This document shows, piece after piece, positions 1 through 64,000 of a stretch of DNA of 64,000 nucleotides (position 1 is its first letter; every line of letters starts with the position of its first letter). A model generated the notes under the pieces. That model was not told the DNA's origin, did not search any database, and saw only the letters and a program-made list of their open reading frames with translations. This DNA comes from an uncultured Pelagibacteraceae bacterium. GTDB lineage: Bacteria > Pseudomonadota > Alphaproteobacteria > Pelagibacterales > Pelagibacteraceae. The translations under genes were made by a program, and so were the position numbers. Where the stretch lies: positions 1 to 64,000 of the forward strand of contig CACOLA010000004.1 in the NCBI GenBank assembly GCA_902627935.1, written 5' to 3'.

Positions 1-99
1 GGAAAAGGGGGCGGTGGTAGAAAAGATTTTGCTCAAGCTGGAGGTCAAGATAGCAGTAAAATTGATGAAGCTTTTGAAAAAATAAAATCTTTAATTTAG
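1..99 (+). CDS. alaS: alanyl-tRNA synthetase, C-terminal end (partial)
   Basis: Only the last 32 codons and a TAG stop are in the window. The peptide has a glycine-rich stretch followed by [19 protein letters not shown], which matches the end of the C-terminal DHHA1-type domain of alanyl-tRNA synthetase (typically GGxGGGRPDMAQAGG followed by a short helix). In the full enzyme this region helps bind tRNA-Ala. The gene converges on icd and the two overlap by 9 bases. The family call rests on a short but distinctive tail. Confidence 0.85.
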
Positions 100-1305
100 T
101 TTCTTTTTAAGATTTTTATCTATTACATCCAAAAATTGATTAGTCGTCAGGTACCTACTTGAGGGTCCAACTAATATTGCAAGATCTTTTGTCATGTAGC
201 CATTTTCAACAATCTCAATACAAACTTTTTCTAATATCTCTGTAAATTTAATAAGCTCATTATTATTATCAAGTTTACCTCTATGGGCTAAACCTCTAGT
301 CCATGCAAAAATTGATGCAATTGGATTAGTTGAAGTTTCTTTTCCCTCTTGATGCATTCTATAATGTCTTGTCACTGTACCATGTGCAGCTTCTGCCTCC
401 ATTATTTTTCCATCAGGTGTTAATAAAGTACTTGTCATAAGGCCCAAAGATCCATAACCTTGAGCCATCGTATCAGACTGAACATCACCGTCATAATTTT
501 TACATGCCCATATATATTTTCCGCTCCATTTCATTGCACATGCGACCATGTCATCAATAAGTCTATGTTCATAACTAATATTAGCCTCAACAAATTTTTT
601 TTTAAATTCTTTATTAAATACCTCTTCAAATATTTCTTTAAAACGGCCATCATATTTTTTTAGAATTGTATTTTTAGTTGAAAGATAAACTGGCCATTTT
701 TTCATTAGGCCATAACTAAAACAAGATCTCGCAAAATCTTCTATTGACTTATCTAGATTATACATTGAAAGAGCCACTCCAGGTCCAGTAAAATTAAAAA
801 CTTCATATTTGATTTCATCTTTACCATCTTCAGATGTCCATTTAATTTCCATCTTGCCTTTACCCGGAACTTTAAAATCAGTTGCTCTATATTGGTCACC
901 AAATGCATGTCTTCCTATAACAACAGGATTGGACCAAGAAGGGACTAATTTTGGAATATTGGAGCATATAATTGGTTCTCTAAAAACAGTACCACCAATA
1001 ATATTTCTAATTGTACCATTAGGAGACCTCCACATCTTTTTTAACTTAAATTCTTCTACACGAGCTTCATCTGGAGTTATTGTTGCACATTTTATACCTA
1101 CACCAATATTTTTAATTGCTTTTGCTGCATCAATTGTAATTTGATCACTGGTATCGTCTCTGCTTTTCATGCCAAGATCGTAATATTCGATTTTCAAATC
1201 TAGGTAGGGCAAAATTAATTTATTCTTAATGAACTCCCAGATTATTCTAGTCATTTCATCTCCATCTAGCTCCACAACAGGATTTTTTATGCTGATTTTA
1301 CTCAT
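91..1305 (-). CDS. icd: isocitrate dehydrogenase (NADP+)
   Basis: TCA-cycle enzyme converting isocitrate to 2-oxoglutarate, CO2 and NADPH. The open frame extends to 1353, but the ATG at 1305 gives the usual family start ([20 protein letters not shown]) and a 404-residue protein, the usual length of the homodimeric eukaryote-like NADP-IDH type. The substrate-binding SPNGT motif is at residues 94-98, followed by [29 protein letters not shown] region and [12 protein letters not shown], part of the NADP site, lie towards the C-terminus. It converges on alaS with a 9-base overlap and is divergent from psd, leaving about 77 bases for both promoters. Confidence 0.95.
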
Positions 1306-1382
1306 TTTTACGATATATATCTTATTAATTGAATTTCGCTGTTTTATATACATATTAATCGAAAATTATCAATTAATAGAAC

Positions 1383-2030
1383 ATGTTTAGTAAAATTTTT
1401 CCAAAACTCCATTCTGAAGGTTATAAATTTATTGTAATTGCCATTATATTTACAATCATTCTTTATAATCTAAGTATCTTTCTTGGATTTTTTGGAATAG
1501 TTCTGACTGCATGGGTTTATTATTTTTTTAGAGATCCTGAACGAGTGATTATTGAAAATGACGATTTTTTAGTGAGCCCAGCTGATGGAGAAATAATTAA
1601 AGTAGAAGAAGTTAGTGGTCCAAAAGAATTAGGATTAGAGAAAAAAACATTTAAGAAAATTAGTGTTTTCATGAATGTTTTTGATTGTCATGTTAACAGA
1701 GTCCCATGCTCCGGTCATGTAGAAGAAATATTATATAAACCAGGTAAATTTTTTAATGCTTCATTAGATAAAGCCAGTGAAGATAATGAAAGAAATTATT
1801 ATAAAATTAAAGATAGTCATGGAAATGAAATTATTGTTGTTCAAATAGCTGGTCTTATAGCTAGAAGAATTGTATGTGAAACAAATAAAAATCAAAATTT
1901 AAAACAAGGAGATAGAATTGGCATGATAAGGTTTGGAAGTAGAGCCGATATATATTATGAAAACTATGAACCTTTAGTAAAGGTTGGTCAAAAGGCCATA
2001 TCAGGAGAAACTTTACTGGCTAAAAAATAG
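1383..2030 (+). CDS. psd: phosphatidylserine decarboxylase proenzyme
   Basis: Makes phosphatidylethanolamine from phosphatidylserine in the inner membrane. The protein has 215 residues, the length of the short bacterial class. Two hydrophobic segments at about residues 15-45 anchor it. The conserved histidine lies in NVFDCHVNRVP (about 99-107). The self-cleavage site is the FGSR motif at 184-187: cleavage between Gly185 and Ser186 would leave the pyruvoyl prosthetic group on the small alpha chain. It is followed 3 bases later by pssA, whose product makes its substrate, so the pair is almost certainly one operon. Confidence 0.95.
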   Translation: MFSKIFPKLHSEGYKFIVIAIIFTIILYNLSIFLGFFGIVLTAWVYYFFRDPERVIIENDDFLVSPADGEIIKVEEVSGPKELGLEKKTFKKISVFMNVFDCHVNRVPCSGHVEEILYKPGKFFNASLDKASEDNERNYYKIKDSHGNEIIVVQIAGLIARRIVCETNKNQNLKQGDRIGMIRFGSRADIYYENYEPLVKVGQKAISGETLLAKK

Positions 2031-2033
2031 TTT

Positions 2034-2837
2034 ATGGAACAACCAAAAAAAAACTTTAAAATTGTTTCTGATAAAAAAACAAGAATGATACTTCCAAATG
2101 CAATAACATTAATTGGAGTTTGTCTTGGTTTAACATCAATTAAGTTTGCTATAGATGGAAGATTTTCTATAGCTATAATTGCAATTTTATTTGCAGGGTT
2201 AATGGATGCACTAGATGGTCGAATTGCTCGATTAATTAAAGGAACATCAAAAATAGGTAAAGAGTTAGATTCACTAGGTGATGTGATTAGTTTTGGTGTT
2301 GCACCTGCACTAATAATGTATTTTTGGAATTTACAATATTTAGAAAAATTAGGATGGTTTATATGTCTAATATATGTAGTCTGTGTTGCTTTAAGACTTG
2401 CTAGATTTAATATAAATTCTGAAGATGAAATTTCATGGAAAGATAATTTTTTTGAGGGAATGCCATCACCGGCAGGAGGTATTATTGTATTAACTCCTTT
2501 AATAATAAATTTTAGTGGTTTTGAAAAGTTTTTTTTTCAAATAAATTATGATGTGTTAGTTCCTGGATCTTTTATTTTTGTATCAATATTATTAATAAGT
2601 ACAATTCCAACTTATTCATTTAAAAAGATAGTTATACCACGAACTATGACAAAATTTTTACTTTTTGGGATTGTCCTATTTTTTGGTGCATTACTAGTTT
2701 ATACATTTAAAGTTTTAACATTAAGCGTTTTAATTTATATTTGTTTAATACCAATAAGTTATTTCCACTATAAAAAGATTAAAAAGGAAAAAAATATTAC
2801 CTCTGATAATGATGAAGGATTAGAAGATATATTGTAG
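2034..2837 (+). CDS. pssA: CDP-diacylglycerol--serine O-phosphatidyltransferase
   Basis: Integral membrane enzyme that condenses CDP-diacylglycerol with serine to give phosphatidylserine, the substrate of the Psd encoded just upstream. The CDP-alcohol phosphatidyltransferase signature D-G-x2-A-R-x8-G-x3-D-x3-D is complete: D61, G62, A65, R66, G75, D79 and D83. Several hydrophobic helices follow to the end, and a lysine/acid-rich tail closes the 267-residue protein. The next ATG follows the TAG stop directly, so translation is probably coupled to the glycosyltransferase gene. Confidence 0.95.
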   Translation: MEQPKKNFKIVSDKKTRMILPNAITLIGVCLGLTSIKFAIDGRFSIAIIAILFAGLMDALDGRIARLIKGTSKIGKELDSLGDVISFGVAPALIMYFWNLQYLEKLGWFICLIYVVCVALRLARFNINSEDEISWKDNFFEGMPSPAGGIIVLTPLIINFSGFEKFFFQINYDVLVPGSFIFVSILLISTIPTYSFKKIVIPRTMTKFLLFGIVLFFGALLVYTFKVLTLSVLIYICLIPISYFHYKKIKKEKNITSDNDEGLEDIL

Positions 2838-3749
2838 ATGAAGAAAAATGTAATAGTTTCCTTAGCTGATGCAAATTATTATCCATTATTAGATGAACTT
2901 GTAGACTCTATTAAACAATTTGAACAAAGTGAAAATGTTGCGATTTGCATATTAGATGCAGGTTTGGAGAAAAAACAAAAAGAAGCTTTATCAAAAAAAG
3001 TTGATGAAATAAAACAAGCAGAGTGGGATATTGAAGTTCCAGGATATAAAGTAAAAAATAAAGAATGGCTTAAAAGCCAGGTATCAAGAGCTTTTTTACC
3101 AAGATATTTCCCAAATTATCATAAGTATTTGTGGATTGATTGTGATGCTTGGGTAAATAGTTGGCAAAGTGTTGAACTATATTTTAAAGCTTGTGAAAAT
3201 GGAAAGCTTGGTATTACGCAGACTGTTGGTCCGGGTTATAAAGTCACTTCAAAGGTAATATGGTTGCTTGGTAAATTAGCCATAATAAAGTCACAAAATT
3301 TTAAACATGCAGTAAAATCGAAGATTGGTTATTCTAAGGCACGTAAACTTGCTTTTGCACCACATATTAATATAGGAGTTTTTTCATTGGAGGCTGACTC
3401 GCCTGGATGGTCTTCTTGGCAAAAAAATTTAATACAGACTTTAAAGTCTGGTAATATTTTTGGATCCGAAGGCCTAGCAATAAACATGTCGGTTTATATA
3501 GATAATTTAAAAACAGAATTTTTGCCACTTCATTGTAATTGGATTACAAGTAATCTTTTACCAAAATTTGATGAGAAGAATAATACATTTGTAGAGCCGT
3601 ATTTACCAAATTACGAAATAGGGATTATGCATTTAGCTGCAGGTATTTGGAGAGATGGTAAAGATATGAGAACTAACAAAGATTTAAAAGTTCAGATCGA
3701 AAGTCTTGAGGGCAAATTTTTAGAAAAAAGTCTTAGATATAATAATTAA
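2838..3749 (+). CDS. putative glycosyltransferase (GT8-like)
   Basis: A 303-residue soluble protein starting directly at the pssA stop. It resembles GT-A-fold family 8 transferases: an N-terminal beta strand with VSLADANYYP, a DxD metal/nucleotide-sugar motif at 101-103 in LWIDCDAW, a HINIGVFSLEA segment like the xNxGV motif, and a late HLAAGIWRDG segment where the family has a conserved histidine. Its place after psd-pssA suggests a role in the cell envelope, perhaps modifying a lipid or surface glycan. The sugar donor and acceptor cannot be told from sequence. Confidence 0.6.
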   Translation: MKKNVIVSLADANYYPLLDELVDSIKQFEQSENVAICILDAGLEKKQKEALSKKVDEIKQAEWDIEVPGYKVKNKEWLKSQVSRAFLPRYFPNYHKYLWIDCDAWVNSWQSVELYFKACENGKLGITQTVGPGYKVTSKVIWLLGKLAIIKSQNFKHAVKSKIGYSKARKLAFAPHINIGVFSLEADSPGWSSWQKNLIQTLKSGNIFGSEGLAINMSVYIDNLKTEFLPLHCNWITSNLLPKFDEKNNTFVEPYLPNYEIGIMHLAAGIWRDGKDMRTNKDLKVQIESLEGKFLEKSLRYNN

Positions 3750-4361
3750 TTGAAAAAAAATAAAATTTCAAAAAATTGGATAAATAAACAAAAAAAAGAT
3801 ATCTATGTTCGTAAATCAAAAATTGAGGGATATAGAGCAAGATCAGCTTATAAGTTAATTGAGATAGATAAAAAATTTAAAATTTTTAAGGGAGATATAA
3901 ATGTAATAGATATTGGCGCTGCTCCAGGTAGTTGGTCTCAATATGTCTCTAAAATTATAAAAAATGGAAATATTATTTCTATAGATTTGCTGGAAATGGA
4001 AAAAATTGAAAATACCATCCAAATTAGAGGAGATTTTACTGAAGAGAAAACAAAAGATAAGATTAAGAGTTTAATCAAAAAAAAGATTGATGTAATTATG
4101 TCGGATATGGCGGTCAATACAACTGGAATTAAGAATGTAGATTCTATTCAAACAGGTGAACTATGCAAAGAGGCCATGGAATTTTCAAAAGATATTATAT
4201 CTAGAAAAGGTTTTTTTATTTCAAAGATATTTATGGGTAGCACTTTTAATGAAATTGTCGCACTTGGTAAAAGTATTTTTAAAGAAGTTAAGGTTTTTAA
4301 ACCGTATTCTAGTCGAAAAGACTCAAAAGAAAGTTTTATAATTTGTAAAATTCTTAGATAG
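3750..4361 (+). CDS. rlmE: 23S rRNA 2'-O-ribose methyltransferase RlmE (FtsJ/RrmJ)
   Basis: SAM-dependent methyltransferase of the FtsJ family, which methylates the ribose of U2552 (E. coli numbering) in the A-loop of 23S rRNA. The 203-residue protein has the SAM motif DIGAAPGSWSQ (54-64) and the K-D-K-E catalytic tetrad: K35 in ARSAYKL, D119 in SDMA, K159 in ISKIF and E194. The start is a TTG at 3750 immediately after the stop of the preceding gene; no ATG fits before the conserved region. The lysine-rich N-terminus suits RNA binding. Confidence 0.92.
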   Translation: MKKNKISKNWINKQKKDIYVRKSKIEGYRARSAYKLIEIDKKFKIFKGDINVIDIGAAPGSWSQYVSKIIKNGNIISIDLLEMEKIENTIQIRGDFTEEKTKDKIKSLIKKKIDVIMSDMAVNTTGIKNVDSIQTGELCKEAMEFSKDIISRKGFFISKIFMGSTFNEIVALGKSIFKEVKVFKPYSSRKDSKESFIICKILR

Positions 4362-4398
4362 TCCCTTTAAATTTAAAAGGAATCGTATATAAAAGATC

Positions 4399-5475
4399 AT
4401 GGATCTCATACAAGAAGCACTTACCTTTGATGATGTAACGCTAGTTCCAAAATATTCTGAGATTTTACCTTCTGATGTCGACACAAGTATAAAATTAACT
4501 GAAAATTTAAAATTAAAAATTCCACTTTTATCCTCGGCAATGGACACAATTACTGAAAGTAAAATGGCAATCGCAATCGCAAAAGCTGGTGGAATTGGAG
4601 TTATTCATAGAAATCTAGATATTAAAAAACAGGTTTTAGAAATTAAAAAGGTAAAAAAACAGAAATTAATAGTAGGAGCTGCCGTTGGTGCAGGACCGAA
4701 AGAATTTGAGAGAGCAGAAGAGATTTTAAAAGAAAATATTAACATGATAGTTGTAGACACTGCTCATGGTCATACTAAGAAAGTTTCAGAAATAATTAAA
4801 TTTATAAAAAAACAGAAAAGTAAAAAAACAGCTTTATGTGCTGGTAATATTGCTACTGCCGAGGCTGCTAGATTTCTAATTAAGCTGGGAGTAGATATTA
4901 TTAAAGTCGGTATAGGCCCTGGCTCAATCTGTACAACAAGATTAGTGGCAGGTATTGGAGTACCGCAGTTAAGCGCAATCATGAGTGTTAGAAAAGGTAT
5001 TAAAAATAAGAAAATAAAAATTATCTCGGATGGAGGTATTAAATATTCTGGTGATTTAGCAAAAGCTTTTGCTGCAGGAGCAGATGCTGTGATGATAGGT
5101 TCATTATTTGCTGGAACTAATGAGACACCTGGGAAATTATTAAAAAGAGATGGTAAATTATTTAAAAGCTTTAGAGGCATGGGCTCAGTAGGTGCTATGA
5201 ATAAAGGTTCAGCAGATAGATATTTTCAATCAAAACAAAAAGATATGTCAAAATATGTTCCAGAGGGGGTCGAGGGGTTTGCCAAATATAAAGGCAAAGT
5301 GAATGATGTAATCTATAAATTAATTGGTGGTTTAAGATCTTCCATGGGATACCTCGGATCAAAACAGATTAGATATTTAAGAGATAAACCAAAATTTGTT
5401 AAAATCACCAAAGCTGGATTTTACGAAAGTATGGTACACAATGTTGATATAGTAAAAAATGACAACAAATACTAA
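4399..5475 (+). CDS. guaB: IMP dehydrogenase lacking the CBS (Bateman) domain
   Basis: Oxidises IMP to XMP, the first committed step to GMP; guaA follows one gene later. The catalytic core is intact: the GPGSICTTR loop with catalytic Cys178, a phosphate-binding DGGIKYSGD region, the Arg274-Tyr275 dyad in DRYFQ and the mobile-flap segment PEGVEGFAKYKG. The RY dyad and GuaA context argue against GMP reductase. The protein has only 358 residues against about 490 for typical IMPDH: sequence passes from IHRNLDIKKQVLEIKKVKK straight to KLIVGAAVG around residues 87-92, so the two-CBS regulatory insert is absent rather than frameshifted. A weak inverted repeat lies in the 37-base leader (about 4362-4382). 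Confidence 0.92.
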   Translation: MDLIQEALTFDDVTLVPKYSEILPSDVDTSIKLTENLKLKIPLLSSAMDTITESKMAIAIAKAGGIGVIHRNLDIKKQVLEIKKVKKQKLIVGAAVGAGPKEFERAEEILKENINMIVVDTAHGHTKKVSEIIKFIKKQKSKKTALCAGNIATAEAARFLIKLGVDIIKVGIGPGSICTTRLVAGIGVPQLSAIMSVRKGIKNKKIKIISDGGIKYSGDLAKAFAAGADAVMIGSLFAGTNETPGKLLKRDGKLFKSFRGMGSVGAMNKGSADRYFQSKQKDMSKYVPEGVEGFAKYKGKVNDVIYKLIGGLRSSMGYLGSKQIRYLRDKPKFVKITKAGFYESMVHNVDIVKNDNKY

Positions 5476-5915
5476 TGAGTAAAGTTTTAAAATTAATTTT
5501 TTATTTTTTTATAGTGACTAATTTCACAAATATCTCACTAGGAAAAGAAAATTTTTATAACAAAGGAATAAAACTTTATAAAGATAAAAAATTTGATGAA
5601 GCTCTTTTTATGTTTGAAAGAAGCATAGTTTTTAATCCAAAAGACTCTAAATCATATTTATACCTCGCAAAAATTTATAATGTTAAAGAAAATAAAGAAA
5701 AGGAAGAAAAAAACCTGGAAACGGCCTTACTGATTGAACCAGGCAATGAAGAAGCGATTTTGATGTCAATGAAAATAGCTTTAGAGAAATCAAATTATTC
5801 AAAAGTAAAAAATTTATCAAATACTTTTCAAAAAGTTTGTAAAAATTTATGTGAAGAAAATAAAAGTATTTTAGAGTCTCTTAAAAATATTGAGCCAAAA
5901 AATAATGAGTCTTGA
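5475..5915 (+). CDS. periplasmic TPR-repeat protein
   Basis: A 146-residue protein with a signal peptide (hydrophobic stretch at about residues 5-22, probable cleavage after a small residue near 23) followed by two or three tetratricopeptide repeats, for example [20 protein letters not shown] and the next [19 protein letters not shown] unit. TPR domains mediate protein contacts; no partner can be named. The ATG overlaps the guaB stop in a TAATG, and the end overlaps guaA by 11 bases, so it is translated within the guanine-nucleotide operon although it has no obvious link to it. Confidence 0.65.
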
Positions 5916-7467
5916 TATTACTTTAAACAAAATTTTAATTATAGATTTTGGATCTCAATTTACCCAACTTATAGCAAGAAGGATTAGAGAACTAGGAGTT
6001 TTTTCAGAGATAGTCAGTCACAAAAAAATAAAGAGTAAAGATATAGATAATTCTACAAAAGGTATAATTTTATCTGGAGGCCCATTGAATGTTTACGAAA
6101 TCAAAAAATATTCTTTTGATAAAAAAATTATCCAAAAAGGAAAACCCATTTTAGGTATTTGCTTTGGACATCAAATTCTTTCAAAATTAAATGGAGGAAA
6201 AGTAAAACAATCAAAGCATAGAGAGTTTGGTTTAGCTAATATTATAAAAAAAAAAGATAGTCTTTTAACTAAAAACTTTTTTAATAAAAAAAAATTTACT
6301 AAAGTTTGGATGAGCCATGCTGATCAAGTATCTAAATTACCCAAAAACTTTAATATTATTGCCTCAAGTCAAAACTCTAGGTTTGCTATTGTTGAGAATA
6401 ATTCTAAAAAATTCTACGGAGTTCAATTTCATCCAGAGGTAACTCACACTGAAAATGGAAAAAAAATTATCAGTAATTTCCTTTTTTTAATATGTCAAAT
6501 TAAAAGAAATTGGACCTCTAAAGAGCAAAAGAGAAAATTGATAGATGATATCAAAAATCAAGTAGGAAAAAATAAAGTTATATGTGCTCTTTCAGGTGGA
6601 GTTGATAGTAGTGTAGTTGCGCAATTAATGAACAAAGCTATTGGTAAAAAGCTGTTTTGTATCTTTGTAAACACAGGATTACTTCGAAAAAATGAGGAAA
6701 AACAAGTACTTAAAACATTTAAGAAAAAATTAAAGATAAATTTAATTTATGTGAATGCAGAAAAAGAATTTATTAAAAAATTAACAAATATTTATGACCC
6801 AGAAAAAAAACGAAAAATAATCGGAAATTTATTTATCAAAATTTTTGAGCGTTATTCAAAAAAAATTAAAAATGTAAAGTTTTTAGCTCAAGGCACACTT
6901 TACCCTGATTTAATTGAAAGCAAGTCAGTAACTGGGAGTCAAACTTCCAAAATTAAATCACACCATAATGTTGGAGGATTACCAAAAAAAATGAAACTTA
7001 AACTTGTTGAACCACTTAAGTTTTTATTTAAAGATGAGGTTAGAAAATTAGGTTTAGAACTAAATTTAGGTAAAGAAATAATTTCTCGTCATCCTTTTCC
7101 AGGTCCAGGTCTTGCAATAAGAATGCCAGGTTCAATCACAAAGGAAAAAATCAATATTTTAAAAGAAGCTGATCATTATTTTATTCAAGCTTTAAAAGAA
7201 CACAAACTATATCATAAAATTTGGCAAGCTTATGCCGCATTACTTCCAGTCAAAACTGTAGGTGTAATGGGTGATAATAGAACATATGAATATCTGTGCT
7301 TATTGCGAGCAATTACATCTGAAGATGGTATGACGGCAGATTTTTATGATTTTAAAAAATCATTTATACAAGAGATTTCAAACAAAATTGTTAATAGCAT
7401 TAGAGGAATTAATAGAGTAGTTTATGATATTACTTCAAAACCTCCTAGTACAATCGAGTTAGAATAA
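5905..7467 (+). CDS. guaA: GMP synthase (glutamine-hydrolysing)
   Basis: Amidates XMP to GMP using glutamine and ATP. The N-terminal class I amidotransferase has the nucleophile Cys86 in GICFGHQ and the His176/Glu178 pair in GVQFHPE. The ATP-pyrophosphatase domain carries the SGGVDSS P-loop at about 230-236, and the C-terminal dimerisation domain ends [16 protein letters not shown] at 5890 would extend it, but the ATG at 5905 gives a better fit to the family start (520 residues). It overlaps the TPR gene by 11 bases, and panB begins directly after its stop. Confidence 0.96.
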
Positions 7468-8247
7468 ATGAATAAAAAGATTAATAAAATTCTTAGTAAA
7501 AAGAATAAATCAAAAGTAATATGCTTGACTGCTTACTCTAAAAATGTTGCATCTATTTTAGACAGACATTGCGATCTCGTTTTAGTAGGAGACTCATTAG
7601 GTTCAGTTCTCTACAACTACAATTCTACAAAAGAAGTAAGTTTAGAAACAATGATAAATCATTCTAAAAGTGTAAGACTTGGAGTAAAAAAATCTCTAAT
7701 GGTAGTTGATATGCCATATAACACTTATCGAAATCCAAAAGAAGCTTTGAAGAATGCCCGATTAGTAATGAAAAAAACTAAATGTGATGCAGTAAAATTA
7801 GAAGGTGGAAAGAAAATTATTTCTATAGTCAAGTCTCTAGTTAAAAATAAAATACCTGTAATGGGACATTTAGGCATTTTACCTCAAACTGAAAAAAAAT
7901 TTACTTATAAAGGTAAAAAATTAACAGAAAGAAATAAAATTTTAAAAGATGCTAAATTATTAGAAAAAGCTGGTATTTTTTCTATAGTATTAGAATGTAT
8001 TGAAACTAGATTAGCAAAAAAAATAACCGAACAATTGAACATTATAACTGTTGGAATTGGTTCCTCCGCTAATTGTGATGGGCAAGTATTAGTATTTGAT
8101 GACTTAATAGGCTTAAGTCAAAATAGATTTAGATTTGTAAAGAAATATGTAGATTTAAATCAAATAATCAATTCTGCAGTTAAAAGATATAAATCTGAGG
8201 TATTAACAAAAAAATTTCCTAAAGCTAAACACTCATTTAAAAATTAA
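7468..8247 (+). CDS. panB: 3-methyl-2-oxobutanoate hydroxymethyltransferase
   Basis: Transfers a hydroxymethyl group from methylene-THF to 2-oxoisovalerate to give ketopantoate, the first step of pantothenate synthesis. The 259-residue TIM barrel keeps the metal-binding Asp42 (VGDSLG) and Asp81 (VVDMPY), Glu112 (KLEGG) and catalytic Glu176 (VLECI), plus MGHLGILPQ and GIGSSANCDGQ. Its ATG follows the guaA TAA directly. It converges on the aldehyde dehydrogenase gene, and the two stops share one TTAA tetranucleotide. Confidence 0.94.
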   Translation: MNKKINKILSKKNKSKVICLTAYSKNVASILDRHCDLVLVGDSLGSVLYNYNSTKEVSLETMINHSKSVRLGVKKSLMVVDMPYNTYRNPKEALKNARLVMKKTKCDAVKLEGGKKIISIVKSLVKNKIPVMGHLGILPQTEKKFTYKGKKLTERNKILKDAKLLEKAGIFSIVLECIETRLAKKITEQLNIITVGIGSSANCDGQVLVFDDLIGLSQNRFRFVKKYVDLNQIINSAVKRYKSEVLTKKFPKAKHSFKN

Positions 8248-9725
8248 CCCATTGTAAAAGGATCGGCCATTGGTTTGTCAGATGAATTATACCATGTTGT
8301 CTTAATTCTTGTGTATTCTTTGATAGACTCAATTCCTGCTTCTTTACCATAACCACTATCTTTAATTCCACCAAACGGAGCCATTGGGGAAATTAGTCTA
8401 TAAGTATTTATAAAAACTATTCCAGCTCTTATAGCTTTTGAAACTCTAATACCTCGGGCAAAATTAGAGGTATAAACTCCTGAAGAAAGACCATATTTGT
8501 TATCATTCATTTTATCTATGACTTCTTCCTCTTTTTCAAATTTCATTACAGATAATATTGGGCCAAATAACTCATTTTCTGCTACTGGGAGATTATGATT
8601 TTCACACTCAATTATTGTTGCTGGAAAATAATAACCTTTATTGAAATCAGTAGATCTTTTTCCGCCACATCTAACTTTTCCACCTTGTTCAATAGTAGCT
8701 TTAATTTTTTTTTCTATGTTTTCTAATTGTTTAAAACTATTTAATGGTCCCATCTGAGTATCTTTTTCCATCGGGCCACCCAATTTTATTTTTTCAGCTT
8801 TGGAAATTAATTTTTTTAAAAATTCATTGTAAATATTAGATTGTAAATAAAGTCTTGATCCTGCTATACAGCTTTGACCACTTGCTCCAAATATTCCTGC
8901 AGTTATTCCGTTTAAAGCATTTTCTTGTTCGGCATCATCAAATACTACAACTGGACTTTTGCCACCAAGTTCTAAACTTACTTGAGATAAATTTTCAGCA
9001 GAATTTTTTACAATATGCTTTGCAGTTTCAGGTCCGCCAGTAAAAGCAATTCTTTCTACGAGATTATGTGTAGTTAAAGCTTTACCACAAGGCTCACCTA
9101 AACCAGTAATTATATTAATTACTCCCTTTGGTATTCCGGCTTTATCAATTAATTTTGCAAACTCTAATAGAGTCACGGGAGCAAGTTCTGAAGCTTTAAT
9201 TACCACTGTATTACCCATTGCAAGAGCTGGAGCAAGTTTAACAGCAGTTAATAACATTTGAGAGTTCCAAGGAATAATTGCAGCCACAACTCCAATAGGA
9301 ATTCTTGTCGTTGTAACTTGCATATCTGGTTTATCTATCGGAACAACAGTTCCTTCCACTTTGTCAGCCAAACCTGCAAAGTAATCATAATATTCTGCAA
9401 TATAATTTGCTTGAGTTTTTGTTTCTCTATAAAGTTTTCCAGTATCAATAGTTTCTATTTTTCCAAGGTGTTCTGCATTAGCTCTAAGTTGATCAGCAAT
9501 TAATCTCAAATATTTTGCTCTTTCTCTTGGATGAAGTATAGACCAATTATTTTCAAAAGCTTTTTGAGCTGATAGAACAGCTTTATCTACATCTTTTGCA
9601 TTGGCCTCAGGAACTGTTGCCCAAACTTCATTGTTTTCAGGATTTAATGTTTCAATTTTTTTTCCAGAGGATGAGTCTATCCACTCACCATTAATGTACA
9701 TTTTAAAATCTTGAATTCTTGACAT
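8244..9725 (-). CDS. NAD(P)+-dependent aldehyde dehydrogenase
   Basis: Oxidises an aldehyde to its acid. The 493-residue protein has the ALDH landmarks: the IIPWNSQ Rossmann-loop segment, catalytic Glu252 in LELGGKSP, nucleophile Cys286 in ASGQSCIAGS and the ELFGPILSV motif. Sequence features recall the betaine-aldehyde/gamma-aminobutyraldehyde-type branch, but substrate cannot be assigned. It is the last gene of a four-gene minus-strand unit (monooxygenase, PF06684 protein, hydrolase, ALDH) with 0-1 base gaps or overlaps, so it likely finishes a pathway that releases an aldehyde. Confidence 0.88.
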   Translation of the reverse strand: MSRIQDFKMYINGEWIDSSSGKKIETLNPENNEVWATVPEANAKDVDKAVLSAQKAFENNWSILHPRERAKYLRLIADQLRANAEHLGKIETIDTGKLYRETKTQANYIAEYYDYFAGLADKVEGTVVPIDKPDMQVTTTRIPIGVVAAIIPWNSQMLLTAVKLAPALAMGNTVVIKASELAPVTLLEFAKLIDKAGIPKGVINIITGLGEPCGKALTTHNLVERIAFTGGPETAKHIVKNSAENLSQVSLELGGKSPVVVFDDAEQENALNGITAGIFGASGQSCIAGSRLYLQSNIYNEFLKKLISKAEKIKLGGPMEKDTQMGPLNSFKQLENIEKKIKATIEQGGKVRCGGKRSTDFNKGYYFPATIIECENHNLPVAENELFGPILSVMKFEKEEEVIDKMNDNKYGLSSGVYTSNFARGIRVSKAIRAGIVFINTYRLISPMAPFGGIKDSGYGKEAGIESIKEYTRIKTTWYNSSDKPMADPFTMG

Positions 9726-10511
9726 CTAATTATTAATAAAATTTTTAATATTTATATTAACATCATCTGCATATTCTATACTACAAAGATGTTTTCCATT
9801 TTGTATTTCAATATAAGTAGAATTAACAAGGTCTTTAACCAATTTTTTAGACATTGCTGGAGTTGAACCAACATCATCCGAACCAGTCATTACTAAAGTT
9901 TTTCTATCTATCTTTTTAACAGCTTCAAAATTATCATAATGATTAGCAAATAACTCATAAGCTTTAAGAAAGTTTTTGTGATCCTTTGGTCCTTTATTTA
10001 AGATATTCATGAATAAATCATAAGTTTTTGGATTATCTTTAAGAAACTTTTCACTAAACCATCTTTTTAAAGCTTGGTTAGAAATTGGTTTATTTAATTT
10101 TGCTTGATTATATCTATCCAATACAAGAGATCTTTCTTGATCTGATCTTTTGTAAGCAGTGCCAATTAATATTAGTTTTTCAACTTTTTTTTGAAAATGT
10201 GATGAAAAATCTATAGCAATTAAAGATCCTAAAGAAAAACCTATAAGATTTATTTTTTCTATCTTTAAATGTAATAAAATTTCCAAAAGTTGGTTAGAAA
10301 AATCTTTAAGATTTAACTTATCTTTTTTACACGGTGTCTTTCCATGACCCAATAAATCATAAGTTAAAGTTGAATATTCATTGAAGTAATTTACTTGATG
10401 ATTCCACATTTGATGATCAAGACCAACTCCATGGATAAAGACGAGAGGGACAGTATCTTTTTCATTAAATAAATAACAATTTTGATTTGGATCAAAATTT
10501 AGAGACATCAA
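9726..10511 (-). CDS. alpha/beta hydrolase (PcaD/RutD-like fold)
   Basis: A 261-residue soluble alpha/beta hydrolase. The nucleophile elbow is GFSLG (91-95, Ser93). The oxyanion-hole segment FIHGVGLDHQMW is at about 25-36, the likely acid is Asp212 or Asp213 in TGSDDVGST, and His241 in NGKHL completes the triad. Overall layout resembles enol-lactonases and carboxylesterases such as PcaD. It begins one base after the end of the PF06684 gene and is followed directly by the ALDH gene, so it probably hydrolyses an ester, lactone or amide intermediate made by the upstream monooxygenase. Confidence 0.8.
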   Translation of the reverse strand: MMSLNFDPNQNCYLFNEKDTVPLVFIHGVGLDHQMWNHQVNYFNEYSTLTYDLLGHGKTPCKKDKLNLKDFSNQLLEILLHLKIEKINLIGFSLGSLIAIDFSSHFQKKVEKLILIGTAYKRSDQERSLVLDRYNQAKLNKPISNQALKRWFSEKFLKDNPKTYDLFMNILNKGPKDHKNFLKAYELFANHYDNFEAVKKIDRKTLVMTGSDDVGSTPAMSKKLVKDLVNSTYIEIQNGKHLCSIEYADDVNINIKNFINN

Positions 10512-10512
10512 A

Positions 10513-11100
10513 TTATTTGGGATCTAATCCCATTTCTTTCATATCTTGATAACGATCTCCAGTTCTCGCATGTGCTCTACCACTTGATGCACCACCAATT
10601 GCAATTACAATTTCATCATCAAATGGAGCATCATGAATAGTAAATTCGTGAGTAAGATAATATGGTCTCAAACCAGAATCTGTCTTATGCATCATTGGAA
10701 TAGATATTTTAGATCCTGCTGGACCCCTTGTGTTTGTAAAACTTAAATATGAAGTACCACCAACAGCATCTCTAAATTTATTACCAAATCTTAAAGTATG
10801 AATAAAAGCTGATGCATGTTCTATTTCACCATTCAAACCTACAGTCCCAGCTTTTCCATAAGCTAAAATTTTTTCAGATGATCCAATTTCTTTAATTAAT
10901 TCTGGAACTAATGTATCACCAAGTTTTGGAGCTAAATCTAAAATGATTGGTTTTAAATCTTCAACAAATCCTTGTCCTGCCCAAGGATTTTTAAATACAG
11001 CTGCTACTGAAACCATTAAAACTGGTTCTTTCGCTTCCTTTCCACCTTCAATAAAGGTTTTATCTACAAACTTTGTAAATTTCCTTAATTCAAGTTTCAC
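10513..11100 (-). CDS. PF06684 'amino acid synthesis' family protein (DUF1185)
   Basis: A 195-residue cytosolic protein recognised as the PF06684 family, annotated historically as amino acid synthesis, with no firmly known reaction as far as I know. It has a conserved pattern of VSVAAVFKNPWAGQG near residues 31-45, YGKAGTVGLNGEIEHASAF and a late AIGGASSGRAHARTGDRYQD motif that looks like an active-site loop. Its start shares one base with the stop of the luciferase-like monooxygenase gene, implying translational coupling. The context suggests a hydrolase or isomerase role on a cyclic or amide intermediate, which is inference only. Confidence 0.72.
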   Translation of the reverse strand: MKLELRKFTKFVDKTFIEGGKEAKEPVLMVSVAAVFKNPWAGQGFVEDLKPIILDLAPKLGDTLVPELIKEIGSSEKILAYGKAGTVGLNGEIEHASAFIHTLRFGNKFRDAVGGTSYLSFTNTRGPAGSKISIPMMHKTDSGLRPYYLTHEFTIHDAPFDDEIVIAIGGASSGRAHARTGDRYQDMKEMGLDPK

Positions 11101-12266
11101 TAACTAGCTTTCTCTATATCGTCGTTGTCAAAGTTTATTTTAGGTATCACCTCGTCATTAAAAAGTTTTATACTTCTCATACATGCTTTGTGATCAATTC
11201 CAGGAAAGTTTGACCAAACTTGTAAGTTTTGTAAATTTAATTCTGATTTTAATTCATTAATTTTATTAACTACATACTCAGGAGTGCCAAATAATAGATT
11301 TCTTTTATGTAAGAAATCATAATTAAGAAGATCTAATTTGTGCTTTGTCTCTGGTAATTTTTCACCTGGATCCATATGATTTCCTAATCCTCTCCAGTGG
11401 CAAACCCATCTCATATAATTTATAATGTGTTCTCCAGCTAATTTTTCTGCTTCCTCCATAGTTTCTGCAACAAACATGTCTCTAACTAAAGAAATTCCTT
11501 CCCCTAGTGGAACATCTCTATTTTCCGCTTTGGATTTTGCATCTCTATATATCTCAAATCTTTTCTTTAAAGCTTTAACAGTAGGTATCCACATTATAGT
11601 GTTAAGACCATTTTGTGCCGCCCATTCAATTGATCTTGCACCATCTACAACCTGCCAAATTGGAGGATGAGGCGCTTGTTTTGGTTTTGGAACAATACTT
11701 ATTTTTTTAATTTCATTTGTTTTTGTATCTAAAAACTTTTCACTCGGTGGACTCATATCATGCTGCCAAATAAAATTTGGTGACGGATAAGTATAAAATT
11801 CACCCTTATGACTAAAAAATTCTTCAGTCCAAGCTTTTTTCATTATAGTTAATGTTTCTTCAAATAATCTAAAGTTTTTAGCCTGATCTTTAAGGTCAGC
11901 TTCTTTATTCATATTAATAGCTTCTCTTCCATAAATGCCTCTACCTATTCCCACTTCGACTCTTCCATTTGATAATTGATCTAATAAAGCGATGTCTTCT
12001 GCTAATCTTATTGGGTTATGGAAAGTGATAACATTACAAGCTTGCCCTATTCTTATTTGTTTAGTTCTTGCAGCTGCGTCAACACCCATCATTATAGGGT
12101 TTGTGCAAGACTCCATTCCTTCATGATTAAAGTGATGCTCTGTGTACCAAATAGAGTTCCAATTATTTTCATCACAATATGTAGTTATCTCCTTAGTTTC
12201 ATCTAATAATTGTTGATAGGGTTTATGATCCCAGTTTGTGGTATTGCAAAAGTAACCAAATTTCAT
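11100..12266 (-). CDS. LLM-class flavin-dependent monooxygenase
   Basis: A 388-residue member of the bacterial-luciferase-like (PF00296) oxidoreductases, TIM barrels that use reduced FMN or F420. Visible landmarks are MKFGYFCNTTNWD, WYTEHHF, the RIGQACNVITFHNPIRLAEDIA barrel region (in two parts around 70-95) and LSNGRVEVGIGRG. The ATG at 12266 is preceded by a near-perfect Shine-Dalgarno, AAGGAGGT (complement of 12272-12279), unusually strong for this genome. It heads the minus-strand operon and probably performs the opening oxygenation. No flavin reductase is adjacent. Confidence 0.85.
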   Translation of the reverse strand: MKFGYFCNTTNWDHKPYQQLLDETKEITTYCDENNWNSIWYTEHHFNHEGMESCTNPIMMGVDAAARTKQIRIGQACNVITFHNPIRLAEDIALLDQLSNGRVEVGIGRGIYGREAINMNKEADLKDQAKNFRLFEETLTIMKKAWTEEFFSHKGEFYTYPSPNFIWQHDMSPPSEKFLDTKTNEIKKISIVPKPKQAPHPPIWQVVDGARSIEWAAQNGLNTIMWIPTVKALKKRFEIYRDAKSKAENRDVPLGEGISLVRDMFVAETMEEAEKLAGEHIINYMRWVCHWRGLGNHMDPGEKLPETKHKLDLLNYDFLHKRNLLFGTPEYVVNKINELKSELNLQNLQVWSNFPGIDHKACMRSIKLFNDEVIPKINFDNDDIEKAS

Positions 12267-12363
12267 TCGAACCTCCTTAAATAATTAAATCTAAGACGAT
12301 CGATCCCACTTTCGTATTTTGTAAATATCGACGAGTTATGTATCGCTTAAAGAAGACTGTAAT

Positions 12364-12392
12364 TTAACTAGACTATTTAATCAATATATATT
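12364..12392 (+). promoter_or_regulatory. candidate sigma-70 promoter for the EutA-like/DoeA-like operon
   Basis: In the 140-base divergent gap (12267-12406) between the monooxygenase and EutA-like genes, TTAACT (12364-12369) and TATATT (12387-12392) are spaced by 17 bases, 14 bases before the ATG at 12407. In DNA this AT-rich, such matches occur by chance, so this is only a candidate. The rest of the gap shows no RNA gene or clear hairpin. Confidence 0.3.
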
Positions 12393-12406
12393 TAATCAAG
12401 TTTTAA

Positions 12407-13150
12407 ATGAAATTAACTAAGGTAGAACCAAAATATCTAAAAAAGCATAATCCTAGAGTGGGGCTAATCACATTGTCTAGTGATTTAAGAATTGAAAAAG
12501 ATTTCAATAAAATAATTTATGATAAGGACATCGATTTATACTGTAATAGAATAAAATCTTATAACCCTTTAACAAATGAAACATTAAAAAAAATGGCAGA
12601 CGATATTCCAAAGGTTACTGAAAATATTTTGCCTGATCAAAAATTGGATTGTGTTGCCTATGGATGTACTTCAGGAACAATTGCTGTAGGGTATCAGTCA
12701 ATTTTTGAGAAAGTAAATTTAGCAAAACCGAACACCAAAGTTACAACACCAATAACTTCAGCTTTAAAGGCTTTTAAAATTTTAAAGATTAAAAGATTAT
12801 CAATTTTTACTCCTTATACAGATGAGATAAATCAATCTGTGATTAACTATTTTAAAAAAGAAAATATAGAAATTGTTGAACTTTCTTATTTTGACATAGC
12901 TTCAGATTTAGATATTGGCAAAGTTGATCCCCAACATGTTTTTGATACACTTACAAAAATAGATTTAACTAACAGTGATGCTCTTTTTGTTTCTTGCACT
13001 GCATTACCAGTACTCACAATAATTAATGAATTAGAAAAAAAAATTAGCAAAGTTGTTTTATCAAGTAACCAAACTTTAATTTGGGACACTCTTAAGGAAA
13101 TAAATTATGATGATAAAGTTGAGGGATTTGGTGAATTATTTAATAATTAA
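12407..13150 (+). CDS. Asp/Glu racemase superfamily protein (EutA / maleate isomerase-like)
   Basis: A 247-residue cytosolic protein of the family that includes maleate cis-trans isomerase, arylmalonate decarboxylase and the ectoine-utilisation protein EutA. The two active-site cysteines are in place: Cys87 in VAYGCTSGT and Cys197 in FVSCTALPVL, flanking the pseudo-symmetric lobes. The next gene, 3 bases on, encodes an ectoine-hydrolase-like protein, and EutA and EutD/DoeA genes occur together in known ectoine operons, so the EutA reading is favoured over maleate isomerase. It has not been shown which compound this copy acts on. Confidence 0.72.
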   Translation: MKLTKVEPKYLKKHNPRVGLITLSSDLRIEKDFNKIIYDKDIDLYCNRIKSYNPLTNETLKKMADDIPKVTENILPDQKLDCVAYGCTSGTIAVGYQSIFEKVNLAKPNTKVTTPITSALKAFKILKIKRLSIFTPYTDEINQSVINYFKKENIEIVELSYFDIASDLDIGKVDPQHVFDTLTKIDLTNSDALFVSCTALPVLTIINELEKKISKVVLSSNQTLIWDTLKEINYDDKVEGFGELFNN

Positions 13151-13153
13151 ATT

Positions 13154-14323
13154 ATGAATTTTACCAATGAAGAATACAAATCAAGATTAAAAAAAGTTCA
13201 AGCTTCAATGCAGAAAAAAGGTATTGAGCTTTTAATCTCACAAGACCCATCTAACATGAATTACTTGACCGGTTATGATGCTTGGTCATTTTATTATGCT
13301 CAATGTGTAGTAGTACATGTTAATGCTGAAGAGCCAATTTGTTTTGTTAGAAATCAAGATGCAGGTGGTGCATATATTAAAACTTGTCTTAAAGATGAAA
13401 ATATAATTAAGTATCATGAGAAATATATTCATACTTGGCCATTACATCCTTATGATGCCCTTGTAGATCTTATTAAAGAAAGAAAATGGGACAAACTTTC
13501 TATAGGACTAGAAATGGACAGTCATTATTTCACAGCTTATTGTTATGAAAAAATTAAACAAGGTTTACCTAATGCTAAAGTTCTAGATTGTGAAAGATTG
13601 GTCAATTGGGTGAGAGTTGTTAAATCAGATGCTGAAATAAAGTTTATGAAAGCAGCAGCTCAAATTACTGAATTAGGAATGAAGAAGGCTTTTGATGCTA
13701 TTAGTCCTGGAGTAAGACAGTGCGATGCAGTTTCAGAAATTTATAAAACATTAATAAAAGGAACGCCTGAATTTGGGGGTGATTATTCATCTATAGTGCC
13801 AATGATACCAACCGGAAAAGGCACATCGGCTTCACACTTAACTTGGTCAGAAGATAAGTTTGTGGATGGAGAAGCTACAATTATTGAATTATCAGGAGTT
13901 AATAAGAAATATCATTGTCCAATGGCTAGAACAGTTTTACTTGGAAAACCTGATCAAAAGAAAATAGATACAATGAAGAAAACTAATGAAGCACTTCAAG
14001 CTGGTATTGATTTAGTAAAAGCTGGCAATACTGCAGATGATGTTGCTCAAGCTTTTTGGAAAGTATTAGATAAATATGGAATTGAAAAGACTTCAAGAAC
14101 TGGTTATTCGATTGGTATTGGTTATCCACCAGATTGGGGTGAACATACTCTAAATATATCAAAAGGTGACATGACCGTATTACAACCTAACGTTACTTTT
14201 CATATGATTGCTGTAATGCAATTTGGAAATTGGGGAGTAGAAGCATCTGAAGCAATTAGAGTTACTGATAAAGGTTCTGAACTATTTTGTAATTTTTCTA
14301 AAGAACTTCACATTAAAAGCTAG
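13154..14323 (+). CDS. M24 creatinase-fold hydrolase, ectoine hydrolase (DoeA/EutD)-like
   Basis: A 389-residue two-domain pita-bread protein with a creatinase-type N-terminal domain (NYLTGYDAWSFY at 36-47) and an M24 C-terminal domain. The metal ligands of true aminopeptidases are replaced: Glu245 and Pro257 sit where the two Asp residues belong, and Tyr318 where the GHGIG histidine belongs. Loss of the metal site is typical of creatinase and of EutD/DoeA, as is the TGYSIGIGYPPDWGE segment (316-330). Family knowledge thus points to hydrolysis of ectoine or a related cyclic amidine. The adjacent EutA-like gene and ABC transporter support an uptake-and-breakdown role. A DMSP lyase (DddP) reading is less likely for lack of the metal site. 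Confidence 0.65.
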   Translation: MNFTNEEYKSRLKKVQASMQKKGIELLISQDPSNMNYLTGYDAWSFYYAQCVVVHVNAEEPICFVRNQDAGGAYIKTCLKDENIIKYHEKYIHTWPLHPYDALVDLIKERKWDKLSIGLEMDSHYFTAYCYEKIKQGLPNAKVLDCERLVNWVRVVKSDAEIKFMKAAAQITELGMKKAFDAISPGVRQCDAVSEIYKTLIKGTPEFGGDYSSIVPMIPTGKGTSASHLTWSEDKFVDGEATIIELSGVNKKYHCPMARTVLLGKPDQKKIDTMKKTNEALQAGIDLVKAGNTADDVAQAFWKVLDKYGIEKTSRTGYSIGIGYPPDWGEHTLNISKGDMTVLQPNVTFHMIAVMQFGNWGVEASEAIRVTDKGSELFCNFSKELHIKS

Positions 14324-14378
14324 TTATTAAGGGTTGATATTTACTGCCACAAATGTTTTAAATTCAAAAATTATTTCA

Positions 14379-15458
14379 ATGAATAAAGAATTCGTCAAAT
14401 TTGATAAAGTAGACAAGAGTTACGATGGAAAAGTTCTAGTTGTTAAAGATTTACAATTAGATATTGCCGAAGGTGAGTTTGTAACTATGTTAGGACCTTC
14501 TGGTTCTGGTAAAACAACTTGTTTAATGATGTTAGCGGGATTTGAAACACCAACTCATGGTGAGATATATTTAGACGGAAAAGCAATCTCAAGTATTCCT
14601 CCTCATAAAAGAGGTATTGGAATGGTATTTCAAAACTATGCTTTATTTCCACACATGACTGTATACGAAAATTTAGCATTTCCATTAAGGGTTAGAAAAA
14701 TTCCAAAAGATGATGCAGATAAAAAAATTGATAAAGCTTTATCGATGGTATCTCTTCAGGGATTTGCATCAAGAATGCCAGGTCAATTATCTGGTGGACA
14801 GCAACAAAGGGTAGCGGTAGCAAGATCTTTGGTTTTTGATCCACAATTGGTACTTATGGACGAACCACTTGGAGCTTTAGATAAAAATTTAAGAGAGAGT
14901 ATGCAGTATGAAATCAAACATATTCACGAGAGTATAGGGGTAACAGTTGTTTATGTTACCCACGATCAAAGTGAAGCACTTACTATGTCAAACCGTATTG
15001 CAGTATTTAATGATGGTAAAGTACAACAGCTTTCTAGTCCTGATGAGCTGTATGAAAAACCAGTTAACTCATTTGTTGCAGAATTTATTGGAGAAAATAA
15101 TACATTTGCTGGAGAAGTTTCGGATATTTCTGGAGGAAAATGCAAAGTCAAATTGTCAAATGCAGAAATATTAGCAAATCCAATTTCTGTTAAAGGTAAA
15201 GGGGAGCGAACAACTGTTTCCTTAAGACCCGAAAGAGCTTTAATAAACCCCGGTGAAAAAATGGATAATATACATGCTGGAAAAATTGAAGAAGTAATTT
15301 ACCATGGAGATCATACGAGAGTAAGGATTAATTTGTTAGGCAATCCTGAATTTATATTAAAAGTTCCAAACAGCTCATCAAATATGGATATTAAACTTGG
15401 AAATGAAATTAAGATTGGCTGGAACAGTGAAGACGCACGTGCTCTAGACCCTAAATAG
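14379..15458 (+). CDS. ABC transporter ATP-binding protein, PotA-type
   Basis: ATPase subunit of a PotABCD/AfuABC-type importer. The frame opens at a TTG (14334), but the ATG at 14379 gives the normal start MNKEFVKFDKV and a 359-residue protein. Walker A GPSGSGKTT is at 39-47, followed by the Q-loop FQNYALFPHM, the signature LSGGQQQR and Walker B LVLMDEP. A TOBE regulatory domain fills the last 110 residues. It precedes the binding-protein and two permease genes, completing one transporter. The substrate class of this family is polyamines, Fe3+ or other small cations and organics. Confidence 0.93.
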   Translation: MNKEFVKFDKVDKSYDGKVLVVKDLQLDIAEGEFVTMLGPSGSGKTTCLMMLAGFETPTHGEIYLDGKAISSIPPHKRGIGMVFQNYALFPHMTVYENLAFPLRVRKIPKDDADKKIDKALSMVSLQGFASRMPGQLSGGQQQRVAVARSLVFDPQLVLMDEPLGALDKNLRESMQYEIKHIHESIGVTVVYVTHDQSEALTMSNRIAVFNDGKVQQLSSPDELYEKPVNSFVAEFIGENNTFAGEVSDISGGKCKVKLSNAEILANPISVKGKGERTTVSLRPERALINPGEKMDNIHAGKIEEVIYHGDHTRVRINLLGNPEFILKVPNSSSNMDIKLGNEIKIGWNSEDARALDPK

Positions 15459-15499
15459 ACAACCCTCAATTCTCTCATAATAATTAGTAAAAAGGCCTG

Positions 15500-15528
15500 T
15501 TGACTCTCTTCTCTGAAGTTGTTTTAAT
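15500..15528 (+). promoter_or_regulatory. sigma-70 promoter upstream of the substrate-binding protein gene
   Basis: TTGACT (15500-15505) and TTTAAT (15523-15528) are separated by exactly 17 bases, 30 bases before the ATG, in the 100-base gap between the ATPase and binding-protein genes. A 14-base perfect palindrome TTTAAACGTTTAAA (15535-15548) lies between the -10 box and the GGAGG ribosome site, where an operator could act. The spacing makes this the best-looking promoter in the window along with that of tmoX. Confidence 0.6.
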
Positions 15529-15558
15529 TAGTTTTTTAAACGTTTAAACGGAGGAATA

Positions 15559-16686
15559 ATGAAAAAACTAAGTAAAATATTACTAGCTATTTCTTTTGTA
15601 CTTTCACTAACTACTTCAGCATTTGCAACTACAGTAACTGCAGTGTCATGGGGTGGGGCTTATACTGAGTCTCAAAAGTTAGGTTATGGTGATCCTACTG
15701 CTAAAAAACTAGGCATTAACATTGCCTGGGTTGATTATTCAGGTGGTTTATCAGAAATCAAAGCACAAAAAGAAGCTGGAAAGATCACGTGGGATATAAT
15801 CGACGTGTTCGCAATGGATACTATCACTGGATGTGATGAAGGTTTATTTGTTGAATTTGATTTTGACAAAGACTTTCCACCAGCTCCAGATGGAACTCCA
15901 GCAAGTAAAGATTTCTTTACTGCAATGCCAAGTAAATGTGCTGTAGGAAATATTTTATATTCTTGGAACTACGCTTATAACACTGAAAACGTTAAAGGTA
16001 CTCCAAAGACTATCAAAGATTTCTTTAACACAAAGAAATTCCCTGGAAAAAGAGCTATCTACAAAAGCGCTTTAACTAATTTAGAGATCGCTTTAGCTGC
16101 AGATGGTATCAAGCCAGGTAAAGGCGGAGCAAAAATCTACAAAGCTTTAGAAACAGAAAAAGGTGTTGAAAGAGCGATGAACAAGATCAAAGAATTATGT
16201 ACAGATCCACAAGGTGGATGTGTATTTTGGTCTGCAGGTGCTCAACCACCAGAACTGTTAGTATCAGGTGAAGTAGTAATGGCTACTGGTTGGAACGGTA
16301 GATTCTTCAATGCAGAAATTGGAGAAGGTGCACCAATCAAACAAGTTTGGGATGGCCAAGGTCTTGATTACGAATATTTCGTACAAGTTAAAGGTGGACC
16401 AAACGATGCTAATGGTATGGCTAAAAAAGCTTTAGCTATGATGACTAGTTCTGAAATGTTAGCAGGAAGTGCTAAATACATCGCATATGCTCCTTGGAGA
16501 AAATCTTCAATTGGTATTATGGAAAAAGGTGAGCCTTGGTATAAAGATGGTAAGACTAACATGGTACCACAAATGCCAACTGCACCGGCTAACACTAAAA
16601 ACTACTTCCTAGTAGATCCAATTTTCTGGGCTGACAACGGTACAGAGCTTGGTGAAAAATGGGAAGCTATGAAAGCTGGTCTATAA
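15559..16686 (+). CDS. periplasmic substrate-binding protein, PotD-like
   Basis: A 375-residue secreted solute-binding protein of the PotD/extracellular family 6-8 group. A signal peptide (residues 1-23, cleaved after AFA) is followed by VTAVSWGGAYTESQK, the usual first strand of this family. GGAGG at 15550-15554 is a strong ribosome site, and codons are more GC-rich than in neighbouring genes, as expected for an abundant protein. It has its own promoter and is followed by a strong hairpin before the permeases, so it is probably made in excess over the membrane parts. The ligand may be a polyamine or a compound broken down by the adjacent EutA/DoeA-like enzymes. Confidence 0.9.
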   Translation: MKKLSKILLAISFVLSLTTSAFATTVTAVSWGGAYTESQKLGYGDPTAKKLGINIAWVDYSGGLSEIKAQKEAGKITWDIIDVFAMDTITGCDEGLFVEFDFDKDFPPAPDGTPASKDFFTAMPSKCAVGNILYSWNYAYNTENVKGTPKTIKDFFNTKKFPGKRAIYKSALTNLEIALAADGIKPGKGGAKIYKALETEKGVERAMNKIKELCTDPQGGCVFWSAGAQPPELLVSGEVVMATGWNGRFFNAEIGEGAPIKQVWDGQGLDYEYFVQVKGGPNDANGMAKKALAMMTSSEMLAGSAKYIAYAPWRKSSIGIMEKGEPWYKDGKTNMVPQMPTAPANTKNYFLVDPIFWADNGTELGEKWEAMKAGL

Positions 16687-16723
16687 TTTAAGTTTTATTA
16701 AACTTAATTATATATTATAATTT

Positions 16724-16754
16724 AAGGGCGGTTATTTATAACCGCCCTTTTTTA
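16724..16754 (+). terminator. intrinsic terminator/processing hairpin after the binding-protein gene
   Basis: A perfect 12-base inverted repeat (AAGGGCGGTTAT at 16724-16735 and its complement at 16738-16749) is followed by a T-rich run. Because the two arms are only 2 bases apart, the innermost pairs would open in practice. The next ATG is at 16758, only 9 bases after the right arm, so the permease genes must be reached by read-through. This would set the ratio of binding protein to permease. Confidence 0.85.
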
Positions 16755-16757
16755 TTA

Positions 16758-18011
16758 ATGAGCTCAGAAACTAAACAAATTCTAACTACTGACGGTATAC
16801 CTCTTGAGGTAAGCCTAAAGAAGGCAGAAAGAAAGAATAAGATTAAAGCTTTTCTGCTTGTTGCCCCTTTGTTATTTTTTTTAATTATCACTTATGTTTT
16901 TCCAATAGGCGATATGTTATTTAGAAGTGTTGATGATAAAATGGTAACACAAATGTTACCCAAAACATTTAAAGCAATGGAAAATTGGGATGGGCAAGAG
17001 TTGCCAGATGAAGAAGTTTTCGCAGCTTTTCATGAGGACTTTATAAAACTCGTTGAAGATAAACGAGAAGGTAAACTATCTACTCAATTAAATTACACAA
17101 AGAACGGGTTTAAAAGTATTATTAAAAAATTAAGAAGAGCATCTAAAAAATTTGAAGAGGGAAACTATAAAGAACAAATAATGGCAGTGCACAAAAGATG
17201 GGCTGATGTTGAGTACTGGAGAGCAATACAAAGAAGAGCCCCTGAATTTACAGGTCAAAAATATCTAAAAGGAATGGATATGTATGTTAATGAAGAAGGG
17301 AAAATAGTAAGCGTTGAAGAGGATAGGAGAATTCACAGAGTATTATGGTTAAGAACTCTGGAGATTGCATTCTTTGTGACGGTCTTTTGTTTTTTGATGG
17401 CTTATCCAATAGCTCATTTGTTAGCTACTCTACCAATGAAATATAGTAACTTATTAATGATCTGCGTACTGTTGCCGTTCTGGACTTCATTACTTGTAAG
17501 AACTGCCAGCTGGATGATTTTGTTACAACAACAAGGTATCGTAAATGATTTCTTTGTTGGAATAGGATTAGTAGCTGACGATAATAGGCCTGAGATGATG
17601 TATAACAAGACAGGGAGTTATGTTGCAATGACACAAATCTTGCTGCCATTTATGGTACTCCCATTATACAGTGTAATGAAAACTATCTCGCCAAGCTTAA
17701 TGAGAGCTGGAAAATCACTGGGTGGAACACCATTTGTAGCATTTTGGAAAGTTTATTTCCCATTGACGATCCCTGGAATAGGCGCAGGTTGCTTACTGGT
17801 ATTCATTTTAGCGATTGGTTATTACATTACGCCAGCTTTAGTTGGTGGTGCATCTGGGACTTTAATTAGTAACCAGATTGCCTTTCACATGAAAAGCACC
17901 CTAGACTGGAGTTTTGCATCTGCAATGGGATTAATGTTGTTAAGCGGAGTATTAGTGATTTATTGGCTTTATAACAAAATAGTAGGAATAGATAATATTA
18001 AATTAGGATAA
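16758..18011 (+). CDS. ABC transporter permease, PotB-type, with large periplasmic insert
   Basis: Membrane subunit of the importer. It has 417 residues against about 280 for PotB. The first helix (about 28-50, LLVAPLLFFLIITYVFP) is separated from the next (about 204-226) by some 150 mostly charged, helical residues containing RAS-KKFEEGN and KYLKGMDMY-like stretches. The remaining helices and the EAA-loop region (AGKSLGGTPFVAFWKVYFPLT) are normal. Long-insert permeases of this kind exist in other proteobacterial PotB-like transporters. It begins 9 bases after the terminator hairpin and is followed after 5 bases by the second permease. Confidence 0.9.
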   Translation: MSSETKQILTTDGIPLEVSLKKAERKNKIKAFLLVAPLLFFLIITYVFPIGDMLFRSVDDKMVTQMLPKTFKAMENWDGQELPDEEVFAAFHEDFIKLVEDKREGKLSTQLNYTKNGFKSIIKKLRRASKKFEEGNYKEQIMAVHKRWADVEYWRAIQRRAPEFTGQKYLKGMDMYVNEEGKIVSVEEDRRIHRVLWLRTLEIAFFVTVFCFLMAYPIAHLLATLPMKYSNLLMICVLLPFWTSLLVRTASWMILLQQQGIVNDFFVGIGLVADDNRPEMMYNKTGSYVAMTQILLPFMVLPLYSVMKTISPSLMRAGKSLGGTPFVAFWKVYFPLTIPGIGAGCLLVFILAIGYYITPALVGGASGTLISNQIAFHMKSTLDWSFASAMGLMLLSGVLVIYWLYNKIVGIDNIKLG

Positions 18012-18016
18012 TTAAG

Positions 18017-18871
18017 ATGGCTTTACCGAAATATACAGAACCACACTATAGAATTTGGCATTATATTTATTTAACGATTTGCGCCGCTGTATTCTTTTTT
18101 CTTATTGCTCCTTTATTTGTAATCTTTCCGTTATCTTTTAACGCAGAAGAATTTTTAAGTTTCTCAGATGGGATGAAAAGTCTTGATCCTGATGCATTTT
18201 CTTTAAGATGGTATAAAGACATGATCTATGGGACTAAAAATCCCTGGGGATTAGCTGCGAAGAATAGTTTTATAATTGCAATTTTTGCTACTATTGGATC
18301 AGTAATACTTGGAACGGTTGCCGCTTTAGGGCTAAGTAGCAGACATATGCCTTACAAAGGTTTGATAATGGCTGTTTTAATTTCTCCAATGATCGTACCT
18401 TTAATTATTTCAGGTGTAGCAATATTTTTCTTTATGGCAAAGGCAGGTTTGGCAGCAACTCATACAGGTATAGTTCTTGCCCATATAATTTTAGGAACAC
18501 CATTCGTTGTTATTACAGTTACTGCGACACTTTCAGGATTTGATCACAGTGTAACAAGAGCTGCTGCAAGTTTAGGCAGTGATCCGGTAAATACTTTTAT
18601 GAAAATTACGTTACCATTAATTTTACCTGGAGTTATCTCAGGTGGATTGTTTGCATTTGTAACCTCATTTGATGAAGTCGTTGTTGTTTTATTTTTAGCA
18701 GGATTAGAAAACACAACTATACCAATTCAAATGTGGACAGGTTTAAGAGAACAATTAAGTCCGACAATTCTAGCTGTTGCGACTTGTTTAATAATATTAT
18801 CGACATTAATTTTAGTAACCGCTGAGCTTTTAAGAAGACGATCAGAGAGGCTCAGAGGAATCAATCGATAG
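18017..18871 (+). CDS. ABC transporter permease, PotC-type
   Basis: Second membrane subunit of the same importer, 284 residues with six predicted helices. The cytoplasmic EAA loop is visible as AAASLGSDPVNTFMKITLPLILPG, given here in outline, which couples to the ATPase. It follows the PotB-type gene by 5 bases and precedes the acyl-CoA enzyme gene by 12 bases, so transporter and catabolic enzyme are probably one transcript. Confidence 0.92.
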   Translation: MALPKYTEPHYRIWHYIYLTICAAVFFFLIAPLFVIFPLSFNAEEFLSFSDGMKSLDPDAFSLRWYKDMIYGTKNPWGLAAKNSFIIAIFATIGSVILGTVAALGLSSRHMPYKGLIMAVLISPMIVPLIISGVAIFFFMAKAGLAATHTGIVLAHIILGTPFVVITVTATLSGFDHSVTRAAASLGSDPVNTFMKITLPLILPGVISGGLFAFVTSFDEVVVVLFLAGLENTTIPIQMWTGLREQLSPTILAVATCLIILSTLILVTAELLRRRSERLRGINR

Positions 18872-18883
18872 TAAAATAATCAA

Positions 18884-21106
18884 ATGAAAATTAAGAATGT
18901 AGTAGTTATTGGATCAGGCACAATGGGTAGCGGTATAGCTGCTCATCTTTGCAATGCCAATATACCTGTCACACTTTTAGATTTAAAAACTGAAATAAGT
19001 CAAAATGCAAGAGAACGAATTCATAAATCAAGGCCACCATTATTAATTGATAAAACAAAAATTGATAACATTAAAGTTGGAAATATATCTGATGATTTTA
19101 ATGTAATTAAAGATGCTGATTGGATTGTTGAGGCAGTAGTTGAGAGAATTGATATAAAACACCAAATTTATGATAAAATTTTTGAAAGCAGGAAAGATGG
19201 TGCAATAGTTTCATCAAACACTTCCTCAATCCCAATTAAAGTTTTATCTCAAAACTTAAATAAAGATCAAAAAAAAGATTTCTGTATTACTCATTTTTTT
19301 AACCCTGTTAGATACATGGGTCTTCTAGAAATAGTTAAGAATGAAGACAATGATTTAAATAAGATAAATCAATTAAAAGAATTTTGTGAAGTTGAGTTAG
19401 GTAAGGGAGCAATCGTTTGTAATGACACCCCTGGTTTTTTGGGAAATAGAGTAGGTGTTTACGCAATGCAAATTGCAATGACTGAAGCATTTAAGATGAA
19501 ACTGTCTGTTGAAGAAGCAGATGCAATCTTTGGAAGACCTATGGGTATACCTAAAACAGGTGTTTTTGGATTATATGATTTGATTGGAATAGATTTAATG
19601 GCAGATGTTTTAAAAAGTTTTATCAAAGAACTTCCAAAATCTGATGAGTTCCATGAAGTTGCCAAAGAAATTCCTTTGGTAAAAAAATTGATTGAAACCG
19701 GATATACGGGAAGAAAAGGCAAAGGTGGCTTCTATAGAATGAAGAAGACCGATAGTGGAAAAATTATGGAAGCTATTAATCTTGAAACTGGCGAGTATTC
19801 ATCAAGTCAAAAAATAGATATTAAGTCTGATAAAGTAGATTTAAAGGCTCTAATTAATAGAAATGATAAGTATGGAGATTATGCTTGGTCAGTACTATCT
19901 AAAATAATAAAATATGCTTCATCTCTAGTTCCTGGAATTACCAAAGAATTTAATGACATAGACGAGGCAATGAGACTTGGATTTAACTGGGCGAAAGGAC
20001 CTTTTGAGATGTTAGAAGAAATTGGTGTTAAAAATTTCTTCGATAAAGTTGATGAATATAAAGGCAATAACTTTTTAGAAAATTTGTCAAATTCTAAAGA
20101 TGAAAATTTTTATGGTGAAAGGCAAAAATATACATCAATTGAAACTTTAGGTAAGATCAAGAAAACTGCCTCAAGTGTTGACGGGAATAGTTCAGCTTCA
20201 ATTTATAGATTTAATGATTTTAATATTGTTGAATTTACGACTAAAGCTAATGCACTCGATTATGACTCAATGGATGCACTTAAGAAAGCAACTGATAAAC
20301 CTTTAATAATAATTAATGAGAGTATGCAATTTTCTGCTGGCGTTAACCTGACCTATACTATGGAATTTGCTAATAAAAATGATTTTAAATCGATAGAAAA
20401 ATTTATTAAATATTTTCAAGAAACTTGCAAACATCTTAAGTACTCTAAATACCCAGTTATATCTGCACCATCAGGATTAACTTTGGGAGGAGGTTTTGAA
20501 GTTTTAGTACAAAGTAATTTCGTAGCCTCACATACAAATATTGTAATCGGATTGGTAGAAACTATTGTTGGTTTAATTCCAGCTGGAGGTGGATGTAAAG
20601 AAATGCTGGCTAGATGGTTAAATACTGAAGAGGCTAAGAAAGACCCAAAATATGCACCCTTAAAAGTATTTGATATAATTGGCTATGGTAAAACAGCTAC
20701 GTCTCCAGTTGAGGCAGAACCTTTGAAATACTTATTACCTGAAAATAAAAGAATTATGAATAGAAATAGTTTGCTTGAGGTATCGAAAAAAATCTTAAAT
20801 GAAAACAAGGACTTTAAAGCACCAAATGAGCTTACATTTAATTTACCTGGTAAAGCAGTTATTGATGACATGAACAAAATTTTAGAAAAACTCTATAATA
20901 ATAAAGTTATATTGGATCATGGTTTGACTGTAGCAAAAGAATTAGCTTATGTATTAAGTGGAGGTGAAACTACCAAAGACAAAACTCTTACAGAGGATGA
21001 TTTGTTTAAATTGGAACTTGATGCTTTTATGAGATTAATTGAAACTAAACAAACTCAAGATAGAATTAAACATACTCTTACTACTGGAAAGCCTTTAGTT
21101 AATTAA
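18884..21106 (+). CDS. 3-hydroxyacyl-CoA dehydrogenase / enoyl-CoA hydratase fusion
   Basis: A 740-residue bifunctional enzyme of beta-oxidation type. The N-terminal NAD domain (GSGTMGSGIAAHLC, 10-23) and the 3-hydroxyacyl-CoA dehydrogenase C-domain (SSNTSSIPI, HFFNPVRYM, NDTPGFLGNRVG) come first, then a crotonase domain from about residue 430 with GGGFEVL and ETIVGLIPAGGG, which hold the two catalytic glutamates. This order is the reverse of FadB/FadJ, where the hydratase is N-terminal. It lies 12 bases after the ABC permease gene, so a CoA-linked chain-shortening step may belong to the same pathway. Confidence 0.9.
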   Translation: MKIKNVVVIGSGTMGSGIAAHLCNANIPVTLLDLKTEISQNARERIHKSRPPLLIDKTKIDNIKVGNISDDFNVIKDADWIVEAVVERIDIKHQIYDKIFESRKDGAIVSSNTSSIPIKVLSQNLNKDQKKDFCITHFFNPVRYMGLLEIVKNEDNDLNKINQLKEFCEVELGKGAIVCNDTPGFLGNRVGVYAMQIAMTEAFKMKLSVEEADAIFGRPMGIPKTGVFGLYDLIGIDLMADVLKSFIKELPKSDEFHEVAKEIPLVKKLIETGYTGRKGKGGFYRMKKTDSGKIMEAINLETGEYSSSQKIDIKSDKVDLKALINRNDKYGDYAWSVLSKIIKYASSLVPGITKEFNDIDEAMRLGFNWAKGPFEMLEEIGVKNFFDKVDEYKGNNFLENLSNSKDENFYGERQKYTSIETLGKIKKTASSVDGNSSASIYRFNDFNIVEFTTKANALDYDSMDALKKATDKPLIIINESMQFSAGVNLTYTMEFANKNDFKSIEKFIKYFQETCKHLKYSKYPVISAPSGLTLGGGFEVLVQSNFVASHTNIVIGLVETIVGLIPAGGGCKEMLARWLNTEEAKKDPKYAPLKVFDIIGYGKTATSPVEAEPLKYLLPENKRIMNRNSLLEVSKKILNENKDFKAPNELTFNLPGKAVIDDMNKILEKLYNNKVILDHGLTVAKELAYVLSGGETTKDKTLTEDDLFKLELDAFMRLIETKQTQDRIKHTLTTGKPLVN

Positions 21107-21743
21107 ATAACCTGAGAGTATTTATAAAGTCAGGCCTTAAAACATATTCAGATTTATTTAAGTATTTGATTTTTTCTAGTGCTTCTAAGCCGAATATTAC
21201 TTTTCCGATAGGTGTGTATTCACCCTCATATAAAGGTTCATCCTGAAGAATTATAAAAAATTGACTATCCTCAGTATCATATTTTAAAGATCGAGCTAGT
21301 CCTACGCTTCCTTTAGTATAATTAAAATTTTTATCAACTTCAGATTTGATTGTGCCTAGACCAGATTTTCCAGTTCCAATTTTTCCATAATCAATGTTTC
21401 CTCTTTTTCCAAATTCTAAATCGCCAGCTTGTACAAGTTTATCTTTAATAACTCTATGAAACGCCACATCATCATAAGCATTTGACTTAACTAATTTTTT
21501 AAATCTTTCTACTCCATTTGGAGATATATCTGGATATAGTTCTATAATTACATTTCCACATTCAACGTTTAGAACTGCTATGTTATTTGGATTTTCAAAA
21601 TTAATTTTATTTGGCTCATAATTCTTAACAAATAAACATTTATCTTTTAATAAAACAAAAGAAGTAATTGAAAATAAACCCAAAATTACAACAAATATAA
21701 ATATTATTTTTTCAGATTTTGATGCTTTTATTTTTTCAATCAT
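21099..21743 (-). CDS. membrane-anchored peptidyl-prolyl cis-trans isomerase (cyclophilin)
   Basis: Cyclophilin-type isomerase, 214 residues. One N-terminal helix (about 12-31) should anchor the catalytic domain on the periplasmic side, where it would help fold exported proteins. The catalytic FHRVI motif, QAGDLEFG, SEVDKNFNYTKGSVGLA and SQFFIIL blocks are present; the usual Trp is absent, as in many bacterial cyclophilins. It overlaps the end of the acyl-CoA enzyme gene by 8 bases and the preceding metallopeptidase gene by 4 (ATGA). Confidence 0.88.
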   Translation of the reverse strand: MIEKIKASKSEKIIFIFVVILGLFSITSFVLLKDKCLFVKNYEPNKINFENPNNIAVLNVECGNVIIELYPDISPNGVERFKKLVKSNAYDDVAFHRVIKDKLVQAGDLEFGKRGNIDYGKIGTGKSGLGTIKSEVDKNFNYTKGSVGLARSLKYDTEDSQFFIILQDEPLYEGEYTPIGKVIFGLEALEKIKYLNKSEYVLRPDFINTLRLFN

Positions 21744-22462
21744 AAAATAAAACTTTCATCAATTTTTAAGAGCCCTTTTTTGATGAATTCTATCTTCTTT
21801 TTAAGAATAGGATCAACCATTTCAGGCAAATTTCCATACATTAAATGAGAAAATACCTCAGCCATATCCTCAGATGCGGTGGATCGCGAGTATTCAGTGA
21901 TAAAACCAGCTGTTTTAAAATATGTTTCTAATCCTATTTTTTTTGTGCAGGTTGAACATTCAGCGTAATTAAAACCTTTAGGATTAAAACTAGACCAAAT
22001 TTGCTCATTAAATATATCTTTGTAACTATCGTTTATTATGTGGAATACTTCGTGATGCAACACTCTTTCAAAATATTTATCATTAAATTTTATATCTACA
22101 ATTAAAGTTCTCATCACATTATCAGGTATCCCGGCAGTCTTAATACCTGAGATTGATAAATCCTCGCACATAACAATGTATTTTAAATTTATTTTTTTTA
22201 AAAAGTTTTGAGAATATCTATTAAGATTTTTTTCAATAATCTTATATTTTTTATCTAGGTCTCGCTTTGATGATTTAAAACATTTGATATTATTATCAAT
22301 ACCTATTGTAAATGCTTGTTTAGCATTCAAGTATCTTAATTTGTTTTCAGTTTTAAGATTATAAATCTCCAGGTTTGGAATTTTTATTAATTCGTAAATT
22401 GTATCTGCTTGGGTTGGAGAAACTAAAAATAAACACAATAAAATGAGCTTTAATAATTTCAT
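21740..22462 (-). CDS. secreted putative zinc metallopeptidase
   Basis: A 240-residue protein with a signal peptide (1-19, cleaved after TQA) and an HEVFH motif at 137-141, matching the HExxH zinc site. A later SEDMAEVFSHL segment supplies a Glu that in gluzincins is the third ligand, so an active site is credible. CSTCTKK may form a further metal or disulfide site. I do not recognise a named family. It is co-transcribed with the cyclophilin gene (4-base overlap), suggesting a shared envelope quality-control role. Confidence 0.6.
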   Translation of the reverse strand: MKLLKLILLCLFLVSPTQADTIYELIKIPNLEIYNLKTENKLRYLNAKQAFTIGIDNNIKCFKSSKRDLDKKYKIIEKNLNRYSQNFLKKINLKYIVMCEDLSISGIKTAGIPDNVMRTLIVDIKFNDKYFERVLHHEVFHIINDSYKDIFNEQIWSSFNPKGFNYAECSTCTKKIGLETYFKTAGFITEYSRSTASEDMAEVFSHLMYGNLPEMVDPILKKKIEFIKKGLLKIDESFIL

Positions 22463-22516
22463 AATTAATATTATTCAAGATATTCCAATTTGTTAGAATG
22501 TGATAGAGTTTTTGTG

Positions 22517-23476
22517 ATGAAAAAAAAAAGAAGCAAAGAACCCATTCAACCAGTAAGTGGCACAAAGGTTCCAAGATTTGCTGGCCCTTCAACTTTTGCT
22601 AGACTACCAGAATTAAGAGATGTTGAGTACTGTGATGTCGCAATAGTCGGGATACCATTCGATGCAGGTACAAGTTACAGGCCTGGCGCAAGATTTGGCC
22701 CTCAAAGTATCAGACAAGCTTCAAGACATTTAAGAACAAATTATCATCCAAATTATGATGTTGAGCCCTTTAAAGTTCAACAAGTTGCTGATGCAGGTGA
22801 TATTACTTGTAATCCATTTAATATAGATGAAGCAATTAAACAAATTGAGGAAGGAGCATTGGATCTTCTTAAAAAAACTGGAGGTATAATTAGTTTAGGT
22901 GGAGATCATACAATTGCGTTTCCTTTATTAAAAGCAGTAAATAAAATTAATAATGGCCCTGTTGCTTTAGTTCATTTCGATGCACATCTTGACACTTGGG
23001 ACACTTATTTTGGAGCGCCTTATACACATGGAACACCTTTTAGAAGAGCACGTGAAGAAAATTTATTCATGGATGATGCTTCAATGCATGTAGGTATTAG
23101 AGGCCCATTGTATAGCAGAGAAGATCTTAAAAATGATGAAAGTTTTGGATTTAAGATAATTCATTGTGATGAGTTTCAAACTGAAGGCACTGATAAAATT
23201 GCTGAAAGAATAAAAAAAAGAGTGGGAGATAATCCATTATATTTATCAATTGATATTGATGTTTTAGATCCTGCTTTTGCACCTGGCACTGGTACACCAG
23301 AAATAGCTGGTATGACCAGTAGAGAAATGGTTAATGTTATTAGAGGCTTGTCTGGTATGAATTTAATCTCTGCAGATGTTGTTGAGGTATCACCTGCTTA
23401 TGATCATGCTGAGGTAACATCACTTGCAGCTGCCACTATAGTTTATGAGTTAACAAATCTATTTGCAAAAAAGTAA
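22517..23476 (+). CDS. ureohydrolase, agmatinase-like
   Basis: Mn-dependent enzyme of the arginase/agmatinase family, which splits urea from a guanidino compound. All metal motifs are present: GGDHT (His131), HFDAHLD (Asp155, His157, Asp159) and SIDIDVLDP. Length (319 residues) and the N-terminal FAGPSTFARLP fit agmatinase and guanidinobutyrase. The ATG at 22517 is preferred to an upstream TTG at 22490. An aldehyde dehydrogenase gene follows by 20 bases: agmatine or guanidinobutyrate could thus be turned into putrescine or GABA-type products. The exact guanidine substrate is unsettled. Confidence 0.85.
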   Translation: MKKKRSKEPIQPVSGTKVPRFAGPSTFARLPELRDVEYCDVAIVGIPFDAGTSYRPGARFGPQSIRQASRHLRTNYHPNYDVEPFKVQQVADAGDITCNPFNIDEAIKQIEEGALDLLKKTGGIISLGGDHTIAFPLLKAVNKINNGPVALVHFDAHLDTWDTYFGAPYTHGTPFRRAREENLFMDDASMHVGIRGPLYSREDLKNDESFGFKIIHCDEFQTEGTDKIAERIKKRVGDNPLYLSIDIDVLDPAFAPGTGTPEIAGMTSREMVNVIRGLSGMNLISADVVEVSPAYDHAEVTSLAAATIVYELTNLFAKK

Positions 23477-23496
23477 AGAAAGGTTAGTAATCTCCA

Positions 23497-24930
23497 ATGG
23501 AAAATAAAAAAAATTTTTATATTGATGGCAAATGGGTAACACCAAAAAGTAAAGAAGAAATCAAAGTAATTGATCCTGCAACTGAGGAAAACTGTGCTGC
23601 CATTACATTAGGCAATAAAGATGATGTTAATGATGCTGTGAATGCTGCCAAAAAAGCTTACGGTTCTTGGGCGTTTTCATCAAAAGATGAAAGAATAAGA
23701 TTATTAGAAAAACTTTACGAAAATTATAAAAAAAGATGGGCAGATATTGCAAGTGCAATTACAACTGAGATGGGAGCACCAAAAGATTTTGCAACAAAAC
23801 TCCAAGCTGGAACAGGTGCTGCACATTTAAAATCATTTATAAGATATTTGAAAAATTTTGAATTTGAAAAACCATTAGGAGAACATGCTCCTAATCAGAG
23901 ACTCATATATGAACCTAAAGGCGTATGTGCTTTAATAACACCATGGAATTGGCCAATGAACCAGGTTTGCTTAAAAGTAATGCCTGCAATAGCATCTGGT
24001 TGTACGATGGTTCTAAAACCTTCTGAATTAGCGCCACTATCATCAATGATTTTAGCAGAGTTGATTGATGAAACAAAATTTCCTCCAGGAGTATTTAATT
24101 TAATAAATGGTGATGGAGCAACAACTGGAGATACATTAACAAGTCATCCTGACATAAATATGATTTCATTTACTGGGTCAACTAGAGCAGGAGCATTAAT
24201 TTCCCAAAATGCTGCAAAAGATTTTAAAAGAGTTAGTTTAGAACTTGGTGGCAAAGGTGCAAATATAATATTTAAAGATGCTGATCCAGATGCAATAGAA
24301 AGAGGTGCTTTGAGATGTTTTAGAAATTCAGGCCAGTCATGTAATGCGCCTACAAGAATGTTAGTTGAAAAATCAATGTACAATGATGCTATTGAAAGAT
24401 TAAAGAAGTATACAGAAAATTTTGAGGTTGGTGATCCAAAAAAAGAAGGAGAGCATATAGGCCCAGTCATATCTGAAACTCAATTCAATAAGATACAAAC
24501 TTTAATTAAGAAAGGTATCGATGAAGGGGCTAAATTAGTAGCTGGAGGCCCAGGTAAACCAGATGGATTAGAAAAAGGTTATTTTGTAAAACCTACTGTA
24601 TTTGCAGATGTTAATAATAAAATGGAAATAGCTAGAACAGAAATATTTGGACCAGTTTTATCTGTAATGTCCTTTGAAACAGAGGAAGAAGCTATTGAAA
24701 TTGCAAATGATACTCCCTACGGATTAACAAATTATATTCAAACTAAAGATAAAGCAAAAGTACAGAGAGTTGCTAGAAAACTAAGATCAGGAATGGTTGA
24801 TGTCAATGGAGCTGGTATTGCTGTTGATGCACCTTTTGGGGGCTTCAAACATTCTGGCATTGGTAGAGAAGCCGGGGAACATGGTCTCGAAGAGTTTTTA
24901 GAAGTTAAATCTGTTGGTGGATGGAGTTAA
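23497..24930 (+). CDS. aldehyde dehydrogenase
   Basis: A 477-residue NAD(P)+-dependent ALDH with FYIDGKWV at the N-terminus, the ITPWNWPMNQ nucleotide loop, catalytic Glu in LELGGKGAN (about 248), the nucleophile Cys in NSGQSCNAP (about 282) and EIFGPVLSV. It follows the agmatinase-like gene by 20 bases and is likely co-expressed, possibly oxidising an amino-aldehyde from polyamine breakdown. It differs clearly from the ALDH at 8.2-9.7 kb. Its stop shares a TTAA with the convergent argE-like gene. Confidence 0.88.
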   Translation: MENKKNFYIDGKWVTPKSKEEIKVIDPATEENCAAITLGNKDDVNDAVNAAKKAYGSWAFSSKDERIRLLEKLYENYKKRWADIASAITTEMGAPKDFATKLQAGTGAAHLKSFIRYLKNFEFEKPLGEHAPNQRLIYEPKGVCALITPWNWPMNQVCLKVMPAIASGCTMVLKPSELAPLSSMILAELIDETKFPPGVFNLINGDGATTGDTLTSHPDINMISFTGSTRAGALISQNAAKDFKRVSLELGGKGANIIFKDADPDAIERGALRCFRNSGQSCNAPTRMLVEKSMYNDAIERLKKYTENFEVGDPKKEGEHIGPVISETQFNKIQTLIKKGIDEGAKLVAGGPGKPDGLEKGYFVKPTVFADVNNKMEIARTEIFGPVLSVMSFETEEEAIEIANDTPYGLTNYIQTKDKAKVQRVARKLRSGMVDVNGAGIAVDAPFGGFKHSGIGREAGEHGLEEFLEVKSVGGWS

Positions 24931-26117
24931 TTAAGTATTGAATTTTTCTTAATTCCCTCAAGAAATTTTAAACATTTTTTAAGTTCATTAAGTTCAATGA
25001 ACTCATCAACTTTATGAGCCTGTTCAATAGAGCCTGGGCCACAAACAACTGTGCTGATACCAATTTCTTGAAACAATCCTGCTTCAGTACCGAAGGATAC
25101 AACTTCTCTCGAATTATCACCGGTTAAACTTGAGACTAGTTCACATGCCTCTGAATTATCTATACGATCGAAACCTGTAACTTCACCTATAATTTCTTTT
25201 GTAATTTTTGAATTAGGAAAAATTTTTTTCATTTCTGGTAATAAAACTTCATTTGCATATTTATCTATTTGTTGATTTAGAAAGATACCATCCTCTTTAA
25301 TAACTGGTCTTGTCTCCCATTCAACACGACATTTATCAGCTATTACATTATGAGCTATTCCTCCAAATATTCCTCCAACTTGTAATGTTGAAAAAGGAGG
25401 ATCAAATATTGAATCCTTAGGAGCTCTTAGTTTTAATTCTTCTCTAAGCTCTATCAATTTTGTTGCATATTTTGATGCAAATTCAACGGCACTAACACCT
25501 TTATGTGGCATCGAGCTATGTCCAGCTAACCCCTCAAAATAAGTAGTGTACTCATAACAACCTTTATGAGCATCTATGATTTTCATTTTTGTTGGTTCCC
25601 CCACAATACAAATTCCATCTTGAATATTTCTTTTTTTAAGTTCTTTAATTAATATTGGTGCACCTAAGCATGCAGTTTCCTCATCAAAAGTAAATGAAAA
25701 ATGAATATCTCTATTTAGATCAACTTTAGAAAAAACTGGAGCAAACGCTAAAGTACATGCAATAAATCCTTTCATGTCACATGAACCTCTTCCATAAAGT
25801 TTATCCTTTTTAATTGTTGCTTTAAAAGGGTCTGTACTCCAACTCTTTGAAACAGGGACTGTATCAGTATGACCAGATAAAATTATTGGTTTAACTCCAT
25901 TAGATTTTTTTGCTTTTATTGTAGCAAAAAGATTTGCTCTTTTTTTTTTAACATCATAAGTTTTAAATGAGGTAGCACCTAAATCATTGAGATATTTCTC
26001 ACAATAATTAATTAAATCATTGTTATCTTCTCCAGAAATAGTTTTGAATCCAATTAAATCAGATAAAATCTTAATAGAATTATTGTATAATTTATCTAAA
26101 TTTACTTCTGTACTCAT
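24927..26117 (-). CDS. argE: M20 deacetylase, acetylornithine deacetylase (ArgE)-like
   Basis: Zn-dependent M20 amidohydrolase of 396 residues. Metal and catalytic motifs are SGHTDTVPV, GRGSCDMKGF, FDEETACLG with the catalytic Glu, and the C-terminal EQAHKVDEF. The SFGTEAGLF segment is typical of ArgE. Likely reaction: N-acetylornithine to ornithine plus acetate. Because related M20 enzymes deacetylate other N-acetyl amino acids, including N-acetyl-diaminobutyrate, a link to the polyamine or ectoine-like genes nearby is possible. It is convergent with the ALDH and divergent from the csaA-like gene. Confidence 0.82.
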   Translation of the reverse strand: MSTEVNLDKLYNNSIKILSDLIGFKTISGEDNNDLINYCEKYLNDLGATSFKTYDVKKKRANLFATIKAKKSNGVKPIILSGHTDTVPVSKSWSTDPFKATIKKDKLYGRGSCDMKGFIACTLAFAPVFSKVDLNRDIHFSFTFDEETACLGAPILIKELKKRNIQDGICIVGEPTKMKIIDAHKGCYEYTTYFEGLAGHSSMPHKGVSAVEFASKYATKLIELREELKLRAPKDSIFDPPFSTLQVGGIFGGIAHNVIADKCRVEWETRPVIKEDGIFLNQQIDKYANEVLLPEMKKIFPNSKITKEIIGEVTGFDRIDNSEACELVSSLTGDNSREVVSFGTEAGLFQEIGISTVVCGPGSIEQAHKVDEFIELNELKKCLKFLEGIKKNSILN

Positions 26118-26146
26118 TAGTAATAATTAATATAAATATCTCATTT

Positions 26147-26488
26147 ATGAAAGAACAAATTACTTACGACATATTTGAAAAAATAGACATTAGACTTGGG
26201 ACAGTACTCTCAGTCAAAAAAAATGAAAAAGCTAGAAAACCATCTTTAGTTGTTGAAGTTGATTTTGGAAAAGAAATAGGTATCAAAACATCATCTGCCC
26301 AAATTACTCATTTTTATAATGAAGAAAATTTAGTTGGCAAACAAGTGATTGGTGTTTGTAATTTTCCTGAAAAAAATATTGCAGGTGTAAAATCTCAATT
26401 TTTACTTTTAGGCTCAATAGACTCTGAGGGAAAGGTTACATTAGTACACCCCTCACAACAAGCAGAAAATGGTTTACCTATAGCATAA
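26147..26488 (+). CDS. CsaA-like tRNA-binding-domain protein
   Basis: A 113-residue protein consisting of one OB-fold of the EMAP/Trbp111 type (F-KIDIRLGTVLSVKK, IGIKTSSAQITH, GKQVIGVCNFPEK). Free-standing members such as CsaA and YgjH bind tRNA or act as secretion-related chaperones. The protein has no other domain. It is followed by the LysE-family gene after 2 bases, so both probably share a transcript. Confidence 0.85.
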   Translation: MKEQITYDIFEKIDIRLGTVLSVKKNEKARKPSLVVEVDFGKEIGIKTSSAQITHFYNEENLVGKQVIGVCNFPEKNIAGVKSQFLLLGSIDSEGKVTLVHPSQQAENGLPIA

Positions 26489-26490
26489 AT

Positions 26491-27081
26491 ATGCATCCAG
26501 AATTTTTATCTATGGCACTATTTTGGATTGTAGCTGCTTATACACCAGGACCAAATAACGTTGTTGCATCTTATTCTGGTTTTAATTTTGGAATAAGAAA
26601 AACAATCCCACACATTTTTGGAGTTACAATTGGATTTACTTCAGTGGTATTTGCTTTGACAATTGGTTTAGTTAATGTTTTTAAACTATTTCCAATTATT
26701 CAAACTATTTTGAAATATTTGGGAAGTTTATTTTTAATATACTTAGCCTATAAAATCAGTTTTTCAGAAGCGTCTAGTGAGAAAAAAAATGAAAATCCAA
26801 TTTCTTTTTTGGATACTTTTATTTTTCAATTTTTAAATCCAAAAGGTGTCTTGATTGGAATTATCATAGTTTCGACATATGTTGAATATGGGGAAAATTA
26901 TCTTAATTATGCGACTCAAGTTGTTTTATTTGCCTTTGTAGTATCTTTATCGAGCATTACCTTTTGGACATTTGTTGGAAAATATCTTAGAAAATTCGCG
27001 ACAAATGAGAAATTTATTAAATACTTTAATTATGTTATGTCAGTGCTTCTTCTTTTGAGCATAATTACATTTTATATATAA
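26491..27081 (+). CDS. LysE family amino-acid exporter
   Basis: A 196-residue inner-membrane protein with about six hydrophobic helices. The N-terminal AAYTPGPNNVVASYSGFNFG is the LysE/RhtB signature, where the PGPN motif is highly conserved. Members export basic amino acids, homoserine/threonine or related metabolites. The substrate here is unknown. The acnA start follows 3 bases after its stop. Confidence 0.88.
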   Translation: MHPEFLSMALFWIVAAYTPGPNNVVASYSGFNFGIRKTIPHIFGVTIGFTSVVFALTIGLVNVFKLFPIIQTILKYLGSLFLIYLAYKISFSEASSEKKNENPISFLDTFIFQFLNPKGVLIGIIIVSTYVEYGENYLNYATQVVLFAFVVSLSSITFWTFVGKYLRKFATNEKFIKYFNYVMSVLLLLSIITFYI

Positions 27082-27084
27082 GAC

Positions 27085-29754
27085 ATGAAACCAGGAAATA
27101 AAAATTCTTACAAATCATTATCTGACTTAGAAGTTAATGGTAAAAATTATAAATTTTATTCATTGAAGGAAGCTGAGTTAAATGGTTTAAAAGGTATCTC
27201 AAAATTACCAAAGTCGTTAAAAGTTTTATTGGAAAATCTACTAAGATATGAAGATGATATATCAGTTAATAAGAATCAAATAGAAGCAGTCAAAAACTGG
27301 CTTGCTTCAAAAAAATCAAAAACCGAAATAGCTTACAGACCAGCCAGGGTTTTACTTCAAGATTATACAGGGATACCGGCAGTAGCTGATTTAGCTGCTA
27401 TGAGAGAAGCTGTAAAAGAAAAAAATAAAGATCCAAATACTATAAACCCACTATCTGCAGTCGATTTAGTTATTGATCACTCTGTTCAAGTTGATCAGTC
27501 AGCCAAAAAAGATTCATTTGAAAAGAATGTAGATATAGAATTCAAAAGAAATGGCGAAAGATATTCTTTTTTAAAATGGGGTCAAAGCGCTTTTAACAAT
27601 TTTAGAATTGTTCCTCCTGGAACTGGTATATGCCACCAAGTTAATTTAGAGTATTTATCAAAAGTAGTTTGGTCAGAAGAATATAAAGGAGAAAAATATT
27701 TATTCCCTGATACTCTTGTTGGAACAGACAGTCATACTACAATGGTAAATGGTTTATCAGTTTTAGGATGGGGTGTTGGTGGAATTGAAGCTGAGGCGGG
27801 TATGCTTGGACAGCCTATTTCAATGTTGATTCCTGAGGTTGTTGGATTTGAAGTTACAAAAAAAATGCCAGAGGGTACGACTGCTACAGACTTAGTTTTA
27901 ACAGTTGTTAAAATACTTAGAGACAAAGGAGTAGTTGGAAAATTTGTTGAATTTTATGGTGAAGGATTAAAAAATTTAACTTTAGCCGATAGAGCAACAA
28001 TTGCAAATATGGCTCCAGAGTATGGAGCTACATGTGGATTCTTCCCAATAGACGAAGAAACTTTAAAATATTTAAAATTTTCAGGACGAGATAAAGAAAC
28101 AGTGGCAATTGTAGAAAAGTATGCGAAAGAGCAAGGCTTGTGGTCGAGTGATGAAATTGAGTTTACTGATAAAATCTCTTTAGATATGTCCACTGTAGTT
28201 CCAACTATTTCAGGTCCTAAAAGACCACAAGATAAAGTTCTTTTAACTGACGCATCAATTAATTTTAAAAAAGTGTTCAAAGAAGCCACAGATAAAAAAG
28301 ATTATAAAATTTCCAAAGTAAAAGATACAGATTATGAAATAAAAGATGGTTCAATATTAATTGCAGCAATTACATCTTGTACTAATACTTCTAACCCAAA
28401 TGTTCTTATTGGAGCTGGACTACTTGCAAAGAAAGCTATTGAATTAGGATTAAACGTTAAACCATGGGTAAAAACATCTTTAGCTCCTGGCTCACAAGTA
28501 GTAACTGATTATTTAGAGAAGGCAGGTCTAAATACTTACTTAGATCAATTAGGATTTAATTTAGTCGGTTATGGTTGCACAACTTGTATTGGTAATTCAG
28601 GTCCATTAGCAGAAAATATAGTTGATGCTATTCAAAAAGAAAATTTATATGCAGTCTCTGTTTTGTCAGGTAATAGAAACTTTGAGGGAAGAATTTCACC
28701 ACATATTAAAGCAAATTATCTAGCCTCTCCTCCACTTGTTGTAGCTTATGCTCTTGCAGGTCATATGGAATTTGATTTATTCAAAGACTCATTTGGAAAA
28801 GACAAAAATGGTAAAGATGTATTTTTAAAAGATATCTGGCCTTCTAATAAAGAAATAGAGGATACATTGAAGATTTCTCTTAATGCAGATATGTTCGTTA
28901 AACGATATTCAAATGTTTCCGAAGGACCAAAACAATGGCAAGAAATCAAAACAGAAAAAAGTAGTATTTATAATTGGGATGAAAATTCTACATACGTAAA
29001 AAAACCTCCATTTTTTGAAAATCTTAGCGATGAGCCAGAGGGCTTTAAAGAGATTAAAAATGCAAGACCATTATTGATTTTAGGAGATATGGTTACTACT
29101 GATCATATTTCTCCAGCTGGTAATATTCAAAAAGATAGTCCTACGGGAGAGTATTTCATGAATTATCAAATTCTTCCTAAAGATTATAACTCATATGGTT
29201 CAAGAAGAGGAAATCATGAAGTTATGATGAGAGGAACTTTCGCAAATATAAGAATTAAAAATGAAATGGCTCCTGGAACTGAAGGTGGTTTTACAAAATT
29301 ATATCCTGAGGAAAAAGTTATGTCAGTTTATGATGCGGTAGTAGAGTATAAAAAAAGAGGAACTGATTTAGTTGTAATCGGTGGTAAAGAATATGGTACA
29401 GGCTCTTCTCGTGATTGGGCTGCAAAAGGAACTAAATTATTAGGTGTTAAGGTAGTAATTGCAGAGAGTTTTGAGAGAATACACAGATCTAATTTAATTG
29501 GGATGGGAATATTGCCTTTACAATTTACAGAAAATATGAATAGAAAAAATCTGAATTTATTAGGTTCAGAATTGATTAGTATATTAGATATTGAAAAAGG
29601 AGTTAATCCATCTGATAAAGTAAAAGTCGAGGTTAAATATGTATCGGGTGATGTCAGAATAATAGATGCTCTATGTAGAATTGATACTAAAAATGAATTG
29701 GAATATTATAAAAATGGTGGAATACTTCAATATGTTTTAAGAAATATGATTTAG
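27085..29754 (+). CDS. acnA: aconitate hydratase A
   Basis: TCA-cycle enzyme interconverting citrate and isocitrate, 889 residues, the normal AcnA/IRP length. The 4Fe-4S ligands are visible in AITSCTNTSNP and GYGCTTCIGNSGPL. The HSVQVD, GTDSHTTMVNGL and C-terminal swivel-domain GKEYGTGSSRDWAAKGT motifs are intact. It is followed after 2 bases by the YfgM-like gene. Confidence 0.97.
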   Translation: MKPGNKNSYKSLSDLEVNGKNYKFYSLKEAELNGLKGISKLPKSLKVLLENLLRYEDDISVNKNQIEAVKNWLASKKSKTEIAYRPARVLLQDYTGIPAVADLAAMREAVKEKNKDPNTINPLSAVDLVIDHSVQVDQSAKKDSFEKNVDIEFKRNGERYSFLKWGQSAFNNFRIVPPGTGICHQVNLEYLSKVVWSEEYKGEKYLFPDTLVGTDSHTTMVNGLSVLGWGVGGIEAEAGMLGQPISMLIPEVVGFEVTKKMPEGTTATDLVLTVVKILRDKGVVGKFVEFYGEGLKNLTLADRATIANMAPEYGATCGFFPIDEETLKYLKFSGRDKETVAIVEKYAKEQGLWSSDEIEFTDKISLDMSTVVPTISGPKRPQDKVLLTDASINFKKVFKEATDKKDYKISKVKDTDYEIKDGSILIAAITSCTNTSNPNVLIGAGLLAKKAIELGLNVKPWVKTSLAPGSQVVTDYLEKAGLNTYLDQLGFNLVGYGCTTCIGNSGPLAENIVDAIQKENLYAVSVLSGNRNFEGRISPHIKANYLASPPLVVAYALAGHMEFDLFKDSFGKDKNGKDVFLKDIWPSNKEIEDTLKISLNADMFVKRYSNVSEGPKQWQEIKTEKSSIYNWDENSTYVKKPPFFENLSDEPEGFKEIKNARPLLILGDMVTTDHISPAGNIQKDSPTGEYFMNYQILPKDYNSYGSRRGNHEVMMRGTFANIRIKNEMAPGTEGGFTKLYPEEKVMSVYDAVVEYKKRGTDLVVIGGKEYGTGSSRDWAAKGTKLLGVKVVIAESFERIHRSNLIGMGILPLQFTENMNRKNLNLLGSELISILDIEKGVNPSDKVKVEVKYVSGDVRIIDALCRIDTKNELEYYKNGGILQYVLRNMI

Positions 29755-29756
29755 AT

Positions 29757-30401
29757 ATGGATGAGGATATATCAATAATTAATTCAAACACAAGAAATGA
29801 AAAAATAAAAAATTTTTTTTTAGATAATAAAAAAAAATTAATATTAATCATATCATCCTTAATAATTATATTAGTTGGCTATTTTTCATTTAAAGAATAT
29901 TTAAAGAAACAAAATATTATAATTTCAGATAAATACTATTCAATTATAATTAACCACACTGAAACAAATAAAGATAAAACAATAACTGATCTAATTAGAC
30001 TAGTAGAAAATAAAAACACAACTTACTCACCTTTAGCTCTGTTTTATATAATAGATAATAATCTAATTAGTGAAGTAACAAAAATAAATGAGTTATTTGA
30101 TATAGTAATTCAAGATTTATCTTTAGACAAAGAAATTAAAAATTTAATTATTTATAAAAAGGCGCTGTATAATGCAGATCATAAAAGTGAAAATGAGCTT
30201 TTAGAAATATTAAATCCTATAATAAATTCAAAAAGTGTTTGGAAGTCTCATTCACTTTATCTTATGGGGGAATATTTTTTTTCTAAAAATCAGAAAGAAA
30301 AATCAAAAGAATTTTATAATGAAATTATAATTTTAGAAAATGCTAATAAAAATTTAAAAGTTGAGGCACAAAAAAGATTAAATCGAGATTTAAGTGAATA
30401 A
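29757..30401 (+). CDS. YfgM-like membrane-anchored periplasmic protein
   Basis: A 214-residue protein with a short lysine-rich cytoplasmic N-terminus, one transmembrane helix (about 28-46) and a helical, TPR-like periplasmic domain ending in an SKEFYNEIIILE-type repeat. Its layout and position directly before the BamB-like gene match YfgM, which associates with SecYEG and periplasmic chaperones; yfgM-bamB synteny is widespread. Sequence similarity itself is weak and low in complexity. The next gene starts 8 bases before its end. Confidence 0.65.
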   Translation: MDEDISIINSNTRNEKIKNFFLDNKKKLILIISSLIIILVGYFSFKEYLKKQNIIISDKYYSIIINHTETNKDKTITDLIRLVENKNTTYSPLALFYIIDNNLISEVTKINELFDIVIQDLSLDKEIKNLIIYKKALYNADHKSENELLEILNPIINSKSVWKSHSLYLMGEYFFSKNQKEKSKEFYNEIIILENANKNLKVEAQKRLNRDLSE

Positions 30402-31698
30402 AATAGCAATATTATTAATTTCAACTATTCTATTTATAGGATGTTCATTTAATAAAAATTCTAAATTCTGGACAGCAAAAAGCGATGTATTGGAGGAAGA
30501 TAATCTAAAATATAATGAAATTTTTGTTGAGGAAGAAACTCACATTAAAGAATTAAATTCAAATTTATCAATTAATTTAGGAAAAAATCTAAATAATAAT
30601 CAGCAAATCAGATATTATTTTAATAACGAAGGTAGATTAAATTATAATGGTTTATTAAAAAAATCTTCAAGATTTAAATTTAAGAGGATCAAAAATTTCT
30701 ATCAGTTTGAACCAAATATTTTGTTAAATAAAGGCAATCTTATTTTTTTTGATGACAAAGGCTCAATTTTAAATTTCGATAAAAAAAGTGAATTGAATTG
30801 GAAAAAAAATTATTATTCAAAATTAGAAAAAAAATCTAAACCTATTCTTCAATTTACAAATAATGAGAAAACTTTAATAGTAGCAGATAATATAGCTAAA
30901 TATTATGCACTTGATATAGATACTGGTGATTTACTATGGTCTAAAAGTAATCTTGCACCATTTAATTCTCAAATAAAGATTTATAAAGAAAAATTTTTCA
31001 TTGTTGATTTTTCAAATACTCTCAGATGTTTTTCTGTTCTAAATGGTGAAGAACTATGGAATATCAAAACAGAAAATTCACTTATTAGATCCCAAAAAAA
31101 ACTTTCTATTGTTATTGTAAATGACACACTTTATTTTAACAATTCAATAGGAGATATTAGTGCTGTTAATATAGATAAAGGGGAATTATTGTGGCAACTT
31201 CCAACGCAAAGTAGTCTTATTTATGAGGGAGCATTTTCTTTAGAGACTTCAGATATTATAACTGATGGAGTTTCTTTATTTTTTTCTAATAATAAGAATC
31301 AAATATTTTCCATAGATCTTGAAACGGGAAGTTTTAATTGGGAAAATAAAATTAATTCAAATCTTAGACCAAGTTTAGTCGATGATTATTTATTTACAAT
31401 TTCATCTGAGGGTTACTTATTTATAGTTCAAAAAAAAAGTGGCAATATAATAAGAATAACAGATATATTCATTAACTTTAAGAAAAAGAAAAGAAAAAAA
31501 ATTAAACCAATCGGTTTTATTATTGGACTTGAAAATATTTATTTGAGCTTAGATAATGGGAGGATGTTAATAATTGATATTCAAACAGGCAAAACAAATT
31601 CTATTTTAAAAATTGATAATGATAAGATTTCAAGACCATTTGTTACTGACAAAAATTTATATGTCATCAAAGACAATGCGATTATTAGATTAAACTAA
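30394..31698 (+). CDS. bamB: outer-membrane assembly lipoprotein BamB-like (PQQ-type beta-propeller)
   Basis: A 434-residue lipoprotein. The signal peptide ends in a lipobox LFIGCS with Cys17 as the lipidated residue. It carries repeated beta-propeller blades of the PQQ/YWTD type (ALDIDTGDLLWSKSN, VLNGEELWNIKTE, NIDKGELLWQLPT, DLETGSFNWENK). BamB is a subunit of the BAM complex that inserts outer-membrane proteins. The start is GTG at 30394, overlapping the YfgM-like gene by 8 bases. In many bacteria der follows; here a cupin-like gene does. Confidence 0.85.
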   Translation: MNKIAILLISTILFIGCSFNKNSKFWTAKSDVLEEDNLKYNEIFVEEETHIKELNSNLSINLGKNLNNNQQIRYYFNNEGRLNYNGLLKKSSRFKFKRIKNFYQFEPNILLNKGNLIFFDDKGSILNFDKKSELNWKKNYYSKLEKKSKPILQFTNNEKTLIVADNIAKYYALDIDTGDLLWSKSNLAPFNSQIKIYKEKFFIVDFSNTLRCFSVLNGEELWNIKTENSLIRSQKKLSIVIVNDTLYFNNSIGDISAVNIDKGELLWQLPTQSSLIYEGAFSLETSDIITDGVSLFFSNNKNQIFSIDLETGSFNWENKINSNLRPSLVDDYLFTISSEGYLFIVQKKSGNIIRITDIFINFKKKKRKKIKPIGFIIGLENIYLSLDNGRMLIIDIQTGKTNSILKIDNDKISRPFVTDKNLYVIKDNAIIRLN

Positions 31699-32129
31699 TG
31701 ATACTAAAACTTTTGGAAAAATTAGGTAGAAAAAAAGTTGTTTTAGACCGAGGACCATCTCATCCAAGATTTGATTTGGCAAAACCTTGGATGAATAGAT
31801 ACTATCTTATATTTAGATACAGACCAAAATGGTTTCCATTTAATATACTAATTCATGAAATGTTAGCTGATGATCATGGTGAAGGAGTACATAATCATCT
31901 TTTTCCATACATCACAATTGTCATTAGGGGTGGTTATTGGGAAACAACGGAGAAAGGAAAATTTTGGAGAAGACCAGGTTATATTGGATTTAGATCTGCT
32001 AATGCACATCACAGAGTTGATTTAGAGCCTGGAACTAAACCAATGACTATCTTTATCTCTGGTCCATTTGGCTTGAGGAAAGGTCCAAGATCAGAATATG
32101 GTATTGATTTTAAATCAAAAAAAAATTGA
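31698..32129 (+). CDS. cupin-like hypothetical protein
   Basis: A 143-residue protein with no name I recognise. A cupin-type signature is suggested by GEGVHNHLFPYITIVIRGGY (histidines near residues 61 and 63), then a later HHRVDLEPGTKPM segment with histidines about 40 residues on, as in the two cupin motifs. The middle is rich in Trp, Arg and Pro. It is coupled on both sides: its ATG overlaps the bamB stop (TAATG) and its TGA overlaps the zapE ATG. It may be a small metal-dependent dioxygenase or isomerase. Confidence 0.5.
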   Translation: MILKLLEKLGRKKVVLDRGPSHPRFDLAKPWMNRYYLIFRYRPKWFPFNILIHEMLADDHGEGVHNHLFPYITIVIRGGYWETTEKGKFWRRPGYIGFRSANAHHRVDLEPGTKPMTIFISGPFGLRKGPRSEYGIDFKSKKN

Positions 32130-33187
32130 TGTCCAAAAATCTTGAGGAAAAATTTAGTTCGTTATGTAATTCAAAAAATCTAGAAATTAATCAAAATCAA
32201 ATAAAGACAATTAAATTACTTCAAGATTTCTATAATAAAAATTTTCATTCTTCGATCTTCAATTTTTTTAAAAAAGAAAATTATAAAAAAGGATTTTATC
32301 TTCATGGAGGTGTTGGTGTAGGAAAAACAATGATCTTAGATTTTTTTTATGATCTTATTTCAGAAAAAAAGCTAAGACTTCATTTTAATGAATTTATGTT
32401 AAATTTTCATAACTTTGTTCATGAAAATAAAAAAAGAGAGGATGAAAATATCATTAATTTATTTGTTAAAGACTTAAAATCAAAAGCTTTATTAATTTAT
32501 TTCGATGAGTTTCAAGTGACCAATATAGTAGATGCTATGATATTAGGTAAATTATTTGATAAAATTTTTAATGAGAATATAAAAATTATTCTTACCTCTA
32601 ATACTCAAATTTCTGAATTATACAAAGATGGTCTCCAACGAGATCAGTTTAAACCTTTTATAGAGATTATGAAAAAAAAGACAATCGAACATGAACTTAT
32701 AATTGAGGATGATTATAGAAAATCAAAAGAAAACCAAAATGATAGATATTTCTTTCCACTGAACCAAGAAAGTAATTTTAAAATGAACAAATTTTTTAGG
32801 ATTATTTCAAAGAATAAAAAAAAAACTACTCGAAGTCTTGATATTAAAGGGAGAGAATTTCTAATTAAAAAATTCTATGAGGGAGTTGTTAGATTAACAT
32901 TTTATGAATTATGTGACAAAAATTTGGGAGCTGAGGATTATCTTGAAATAGCTAAAGTCTCCAAATTTATGGCTATTGATAATATACCTCAGTTTGATGA
33001 CATAAATTCTAATCAGCAACACCGTTTTATAACCTTAATTGATATAGTTTATGATAAGAAAATACCTATTGCACTCACAACAGAAAAGAGTCTAGAGGAA
33101 TTAACCTCTTCTAAATCGTTAAAAGAATCATTTAAACGTACAATTAGTCGTCTTTATGAACTAACATCTTCAGAATTTAATCTATGA
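32129..33187 (+). CDS. zapE: AFG1-family ATPase ZapE
   Basis: A 352-residue AFG1/ZapE AAA-type ATPase. Walker A is GGVGVGKT (60-67) after GFYLH, Walker B is LIYFDEFQ, followed by VTNIVDAMIL and the sensor TSNTQ, all typical of the family. ZapE is linked to cell division in bacteria, and AFG1 to mitochondrial protein turnover. The ATG at 32129 (TGATG with the previous stop) is preferred to the TTG at 32126. The next gene overlaps by 4 bases (ATGA). Confidence 0.9.
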   Translation: MSKNLEEKFSSLCNSKNLEINQNQIKTIKLLQDFYNKNFHSSIFNFFKKENYKKGFYLHGGVGVGKTMILDFFYDLISEKKLRLHFNEFMLNFHNFVHENKKREDENIINLFVKDLKSKALLIYFDEFQVTNIVDAMILGKLFDKIFNENIKIILTSNTQISELYKDGLQRDQFKPFIEIMKKKTIEHELIIEDDYRKSKENQNDRYFFPLNQESNFKMNKFFRIISKNKKKTTRSLDIKGREFLIKKFYEGVVRLTFYELCDKNLGAEDYLEIAKVSKFMAIDNIPQFDDINSNQQHRFITLIDIVYDKKIPIALTTEKSLEELTSSKSLKESFKRTISRLYELTSSEFNL

Positions 33188-33606
33188 TACAAAAATTCAA
33201 TAATTTTCAAATCAATACTAATGGACAAAAATTATACGAATTTACCAACCAAACAACTGAGTGGATTAAAAAAAATAAATTCAAAAATGGTATTGTTAAC
33301 CTTAGTATTCAACATACTAGTGCTTCTTTGATTATTCAAGAAAATGCAGATCCCGACGTCCAAACTGACTTAATAAATTATTTTAACAAACTAGCGCCAA
33401 TGGATAACAAGTTGTATGTCCATACAACTGAAGGTAAAGATGATATGCCTGCACATATAAAATCCAGTTTAACTAATAATCAAATTTCTCTAAGTGTTGA
33501 AAATGGAGAACTATTACTTGGAACTTGGCAAGGTATTTATTTATTTGAACACAGATTAAACCCACAAACAAGAACAATAGTTCATCATTTTTTAGGAGAG
33601 GTTTAA
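33184..33606 (+). CDS. yjbQ: YjbQ/UPF0047 family protein (secondary thiamine-phosphate synthase type)
   Basis: A 140-residue protein of the UPF0047 fold. The family motifs LSIQHTSASLIIQENADPDV, and ELLLGTWQGIYLFEH near the end, together with a histidine cluster (VHTTEGKDDMPAHIK), are complete. E. coli YjbQ has weak thiamine-phosphate synthase activity, and the physiological role is unclear. The stop shares a TTAA with the photolyase gene on the other strand. Confidence 0.9.
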   Translation: MIQKFNNFQINTNGQKLYEFTNQTTEWIKKNKFKNGIVNLSIQHTSASLIIQENADPDVQTDLINYFNKLAPMDNKLYVHTTEGKDDMPAHIKSSLTNNQISLSVENGELLLGTWQGIYLFEHRLNPQTRTIVHHFLGEV

Positions 33607-35024
33607 TTTTTTTTTAAACTTTGAAAAGCTTTTAATGCTGAAGCCCTAGCTTCTTCATGTATCACTATTGGTTTTGGATAATCTTTTCCAACAATTGTAT
33701 TTATTGCTTGTTGATACTTCATTTCCATTTCCCAAGGCTTATGGATAAATTTTTGCGGAACTTTGTTTAATTCTGGAATCCATTTTTTTACATATTTTCC
33801 CTCTTTATCAAACTTTTCACCTTGGAGAATAGGATTAAAAATTCTGAAATAAGGTGCTGCATCAGCCCCGCAACCTGCAACCCATTGCCACTGAGCTACA
33901 TTATTAGCTTTATTAAAATCAAGTAAACAATTTCTAAAATGTTTTTCACCCTCGGTCCAATTAATCCTTAAATGTTTCACTAAAAAGGAGCCAACTACCA
34001 TTCTTATTCTGTTATGCATCCAACCGGTTTCATATAATTCCCTCATTCCTGCATCTACAATTGGATAACCAGTCATTCCTGATTTCCACGCTTTCAAAAA
34101 TTTTTCATTTTTTACCCACGGAAATTTATCAAATTCTTTTCTATAATTTCCTTTTAAGAACTCTGGAAAATTATTAATCAAACTATGAGAGAACTCACGC
34201 CAACCTAATTCATTAATATATTTTCTATAACCAATACCTTTAGATTTAATGTCATTACACTTTTTCCAAATTGTACTTACATGTATTTGACCGTGTTTAA
34301 TATAAGGAGATAATTTAGATGTGCCCTCTATAGATGGATAATCTCTTGCTGTACCGTATTCTTTAATTTTTAAATTAATTAAACTGTTAAGAACTTTTTT
34401 TGAGTCATTTTCTGAGACCTTCCAATAATTCTCAAATTTTTTATACCAATTTTTTTTTGGTAAAATATTTTTAGGTTCAATACAATTTTTAAAGAAAGAG
34501 ATGGTTTTCGCTTTTTTCTTTACAATATAATTTTTACTTGGTGGTAAACCAAGATATTTTTGTTCTGCATTTCTCCAGAAAGGTGTGAATACTTTAAAAG
34601 GTGTTCCATCATTTTTTGTAACTTCTTGAAATTCATTTAAGATATTTCCTTTAAAATATTTAAATTCAATTTCATTTTTTAAAAAGGTATCTCTAATTTT
34701 TTTTCCTTTTGCAATTACATCAGGTTCATAGATCTTATTCCAATATATTGTAACATCATCTTTTTTTTTGATTTTAGAAAATATATCTATTTCATCACCT
34801 TCTAATATTTGAAGATTTATTTTGTATTTAGACAATTCTGATTTGAATGTTTCCAAAGATTTAAACAACCACCATTTCTGTGCTTCTCTTTTATTATCAA
34901 AATCATTTTTATTATAAATATATAACGCAGCTACATTTTCATGATTTTGTGTGGCATTTGAGAGAGCAGGGTTGTGATCAATTCTAAAGTCTTCTCTTAT
35001 CCAAGTTATTGCATTTTTTGTCAT
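33603..35024 (-). CDS. phr: deoxyribodipyrimidine photolyase / cryptochrome family
   Basis: Light-driven repair enzyme for cyclobutane pyrimidine dimers, apt for sunlit surface water. The long open frame reaches 35102, but the ATG at 35024 gives the canonical start (TKNAITWIREDFRIDHNPAL) and 473 residues, leaving a 7-base gap to the next gene. FAD-binding and catalytic blocks are intact: MHNRIRMVVGSFLVKHL, then NNVAQWQWVAGCGADAAP and YFRIFNP. This set points to class I CPD photolyase rather than a signalling cryptochrome. Confidence 0.9.
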   Translation of the reverse strand: MTKNAITWIREDFRIDHNPALSNATQNHENVAALYIYNKNDFDNKREAQKWWLFKSLETFKSELSKYKINLQILEGDEIDIFSKIKKKDDVTIYWNKIYEPDVIAKGKKIRDTFLKNEIEFKYFKGNILNEFQEVTKNDGTPFKVFTPFWRNAEQKYLGLPPSKNYIVKKKAKTISFFKNCIEPKNILPKKNWYKKFENYWKVSENDSKKVLNSLINLKIKEYGTARDYPSIEGTSKLSPYIKHGQIHVSTIWKKCNDIKSKGIGYRKYINELGWREFSHSLINNFPEFLKGNYRKEFDKFPWVKNEKFLKAWKSGMTGYPIVDAGMRELYETGWMHNRIRMVVGSFLVKHLRINWTEGEKHFRNCLLDFNKANNVAQWQWVAGCGADAAPYFRIFNPILQGEKFDKEGKYVKKWIPELNKVPQKFIHKPWEMEMKYQQAINTIVGKDYPKPIVIHEEARASALKAFQSLKKN

Positions 35025-35031
35025 ATAAAAA

Positions 35032-36165
35032 TTAATTTCTACCTTTAGATAGCAGCTCTTTGTAAAGTTTAACATCTGCATTTCCTTCGCATCCAATAAC
35101 AAGAATGTTGGAATCTTTATTCAAATTTAATGATTTTCTTACTTTAGGATTATTAGCTAAACTTATAAGCGCGATAACCCCCGGGGTTGCACATTCTCCA
35201 CCTATAATTGAACCTTTGCTAAATTTTTTATCTTTTAGCATTGCTGTTGTTTTAGCAACATTATTATCAGCAACAGATACACAATAGTTAGAGGTCTTTT
35301 TTAATATTTGCCATGGAACAAGTGACATTTCATTACATGACATCCCACCCATTATACTCTCTTTTTTTATTCTTATTTTTTTTAGTTTATTTGCTTTTAC
35401 ACTCTGAAGCACACAATCTGCTCTGTCAGGTTCAACAACAATTATTTTTGGAATTCTTTTAAAATATTTTGCCACTCCACCAACTACACCTGCTGCTAGC
35501 CCTCCAACACCAGCTTGAACAAAAATGTGCGTTATGTAATGATTTGTTTGTTTAGATATTTCTTTAATTATAATGGAATAACCAGCCATTGTAAGTTGGG
35601 GAACATACTTATAGTTCTTGGTAGAAACATCCTGAACAATTTGCCAATTATTTTTTTTCGAGAGTCTTTTACATTCTTCTAATGAATTCTCATAATCTCC
35701 TTTAACTCTTATAACCTCAGCACCAAATTTCTCTATTTCACGAACTCTTGTTTGGCTTACATATTGACTTACAAAAATTTTACACTTTAAATTTAATCTT
35801 TTCGCACCCCATGCAACAGACCTGCCATGATTACCAGCTGTTGCTGATGAAATAACAATATTTTTTTTTCCTTTAGATATTCTCTCTACAGCGTATGCTC
35901 CTCCTAAGGCTTTAAAAGACTTTAAGTGAAATCTCTTAGACTCATCTTTATAAAATATATTGTTCAATCTTAAATTTTTTTTTAATTTATCAAGTGATAA
36001 AAGAGGTGTTGCTTTATAATTTTTCCAACTTGATATTGATTTATAGGCATTCAACATTAAACCTGATGGAAGATGTTTTAAAACATAATTTCTTTTAAAA
36101 CTATAATGATTATTTTTTAAAAGTTTTCTAAATTTCCAGCTTTTAAGATCTTTTAAGCTTTTCAC
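35032..36165 (-). CDS. PLP-dependent ammonia-lyase, diaminopropionate ammonia-lyase-like
   Basis: A 377-residue fold-type II PLP enzyme. The Schiff-base lysine lies in KDESKRFHLKSFKALGG, whose SFKALGG wording is typical of diaminopropionate ammonia-lyase. The phosphate or substrate loop is SATAGNHGRSVAWG, and FVQAGVGGLAAG binds the cofactor phosphate. The threonine-dehydratase-like EutB proteins of ectoine operons are also related. The gene starts 1 base after gmaS ends, so it is in the methylamine operon, where it may deaminate a small diamino acid to pyruvate and ammonia. Confidence 0.75.
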   Translation of the reverse strand: MKSLKDLKSWKFRKLLKNNHYSFKRNYVLKHLPSGLMLNAYKSISSWKNYKATPLLSLDKLKKNLRLNNIFYKDESKRFHLKSFKALGGAYAVERISKGKKNIVISSATAGNHGRSVAWGAKRLNLKCKIFVSQYVSQTRVREIEKFGAEVIRVKGDYENSLEECKRLSKKNNWQIVQDVSTKNYKYVPQLTMAGYSIIIKEISKQTNHYITHIFVQAGVGGLAAGVVGGVAKYFKRIPKIIVVEPDRADCVLQSVKANKLKKIRIKKESIMGGMSCNEMSLVPWQILKKTSNYCVSVADNNVAKTTAMLKDKKFSKGSIIGGECATPGVIALISLANNPKVRKSLNLNKDSNILVIGCEGNADVKLYKELLSKGRN

Positions 36166-36166
36166 T

Positions 36167-37492
36167 TTAACAGTCTAAAGTATTGTCTTTTTCCCACTGA
36201 GTGATAGGTCTTTTTTTGTTGAAGTTTTCTTTATTATTAAAATTTTTTATCTCTTGTTTTTTTAATTTTACGTAACTTTGTATCACGTCCTTCCCGAAAG
36301 CGTCTGCAAGAGACTTACTATTTTCAAGCATTTTGATAGCTTGGTTCACGTCATTTGGAAGTTTTTTTAAATTTGGATATTTCTTGTAATCTGTATACAT
36401 GTTGCAGTGCAATGGTTTACCAGGATTAATTTTTTTATTTATACCTTCGAGTCCAGCAGCAATTATTCCAGATTGTAGTAAGTATGGATTAGCTGAACCA
36501 TCCATTAGTCTTAACTCAAATCGGCCTTGATCAGGAATTCTTATCATGTGAGTTCTATTATTTCCCGTATATGAAATACTGCTTGGAGACCAAGTTGCAC
36601 CTGATTTAGTTGGGGGTGCATTAATTCTTCTATAACTATTGATGCTTGGATTGAAAAAAGCAGATAGCGCCTGAGCATTTTTCATTATTCCCCCAAGAAA
36701 ATTATAAGCCAATTTACTCAAACCTAATTTATCTTTCTTATCTAAAAATCTATTATTTTTTCCATTCCACACTGAAACGTGAGCGTGGCAACCATTTCCA
36801 GTTAAGTTATGGAAAGGTTTTGGCATGAAGGTAGCTCTTAGACCATGTTTTTCTGCTAAACTTTTTACCATAAATTTAAAAAAAACATGTCGATCTGCTG
36901 TTATTAAACAGTCAGAATAATCCCAATTCATTTCAAATTGACCATTAGCATCTTCGTGATCATTTTGGTACGGCTTCCATCCTAATTGAAGCATACTGTC
37001 ACAAATTTCTTTGATCAAATTATATCTTCTCATCAAAGCTGATTGATCATAGCAAGGTTTCGATTGAATATCCCGTGGATCAGCAATTGACGATCCATCA
37101 TCAGAAATTAAAAAATATTCACACTCAACACCTGATTTCATTTGTAATTTTTTTTGTGATAATTTTTTAATTTGTTCTTTAAGCATAATTCTTGGAGATG
37201 CTTTGACAGGTTTTCCATCCATATATAAGTCTGATGCTAACCAGCCTATTTCTTTATTCCATGGTAATTGAATTAAACTATTTGGGTCTGGCACACCAAA
37301 CATATCACTATCAGCTGGTGTCATATCTAACCAAGTTGCAAAACCAGCAAAACCAGCACCATTTTTTTGCATTTCACTTATTGCTTGCGCGGGTACAAGC
37401 TTAGATCTTAAGACTCCAAAAAGGTCTACGAAACTTATAAGAAAGTATTTTATTTTTTTTGATTTTGCTATCTGAGATAAATTTTTTGGCAT
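36167..37492 (-). CDS. gmaS: gamma-glutamylmethylamide synthetase (glutamine-synthetase family)
   Basis: ATP-dependent ligase joining methylamine to the gamma-carboxyl of glutamate, the entry step of the N-methylglutamate pathway. The 441-residue protein shows the glutamine-synthetase barrel motifs: NDHEDANGQFEMNW (177-190; EDANGQF is characteristic of gmaS-type sequences), then GNGCHAHVSVW, and RFELRLMDGSANPYLL late. It sits with genes for all three N-methylglutamate synthase subunits on one strand. Glutamine synthetase III (GlnT) is closely related, so ammonia as substrate cannot be excluded from sequence alone. Confidence 0.78.
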   Translation of the reverse strand: MPKNLSQIAKSKKIKYFLISFVDLFGVLRSKLVPAQAISEMQKNGAGFAGFATWLDMTPADSDMFGVPDPNSLIQLPWNKEIGWLASDLYMDGKPVKASPRIMLKEQIKKLSQKKLQMKSGVECEYFLISDDGSSIADPRDIQSKPCYDQSALMRRYNLIKEICDSMLQLGWKPYQNDHEDANGQFEMNWDYSDCLITADRHVFFKFMVKSLAEKHGLRATFMPKPFHNLTGNGCHAHVSVWNGKNNRFLDKKDKLGLSKLAYNFLGGIMKNAQALSAFFNPSINSYRRINAPPTKSGATWSPSSISYTGNNRTHMIRIPDQGRFELRLMDGSANPYLLQSGIIAAGLEGINKKINPGKPLHCNMYTDYKKYPNLKKLPNDVNQAIKMLENSKSLADAFGKDVIQSYVKLKKQEIKNFNNKENFNKKRPITQWEKDNTLDC

Positions 37493-37526
37493 ATTTAATC
37501 TTAATTATTTAAAAGATGCCTAGCAA

Positions 37527-38855
37527 TCATTTTTTTTCTTTTATTCCTGGTATCCAATTGCTTCCAGCAAGTGGAACTCGTGCCATTGCTGCGGCCTCTA
37601 CAGTCAATGCGCATAAATCCTCAGGTTCTAAATTATGTAAACTATTTTTACCACATGCTCTTGCAAGCGTTTGAGCTTCTAAAGTCATAACTTTTAAATA
37701 ATTAGTAAGTTTTTTTCCTGCTTTTTTAGGGTCTAATCTTTTCATTAATTTTGGATTTTGAGTAGAAATTCCTGCTGGATCATTCCCTTCATGCCAATCA
37801 TCATATGCTCCGGCAGTAGTACCAAGTTTTTTATAATCATTTTCCCATTTAGGATCATTATCTCCTATAGCAATCATAGCTGCACTACCAATTGAAACTG
37901 CATCTGCACCTAATGCAAGCGCTTTAGCAACATCAGCCCCATTTCTTATTCCACCTGAAATTACTAATTGTACTTCTCTATGAACATCTAGATCTTGAAG
38001 AGCATCAACAGCAGGTCTTATACACGCTAAAGTAGGTTGTCCCACATTTTCAATAAATACTTCTTGGGTAGCTGCAGTTCCACCTTGCATTCCATCAAGA
38101 ACAACAACATCAGCACCAGCCTTAACAGCTAAAGCTGTATCATAATATGGTCTTGCACCTGCAATTTTGATAAAAATAGGGACTTGCCACTTAGTAATTT
38201 CCCTTAATTCTAAAATTTTTATTTTAAGATCGTCTGGACCAGTCCAGTCAGGATGTCTACACGCTGATCTTTGATCTACCCCTTTAGGTAAAGTTCTCAT
38301 TTTTGCAACACGGTCATTAATTTTTTGACCTAATAACATTCCTCCACCTCCAGGTTTTGCACCTTGTCCTATGACTACTTCTATTGCGTCTGCTTTTCTC
38401 AAATCATCAGGATTCATTCCGTATCTTGACGGAAGCAATTGATAAACTAAATATTTTGATTGTCCTCTCTCTTCAGGTGTCATACCGCCGTCACCAGTGG
38501 TTGTTGACGTACCAGCTGCACTTGCTCCTCTTCCCAAGGCTTCTTTAGCTGCACCAGATAAGGCTCCAAAACTCATGCCAGCAATAGTAATTGGTATATC
38601 AAGTTCCAACGGTTTTTTTGCGTACCTAGTTCCTAAAGTAACATTTGTAGTGCATTTTTCTCTGTAACCTTCTAAAGGATACCTTGACATTGAAGCGCCT
38701 AAAAATAATAAATCATCAAAATGGGGGAGCTTTCTTTTTGATCCTCCACCCCTAATATCATAAATACCTGTAGCTGCTGCTCTTCTAATTTCAGAATTTG
38801 TGTATTCATCGAAAGTCCAAGATTGTCTAGGATGAGTTTTATTATTTTTTTTCAT
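37527..38855 (-). CDS. mgsC: N-methylglutamate synthase subunit C (FMN glutamate-synthase-like)
   Basis: A 442-residue homologue of the FMN-binding barrel of glutamate synthase. Landmarks are ITIAGMSFGALS, TGDGGMTPEER, QGAKPGGGG, RHPDWTGPDDL and the FMN phosphate site GGIRNGADVAKALALGADAV (301-320). Family role: transfer of methylamine from gamma-glutamylmethylamide to 2-oxoglutarate to give N-methylglutamate. The segment that binds the 3Fe-4S cluster in glutamate synthase (CxxxxCPVGxATQ) reads DDWHEGNDPAGISTQ at about 352-366 with no cysteine. It is followed by gmaS (34-base gap) and preceded by mgsB (2-base gap). Confidence 0.8.
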   Translation of the reverse strand: MKKNNKTHPRQSWTFDEYTNSEIRRAAATGIYDIRGGGSKRKLPHFDDLLFLGASMSRYPLEGYREKCTTNVTLGTRYAKKPLELDIPITIAGMSFGALSGAAKEALGRGASAAGTSTTTGDGGMTPEERGQSKYLVYQLLPSRYGMNPDDLRKADAIEVVIGQGAKPGGGGMLLGQKINDRVAKMRTLPKGVDQRSACRHPDWTGPDDLKIKILELREITKWQVPIFIKIAGARPYYDTALAVKAGADVVVLDGMQGGTAATQEVFIENVGQPTLACIRPAVDALQDLDVHREVQLVISGGIRNGADVAKALALGADAVSIGSAAMIAIGDNDPKWENDYKKLGTTAGAYDDWHEGNDPAGISTQNPKLMKRLDPKKAGKKLTNYLKVMTLEAQTLARACGKNSLHNLEPEDLCALTVEAAAMARVPLAGSNWIPGIKEKK

Positions 38856-38857
38856 TA

Positions 38858-39535
38858 TTAATAATTATTATCGATTTTAAAATTGTACAATTTTCTTGCC
38901 GAACCATATCTTTTAAAGCTTTCTGCTTTATGGTTTTTTATTTCAGCATTTTTTAAAAATTTTCTTAATTTATTGATATGTTTTTTATCCATTTTTTTTT
39001 CAACACAATCCGCACCCAAAGATTTTACATTTCCTTTAATATAGATATTTGTTTCATATAAACTGTCTCCTAATGCCTCACCAGCATCTCCACAAACTAC
39101 TAGATTACCAGACTGAGACATGAAACCTGACATATGTCCAACTGAACCTTTAACAATAATATCTGCACCTTTCATTGATATCCCGCATCTTGAACTTGCA
39201 TCTCCATCTATTATTAAAAGACCGCCATGTGCTGTTGCACCAGCAGATTGGGAAGCATTTCCTTTAACATGAACCTTTCCAGACATCATATTTTCAGCCA
39301 CACCTGTGCCAACGTTTCCTTCAATTGTAATAGTTGCCTTCTTGTTCATCCCTGCACAATAATAACCAACATGACCTTTAATTGTTACATTCATTTCTTT
39401 ATCTAATCCTGCACAGATTGCATGGTTTCCTTCAGGGTTGATAATAGTAAAATCTCTTTCATTAGTTTTTCTATCGAGATTTTGTAATTTGTCGTTAACG
39501 TTTCTTAATTCTAATTTTTTTAAGTCTAATTCCAT
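38858..39535 (-). CDS. mgsB: N-methylglutamate synthase subunit B (GXGXG domain)
   Basis: A 225-residue right-handed beta-helix of the GXGXG type, matching the C-terminal domain of glutamate synthase. Repeats such as VTIKGHVGYYCAG, ITIEGNVGTGVAE, VHVKGNASQSAGA and IIVKGSVGHMSGF stack at about 19-residue spacing. Its role in the complex is structural, channelling ammonia or methylamine between amidotransferase and FMN sites. The ATG at 39535 overlaps the mgsA stop as TAATG; the TTG at 39547 would add only four residues. Confidence 0.82.
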   Translation of the reverse strand: MELDLKKLELRNVNDKLQNLDRKTNERDFTIINPEGNHAICAGLDKEMNVTIKGHVGYYCAGMNKKATITIEGNVGTGVAENMMSGKVHVKGNASQSAGATAHGGLLIIDGDASSRCGISMKGADIIVKGSVGHMSGFMSQSGNLVVCGDAGEALGDSLYETNIYIKGNVKSLGADCVEKKMDKKHINKLRKFLKNAEIKNHKAESFKRYGSARKLYNFKIDNNY

Positions 39536-40416
39536 TAATTGCCCCAAGAATAAACTACACCTGGCTCTGGCTCAAAAATTTTAGCATTATTCACCTCAGG
39601 AAGATGTGCCATGGCTTGAAATTCAGATGCTATAGCTACGTAATCATCTGTTTCAGCAATAACTGCTGGTTTACAGGCGATTTCATCTCGTAAAACTGCA
39701 AAACCATCTTTTGTACCAGTAATAAAAGTATAAAAACCGTCTAAGTCTTTCAGACTATCTTTAAGAGTCTCTTTCAAATTTTTCTTATTAGAGAGATTAT
39801 TTGAGATATATCCAGCTGCTACTTCAGTATCATTTTCTGAGTCAAAATTTACTCCATCTTTTTTCAACTTTCTTCTCAGATTATTATGATTTGATAAAGA
39901 ACCATTATGAACTAAGCATTCATCTTCTCCAGTAGAATAGGGGTGTGAACCGTCAGTAGTAATCGCACTTTCAGTTGCCATTCTTGTATGCCCAATAGCA
40001 TGAGAACCAGAGTAATCATCAAGTTTAAATTTCTTAACAACTTCACTAGGATCCCCAACTTGTTTAAATATCTCAATTGATTTACCATAACCTACCAATG
40101 AAACATCTTGAAAGTGTTTTTTAAGAATAGCCAACATAGCCTCAGGCTTTAAAGATGTTTTTAAAATGACATGATCTGAATTTTTTTTTAGTTCAGCTTC
40201 AATATGTTTATTGATTCTTTCCTCAAAATCTTTAAAATTTAACTTATTAATACATATTGAGTATTTAAATCTTTCTTTTTCCTCTTTTTTATATATCGCA
40301 AAGCCTGCACTATCTGGACCACGTGAACCCATGTTAATTAGCATTTTTGATAAAAGGGATCCAAGTGAGTTTTTTAATTTCTCATTTTTTAAATAAATTC
40401 CAACTATTCCACACAT
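39535..40416 (-). CDS. mgsA: N-methylglutamate synthase subunit A (class II amidotransferase)
   Basis: A 293-residue Ntn-type glutamine amidotransferase. Cys2 of MCGIVGIY is the nucleophile, exposed after Met removal. Further motifs are SRGPDSAGFAIY, IGHTRMATES, the LVHNGSLSNHNNLR oxyanion region and NDTEVAAGY. In this complex the domain should release methylamine from gamma-glutamylmethylamide. It is separated from the 52-residue ORF by 7 bases and overlaps mgsB by one base. Confidence 0.82.
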   Translation of the reverse strand: MCGIVGIYLKNEKLKNSLGSLLSKMLINMGSRGPDSAGFAIYKKEEKERFKYSICINKLNFKDFEERINKHIEAELKKNSDHVILKTSLKPEAMLAILKKHFQDVSLVGYGKSIEIFKQVGDPSEVVKKFKLDDYSGSHAIGHTRMATESAITTDGSHPYSTGEDECLVHNGSLSNHNNLRRKLKKDGVNFDSENDTEVAAGYISNNLSNKKNLKETLKDSLKDLDGFYTFITGTKDGFAVLRDEIACKPAVIAETDDYVAIASEFQAMAHLPEVNNAKIFEPEPGVVYSWGN

Positions 40417-40423
40417 GATTTTT

Positions 40424-40582
40424 TTATTTAATTAAAGATAATAAGAAGTCTTTATAGTAAATAGCATTAACCAAAACAATAATGATTATTGCGGCAAAGA
40501 CACCATACTTTGCTTTTGGAAAGGCTACACCTCTCATTTTACTTGGTCTTAATTCCTCGTTATTTTTGTTTTCTTTTGACAT
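40424..40582 (-). CDS. small single-span membrane protein (52 aa)
   Basis: A short reading frame read directly from the minus strand: ATG at 40582, TAA at 40424, 52 residues. It begins MSKENKNNEELRPSKMRG, a charged cytoplasmic stretch, then has a basic FPKAKYG and one hydrophobic helix (about 27-42, containing AAIIIIVLVNAIYY) and a short tail ending LIK. It lies 7 bases before mgsA and just after a strong hairpin, so it would be the first gene of the mgsA-B-C-gmaS run. Hydrophobicity pattern and tight spacing support it as real. Its function is unknown. Confidence 0.55.
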   Translation of the reverse strand: MSKENKNNEELRPSKMRGVAFPKAKYGVFAAIIIIVLVNAIYYKDFLLSLIK

Positions 40583-40583
40583 T

Positions 40584-40618
40584 GAATAAAAAAAGGGCGC
40601 CACATCTCTGTGGCGCCC
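40584..40618 (-). terminator. strong intrinsic terminator between the amt unit and the mgs/gmaS operon
   Basis: GGGCGCCAC (40595-40603) pairs perfectly with GTGGCGCCC (40610-40618) around a 6-base loop. On the minus strand it is followed by a run of Ts (As at 40587-40594), the standard terminator layout. On the plus strand a T run also follows, so it could work both ways. Only 2 bases separate it from the start codon of the 52-residue ORF, which implies that the mgs genes are reached by read-through. Confidence 0.85.
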
Positions 40619-40631
40619 AAATTTTTTTTAA

Positions 40632-40862
40632 TTACCAATCGGTAATATTACTTTTATAGTCGTTAGCGCTATGTCTTTTTTTAGATAGTCTATCAAGTTC
40701 TTGACTTTCAGACCTTCCAGTTAAAACATGCCAACCTACCCATAAAACAATTGCCAATATAACTAGCAATCCCTCAGTGGATCCAGCACCAGGATAAACA
40801 GCACCAACAACTTCCTCTGCTGGTTTATTTAGGTGATCTATCCAGTTTGTAACAGTCGCCAT
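40632..40862 (-). CDS. small single-span membrane protein (76 aa)
   Basis: A 76-residue protein with MATVTNWIDHLNKPAEEVV, then one helix (about 30-47, LLVILAIVLWVGWHVLTG) and a basic, acidic tail rich in Lys, Arg and Ser. Its ribosome site AAGGAGGAA is strong. It lies 12 bases after amt and just before the terminator at 40.6 kb, so it should be expressed with the ammonium channel. It could be an Amt- or Mgs-associated membrane subunit, but I recognise no family. Confidence 0.65.
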   Translation of the reverse strand: MATVTNWIDHLNKPAEEVVGAVYPGAGSTEGLLVILAIVLWVGWHVLTGRSESQELDRLSKKRHSANDYKSNITDW

Positions 40863-40874
40863 ATATTTCCTCCT

Positions 40875-42275
40875 TTACCTGGTTGCGGATGCTACTGCTT
40901 TTTCATCATCTTTAGCAGCTTCCATTATTTCATAGTCGAGTCCAGCTATCTCCGCTTCACGAGGAATTCTTAATTTACCCATTCCGTGAAGAACTTTAGC
41001 TATAATGTAACCTGGTATTAGTCCAAGAACTACGAACATTATTAATGCTCCTATGAACTGTCCTAATGGGTTAATTGTAGCATAAGTTGTTCCATCCCAC
41101 ATAGCACCAACACTGTAACCAGATGATGGGTAACCATTTAAGACAAAACCACAAATGACTAGACCAATAAATCCAGCATAACCATGTACTGCTACTGCAC
41201 CAACTGCATCATCAATTTTGAACTTACGTTCAACCCAATAATGTAGTTTGTATGAAATAACAACACCGATCATACCGATAATCATTGCTTGAATTGGATG
41301 ATATAAATCATTTCCAGCAGAAGCACATATTATACCTGCTAGTCCACTTGAGTATGTCCAGAAAGGATCACCTTTAGCAATCCAATAACCGGCTAATAAC
41401 CCTCCAGATAGTGACATCAAAAAGTTAAAAGTAATACCACTAAGTGTAGTAGGGGTTACGTATATGTTTGTAGCTGTCCAATAACTTATTCCTTCCATAC
41501 CGTATTCAGGTCCAAGATCAAAAATTGGTATATTACATGCTGCGTAGAAGCCCCAGAAACCAGTATAGATCAAAAATAATCCAATAGTTACAAGCCAAGG
41601 ATTTCTTGGTCCAATGTTTCTTGGTTCTCCACTTGATGAGAATTTTCCAATTCTTGGTCCTAAAACCATCAGAACACCTAAAGCAAATCCACCAGCAATT
41701 GCGTGAATTACTCCTGATGCATAAGCATCATGATATCCTAAAAGTTTTAACATCCAGCCATCAAAGTGCCATCCCCAAGCAGCATCTATTACCCAGAAAA
41801 CAGATCCAATTGCAATTGCTAAAATTCCAAATGCAAATGTAGTTATTCTTTCGATGATTGCCCCAGAGACAATGGAAGCAGCAGTCCATGAGAATAATAA
41901 GAATGCCGCCCAGAATACACCAGATATATGGTCTCCTAGGTTGACAGCCATTAAATCACTTGTTGCTGTATACCATGTTGCACTAAAAGCAGAATCATCT
42001 GTAATTAATGCAGAACTTTCATTCATTATTGATGGTGCTAATCCCGGTCCTGTCGGGAAAGCCCAATAAATCCACCAACCAAATAAAAACCAAGTTACTG
42101 TTACCAAAGGTATCAGCATTGTGTTTTTCATAAGAGTATGTTGGTGATGTTTGTATCGAGAAGCTCCGACCTCATACATACAGAAACCGACGTGAATTAA
42201 AAACATCAGTACTACCGTCACCCAGTAGTAAAATTCTGTAAATATGGTTGTAAGAGCAGCTAACTGATCAGTCAT
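40875..42275 (-). CDS. amt: ammonium transporter
   Basis: Integral membrane channel/transporter for ammonium and possibly methylammonium, 466 residues with about eleven helices. Recognisable Amt motifs: the VVLMFLIHVGFCMYEVG first helix, DAAWGWHFDGW, YGSVIHAIAGGFALG-type histidine helix (read here as SGVIHAIAGG) and AVHGYAGFIGL. The frame extends to 42326, but the ATG at 42275, with an AAGGAG site 6 bases upstream, gives the expected start MTDQLAAL. It sits between two GS/GOGAT-like modules, consistent with scavenging ammonia or methylamine for them. Confidence 0.93.
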   Translation of the reverse strand: MTDQLAALTTIFTEFYYWVTVVLMFLIHVGFCMYEVGASRYKHHQHTLMKNTMLIPLVTVTWFLFGWWIYWAFPTGPGLAPSIMNESSALITDDSAFSATWYTATSDLMAVNLGDHISGVFWAAFLLFSWTAASIVSGAIIERITTFAFGILAIAIGSVFWVIDAAWGWHFDGWMLKLLGYHDAYASGVIHAIAGGFALGVLMVLGPRIGKFSSSGEPRNIGPRNPWLVTIGLFLIYTGFWGFYAACNIPIFDLGPEYGMEGISYWTATNIYVTPTTLSGITFNFLMSLSGGLLAGYWIAKGDPFWTYSSGLAGIICASAGNDLYHPIQAMIIGMIGVVISYKLHYWVERKFKIDDAVGAVAVHGYAGFIGLVICGFVLNGYPSSGYSVGAMWDGTTYATINPLGQFIGALIMFVVLGLIPGYIIAKVLHGMGKLRIPREAEIAGLDYEIMEAAKDDEKAVASATR

Positions 42276-42373
42276 ATTCTCTCTCTCCTTATTTAGTTTT
42301 GAAAACCCTATTAAATTTTTAGACAAGTGACAAATAAAAGAAGCGCAAAAAACCCAACTAAGACAACAGGTTT

Positions 42374-42396
42374 CAAAAAAAAATCAACTTTTGATT
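42374..42396 (-). terminator. weak intrinsic terminator after the 138-aa ORF
   Basis: AATCAA (42382-42387) pairs with TTGATT (42391-42396) around a 3-base loop, and on the minus strand the stem runs into a series of Ts (A run at 42375-42383). It lies just downstream of the 42403-42819 gene and would end the second GS/GOGAT-like operon, leaving about 100 bases upstream of amt for its own promoter. Confidence 0.5.
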
Positions 42397-42402
42397 GAAG
42401 GA

Positions 42403-42819
42403 TTAGAATTTTAGGTATGCTTTTTTCAAATCAACAAGAGGGTGTTTTGGAGACATTTGAAATTTTACTAGCAGTTCTCTTGCTATCATATCTCTATCTT
42501 GTTGATTGTTAGGTAATTTTATTGATTTTGGTATTGTGACCCAGCCATTTGCATTTCTACAAAAAACTGCCGGTCTATCCTCCTCATACCCCATATGAAC
42601 ATCCTCTAACCAATTTAAATCATCCCATCCCATTGCTTCTATATACTTTTTTAGAAATGGAGTGATTTTACTGTAATCAGGTAAAAGGTTTACATCATAT
42701 CGGTAACCAATTGATTGACCGATCATTTTTTCTCTGGCTGTTTCTGCTTTTTTACCTAGTTGACCTTTAATTTCTTTGCCATTTGCTTTAACTAGTTTTT
42801 TACCCTTTTTCTTTGCCAT
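42403..42819 (-). CDS. conserved-looking hypothetical protein, lysine-rich N-terminus
   Basis: A 138-residue soluble protein I do not recognise. Residues 1-32 are strongly basic (AKKKGKKLVK, then KGQLGKKAETAREK). The rest is mixed alpha/beta with an IGYRYDVNLLPDYSKITPFL segment, YIEAMGWDDLNWLEDVHMGY and CRNANGWVTIPKSIKLPNN. The preceding FMN-subunit gene also begins with a lysine-rich stretch (KKKSKKIKKNGKG) and lies 11 bases upstream. It is the last gene of the second GS/GOGAT-like operon, and may be an accessory subunit. Confidence 0.6.
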   Translation of the reverse strand: MAKKKGKKLVKANGKEIKGQLGKKAETAREKMIGQSIGYRYDVNLLPDYSKITPFLKKYIEAMGWDDLNWLEDVHMGYEEDRPAVFCRNANGWVTIPKSIKLPNNQQDRDMIARELLVKFQMSPKHPLVDLKKAYLKF

Positions 42820-42830
42820 GGTTGTTATCC

Positions 42831-44243
42831 TTATATTTTATGATAGTTATCAACTCCAACAGTATAATTCGTGCCAGCTAATGGAACTTTTGCTAAAGCC
42901 GAAGCTTCAGACGTTAATGCAGCTAAATCTTCAGGCTCTAAAGAATGGATATTTGTCTTTCCACAAGCTCTTGCTAAAAGTTGTGCCTCTAAGGTCATAG
43001 AGTGTAAATAGTTATAAACTCGTAAAGCAGCATCATCTGGATTTAGTCTAGCTCTTAATTTAGGATCTTGGGTAGCAACACCTACTGGACATCTACCAGT
43101 GTGACAGTGATAACACTCACCTGCTTTAACACCCATCTCTTTCTCAAAGTTTGCCTCTGGAATATCTTTATTACAATTTAATGCAATCATAGAACCAGTA
43201 CCAATAGCAATTGCATCAGCTCCAAGAGCTAAAGCTTTAGCCATATCAGCACCATCTCTTACCCCACCAGCATAAATTAATGTTACTTTTCCAGTTTTAC
43301 CAACATCATCAATTGCTCTTCTAGCTTCTCTAATCGCAGCAATCCCTGGAATACCAGTGTTAGCTGCAGCTATATGAGGACCTGCTCCAGTGGAACCTTC
43401 CATTCCATCAAGATATATAGAGTCTGGGTCACATTTTGCAGCCATTCGAACATCATCATAAACTTTAGAAGCTCCTAATTTTAATTGAATAGGAACTTTG
43501 TTTTTAGTTAATTGTCTTAACTCTTCAACCTTTAAAGCTAAATCATCAGGGCCTAACCAGTCAGGATGTCTTGCTGGTGATCTTTGATCAATACCAGATG
43601 GTAATGATCTCATTTCAGCTACCTGGTCAGTAACTTTTTGGCCCATTAAGTGACCACCCATCCCTACTTTTTGTCCTTGTCCGATAAAAACTTCAATTCC
43701 ATCTGCTAATTGTGCGTGATGAGGATTGAAACCATATCTTGATTGAATACATTGATAATACCATTTTTCAGAATATCTTCTTTCGTCTGGTATCATTCCA
43801 CCTTCTCCCGAACATGTAGCACTACCAGCCATTGTTGCTCCTCTTGCTAAAGCAGTTTTTGCTTCGTAAGAGAGTGCTCCAAAACTCATTCCAGTTATGT
43901 AAACAGGAATGTCAAGTTCTATAGGATTTTCACATCTTGGTCCAATTACAGTTTTAGTTTCACACTTTTCCCTGTAACCTTCAATTACAAATCTTGTTAA
44001 GGTTCCAGGTAAGAAAACTAAATCATCAAATGTAGGAATTTTTTTCATAAGCGCCATTCCACGCATTCTATATCTTCCTAATTGCGATTTAATATGTATG
44101 TCGTCGATTACTTCAGGGGTAAAAATTGCATTATGACCTAATAAACTTTTATTTCTCTTACCCTCTTCGTGTACATGAACGTCTGCTTTTCCTCCAACAC
44201 CTTTTCCATTTTTTTTTATTTTCTTACTTTTTTTCTTAGGCAT
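42831..44243 (-). CDS. FMN-binding glutamate-synthase-like subunit (second MgsC/GlxD-type copy)
   Basis: A 470-residue paralogue of the mgsC product. The core motifs (ITGMSFGALSYEAK, RHPDWLGPDDL, the FMN site GGVRDGADMAKALALGADAI) match. Unlike the first copy it keeps an iron-sulfur-type cysteine motif CYHCHTGRCPVGVATQ (Cys377, Cys380, Cys385). A basic, His-rich 30-residue N-terminal extension is also particular to this copy. The start overlaps the GXGXG gene stop (TAATG). It probably forms a split glutamate-synthase-like complex with the next two genes; acceptor and amide donor are not settled. Confidence 0.82.
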   Translation of the reverse strand: MPKKKSKKIKKNGKGVGGKADVHVHEEGKRNKSLLGHNAIFTPEVIDDIHIKSQLGRYRMRGMALMKKIPTFDDLVFLPGTLTRFVIEGYREKCETKTVIGPRCENPIELDIPVYITGMSFGALSYEAKTALARGATMAGSATCSGEGGMIPDERRYSEKWYYQCIQSRYGFNPHHAQLADGIEVFIGQGQKVGMGGHLMGQKVTDQVAEMRSLPSGIDQRSPARHPDWLGPDDLALKVEELRQLTKNKVPIQLKLGASKVYDDVRMAAKCDPDSIYLDGMEGSTGAGPHIAAANTGIPGIAAIREARRAIDDVGKTGKVTLIYAGGVRDGADMAKALALGADAIAIGTGSMIALNCNKDIPEANFEKEMGVKAGECYHCHTGRCPVGVATQDPKLRARLNPDDAALRVYNYLHSMTLEAQLLARACGKTNIHSLEPEDLAALTSEASALAKVPLAGTNYTVGVDNYHKI

Positions 44244-45097
44244 TAAATTGCTCCCTTCTTCTCTGTAGGTTCTAAATTATCATAATTCCAAAGTTTTTTA
44301 CCAGCTACAATTTTTTTCATTTTACTTACATCAAAATTTTCACCAATTTCTGCAACTTTAAGTTTTCTCCTCAACCAATCTTGGTCACTTGATGTTAATT
44401 CTGAATCTACTGCATCACTACCATAAGAGCCAATTTTTCCACCTACAAAAATTGTCCCATCATACATTGAGTCACCTAAGTTTATTCCAACATCTCCAAG
44501 TATGATTATTCTACCTCTTTGCATCATAAAACCTGTGAATGCGCCAGCATCTCCTCCAATTATGATTGTTCCACCTTTCATGTCAATACCAGTTCTTGCT
44601 CCAACGCTACCTTTGCAAATTAGGTCTCCACCTCTAATAGCTGCTCCAAAACATGAACCTGCATTTTTTTCAATCACTACTTTTCCAGCCATTAAATTTT
44701 CTGCACATGACCAACCAACTCTCCCATTTATCCTTACTATTGGACCATCACATGAACCCATACCAAAATAACCCAAGCTTCCCTCAAAAATCAAATTTAA
44801 TTTATTTAAAATACCAACACCTAAACTATGTTTTCCTTGAGGATTTTTGATTACTATTGTTCCATAACCCTGGCTCATTAAATTATCTATTTCTTTATTA
44901 GCTTCAGGAGCAGTCATATTTTTTACGTCCAAATCAGTTCTTTTATTAAAATCTACATCATAAGTTCCAAAATAGTAAAAGTTTTCAGCTTCATCTGGGT
45001 TGAAAAATTTTTGTTGAGTTCTACCGGTAAGTACCTCAGTATGCATACCCATAGCTTGTGCTTTAGTTTTTTTAGAGCCAGTTTTTATATTTGCCAT
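44243..45097 (-). CDS. GXGXG-domain glutamate-synthase-like subunit (second MgsB/GlxC-type copy)
   Basis: A 284-residue paralogue of mgsB, about 60 residues longer at the N-terminus (MANIKTGSKKTKAQ then a FNPDEAENFYYFGTYDVD segment). The beta-helix repeats are LIFEGSLGYFGMG, VRINGRVGWSCAE, VVIEKNAGSCFGA and IIIGGDAGAFTGF. It should bridge the amidotransferase and FMN subunits. Its ATG lies 13 bases inside the preceding amidotransferase gene. Confidence 0.85.
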   Translation of the reverse strand: MANIKTGSKKTKAQAMGMHTEVLTGRTQQKFFNPDEAENFYYFGTYDVDFNKRTDLDVKNMTAPEANKEIDNLMSQGYGTIVIKNPQGKHSLGVGILNKLNLIFEGSLGYFGMGSCDGPIVRINGRVGWSCAENLMAGKVVIEKNAGSCFGAAIRGGDLICKGSVGARTGIDMKGGTIIIGGDAGAFTGFMMQRGRIIILGDVGINLGDSMYDGTIFVGGKIGSYGSDAVDSELTSSDQDWLRRKLKVAEIGENFDVSKMKKIVAGKKLWNYDNLEPTEKKGAI

Positions 45098-46029
45098 ACT
45101 TTAACCTCCCCATCAAAAGGATCATAGGTATCAATTTCTTGAGGTAAAACAGATCTAATTGCAATTTCTTCAGATCCCATCGCTACCAAATCATCAGACT
45201 CGTAAAGAACCAATGGTTTCGCTGCCATAGTGTCTTTTGCCATCCCCAAAGAGTCCTTAGTTGCAACAAAATATGTAAATACACCATCAAGACCAGTTAA
45301 AGAATCTTTCATTCCCTCTTTAAGGGTCGCACCTTCTCTCATTTTTTGAGCAATATAAACAGCTATAAGTTCAGAATCACATTCTGACATAAACCTCATC
45401 CCTTTGTTTTCTAGCGCTCTTCTATTGTTCCAATAATTTGTAAGTTGTCCATTATGAACTACAGAAACATCACTAAAAGGATAACCCCAAAAAGGGTGAG
45501 CTGATTTAATATCAACACCTGACTCTGTAGCCATTCTTGCATGACCAATTGCGTGAGTGCCTACTAATTTATCTAGAGAATATCTTTCACAAACAGCTTT
45601 AGCATTTCCTAGATCCTTAATTACTTCTAATGATTTTCCCATTGATAAAATTTCAACACCTGGAATACTCTCAATAGTTTGAGAGAAATTTAAAAGGTCT
45701 TTAACATTGTAATCAATTTCATATCTTAATGAATAGGGAAGCGTTCGCTCCTCTTTTATTATTTTGGCTCCAAGTTCAACCAACGTTTGGTCTACTATTT
45801 TTTTTCTTTCATCATATACAGATACATCTTCCATAACTGAGGAAGATCCTTCTCCAACATTTTCACCAACTTTAAAACGCATTATAAAGTTTTTACCGTC
45901 TGTATCACCATATAAAGCATAACCTGTTGAATCTTCTCCTCTATGTTTTAATGCTTGAAGCATACCTTGAAGTTCACTTCCAACATTTGAAGATTTTCCT
46001 CTATGAATTAAACCGGCTATTCCACACAT
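45085..46029 (-). CDS. class II glutamine amidotransferase (second MgsA/GlxB-type copy)
   Basis: A 314-residue Ntn amidotransferase. The open frame reaches 46125, but Met at 46029 is the functional start because Cys2 of MCGIAGLIH must become N-terminal. Other motifs are KHRGEDSTGYALYG, IGHARMATESGVD, VVHNGQLTNYWNN and CDSELIAVY. It overlaps the GXGXG gene by 13 bases and lies 29 bases after the glutamine-synthetase-like gene. It matches the first-set mgsA product in layout but with distinct sequence. Confidence 0.85.
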   Translation of the reverse strand: MCGIAGLIHRGKSSNVGSELQGMLQALKHRGEDSTGYALYGDTDGKNFIMRFKVGENVGEGSSSVMEDVSVYDERKKIVDQTLVELGAKIIKEERTLPYSLRYEIDYNVKDLLNFSQTIESIPGVEILSMGKSLEVIKDLGNAKAVCERYSLDKLVGTHAIGHARMATESGVDIKSAHPFWGYPFSDVSVVHNGQLTNYWNNRRALENKGMRFMSECDSELIAVYIAQKMREGATLKEGMKDSLTGLDGVFTYFVATKDSLGMAKDTMAAKPLVLYESDDLVAMGSEEIAIRSVLPQEIDTYDPFDGEVKVWQI

Positions 46030-46058
46030 AAACTTTACCCTTTCTTCAATTTTGCGAC

Positions 46059-47528
46059 CTATGGTAAACAATCTAGATAAGTATCTAGATCCCATTGAGT
46101 TGTTGCTCCCAAAAATTTCTCCCATTCATCATTTTTGTACCAATGAAATATTTTATACATTTCATCTGGCATCGCTGATTGAACTACATTATCCTCAGAC
46201 AATCTTTCAAGCGCCTCACCTAAACTTAAAGGTAATTTTTTAACATCTTTACCTGCTTTTTGAGCCTCATATATATTTCTAGACTCTGGTTTACCTGGAT
46301 CAATTTTATTTGTTAAGCCATCGTCCATTGTTTTAAGTAAAGCTGCACCCATTAAATATGGATTATGCATAGAATCAACTGATCTATATTCAAATCTACC
46401 AGGCGCTGAAACTCTTAATCCACAAGTTCTGTTCTGATATCCCCAGTCTGCATAAACTGGCGCCCAAAAACCTTGATCCCAAAGTCTTCTATAAGAATTA
46501 ACTGTCGATGATCCAATAGCCGTTAAAGCTGGCAAGTGTTTCATAATACCACCAATTGACATTAATCCTACTTTTCCTGGAAGCTGCATATCCTTTGTAT
46601 CAGGCATAAAAGTGTTTGTTCCACCCTGAACGTAAGTAAACACCTCTTCTACTCCTGGTAATGTTTTGTGTCCTAATTTGTTGACTACATCCTTTCCACC
46701 TTTCCATAAAGATAGGTTAGTGTGACAACCACTTGCAGAAACTCCCATAAATGGTTTAGTCATAAAACAAGCTATCAAGCCATGTTCTCTTGCTACTTGA
46801 GCACAGATTTGTCTATAAGTGGAAAGTCTGTCAGCATTTCTTAGCACATCATCAAACATCCAGTTTAATTCTAATTGACCTGGTGCATCTTCATGATCAC
46901 CCTGGATCATATCAAGACCCATAGCGTTTGCATATTCTATAACTTTCATGAAAACGGGTCTTAGTGATTCAAACTGATCGATGTGATAACAGAAAGGTTT
47001 TGAAAATCCTTTTCCTGTTGGTGTACCATCTTCATTTTTAGTTAACCACATCATTTCAGGTTCAGTACCAACTCTCATTTGGTAACCATGTTTTTTCTTA
47101 AATTCTTCTGCGATAATTCTTAGGTTTCCTCTACAATCAGAAGTTAAATGACCACCTGGATTTTCTCTTTCTTCCCTATTTCTAAAACAAGTGCAAAAAA
47201 CTCTTCCAACTCTCTTGTCCCAAGGTAATTGAACAAAGGTCTCTGGATCAGGTATACCAACTAATTCTTTAGCTTCTGGACCATAACCAATGTAATTATT
47301 GTGACGATCTAAAAATAAGTTCGCAGTTGCCCCATAAACAAGTTGAAATCCTTTTTCAGCAGTTCTCTCCCAGTGATCTGCTGGAATACCTTTTCCAACT
47401 ACTCTTCCTGTTACCGAGATAAATTGAAAATAAATATAAGTTATTCCTAATTCATTAATTTTATCTCGAACTTTTTTTACTAATTTTGCTCTTCCTGGTT
47501 GGTTAACATGTTTTTCTAGATCAGTCAT
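46059..47528 (-). CDS. glutamine-synthetase-family ligase (divergent GlnT-like)
   Basis: A 489-residue GS-fold enzyme clearly different from the gmaS product. Core motifs are GDHEDAPGQLELNW (210-223), ASGCHTNLSLW, TVNSYRRLWDQGFWAP and GRFEYRSVDSMHNPYL. Relative to GmaS it has a Pro-Leu in place of Asn...Phe in the DHED motif and an extra N-terminal 20 residues. The ATG has a GGGGA ribosome site. It heads the second GS/GOGAT-like operon. Likely reaction: ATP-dependent amide formation on glutamate with ammonia or an amine, the amine not being predictable from sequence. Confidence 0.82.
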   Translation of the reverse strand: MTDLEKHVNQPGRAKLVKKVRDKINELGITYIYFQFISVTGRVVGKGIPADHWERTAEKGFQLVYGATANLFLDRHNNYIGYGPEAKELVGIPDPETFVQLPWDKRVGRVFCTCFRNREERENPGGHLTSDCRGNLRIIAEEFKKKHGYQMRVGTEPEMMWLTKNEDGTPTGKGFSKPFCYHIDQFESLRPVFMKVIEYANAMGLDMIQGDHEDAPGQLELNWMFDDVLRNADRLSTYRQICAQVAREHGLIACFMTKPFMGVSASGCHTNLSLWKGGKDVVNKLGHKTLPGVEEVFTYVQGGTNTFMPDTKDMQLPGKVGLMSIGGIMKHLPALTAIGSSTVNSYRRLWDQGFWAPVYADWGYQNRTCGLRVSAPGRFEYRSVDSMHNPYLMGAALLKTMDDGLTNKIDPGKPESRNIYEAQKAGKDVKKLPLSLGEALERLSEDNVVQSAMPDEMYKIFHWYKNDEWEKFLGATTQWDLDTYLDCLP

Positions 47529-47598
47529 AATCCCCTTTGTTAAGAATTTTTAGTACAAAAAGGTAACTGAAAAAAAAACGTCTGTCTACTTAGATCAA

Positions 47599-48924
47599 CT
47601 AGCTCCAAGGAAACGGACTGTTCGAAGTAGGGTGTAGTTCACCCTTCTCGTATCGGTTGAATCTAAATGGTTTCAACAAGTCACTTTCTTGTCCTAAAAT
47701 CTCTTTCGCTACCAGTTCACCAACACCAATCATTTTATAACCATGATTAGCATCAGCAATCATATAAACATTTTCTAAAAATCTATCAAATATTGGAAAC
47801 GAGTCAGGCGTCATACATCCAAGACCACCAGATGGACCTTTTCTGTAAAGATCAGACTTTCCTTCAAATCTTTTTTGGCAGTGTGCAAGTGCAGAACACC
47901 ACATATCATTAAAAGCTTCAGTAGTCTGATATTCTGGCGATTCAACTCCATAAGGATCTACATTCACTTGATCAAAATGTTTGTCTACAATGTAAGGTGA
48001 CGTACCACCTTGAACACCTAATCCATCAATATCAGGTTTATAATAGATGCCCCAAATTTTATCAGTGATTAATTTTTTTGTTCTGTCAGAATATAAGGGA
48101 GCAGTGGAGTCAACATGAATTACTGGTGGTGCTTCACCGTTGTTCATTTTTAAAAAATCTGGATCAACACCAATTACACCTTCTTGTAACATCCAATATG
48201 TCCACATATCAGTTGTATGCATTTTTCCATCTTTACCTTTGATGTTTGCAGTTTTAGGAAGTTCAAGCATGTTCCAAAAATCTCTAGCCCATGGTCCAGC
48301 ACCTATGACTACTTGTTCACAATCGATTGTACCTTGGTTTGTTTCAACTCCAGTAACTGCTTTACTATTGCTACCTCTTTTAAACCCATTTACTTTTACA
48401 CCTTTGATAACTTGTACGCCATTAGTTGTAGATTTTTTTTCCAATGCTTTAATTGAGTCTTTATTAAATGCATAACCACCTTTTTTTTCATGAAGAACAG
48501 AAGTGATTCCTTGAGCTTGCCAGTCATCAAACATGCCCTTCATATAATTCATACAATCTTTCTCACCCTCAATAAACTCAGAGTCATAGCCAATAGCTTT
48601 TTGTTGTTCATATATTGTTGCAACATCTTCATGCATTACTTCAGGTGATATTTGCAAATAACCAACTGCATTATATTTGAATGCTTTAGGATCACTTTCC
48701 CAAACTGAAACTGAATGAGCCATTAGCTCTCTCATTGCGGGTTGAAAATAATTATTTCTAATTACCCCACAGGCAATTCCACTTGCACCAGCAGCAGTAT
48801 CTTTTTTTTCTAATACAACAATATCTCCAGGATTTTTATAAGTTTCTGATAATTTCCAAGCAGTACTAAGACCGTGGATTCCACCACCAATTATTACTAC
48901 TTTTGCTTTTGTCGGTAATGACAT
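47599..48924 (-). CDS. FAD-dependent oxidoreductase of the DAO / sarcosine-oxidase-like family
   Basis: A 441-residue flavoprotein. The N-terminal dinucleotide motif is VVIIGGGIHGLSTAWKL (10-26), then EKKDTAAGASGIACG with the FAD ribose contact, a central VVIGAGPWARDFW and a C-terminal GGLGCMTPDSFPIFDR plus GHGYK-like ANHGYKMIGVGEL. The family oxidises secondary and tertiary amines (sarcosine, dimethylglycine, N-methyl amino acids). It is 70 bases upstream of the GS-like gene on the same strand. A role in amine demethylation is plausible but unproven. Confidence 0.82.
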   Translation of the reverse strand: MSLPTKAKVVIIGGGIHGLSTAWKLSETYKNPGDIVVLEKKDTAAGASGIACGVIRNNYFQPAMRELMAHSVSVWESDPKAFKYNAVGYLQISPEVMHEDVATIYEQQKAIGYDSEFIEGEKDCMNYMKGMFDDWQAQGITSVLHEKKGGYAFNKDSIKALEKKSTTNGVQVIKGVKVNGFKRGSNSKAVTGVETNQGTIDCEQVVIGAGPWARDFWNMLELPKTANIKGKDGKMHTTDMWTYWMLQEGVIGVDPDFLKMNNGEAPPVIHVDSTAPLYSDRTKKLITDKIWGIYYKPDIDGLGVQGGTSPYIVDKHFDQVNVDPYGVESPEYQTTEAFNDMWCSALAHCQKRFEGKSDLYRKGPSGGLGCMTPDSFPIFDRFLENVYMIADANHGYKMIGVGELVAKEILGQESDLLKPFRFNRYEKGELHPTSNSPFPWS

Positions 48925-48957
48925 ATTAAGAACTTTATTTTTCGTGCAACTTAAATA

Positions 48958-48986
48958 TATAATTTTTTATATATATAAAAATTATA
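48958..48986. promoter_or_regulatory. AT-only imperfect palindrome upstream of the FAD oxidoreductase gene
   Basis: The 81-base gap between marR-like and oxidoreductase genes holds a 29-base, nearly symmetric A/T stretch, TATAATTTTTT...AAAAATTATA, centred on ATATATAT. It could be an operator for the adjacent MarR-like regulator or a weak terminator for its gene. Such repeats are common by chance in DNA this AT-rich. Confidence 0.25.
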
Positions 48987-49005
48987 AGTAAAAAATTATA
49001 TAACT

Positions 49006-49356
49006 TTAAAAACTTAGATTTTTAAGTGTTTCAAGATATTGATTGAATTCTGTAATGAAAGACTGACTTGGTTTAATGTGTTTTTTTCTTTGGTCGCCTG
49101 ATGTTTTCTCGAGAAAAAAGAACCCCTTCTCACAAGCTTCATTTATCATTAAAGCTGATTTTGGCCGAGAAGTTTTAAATAATTTTGTTTTTAATTCCTC
49201 TACTGTTAAATTTTCCTCATACTTGAAGGCATGCATAACTAGAAGCATCATGTGATAATGAGAGGGTGATTTCCTAAAAAAATAATTGCTAGACATGTGA
49301 GAGAGCTTCATTTGATCTTCCCAAAACTCTAATAAATCTTTTGTAGTTTTAGCCAT
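49006..49356 (-). CDS. MarR-like winged-helix regulator
   Basis: A 116-residue protein with winged-helix layout: the recognition helix region TVEELKTKLFKTSRPKSALMINEACEKG is followed by a wing FFFLEKTSGDQRKKHIKPS, resembling the DxR(R/K) turn of MarR proteins. It is shorter than typical MarR (about 140), so flanking dimerisation helices are reduced. Its ATG shares one base with the tdm stop. It may respond to a methylamine or one-carbon signal and control tdm and the downstream genes. Confidence 0.65.
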   Translation of the reverse strand: MAKTTKDLLEFWEDQMKLSHMSSNYFFRKSPSHYHMMLLVMHAFKYEENLTVEELKTKLFKTSRPKSALMINEACEKGFFFLEKTSGDQRKKHIKPSQSFITEFNQYLETLKNLSF

Positions 49357-51695
49357 TATGATCTGACACGAGTTTTTTGAGGGTCGTAATGAGGAAAGCC
49401 AACTATTTTAGCTGGAATTCTTTTTTGATGGCCATCAATTTTTCCAATTTCAACATCAGTGCCTATTTCTGAATGACCAACATCTATTCTACATAAAGCA
49501 ATGTTTTTCCCTAAAGTAGGTGATAAGCAGGCACTTGTTACAATACCAATTTGCGCTCTTCCTATATGAACGCAATCTCCATGATTAGCTTTTTCTTTTC
49601 CAATTAGTTCAAGACCGACTAATTTTTTTTGGGGATTCTCTTTTCTTTTTATTAAATTTTCTTTGCCAATAAAGTCATCAGTTTTTGTTTTAAGTGGTAC
49701 CGCAAAACCAATACCGGCCTCAAAAGGATCTTGCTGTCCATCAAATTCATTACCAAATAAAACTAAACCAGCCTCAATTCTTAATAAATCTAGTGCGCCA
49801 AATCCCGCTGGTATTAAACCATTATTTTTACCTGCTTCCATTACTTTGTCCCAAACTTTAGGAGCATGATCAGGGTGACACCAAACTTCAAATCCAAGTT
49901 CACCTGTGTAACCTGTTCTTGATACAATTAAAGGTATTCCATTTAATTCTTCTAATCTACAAATAGTAAATCTGAACCATTGTAGTTCAGAAATAGTTGG
50001 TTGGGTTGGTGGCGTAAAAATTATTTTTTCTAGAATTTTTCTGCTGTTAGGACCTTGCACAGAAATATTATTAATTTGATCAGTTGAGTTTTTAATAATG
50101 ACTTTAAATTTTTTCTTTTTTGCTTGTTCTTTGAGCCATTCACCAGCATATTCATCTCCACAAACCCATCTAAAACCTGTTTCACTTAGTTTTAAAAGCG
50201 TACCGTCATCAAACATAGTTCCATTTTCGTAACACATCGCTGAGTAAACAATTTGTCCTACAGAAAGTTTTTTAATATTTCTGGTTAGCGTATAATTCAT
50301 CAATTCTTCAGCATCAGGACCTAAAATTTCGAACTTTCTTAGAGAAGATAAATCAATTACAACAGCTTTTTCTCTGCATGCTGTATATTCATTTATCACA
50401 CCATGTTTTGTATAATCATTTGGCAACCAAAAACCTCTAGCATCAACAAAGTTTCTTGTTAACTTTGAAGTTCTTTCATAGAAGCCAGTATTTCTTGTGA
50501 GTTTTTTTTCAGAGTCTGTTTTCATTCTAAAAGCAAATGATTTCGTAAATTCTTTTTTTTTGTCATAAGTTCTAACAAATATATCTGTTGGATTCCATCC
50601 ATTACAACTATCGATATCACTTGGACAAGCAGTGGTGCCGCAAGTTAGATCTTTTAATGCTCTAAAAATCACATAATCACCAGGTCTTGCAAAAGATTCA
50701 TCAGATAAAACTGAATTTTGTCCTCCAGCAGATGTATTAAAAAATAAATTGATTGCATGCCAACCTTTTTTCTTTTGAACTCCAAATTTTTCCATAGCTT
50801 CATTTAAATTATCTGAACAATTCACATGACCAAAATATCCTGCGTCCTCATAATACTTTGAAGTGCAAGCAAGATTAAATGTATCATGTATGCCTACAGT
50901 ATCTCTCACAACCTCTACCAAAGGTTCATGATCAACATCGTAAAATTTTGAAAATAATCCAGGACCTGGAAAAGTATGACCCATAAATGTTCTAGTAGTT
51001 TGCCAATCAAGTCCGTTTTCTCTCCCTTTATCTAATTTGGATGTATCGTAAGCTACAAAATCTGAACATTGTCTTCCTGTTGGAGTGATTATTTGAATAT
51101 AATCTCCCTCTTTAACTTGGTAACCAATTGACGTGGTTCTTGCTATATTTCTTTCCTCCTTGGGATCATAAACAGGATCAGGAATAACAGAGAATTCCTT
51201 TTCTTTTTTAATTTCTGATCTTGTGACCATTATTGTAAGTTCTGTTGAAGGATTTTGCTCATGAACCATCATTGAATTTCCTGGGGCTGCAAAGATACAA
51301 TAGCATTTGTCTTTAGACTTTATTTTAAAGATTTCGCCTGCTTTAGTATCTTTATCAAAAATTACTGATGATTTAGATTTCTCTATATTTAAGTTTCTTT
51401 TTTTTAATTGAAGCAAAGCCTGTAAAGATGTCTCATCTTTCTTTAGAAGAATTTTTTTTATTTCTGAATTATCTTTAATCTCTTTTAAGTTTAAAATTGC
51501 TAATTCTGATTTACCATCTTTATTAAATACTGAAATTTCACAAATTTGATTACCCTCATTATTGATGATTTCTATTTCATCATCAGGAAAAATTTGAATT
51601 CCAGTAAGACCACCTCCCTCAACTACATATCTTTCAACTCCAGGTGGTAAGGTGTTTAGACCTGGTTCATTAATATCTAATGTGGTTAATGCCAT
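49356..51695 (-). CDS. tdm: trimethylamine N-oxide demethylase (DUF1989 + GcvT fusion)
   Basis: Converts TMAO to dimethylamine and formaldehyde, with the C1 unit passed to tetrahydrofolate. The 779-residue protein has an N-terminal domain (1-170), a DUF1989 metal domain (about 180-390) and a C-terminal GcvT-like THF domain (about 410-779, ending QKRIPAKIVGFPHYDPQKTR). Cys277, Cys293 and Cys357 have the same spacing (16 and 64 residues) as the zinc-binding Cys263, Cys279 and Cys343 reported for Methylocella silvestris Tdm, as I recall them. The neighbouring Tmo transporter and Tmm genes strongly support the call. It is divergent from tmoX. Confidence 0.9.
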   Translation of the reverse strand: MALTTLDINEPGLNTLPPGVERYVVEGGGLTGIQIFPDDEIEIINNEGNQICEISVFNKDGKSELAILNLKEIKDNSEIKKILLKKDETSLQALLQLKKRNLNIEKSKSSVIFDKDTKAGEIFKIKSKDKCYCIFAAPGNSMMVHEQNPSTELTIMVTRSEIKKEKEFSVIPDPVYDPKEERNIARTTSIGYQVKEGDYIQIITPTGRQCSDFVAYDTSKLDKGRENGLDWQTTRTFMGHTFPGPGLFSKFYDVDHEPLVEVVRDTVGIHDTFNLACTSKYYEDAGYFGHVNCSDNLNEAMEKFGVQKKKGWHAINLFFNTSAGGQNSVLSDESFARPGDYVIFRALKDLTCGTTACPSDIDSCNGWNPTDIFVRTYDKKKEFTKSFAFRMKTDSEKKLTRNTGFYERTSKLTRNFVDARGFWLPNDYTKHGVINEYTACREKAVVIDLSSLRKFEILGPDAEELMNYTLTRNIKKLSVGQIVYSAMCYENGTMFDDGTLLKLSETGFRWVCGDEYAGEWLKEQAKKKKFKVIIKNSTDQINNISVQGPNSRKILEKIIFTPPTQPTISELQWFRFTICRLEELNGIPLIVSRTGYTGELGFEVWCHPDHAPKVWDKVMEAGKNNGLIPAGFGALDLLRIEAGLVLFGNEFDGQQDPFEAGIGFAVPLKTKTDDFIGKENLIKRKENPQKKLVGLELIGKEKANHGDCVHIGRAQIGIVTSACLSPTLGKNIALCRIDVGHSEIGTDVEIGKIDGHQKRIPAKIVGFPHYDPQKTRVRS

Positions 51696-51735
51696 TTTTA
51701 AAAATTTATGTTTATAATATATAAATATCTATCTG

Positions 51736-51764
51736 TTGACTATCCTATAAGTTAAGCAGATACT
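51736..51764 (+). promoter_or_regulatory. sigma-70 promoter of tmoX
   Basis: TTGACT (51736-51741) and GATACT (51759-51764) are spaced by 17 bases, 29 bases upstream of the tmoX ATG, in the 98-base gap between divergent tdm and tmoX. The -35 hexamer is identical to that of the binding-protein promoter at 15.5 kb. An AGGAGG ribosome site follows at 51784-51789. Confidence 0.6.
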
Positions 51765-51793
51765 GTGGACATCAAATAGTACTAGGAGGAAAA

Positions 51794-52762
51794 ATGAAAA
51801 ACAAATTACCGTTATTAATCGGTGCAATTGTTGTAATTGCGGGTTTAGTTTTCTTCATGGGTGGAGGAGACAAAACAGCAAAAAAATCAGGCGATAGTAG
51901 CCAACCAATAGTTATTCCAACACATAACTGGTCAAGCCAAATTGTAATGGCTTATGTTATAGGTGGAATTTTTGAAAGTATGGGAAACAACGTGAGTTAT
52001 GTTAATGCTGACTCACAAGCTGTTTACGAATCAATTAGAATTGGAGATGTAACTATTTCTCACGAAGTATGGGAGTCTGCATTCGGTAAATCTTTCACAA
52101 CTGCTTTAGATAAAGGTGGTTTATTAGATTGGGGTGATCACGAGGCAAGAACCCTTGAGGACATGGGTTATCCTAATTGGGTTACTGATAAAGGGTTGTG
52201 CCCAGGTCTACCAGACTGGACAGCTTTAAAAAATCCAGAGTGCGCTAAAAACTTTGTAACACCTGACTCAGGCGGAAAAGGACGTATGTTAGAAGGTCCA
52301 CAAACTTGGCACGGTGACTTAATTCCTCAAAGAGTAGATGCTCTAGGATTAGGCGATCTTTGGATGGTCAAATTTGCTGGAAGTGCGGACGCACTTTGGG
52401 CTGAATTAGCAGCAGCAGAGAAAGAAGGAAGAGGAACTATTATTTTTAACTGGACGCCAAACTTTACAGATGGTGCTGGTTTTACATTTATAGACTTTCC
52501 ACCTTACACAGCAGGTTGCAGACCAGAAGATGGTGGAGATGGTAAATGTGGTTCTCCAGATGGGTATTTAAAGAAAGCAGTTCACGAAGACTTTCCAAAA
52601 ACTCATCCAGCCGCAGCCGCAGCTTTCAAAAAGATGTCATTCACTACAAGTCATATTGGAGCAATGGCAGCTTTAGTTGATATTGATAAAATGACACATG
52701 AAGATGCTGCCAAAAAATGGTTAGCTGATAATGAGTCAGTTTGGAAACCATTTACTAAGTAA
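51794..52762 (+). CDS. tmoX: TMAO-binding periplasmic protein (ProX/OpuAC family)
   Basis: A 322-residue solute-binding protein of the glycine-betaine (OpuAC) family. It has an N-terminal hydrophobic segment (about 5-25) that may be a signal or an anchor, and a Trp-rich set of ligand-site candidates: HNWSSQIV, VWESAF, PNWVTD, PQTWHG and FNWTPNF, as expected for a box of aromatic residues holding a trimethylammonium head. Adjacent ATPase and permease genes and tdm make TMAO the likely ligand; betaine or choline are the alternatives. AGGAGG and a consensus promoter predict high expression, and codons are GC-richer than the neighbours. Confidence 0.85.
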   Translation: MKNKLPLLIGAIVVIAGLVFFMGGGDKTAKKSGDSSQPIVIPTHNWSSQIVMAYVIGGIFESMGNNVSYVNADSQAVYESIRIGDVTISHEVWESAFGKSFTTALDKGGLLDWGDHEARTLEDMGYPNWVTDKGLCPGLPDWTALKNPECAKNFVTPDSGGKGRMLEGPQTWHGDLIPQRVDALGLGDLWMVKFAGSADALWAELAAAEKEGRGTIIFNWTPNFTDGAGFTFIDFPPYTAGCRPEDGGDGKCGSPDGYLKKAVHEDFPKTHPAAAAAFKKMSFTTSHIGAMAALVDIDKMTHEDAAKKWLADNESVWKPFTK

Positions 52763-52790
52763 GGTAAATTACAATTAAATTTATAAATCT

Positions 52791-52820
52791 CCCCCAACAA
52801 TGTTGGGGGGGATTTTTTTT
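52791..52820 (+). terminator. intrinsic terminator after tmoX
   Basis: CCCCCAA (52791-52797) pairs with TTGGGGG (52803-52809) around a 5-base loop, followed by a run of eight Ts (52813-52820). Located 28 bases after the tmoX stop and 12 bases before the next start codon (52833), it should limit transcription into the following genes. Confidence 0.85.
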
Positions 52821-52832
52821 AATTCAGATTTC

Positions 52833-53291
52833 ATGATTAAATATTATGTAGGAATATTAATTAGTTTATTATTTTTAAATCACTCGATAGCAAAAGATAT
52901 TAATATTCAAGAAAATATAGATCTTAGTTTTAAATGTGAATTAGAAAAAAAAATAATTAAGAATTCAGAATATAACTATCAAGTATTCTTAGCTAAAGAA
53001 CTAGATAAAAAAAATTTAGATAAATTTGAAATTAAATCGCAACAACCAGAAACTCTTTATATAAATGGCCTATCATCATTTTTATCCAAATCTTTTAAGC
53101 TAAGTGTTAAAGTTGTAAACATAGATGTAGTTTTGTTTAAAGCAATTGATAACAATTCTAGCTATTCAGAGTCAGGTATTATCAATAGAAAAACAGGTGA
53201 ATTAATACATGAAATTTCAAAAAATATAAAAAGTGAAAATTCAGAAAAGTATATTACTTTTTATTCCTGTAGTGAGAGGGAAAAAGTCTGA
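52833..53291 (+). CDS. secreted hypothetical protein
   Basis: A 152-residue protein with a signal peptide (MIKYYVGILISLLFLNHSIA, cleaved after about residue 20). The frame opens inside the terminator loop at 52800, but the Met at 52833 gives the natural export signal. The mature part has lysine-rich and beta-rich stretches (FKCELEKKII, KLSVKVVNIDVVLFKAI, GIINRKTGELIHEISK) and two cysteines that could pair. No family is recognised. It lies between tmoX and the MORN protein. Confidence 0.5.
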   Translation: MIKYYVGILISLLFLNHSIAKDINIQENIDLSFKCELEKKIIKNSEYNYQVFLAKELDKKNLDKFEIKSQQPETLYINGLSSFLSKSFKLSVKVVNIDVVLFKAIDNNSSYSESGIINRKTGELIHEISKNIKSENSEKYITFYSCSEREKV

Positions 53292-53325
53292 TTTTTTTTT
53301 TAATTAATTTGTGTAAGATATTAAA

Positions 53326-53703
53326 ATGAAAAAATTACTTATTACCTTTATTTTAACCTTATCATTTATTAGTAGTGCCTCAGCTCGTAGCACGGGATGC
53401 AAAGAAGGAAATTGTGAGAATGGTTATGGTAAATGGGTTTATACGGATAAAACTACATATGAAGGTGAATGGGTGGGTACAAAAAAAAATGGTCAAGGTG
53501 TAGAGACTTGGCCCAATGGATATATCTATAAAGGTGAATTTAAAAATAGTGAATGGAGCGGCGAAGGCATTTTAACTTTTCCCGATGGGTCAATTTATGA
53601 AGGAGAGTGGGAAAAAGGTTTTATGAATGGATTTGGAACCTTTACTTCATCTGATGGAACACAAAAATCTGGGACTTGGAAAAATGGAAAGATACAGGAT
53701 TAA
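53326..53703 (+). CDS. secreted MORN-repeat protein
   Basis: A 125-residue protein with a signal peptide (1-20, ending SASA) and about four MORN repeats (YEGEWVGTKKNGQGVETW, YKGEFKNSEWSGEGILTF, YEGEWEKGFMNGFGTF, and a partial first one). MORN units form flat beta-sheets used as scaffolds or in lipid binding; here the export signal puts it in the periplasm or outer membrane. Its stop overlaps the next ATG (TAATG). Placement inside a transporter cluster is unusual. Confidence 0.75.
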   Translation: MKKLLITFILTLSFISSASARSTGCKEGNCENGYGKWVYTDKTTYEGEWVGTKKNGQGVETWPNGYIYKGEFKNSEWSGEGILTFPDGSIYEGEWEKGFMNGFGTFTSSDGTQKSGTWKNGKIQD

Positions 53704-54254
53704 TGTTAAAGGAAAATTATTTAAATAAAATAAAAGAATTACCAGAGTTTACAAAACAAACTGGTGGTTTGTTTGTGTTAATCATAATTATAATTTCATT
53801 TTTTTTTATTTTGAATGTTATGTTTGGAGAAGGTGATGAATTAGTTAAAAAAATGAAATTAGAGGAAGAGAGAATAGCTGAGGAAAAAAAATTGGGTGAA
53901 CTAATATCAAAACTTCCATCAGGAATACTTGTAACTTTTGACGGTACTGATCATTATAAGTTAACCAATGATACATATGAAAAAGTCTGTAAGGCAACAA
54001 AACTTATACCTCAAAGAGCAATTATGGGTGCTAATTTTTTAAATTTTAGAGCACATGAAATTTATACAATTAATGGAAATAAAATCAGCGATACTTTTGT
54101 TGAGTGGGATAAAGAAAAGAACAAGTGTTTTGCTGGTTTTACAGTTAGTGGGAAAAATGTTGGTGTAAATGAGTCAATTACTGTTAGCGGTGAAGCACTA
54201 AGTTTTTTGAGTACAGGAATTGATACAAGGGTTTATTTTATTAAAAATTTTTAG
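53703..54254 (+). CDS. hypothetical single-span membrane protein
   Basis: A 183-residue protein starting at the ATG overlapping the MORN gene stop. One helix (about 24-42, GLFVLIIIIISFFFILN) is followed by a short charged coiled-coil-like stretch (DELVKKMKLEEERIAEEKKL) and a soluble beta-rich domain containing SGILVTFDGTDHYKLTNDTYEKV, in two parts, and a KNKCFAGFTVSGKNVG segment. No family is recognised. A TAGGAGG sequence straddles its stop at 54252, resembling a ribosome site without a nearby start codon. Confidence 0.5.
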   Translation: MLKENYLNKIKELPEFTKQTGGLFVLIIIIISFFFILNVMFGEGDELVKKMKLEEERIAEEKKLGELISKLPSGILVTFDGTDHYKLTNDTYEKVCKATKLIPQRAIMGANFLNFRAHEIYTINGNKISDTFVEWDKEKNKCFAGFTVSGKNVGVNESITVSGEALSFLSTGIDTRVYFIKNF

Positions 54255-54316
54255 GAGGAAAAAATAATTATATAGATTTAATTTTAACTTAATATCATAT
54301 AACTTTATTAAAATTT

Positions 54317-55348
54317 ATGTCTAGCCCAGTAATTAAATGCGAAAATGTTTTTAAAATTTTTGGAGTTAATGCAAAAAAGATGCTTCAAGAATCAGATGGA
54401 AATGTTAATGCAAAAACCTTTCAAGAAAATGGATGCATTGTAGGCGTTAATAATGCTTCATTTGAAGTTGCAAAAGGAGAGATGTTAGTTGTTATGGGTT
54501 TATCTGGCTCAGGTAAATCAACATTATTGAGATGTATTTCTAGATTAACTGACGCAACTGGAGGAAAAATTTTTATTGAAGGTAAAGATTTATTAGAATT
54601 AAACAATAAAGAACTGATAGATCTTAGAAGAAATAAAATGGGAATGGTTTTCCAAAGTTTTGCTTTACTACCTCATAAAACTGTAGTTGAAAATATTGCT
54701 TTTCCACTTCAAATCAAAGGAATAGAAATTGAAGACAGCATTGCTAAAGCAATGGATATGGTCAAATTAGTAGGTCTTGAAGGAAGAGAAAATTATTTTC
54801 CAAGAGAGCTCTCAGGTGGACAACAACAAAGAGTAGGTATAGCAAGATCTTTAGCTGTAGAGCCTGACATATGGTTTTTAGATGAACCATTTTCTGCTTT
54901 AGATCCTTTAATTCGTAAAGAAATGCAAGATGAATTCTTAAGACTTCAAGAAAAATTACAAAAAACTATTATGTTTATAACTCACGATTTTGATGAAGCT
55001 TTAAAACTTGCTGACCGAATCGCAATTATGAAGGATGGAATAATTGAACAGTTAGATACGCCAGCTAATATTGTTTTAAATCCAGCAACAGAATATGTAA
55101 GAAAATTTACTGAAGAAGTGCCAAGAGAAAAAGTTTTATTAATTGAAGACGTAATGGATAAATTTGATGTTAAAGATTTAAGTGAATTAAAAGTTTCAAA
55201 AGATGAAACTATAGAAAATGTCGCTGAAAAAATTCTTTCACAAGATAAATCAGTAGCCGTAGTAGATAATAATAATAATATTGTGGGCTCTATAAATCCG
55301 ACGAAAATAATTAATACAGTTTTTGGAGGAAGAAGGAATAATAATTAG
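54317..55348 (+). CDS. tmoW: TMAO ABC transporter ATP-binding protein (ProV-like)
   Basis: ATPase of a glycine-betaine-type importer, 343 residues. Walker A is GLSGSGKST (61-69), the Q loop is FQSFALLPHKT, signature LSGGQQQR (165-172), Walker B WFLDEP (186-191). After the ATPase, a C-terminal half-CBS region (about 275-335, with VAVVDNNNNIVGSINPTKI) resembles the regulatory part of ProV/OpuAA. It is followed after 3 bases by the permease gene and belongs with tmoX upstream. Confidence 0.88.
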   Translation: MSSPVIKCENVFKIFGVNAKKMLQESDGNVNAKTFQENGCIVGVNNASFEVAKGEMLVVMGLSGSGKSTLLRCISRLTDATGGKIFIEGKDLLELNNKELIDLRRNKMGMVFQSFALLPHKTVVENIAFPLQIKGIEIEDSIAKAMDMVKLVGLEGRENYFPRELSGGQQQRVGIARSLAVEPDIWFLDEPFSALDPLIRKEMQDEFLRLQEKLQKTIMFITHDFDEALKLADRIAIMKDGIIEQLDTPANIVLNPATEYVRKFTEEVPREKVLLIEDVMDKFDVKDLSELKVSKDETIENVAEKILSQDKSVAVVDNNNNIVGSINPTKIINTVFGGRRNNN

Positions 55349-55351
55349 TTT

Positions 55352-57505
55352 ATGAATTTTATTAAAAAATATCCAAAATCATTGCAGTGGCTATTTTTAT
55401 TAATTGTTTTTTTTGCCTTATGTTTTGCAATTGAAGTTCCTGAAACTTATAAATTTATACGTGGTCAGGCAGAATTTGTAAAAGATCCTAATCAAAATTT
55501 TTATGTTTTTCTAGGTAAAGAGGTAAGATACTATCCTTTCGATGTCTTTTGGAGGCTGCCACCACTACTTGGATGGTTACCTATTTGGATAAATGATTCA
55601 TTATTTTTTTTAATGAATGAATGGTTGCCAATGGAATTTTGGAACGAAGATACTCAATCATATAAAACTCGACCTTTAGTTCTCCAGATAACAAGAGAAG
55701 TAACCTCAATCATGACATTTTTGATTGAATTAATCAGAGACATTTTATTAGGAGGTCTTAAAACTATTGTAGCTTTTACAAGCTGGGATTTTGTAGGATC
55801 TAATTCTTGGGCAAAAATGCCAGGTCTTCCATGGACTATAGTTGCTTCAGGTGCAGCAATATTAGCTTATAAATTGAGCGGCAAAGGTCTCGCTTTATTT
55901 GCAGGTTTGGTCATGATTTATATTTCAATATTTGGCCAATGGAAACCATCAATGCAAACTCTATCTTTTATACTAGTCGCAGCACCATTATCATTTGTTT
56001 TTGGTTTGGGTCTAGGCATAGCAGCATTTAAAAATAAGCGTGTAGAAAAAGCTTTATATCCCATATTACTAGTGATGCAGACAATGCCACAATATGCAGT
56101 ATTAGTTCCTGCATTAGTTCTTTTTGGAGTTGGTGATCATGCTGCAGTAATCATAACTATGATAGTTGCTGTACCTCCAATGATTTTATTAACATTATTA
56201 GGATTAAGAGCAGTGCCACCAGAAGTAATTGAAGCTGGCAGGATGAGTGGGTGTAATAATTTTCAGCTAATGTTTAAGGTATTAATACCAACTGCAAGAA
56301 GAGATATATTAATAGGAGTAAATCAAGTTATCATGGTTTGTTTTTCTATGGCTGTTATCTCTGCTTTTATAGGGGCAAAAGGTTTAGGATTTAATTTATT
56401 ATTAGCTCTTAACCAACTTAATATTGGGCTGGCATTAGAGGCAGGATTATGTATTAGCCTTATTGCAATATTGTTAGACAAGATGTCTTTGGCTTGGGCC
56501 AATAAACAAGTTGATTATTTTGGAAATCTCACTTTTTTTGAAAGAAATAAAAATGCATATATTTTTGGTATCGCTGTAATAATCGGAATTGTACTTGCAT
56601 ATTTAGGATCTTTTTATTTTAATGAGGGATACAATTATTTATTTGAAGTTCCTCATAACAAAGGAATATCCACAGCAGATTTTTGGAATAAAGGAGTTGA
56701 TTGGATTTTTGATACTTTTTTTGTTTATATAAAAGCATTTAATACATGGTTAATTGTTGAAGTTCTTCAGCCTATGCGTGCTTTATATCTAAGAATGCCT
56801 GCAGTAGCTACATTAGTTTTAGTTGTTGGAGCAGGATATTTAATAGGTGGAATTCGTTCAGCTTTGGTTGTTTGTGGATTGACATTATTTATAGCCTTAA
56901 GCCCTTGGTGGGATAGAGCTTTAGTAACAACTTATATGGCAACTTTTGGAGTTATTGTTTCTTGTGCAATTGGTTTTACAGTAGGAACTATTTGTTTTCA
57001 GAATAAACATGCAGCAAATTTTATGTTAGGTGTTTGTGATATTTTTCAAACATTTCCATCTTTTGTATATTTAATACCAGTTATGATGCTTTTTGGTATA
57101 ACTGATACATCAGTTTTGATTGCAGTCATAGTTTATGCAACAATTCCTGCAACAAGGTATACTATTGAGGGTCTAAGAAGTGTTCCACTTGCTTTACATG
57201 ATGCAGCTACAATGTCAGGAGTAAATAAATTTCAAAGATTAACTAAAATAGAATTCCCACTTGCTTTTCCTCATATGATGTTAGGCTTGAATCAAACTAT
57301 TGTATTTGCATTATTCATGGTTATTATTGGCGCATTTATAGGAACAGAAGACTTAGGACAGTACATATTAAAAGCTTTATCTGATAAAAATGGTGCGGGT
57401 ATTGGATTGACACTGGGTATCTGTGTTGCTTTTATTGGATTAATATTTGATAATTTAATTAGAACTTGGGTTAATCAAAGAAAAAAACATCTTAATATTG
57501 CTTAA
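55352..57505 (+). CDS. tmoV: TMAO ABC transporter permease, fused double-domain ProW-like
   Basis: A 717-residue membrane protein with two complete permease domains in one chain. Each has its own EAA coupling loop (GRMSGCNNFQLMFKVLIPTARR at about 295-315 and ATMSGVNKFQRLTKIEFPLAFP at about 620-640, given in outline). Extra N-terminal helices and a mid-protein linker separate them. ProW-type permeases are normally single-domain homodimers, so one chain here supplies both halves. It follows tmoW by 3 bases and converges on tmm. Substrate inferred from tdm/tmm context. Confidence 0.88.
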   Translation: MNFIKKYPKSLQWLFLLIVFFALCFAIEVPETYKFIRGQAEFVKDPNQNFYVFLGKEVRYYPFDVFWRLPPLLGWLPIWINDSLFFLMNEWLPMEFWNEDTQSYKTRPLVLQITREVTSIMTFLIELIRDILLGGLKTIVAFTSWDFVGSNSWAKMPGLPWTIVASGAAILAYKLSGKGLALFAGLVMIYISIFGQWKPSMQTLSFILVAAPLSFVFGLGLGIAAFKNKRVEKALYPILLVMQTMPQYAVLVPALVLFGVGDHAAVIITMIVAVPPMILLTLLGLRAVPPEVIEAGRMSGCNNFQLMFKVLIPTARRDILIGVNQVIMVCFSMAVISAFIGAKGLGFNLLLALNQLNIGLALEAGLCISLIAILLDKMSLAWANKQVDYFGNLTFFERNKNAYIFGIAVIIGIVLAYLGSFYFNEGYNYLFEVPHNKGISTADFWNKGVDWIFDTFFVYIKAFNTWLIVEVLQPMRALYLRMPAVATLVLVVGAGYLIGGIRSALVVCGLTLFIALSPWWDRALVTTYMATFGVIVSCAIGFTVGTICFQNKHAANFMLGVCDIFQTFPSFVYLIPVMMLFGITDTSVLIAVIVYATIPATRYTIEGLRSVPLALHDAATMSGVNKFQRLTKIEFPLAFPHMMLGLNQTIVFALFMVIIGAFIGTEDLGQYILKALSDKNGAGIGLTLGICVAFIGLIFDNLIRTWVNQRKKHLNIA

Positions 57506-57512
57506 ATATAAA

Positions 57513-58847
57513 TTATTTCTCTTTTAAAAAATTTTCTGAGGAATCGTCCATTGCAGTTGCCCAAGGCGTATGATGAATAGGAGCAGCTGAACCAGTTACA
57601 GGAGATGAAAAAGATTTGTTTCTATAAGTTGAAATATCCTCAACTTTATGGTGTTCCCACTCTTTAAAGTGTTTTCTAATTAACTCAAAATCAATTTTTG
57701 GATAATCAGACATTTCATGAAGCTCTTTTGTATACTCAGTTTGAAAATCAATCATTTGATCTGGATTTTCCAGATTTTCTTCCATTGCAACCCATTTATT
57801 AATATCTTTTTCAACTTCGCCATTACTAGGGATTTTGATTTTATTCATAATAACATCTCTTGCGTACCAAGCTTGGCAATCAAACATGTTAAATGTATGG
57901 AATTGATCTTGCATACCAAGATATAAAAGTTTGTGATTATCTTGCCAAACCACTCCTTTATATAATTTTGGTGGATAAAGTCTGTTTCTAGTTTTTAATT
58001 GTAAATTTTCTTCTAAAAAAGGAAAATGATGAAGATAACCAGTGCATAAAATTACAACGTCAGCTTCTTGTTCAGTACCATCTTTAAAGATTGCTTTATT
58101 TCCTACTAATTTATCAAGATAATGAACTTCTTTCATTCCATTGGGCCACTTAAATCCCATCGGGTTATGTCGATAACCAATGGTAACACTTTTGGCTCCG
58201 TATTTATTACACTGAAGTGCGATGTCTTCTGCCGAATAACTACTACCTAGCACTATTACATTTTTATTTCTAAACTCCTCTGCATCTCTAAAATCATGAG
58301 AATGCATTATTCTTCCTGGGAATGAATCCATCCCTTTGTATTCTGGAATAAATGGCACAGAAAAATGACCTGTTGATACAACAACAAAATCAAAATTATC
58401 TTTTAATATTTTATTGTTAACTTTATCTTGATAACTAAGTTCAAATTTGTCATTTTTAAAAATAGTATTTAAAACTTTTGTATTAAATTTTATCTTGTTT
58501 CTTAAATTTCCTTTACTTACTCTTCCAACAATATAGTTATACAAAACTTCTCTAGGTGGAAAAGATGGTATTGGTTTTCCAAAATGTTCATCAAAAGAAT
58601 AATCTGCAAATTCTAAACATTCCTTTGGTCCATTTGACCAAAGATATCTATACATGCTGTTAGGCACAGGATCTCCGTACTGATCAGATCCTGTTCGCCA
58701 ACTATAATTCCATAAACCACCCCAATTCTCTTGCTTTTCAAAACAAACGACTTCAGGGATTTTTTCACCATTTTTTTCTGCTAATTCAAAAGACCTTAAC
58801 ATTGATAATCCACAAGGTCCTGCACCAATTATTGCTACTTTTGTCAT
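57513..58847 (-). CDS. tmm: trimethylamine monooxygenase (flavin-containing monooxygenase family)
   Basis: FAD- and NADPH-dependent N-oxygenase turning trimethylamine into TMAO. The 444-residue protein has the FAD motif GAGPCGLS (8-15), the FMO signature FPGRIMHSHDF (176-186), the NADPH motif GSSYSAED (201-208) and a WGGLWNYSWRTGSDQYG segment typical of bacterial Tmm. Upstream reading to a TTG at 58859 is possible; the ATG at 58847 is preferred. It is convergent with tmoV, putting oxidation next to TMAO uptake. Confidence 0.9.
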   Translation of the reverse strand: MTKVAIIGAGPCGLSMLRSFELAEKNGEKIPEVVCFEKQENWGGLWNYSWRTGSDQYGDPVPNSMYRYLWSNGPKECLEFADYSFDEHFGKPIPSFPPREVLYNYIVGRVSKGNLRNKIKFNTKVLNTIFKNDKFELSYQDKVNNKILKDNFDFVVVSTGHFSVPFIPEYKGMDSFPGRIMHSHDFRDAEEFRNKNVIVLGSSYSAEDIALQCNKYGAKSVTIGYRHNPMGFKWPNGMKEVHYLDKLVGNKAIFKDGTEQEADVVILCTGYLHHFPFLEENLQLKTRNRLYPPKLYKGVVWQDNHKLLYLGMQDQFHTFNMFDCQAWYARDVIMNKIKIPSNGEVEKDINKWVAMEENLENPDQMIDFQTEYTKELHEMSDYPKIDFELIRKHFKEWEHHKVEDISTYRNKSFSSPVTGSAAPIHHTPWATAMDDSSENFLKEK

Positions 58848-58920
58848 TAATTTATTCAATTAAATAATTTTGTATTTTACTAACAAAATGACGACAATTA
58901 CAATAAAATAATCATTCGTT

Positions 58921-59883
58921 ATGAAAAATATTTTAGTTATTGGTGGAGGTGCAATGGGCTCTGCATTTACAATCCCAAGTTTAGAAAATAATAATAATGT
59001 TACAATTACCGAACCTTATAACACAAGATTTATTAAAGATTTATCTTCTAAAAAAAAATTACACTCTGCTCTTAAAATAAAATTACCAAAAAAATTAAAA
59101 TTTAGGAAATTTTCTAAAAACTTATTAAAAGAAAAATTTGACTTAATAGTAATAGCCTTAAGTCTACCAGGTATTGATTTTATAGGCAAAGAATTGAGAG
59201 ACCTAAGAATTAAAACACCAATTTTAGTTTTGACCAAAGGGTTAAAATTTGAGAAAAAAAATAACAAGATTTTAACAATTTCAGAACTGCTTCAAAAAAA
59301 CTATAATTTAAAAAATATTTCAGTCTTAAAAGGACCCTGTTTGGCTAAAGAATTAGCCAGAAAAAATCAAACTAGCGTAATTATAGCAAATAAAAATATT
59401 AGTATGGCCAAATCTATTGGAAGGAAAATTTCTACGAAATATTATTTAATAGAATACTCTAAAGACGTAGTTGGAGTAGAAGTGTGTTCAGCCATAAAGA
59501 ACATATATTCAATGATTATTGGAGCTGGTCAAAGTCTTAATTCATCATCAAACCTGTTTCAAAAAGCAGTTCTTGAAATGAAATATTTAAATAGATATTT
59601 CAAAGGTAAAGATGAAACAATCTTAGGGCTTGCCGGAGTAGGTGACTTGTATGTTAGTGCTGCTGGTGGAAGAAATAGTAAGATGGGTAGTTTCTTAGGA
59701 AAAGGATTTACATTTAAAACTGCAAAAAAAAGATTTATGCCCAAAGAAACTGTAGAAGGTGAAGAACTTGCAAGGGAGATCACACCATTTATTTTAAAAA
59801 AAATTGATAAGAAAAAAATTCCATTAATGATTAATTTACTAAAAACATTTAAAGAAAATAAAAAACTTAAAATAAAAGTTTAA
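58921..59883 (+). CDS. gpsA: glycerol-3-phosphate dehydrogenase (NAD(P)+), GpsA-like
   Basis: A 320-residue GpsA-family protein. N-terminal Rossmann motif [14 protein letters not shown] (8-21), a middle [30 protein letters not shown] and a catalytic Lys segment [18 protein letters not shown], then [21 protein letters not shown]. It reduces dihydroxyacetone phosphate to sn-glycerol-3-phosphate for lipids. Similarity to canonical GpsA is moderate and a divergent paralogue is possible. Its stop shares a TTAA with fhs. Confidence 0.78.
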
Positions 59884-61565
59884 AATAAACCTTCTATATC
59901 GCCATCTTTATTTACCTTAATGGAGTCAGCTGCTGGTACTTTTGGAAGTCCTGGCATTGTCATGATCGCTCCACAAACTACAACAATAAATTCTGCACCA
60001 GATGAAAGCCTAATCTCTCTAATAGGCAATGAATGTCCTGTTGGAGCACCTTTTAGACTTGGATCTGTAGAAAAACTATATTGAGTTTTTGCAACACATA
60101 TAGGTAATTCACCATAACCAGCTTCTTCAAAGTTTTTTAGTTGATCTTTAATTTTTTTATCAGCAATAACTTCATCTGCCCTATAAATCTCTTTTGCTAT
60201 AGTTTCTATTTTTTTAAAAAGCGGAGTTTTACTTTCATATAAAAATTTAAATTTAGCTTCATTTTTCTCACATAGATCTACTACATGATTAGCTAAATCT
60301 TTTGTTCCTTCACCACCATCTGCCCAATGCTTACAAATACTTGCTTTAACTCCTAGCTTTTTACAAAAATCAATTAAGACATCTACTTCTTTATCAGTGT
60401 CTTTTATAAAGTGATTTATAGCTACAGCGACAGGTAAACCAAATTTTTTTGTGTTTTCAATATGTCTCTCGAGATTTATTAATCCCTTCTTAAGTGCTTC
60501 AACATTTTCTTTTTTTAAATCATCTTTTGCAATACCACCATGCATCTTTAAAGCTCTTATAGTTGCAACTATAATAACACAACTCGGTTTTAAATCTGAT
60601 TTCCTACATTTGATATCTAAAAATTTTTCAGCTCCTAAATCTGCACCAAAACCTGCTTCAGTAACAACATAATCAGCAAGCTTTAATCCAGCTTTAGTTG
60701 CAATTACCGAATTACATCCATGTGCAATATTTGCAAATGGTCCACCGTGAATTATTGCAGGATTATTTTCTAGCGTTTGTGTAATATTTGGTCTGATTGC
60801 CTCTTTAAGCAAAACAGTCATTGGTCCATGAGCATTTAAATCTTTAGCGAAAATTGGTTTTTTTTCTCGTGTGTATGCTATTGTAATATTTCCAATCCTT
60901 TTTTCTAAATCTTCAAGATCATTAGCAAGACAAAAGATAGCCATTATCTCAGAGGCAACTGTGATATCAAAACCATCTTCTCTAGGAAAACCATTAGCAA
61001 CACCACCAAGATTAATATTTATTGATCTCAAAGCTCGATCGTTCATATCAATAACTCTTTTCCAAACAATTCTTCTTACATCTATATTCAATTTATTTCC
61101 CCAGTAGATATGATTATCAATTAATGCTGACAAAAGATTATGCGCAGAAGTTATTGCATGAAAATCCCCAGTGAAGTGGAGATTAATTTGTTCCATAGGT
61201 ACTACTTGTGCGTATCCACCTCCTGCTGCACCCCCTTTCATTCCAAAGGATGGGCCTAAACTTGGTTCTCTTAAGCATACAATAGATTTTTTTCCAATTT
61301 TATTAAGTCCATCATTTAATCCTACAGAAGTGGTTGTTTTACCCTCACCAGCAGGAGTAGGAGTTATTGCTGTTACCAAAATTAATTTACCATCTGGTTT
61401 ACTTTTTAATGTATTTAAGTATTCCAAATTAACTTTTGCAATATGTCTACCCATCGGGCTAAAAGCTGAACTTTCGTCTGGAACATTTACTTTCGCTAAA
61501 ATTTCCTTAATTGGAAGCATTTTTGCTTCACGAGCAATTTGAATATCTGATTTTATGTCGCTCAT
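59880..61565 (-). CDS. fhs: formate--tetrahydrofolate ligase
   Basis: Joins formate to THF with ATP, or in reverse yields ATP and formate from 10-formyl-THF. The 561-residue protein has the P-loop-like [11 protein letters not shown] (70-80) and the [20 protein letters not shown] block. It ends with GDIEGLF. In SAR11, Fhs helps extract energy from methyl groups released by demethylases such as Tdm and the sarcosine-oxidase-type complex encoded divergently from it. The 116-base gap to soxB should hold both promoters; none stands out. Confidence 0.96.
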
Positions 61566-61681
61566 TGAATTTAATTAAAAACTGGTTGATTAGTATCTCT
61601 TTTTAATGCCTTTGGAAATATCTAAAAATTATATATAAAAAAAATATGAACTATTTATACTCATTATTATAAAATTTATTC

Positions 61682-62938
61682 ATGCAAAAATATTCAGTTT
61701 TCAGTCTTATTAAAAACGCTCTTTCAAATCACGAAAATTGGGACTTGGCTTGGAAAGATCCAACTCCAAAAAAAGAATATGATGTTGTTATTATTGGTGG
61801 TGGTGGACATGGTTTAGCAACAGCATACTATTTAGCAAAAGAACATAATATCACCAATGTTGCTATAATCGAAAAAGGCTGGATTGGTGGAGGTAATGTT
61901 GGTCGAAACACTACAATAATTAGATCGAATTATATGCATGATGACAACGCATTATTCAGTGAATTTGGAATGGATCTTTGGAGAAGAATGAGTCAGGATT
62001 TAAATTATAATGTAATGTTTTCTCCTAGAGGAATAATAAATCTTGCTCACTCAGATGCACAAATGAATACTTATGCTCGAAGAGGGAATTCGATGAGATT
62101 AAATGGAATCGATGCAGTACTTCTAAATAGGGAAGAGGTGAAAGAAATTATTCCTATGGCTGATTTCTCTGAGAATGTAAGATTTCCAATTTTTGGAGGA
62201 CTAATGCAGCCTAGCGCAGGAACAGCTAGGCACGATGCTGTTGCTTGGGGTTATGCACGGCAAGCAGATGATATGGGTGTAGACATTATTCAAAATTGTG
62301 AAGTAACTGGGTTTGATGTATCTGCAGGAAAAATTAATGGAGTAAGAACTTCTCGTGGAGACATAAAAGCAAAAAAAATTGGATTATGTGTTGCAGGTAG
62401 TACGAATATTTTAGCTGAAAAATTAAATATGACATTACCAATTGAGACTCATTTACTACAGGCATGTGTATCAGAGCCGGTAAAACCAGTTTTAGATAAA
62501 GTAGTTACTTTTGGTGCTGGTCATTTTTATATAAGCCAGTCTGATAAAGGAGAAATGGTTATGGGTGGTGATCTTGATGGATACAATAGTTATGCACAAA
62601 GAGGCAATCTTCCAACTCTACAACATGTTCTTACTGAGGGAATTGCAATGATGCCATTCTTAAGTAAATTAAAAATGTTAAGAACTTGGGGAGGAATAAT
62701 GGACATGTCTATGGATGGTTCGCCAATAATAGACAAGACTCACATTGAAGGTTTATATTTGAACTGCGGTTGGTGTTATGGTGGATTTAAAGCAACACCT
62801 GCATCTGGTTGGACATTTGCACACACGATTGCACAAGATAGAGTTCATGAATTAAATTCAGGATATAGTTTAAATAGATTTAATACCGGTCACTTACTTG
62901 ATGAAAAGGGACTAGGCACAAAAACTTGGATTTCATAA
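61682..62938 (+). CDS. soxB: sarcosine oxidase beta subunit / N-methylglutamate dehydrogenase subunit
   Basis: A 418-residue FAD enzyme of the heterotetrameric sarcosine-oxidase family. The nucleotide motif VVIIGGGGHGLATAYYL is at 35-51. The TARHDAVAWG motif (181-190) contains the histidine expected to bind FMN covalently in the family. The N-terminal MQKYSVFSLIKNALSNHENW is typical of SoxB. Subunits of N-methylglutamate dehydrogenase (MgdA) are homologous, and with gmaS and mgs in the window that role is quite likely. It releases the N-methyl group as methylene-THF. The delta gene follows directly. Confidence 0.88.
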   Translation: MQKYSVFSLIKNALSNHENWDLAWKDPTPKKEYDVVIIGGGGHGLATAYYLAKEHNITNVAIIEKGWIGGGNVGRNTTIIRSNYMHDDNALFSEFGMDLWRRMSQDLNYNVMFSPRGIINLAHSDAQMNTYARRGNSMRLNGIDAVLLNREEVKEIIPMADFSENVRFPIFGGLMQPSAGTARHDAVAWGYARQADDMGVDIIQNCEVTGFDVSAGKINGVRTSRGDIKAKKIGLCVAGSTNILAEKLNMTLPIETHLLQACVSEPVKPVLDKVVTFGAGHFYISQSDKGEMVMGGDLDGYNSYAQRGNLPTLQHVLTEGIAMMPFLSKLKMLRTWGGIMDMSMDGSPIIDKTHIEGLYLNCGWCYGGFKATPASGWTFAHTIAQDRVHELNSGYSLNRFNTGHLLDEKGLGTKTWIS

Positions 62939-63211
62939 ATGCTCTATATAAAATGTCCACATTGTGGAATGAGATCACAGAACGAGTTTTCATATGGTGG
63001 TGATGCAACTATCAAACGACCAGAATTAGGAAAAGAAATATCTGATCAAGATTGGGATAATTTTGTTTACAATAGAAAAAGTTTGAGAGGGAAACATTGG
63101 GAACTATGGCAACATATATCAGGTTGCAGACAATGGATAAAAGTTGAACGAGATACTGCTACTCACGAAATTTTTAAAACTCTTAAAGCTAATGAAGAAA
63201 TTTCATTATGA
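62939..63211 (+). CDS. soxD: sarcosine oxidase delta subunit / N-methylglutamate dehydrogenase subunit
   Basis: A 90-residue zinc-binding subunit. Cys6 and Cys9 (KCPHC) with His59 and Cys63 (HISGC) match the zinc-ligand pattern of SoxD. The rest, WELWQHISGCRQW and NRKSLRGKHWE, is highly family-specific. It begins at the soxB stop and overlaps the alpha-subunit gene by 4 bases (ATGA). Confidence 0.93.
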   Translation: MLYIKCPHCGMRSQNEFSYGGDATIKRPELGKEISDQDWDNFVYNRKSLRGKHWELWQHISGCRQWIKVERDTATHEIFKTLKANEEISL

Positions 63212-64000
63212 CACAAAGTTTTAGATTGAAAAGTGGTGGATTAATAAATAGAGATAAAAAAATTTCTTTTAGATTTAATGGTAAAAAATATTTTGGTTAT
63301 GAAGGAGACACTCTTGCATCTGCATTAATAGCAAATGGAGTTCATCTAATTGGAAGAAGTTTTAAATATCATAGACCCAGAGGTTTTTTTGGAGCTGGGG
63401 TTGATGAGCCATATGCAATAGTTCAATTATACAGAAACGGTGAAACAGAGCCGAATATTAAAGCTACTGAACAAGAACTTTTTGAAGGTCTTGAAGCAAA
63501 AAGTGTTAATTGTTGGCCGAGTGTGAATTTTGATGTCGGAGCTATAAATAATTTTTTAAAGATATTTCTTCCAGCTGGCTTTTATTACAAGACCTTTATG
63601 TGGCCAAAAAGTTTTTGGTATAAAATTTATGAACCATTCATCAGAAAAGCTGCTGGTTTAGGCACAGTGTCTATAAAACATGATAAAGAAAGATATGAAC
63701 ACAAATATGAATATTGTGATGTGTTAATCACAGGCTCAGGTCCATCTGGATTAGCGAGTGCTTACTCAGCAGCAAAAAATGGTGCTAAAGTAGTTCTCGC
63801 AGAGGACAAATCAAGATTTGGAGGAACTCTATTAACAAGTGATGTTAATATAGGGAATCAATCAGGTAAAGAGTGGGCAGACAGTATTGTTTCTGAACTT
63901 AAGGAAATGTCTAATGTTACTATAAAAAATAGGTCTCAAGTTTTTGGTTATTATGATCATAACATGTTAGTTATGTCTGAAAGAATAAGTGACCACTTAC
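63208..64000 (+). CDS. soxA: sarcosine oxidase alpha subunit / N-methylglutamate dehydrogenase subunit (partial)
   Basis: An incomplete gene running off the window, 264 complete codons visible of about 1000 expected. It starts at the ATG overlapping the soxD TGA. The N-terminus (FRLKSGGLINRDKKISF, then a YEGDTLASALIANG segment and a SFKYHRPRGFFG motif) is the ferredoxin-like opening of SoxA. From about residue 172 comes a dinucleotide motif VLITGSGPSGLASAYSAAKNG for NAD. The C-terminal THF-binding domain lies beyond the end. Confidence 0.92.
   Translation, partial: MTQSFRLKSGGLINRDKKISFRFNGKKYFGYEGDTLASALIANGVHLIGRSFKYHRPRGFFGAGVDEPYAIVQLYRNGETEPNIKATEQELFEGLEAKSVNCWPSVNFDVGAINNFLKIFLPAGFYYKTFMWPKSFWYKIYEPFIRKAAGLGTVSIKHDKERYEHKYEYCDVLITGSGPSGLASAYSAAKNGAKVVLAEDKSRFGGTLLTSDVNIGNQSGKEWADSIVSELKEMSNVTIKNRSQVFGYYDHNMLVMSERISDHL

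Follow-up and report, generated by a model that had tools for sequence, protein, structure and literature searches.

A conserved small single-span protein encoded beside an Amt-family transporter in the methylated-amine region of SAR11 genomes

Genes and features around p52

The window, by which we mean the whole stretch of 64,000 nucleotides of Pelagibacteraceae DNA analyzed here, carries on its minus strand a run of genes in which a short frame, p52, is embedded. Because Tdm and Tmm are present above the NCBIfam cut-offs in the wider window, the region can be recognized as the SAR11 methylated-amine region. In the direction of the minus strand, the features are:

42831..46125, minus strand: mgsABC2, a second MgsABC/glutamate-synthase-like set, the upstream part of the common cluster
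42403..42819, minus strand: p138, very conserved and of no assigned family, upstream of amt
40875..42326, minus strand: Amt, a divergent member of the Amt family of ammonium transporters (the longest frame begins at a TTG)
40632..40862, minus strand: p76, a 76-aa single-span protein directly upstream of p52
40588..40618, minus strand: terminator-like hairpin separating p76 from p52; 10 pairs, 8 of them GC, and a T7 tract
40424..40582, minus strand: p52, a 52-aa single-span protein with a conserved motif before its helix
39535..40416, minus strand: mgsA1, 7 bases downstream of p52 in the window genome
37527..39547, minus strand: mgsB1 and mgsC1
36167..37492, minus strand: GMAS, gamma-glutamylmethylamide synthetase of the type III GS family

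The p52 frame starts at ATG 40582 and ends at TAA 40424 (minus strand 40582-40424, sequence MSKENKNNEELRPSKMRGVAFPKAKYGVFAAIIIIVLVNAIYYKDFLLSLIK). It translates into 52 residues, and its stop is separated by 7 bases from the ATG of mgsA1 (40416). In these respects, as in the presence of a 76-aa single-span membrane protein upstream at 40632 (40632-40862), the window agrees with the original prediction made from it, in which the 10-pair hairpin with its T7 tract between p76 and p52 went unmentioned. For Amt, ATG 42275 is a likelier start than the TTG of the longest frame. The 441-aa enzyme is called GMAS because it resembles a type III ligase of known structure, 7cql (E 1.8e-170). p138 has at least 79% identity in 25 representative family homologues; it has no Pfam or NCBIfam match and no convincing PDB match, and its AlphaFold model is weak (pLDDT 56.5). 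The Rfam search of window positions 34000-50000 gave one sub-threshold snoRNA match, on the plus strand inside mgsC2, which we take as chance.

The annotation of p52 can be followed through locus tags. In PMC2704228, 1245732-1245856 is the intergenic stretch before amt SAR11_1310, and since these bounds match genome G026 of our set exactly, that genome is HTCC1062. glxBCD are SAR11_1313-1315 in PMC3160333, and a glnT is SAR11_1305 in PMC5069961. With amt at 1310 and glxBCD at 1313-1315, two tags are left, so that by elimination p76 and p52 are SAR11_1311 and SAR11_1312. The two frames are found in G026 at 1247269-1247493 and 1247554-1247706, respectively. p52 is therefore probably SAR11_1312 and already annotated in HTCC1062, and its description as unannotated in the original prediction was probably wrong. 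In the literature found, only SAR11_1310 is named among SAR11_1310 to 1312. Literature searches returned no study of p52, which does not prove that there is none, and PMC13198564 contains no Amt or glnT terms.

RNA data from the Red Sea are given in PMC5069720, in which Amt and p76 are among the SAR11 genes with the most RNA reads. The amt of HTCC7211 has 806 TSS reads and 2751 RNA-Seq reads, and PB7211_885 has 153 and 1799, respectively. The end of PB7211_885 is the p76 stop in genome G035, and its listed start falls inside amt. p52, mgs1 and GMAS are absent from the table, which covers top genes only and has no length normalization.

Elsewhere in the window, a 116-aa frame at 49006-49356 (minus strand), between Tdm and a SoxB-like FAD oxidase, has no NCBIfam match and is 75% identical in HTCC1062. 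Because the tags SAR11_1303 and 1304 are consecutive, this frame is seemingly unannotated there.

p52 is a gene under purifying selection

A tblastn search with p52 matches 153 of the 397 family genomes at E values up to 0.1. The set kept comprises 141 genomes (E up to 1.6e-6), including one truncated copy and some copies at contig edges. Twelve weak matches (E 0.003-0.1) were left out; of the five of these listed with a frame, four sit in frames of 291-614 residues. By reading of the table, the 141 genomes belong to 7 of the 14 genera of the family. A scan of GTDB contigs gave 463 p52 relatives among 494 pattern matches, and the best 80 of the 463 are all titled Pelagibacteraceae, Pelagibacterales or Pelagibacter. 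A class-wide scan found matches in 5 of 385 genomes, none of them convincing outside the family: G000 and G003 are of the same genus, G009 is a weak match in the same family, G397 is weak and G515 is strong. There is no match in phage and plasmid records. On the sequences searched, p52 is specific to the SAR11 family.

Horizontal transfer was considered for G515 and rejected. Its contig (L169) has leuBCD-asd-like genes of another bacterium and then SAR11 p52-GMAS, the genome is marked as 5% contaminated, and the contig is probably an assembly chimera.

Coding was tested on 116 distinct 32-codon cores from 159 motif-bearing loci, repeats included. The cores were chosen by tblastn and the motif P[KN][AS][KR]YG, a choice that favors intact copies; the G152 locus (L051, the same as L173), a truncated remnant without the motif, was left out. 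None of the 116 cores has a stop in the p52 frame. Stops occur in 116 and 111 of them in the other two forward frames, and in 82, 98 and 116 in the reverse frames. Pooled pN/pS is 0.16, the median dN/dS is 0.10 (899 pairs of 80-97% identity), and the mean column entropy at codon positions 1, 2 and 3 is 0.64, 0.32 and 1.25. In the 20 loci read from other genera, the '1 TAA' flags mark the normal ends of homologues that are a little shorter, mostly 45-48 aa. p52 is thus a genuine gene under purifying selection, and the absence of stops together with the low dN/dS rules out a chance frame. The claim of a real, conserved small single-span membrane protein in the methylamine cluster has held up, and the check proposed for it, a search of relatives for stops or frameshifts, gave no stop in any of the 116 cores.

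In the protein, a single helix is combined with a charged tail and a basic motif. Among 40 homologues 6 of the 52 residues are invariant (M1, P13, M16, P22, Y26 and G27), and five of the six lie inside the motif P-x-[KR]-M-x-x-[ILMV]-[ASTV]-[FW]-P-[KN]-[AS]-[KR]-Y-G on the N-terminal side of the helix. AlphaFold predicts the helix at residues 24-42, with block pLDDT of 79 (residues 21-30), 95 (31-40) and 85 (41-50). Neither Pfam, whose PII domain PF00543 is accordingly absent from p52, nor PHROGs gives any match. NCBIfam gives a single sub-threshold match, to EptA (12.1 bits against a cut-off of 660), and a search of the PDB with the A1 profile gives none. By the positive-inside rule, the positively charged flank of a membrane helix is its cytosolic side. 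Because the positive charges of p52 are mostly N-terminal of the helix, the conserved stretch is expected to face the cytosol, and the N-terminus and motif are probably located there.

Gene order and the hairpin behind p76

The common order of the cluster is mgsA2-B2-C2-p138-Amt-p76-hairpin-p52-GMAS; in the window, mgsABC1 is placed between p52 and GMAS. p76 lies directly before p52 in all of the best 80 relatives (the named loci) and in a list of 50 loci, two sets that overlap. At L075 the pairing of p76 and p52 is kept even though mgsABC2-p138 is 7 kb away. The named loci are the copies most like the p52 of the window, and mgsA1 is over-represented there: the gene after p52 is mgsA1 in 45 and GMAS in 35. 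Behind mgsABC1, GMAS follows in 40 of the 45, the other five ending at a contig edge. In most of the loci read that are free of mgsABC1, GMAS comes directly after p52, G049 being the exception. The original prediction had two small proteins between amt and mgs, which is correct for the window and is not general, the usual next gene being GMAS. In G390 (locus L174) a 214-aa gene at 5748-6392 (minus strand), presumably oxygenase-like from its motif, is inserted between the hairpin and p52. The insert overlaps the p52 start; p52 remains beside GMAS and the hairpin beside p76. In G182 (contig C15, 65820-67143, around L026), GMAS is matched as two overlapping pieces with a stop and may be broken or mis-sequenced; the adjacent p52 is intact.

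The hairpin of the window ends 5 bases before the p52 ATG and has a folding z-score of -5.3. With a GC-rich stem followed by a T tract, it has the makings of an intrinsic terminator. Hairpins are present in 127 of 129 distinct loci; dinucleotide-shuffled versions of these stretches form one in 25 of 1290 cases. All 127 have at least 9 pairs and at least 6 GC pairs, which none of the shuffles has, and at 114 loci at least 5 T are found within the next 8 bases. The two remaining loci are on the chimeric contig of G515 and in G390; in the latter, a hairpin stays behind p76. The pairing was also compared in 72 distinct hairpins. These rows were picked for forming the stem, which favors pairing; a one-column misalignment in one sub-group works the other way. 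In these rows 91.6% of cells are paired against 82.1% in shuffles, and 55 cells have a double change against 17.2. Two-sided change is seen at 5 stem pairs. These changes point to a stem kept by covariation, though in rows so picked and with a number of two-sided pairs that 52 of 500 shuffles reach as well.

A conserved terminator-like hairpin thus stands between p76 and p52, which are not simply adjacent members of a single unit. The distance from the T tract to the p52 ATG is 2-23 bases (50 loci), and that from the p52 stop to the next gene is 3-19 bases (147 rows, with some loci entered more than once). In the window there is no consensus promoter match between the hairpin and the p52 ATG. 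Because 2-23 bases leave little room, read-through from the amt promoter would be the simplest source of p52 mRNA. The hairpin would then let only part of the amt-p76 transcripts continue, and p52 and the later genes would most likely be made in smaller amounts than the transporter. The arrangement in G390 would also suit a simple terminator at the end of an operon, p52 then belonging to the unit that follows.

With a hairpin immediately before it and the next gene 3-19 bases away, the p52 frame could also be a cis-acting leader (a uORF or attenuator peptide) for the genes downstream, its product having no role in trans. However, a leader peptide is expected to show no amino-acid selection beyond its regulatory codons, and in p52 such selection extends along motif and helix, as the median dN/dS indicates. 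Moreover, p52 is kept beside two different downstream genes, mgsA1 and GMAS, in G049 it has no co-directional gene close behind, and the GMAS of G212 stands without it. We consider a leader function very improbable.

In part of the genus (e.g., L028 and L179), an element like CTATGTTA..TAA is found shortly before the GMAS ATG, and an element of this kind also precedes the relocated GMAS of G212. It may be a candidate GMAS promoter that overlaps the 3' end of p52.

Amt, GMAS and MGS as candidate partners

The roles open to p52 can be compared by asking which neighbor it follows. Among the 397 family genomes, p52 is found in 141, this Amt (E up to 1e-120) in 139 and the two together in 138. GMAS is found in 139, with p52 in 138 of them, and mgsA1 in 24, all of which are p52 genomes. 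The original prediction tied p52 to the mgsA operon and proposed that p52 and p76 dock the amine-assimilation complex at the membrane, taken here as N-methylglutamate synthase (mgsABC1). The 7 bases to mgsA1 in the window and mgsA1 as the next gene in 45 of the 80 named loci, the copies most like that of the window, speak for such docking. However, a member of the synthase operon should be constantly present with mgsA1, which accompanies p52 in just 24 of 141 genomes; elsewhere GMAS is next in the loci read, save in G049. In addition, G152 retains mgsABC1 and GMAS while its p52 is truncated and no Amt is found. The tie to mgsA is thus not a property of the family, and docking of the synthase is hardly credible as the role of p52.

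p52 and Amt disagree in four genomes. In G010 and G312, p52 sits where the contig stops; G180 has a broken assembly in which Amt is partial; the fourth is G152. p52 and GMAS disagree in G270 and G294, where again p52 is at contig ends, and in G049 and G212. In G049 (86% complete), Amt-p76-p52 is intact, no GMAS is found, and the genes behind are on the other strand. In G212, GMAS is elsewhere in the genome, without Amt or p52. Since co-occurrence with p52 is 138 of 141 for Amt and GMAS alike, only G049, G152 and G212 separate the two. These natural splits, few as they are, favor Amt over GMAS as the partner.

A role with GMAS would be that of a membrane tether: by keeping the cytosolic enzyme close to the pore of Amt, p52 would allow methylammonium to be captured as soon as it enters. 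This moves the docking idea of the original prediction from MGS to GMAS. The near-constant company of GMAS (138 of 141), its position next to p52 or behind mgsABC1 in the named loci (35 of 80, and 40 of the remaining 45, with 5 at a contig edge), and the persistence of p52 beside GMAS in G390 are as expected of a tether. But G212 has GMAS and no p52, G049 has p52 and no GMAS was found, and in G152 an intact GMAS lies next to what remains of p52. Also, gmaS is common in marine bacteria according to the abstract of PMC7948447, whereas the class scan of 385 genomes gave no convincing p52 beyond the family.

Distances among homologues bear on both partners. Whole-core p52 distances (87/103 loci with all genes) have a partial r of 0.56 with GMAS given Amt and of 0.42 with Amt given GMAS; with p76 taken into account, the contribution of Amt is small (0.13). 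The two halves of the core behave differently (87 loci). With GMAS controlled for, the N-terminal half follows p76 (0.70) and Amt (0.56), though Amt drops to 0.04 given p76, and GMAS given Amt is likewise at 0.04. For the C-terminal half, the value is 0.65 with GMAS given Amt and 0.18 with Amt. The agreement with GMAS, above all in the C-terminal half, is in line with a tether. The split behavior points to joints of recombination within p52 or close to it; because linkage together with recombination would give the same pattern, the co-variation proves no contact either way. A GMAS tether, the main rival to a role with Amt, appears to us rather unlikely, if worth keeping in mind.

The best explanation, tentative and in our judgment approaching an even chance, is that p52 is an accessory or regulatory subunit of Amt, which is encoded two genes upstream. 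With one helix in the membrane and its N-terminus in the cytosol, p52 would present its 15-residue membrane-adjacent stretch to the cytosolic face of the Amt assembly, possibly including p76, and the contact would adjust the stability or gating of Amt. Small membrane proteins that bind transporters, such as AcrZ and MgtS, are known; as described in PMC10710835, they have about 30-55 residues, are membrane-embedded or transporter-bound, and change the activity, specificity or stability of the transporter. p52 resembles them in size (below about 60 residues), in its single predicted transmembrane helix and in its genetic link to a transporter (138 genomes have both, p52 being in 141 and Amt in 139); it would resemble them in action only if it does bind Amt. 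Unlike them, p52 matches no named family of the libraries searched, and its partner would be an Amt. The constant order Amt-p76-p52 in the loci read and the predicted single helix would equally suit a chaperone-like helper in the assembly or insertion of Amt, without regulation of transport. Lower expression behind the hairpin, however, fits a regulator just as well, and we think such a helper distinctly improbable.

A regulatory subunit of Amt invites comparison with GlnK/PII and AmtB (PMC10710835): like GlnK, p52 has its gene near amt, and its presumed site of action is on the cytosolic side of the transporter. Unlike PII proteins, it would be membrane-anchored and has no PII domain, and PII itself (PF00543) was detected in 0 of 10 SAR11 genomes, with 13 of 14 controls positive. 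Among free-living alphaproteobacteria, SAR11 is reportedly the first whose nitrogen response is independent of PII. This reported independence raises the question of how uptake of ammonium or methylamine is gated in SAR11. It is conceivable, though quite improbable, that p76 and p52, in opposite orientation, replace GlnK at the Amt of SAR11, in which no PII was detected, the terminator within the operon fixing the ratio of transporter to regulator. Being small, conserved and linked to Amt, p76 and p52 together offer a direct target for the study of methylammonium uptake.

The SAR11 methylamine cluster glxBCD-glnT (SAR11_1313-1316) of PMC3160333 is the same locus as that of p52. That paper treats the enzymes; 'hypothetical' and 'ammoni-' do not occur in its text, so that the small proteins and the transporter are seemingly left aside there. 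At 42831-47528 (minus strand), a second glutamine-synthetase-like gene and a second MgsABC-like set lie near Tdm. Since SAR11 is reported, in PMC8918994, to have no DMA monooxygenase dmmDABC, this second set is a candidate and could be part of another dimethylamine route.
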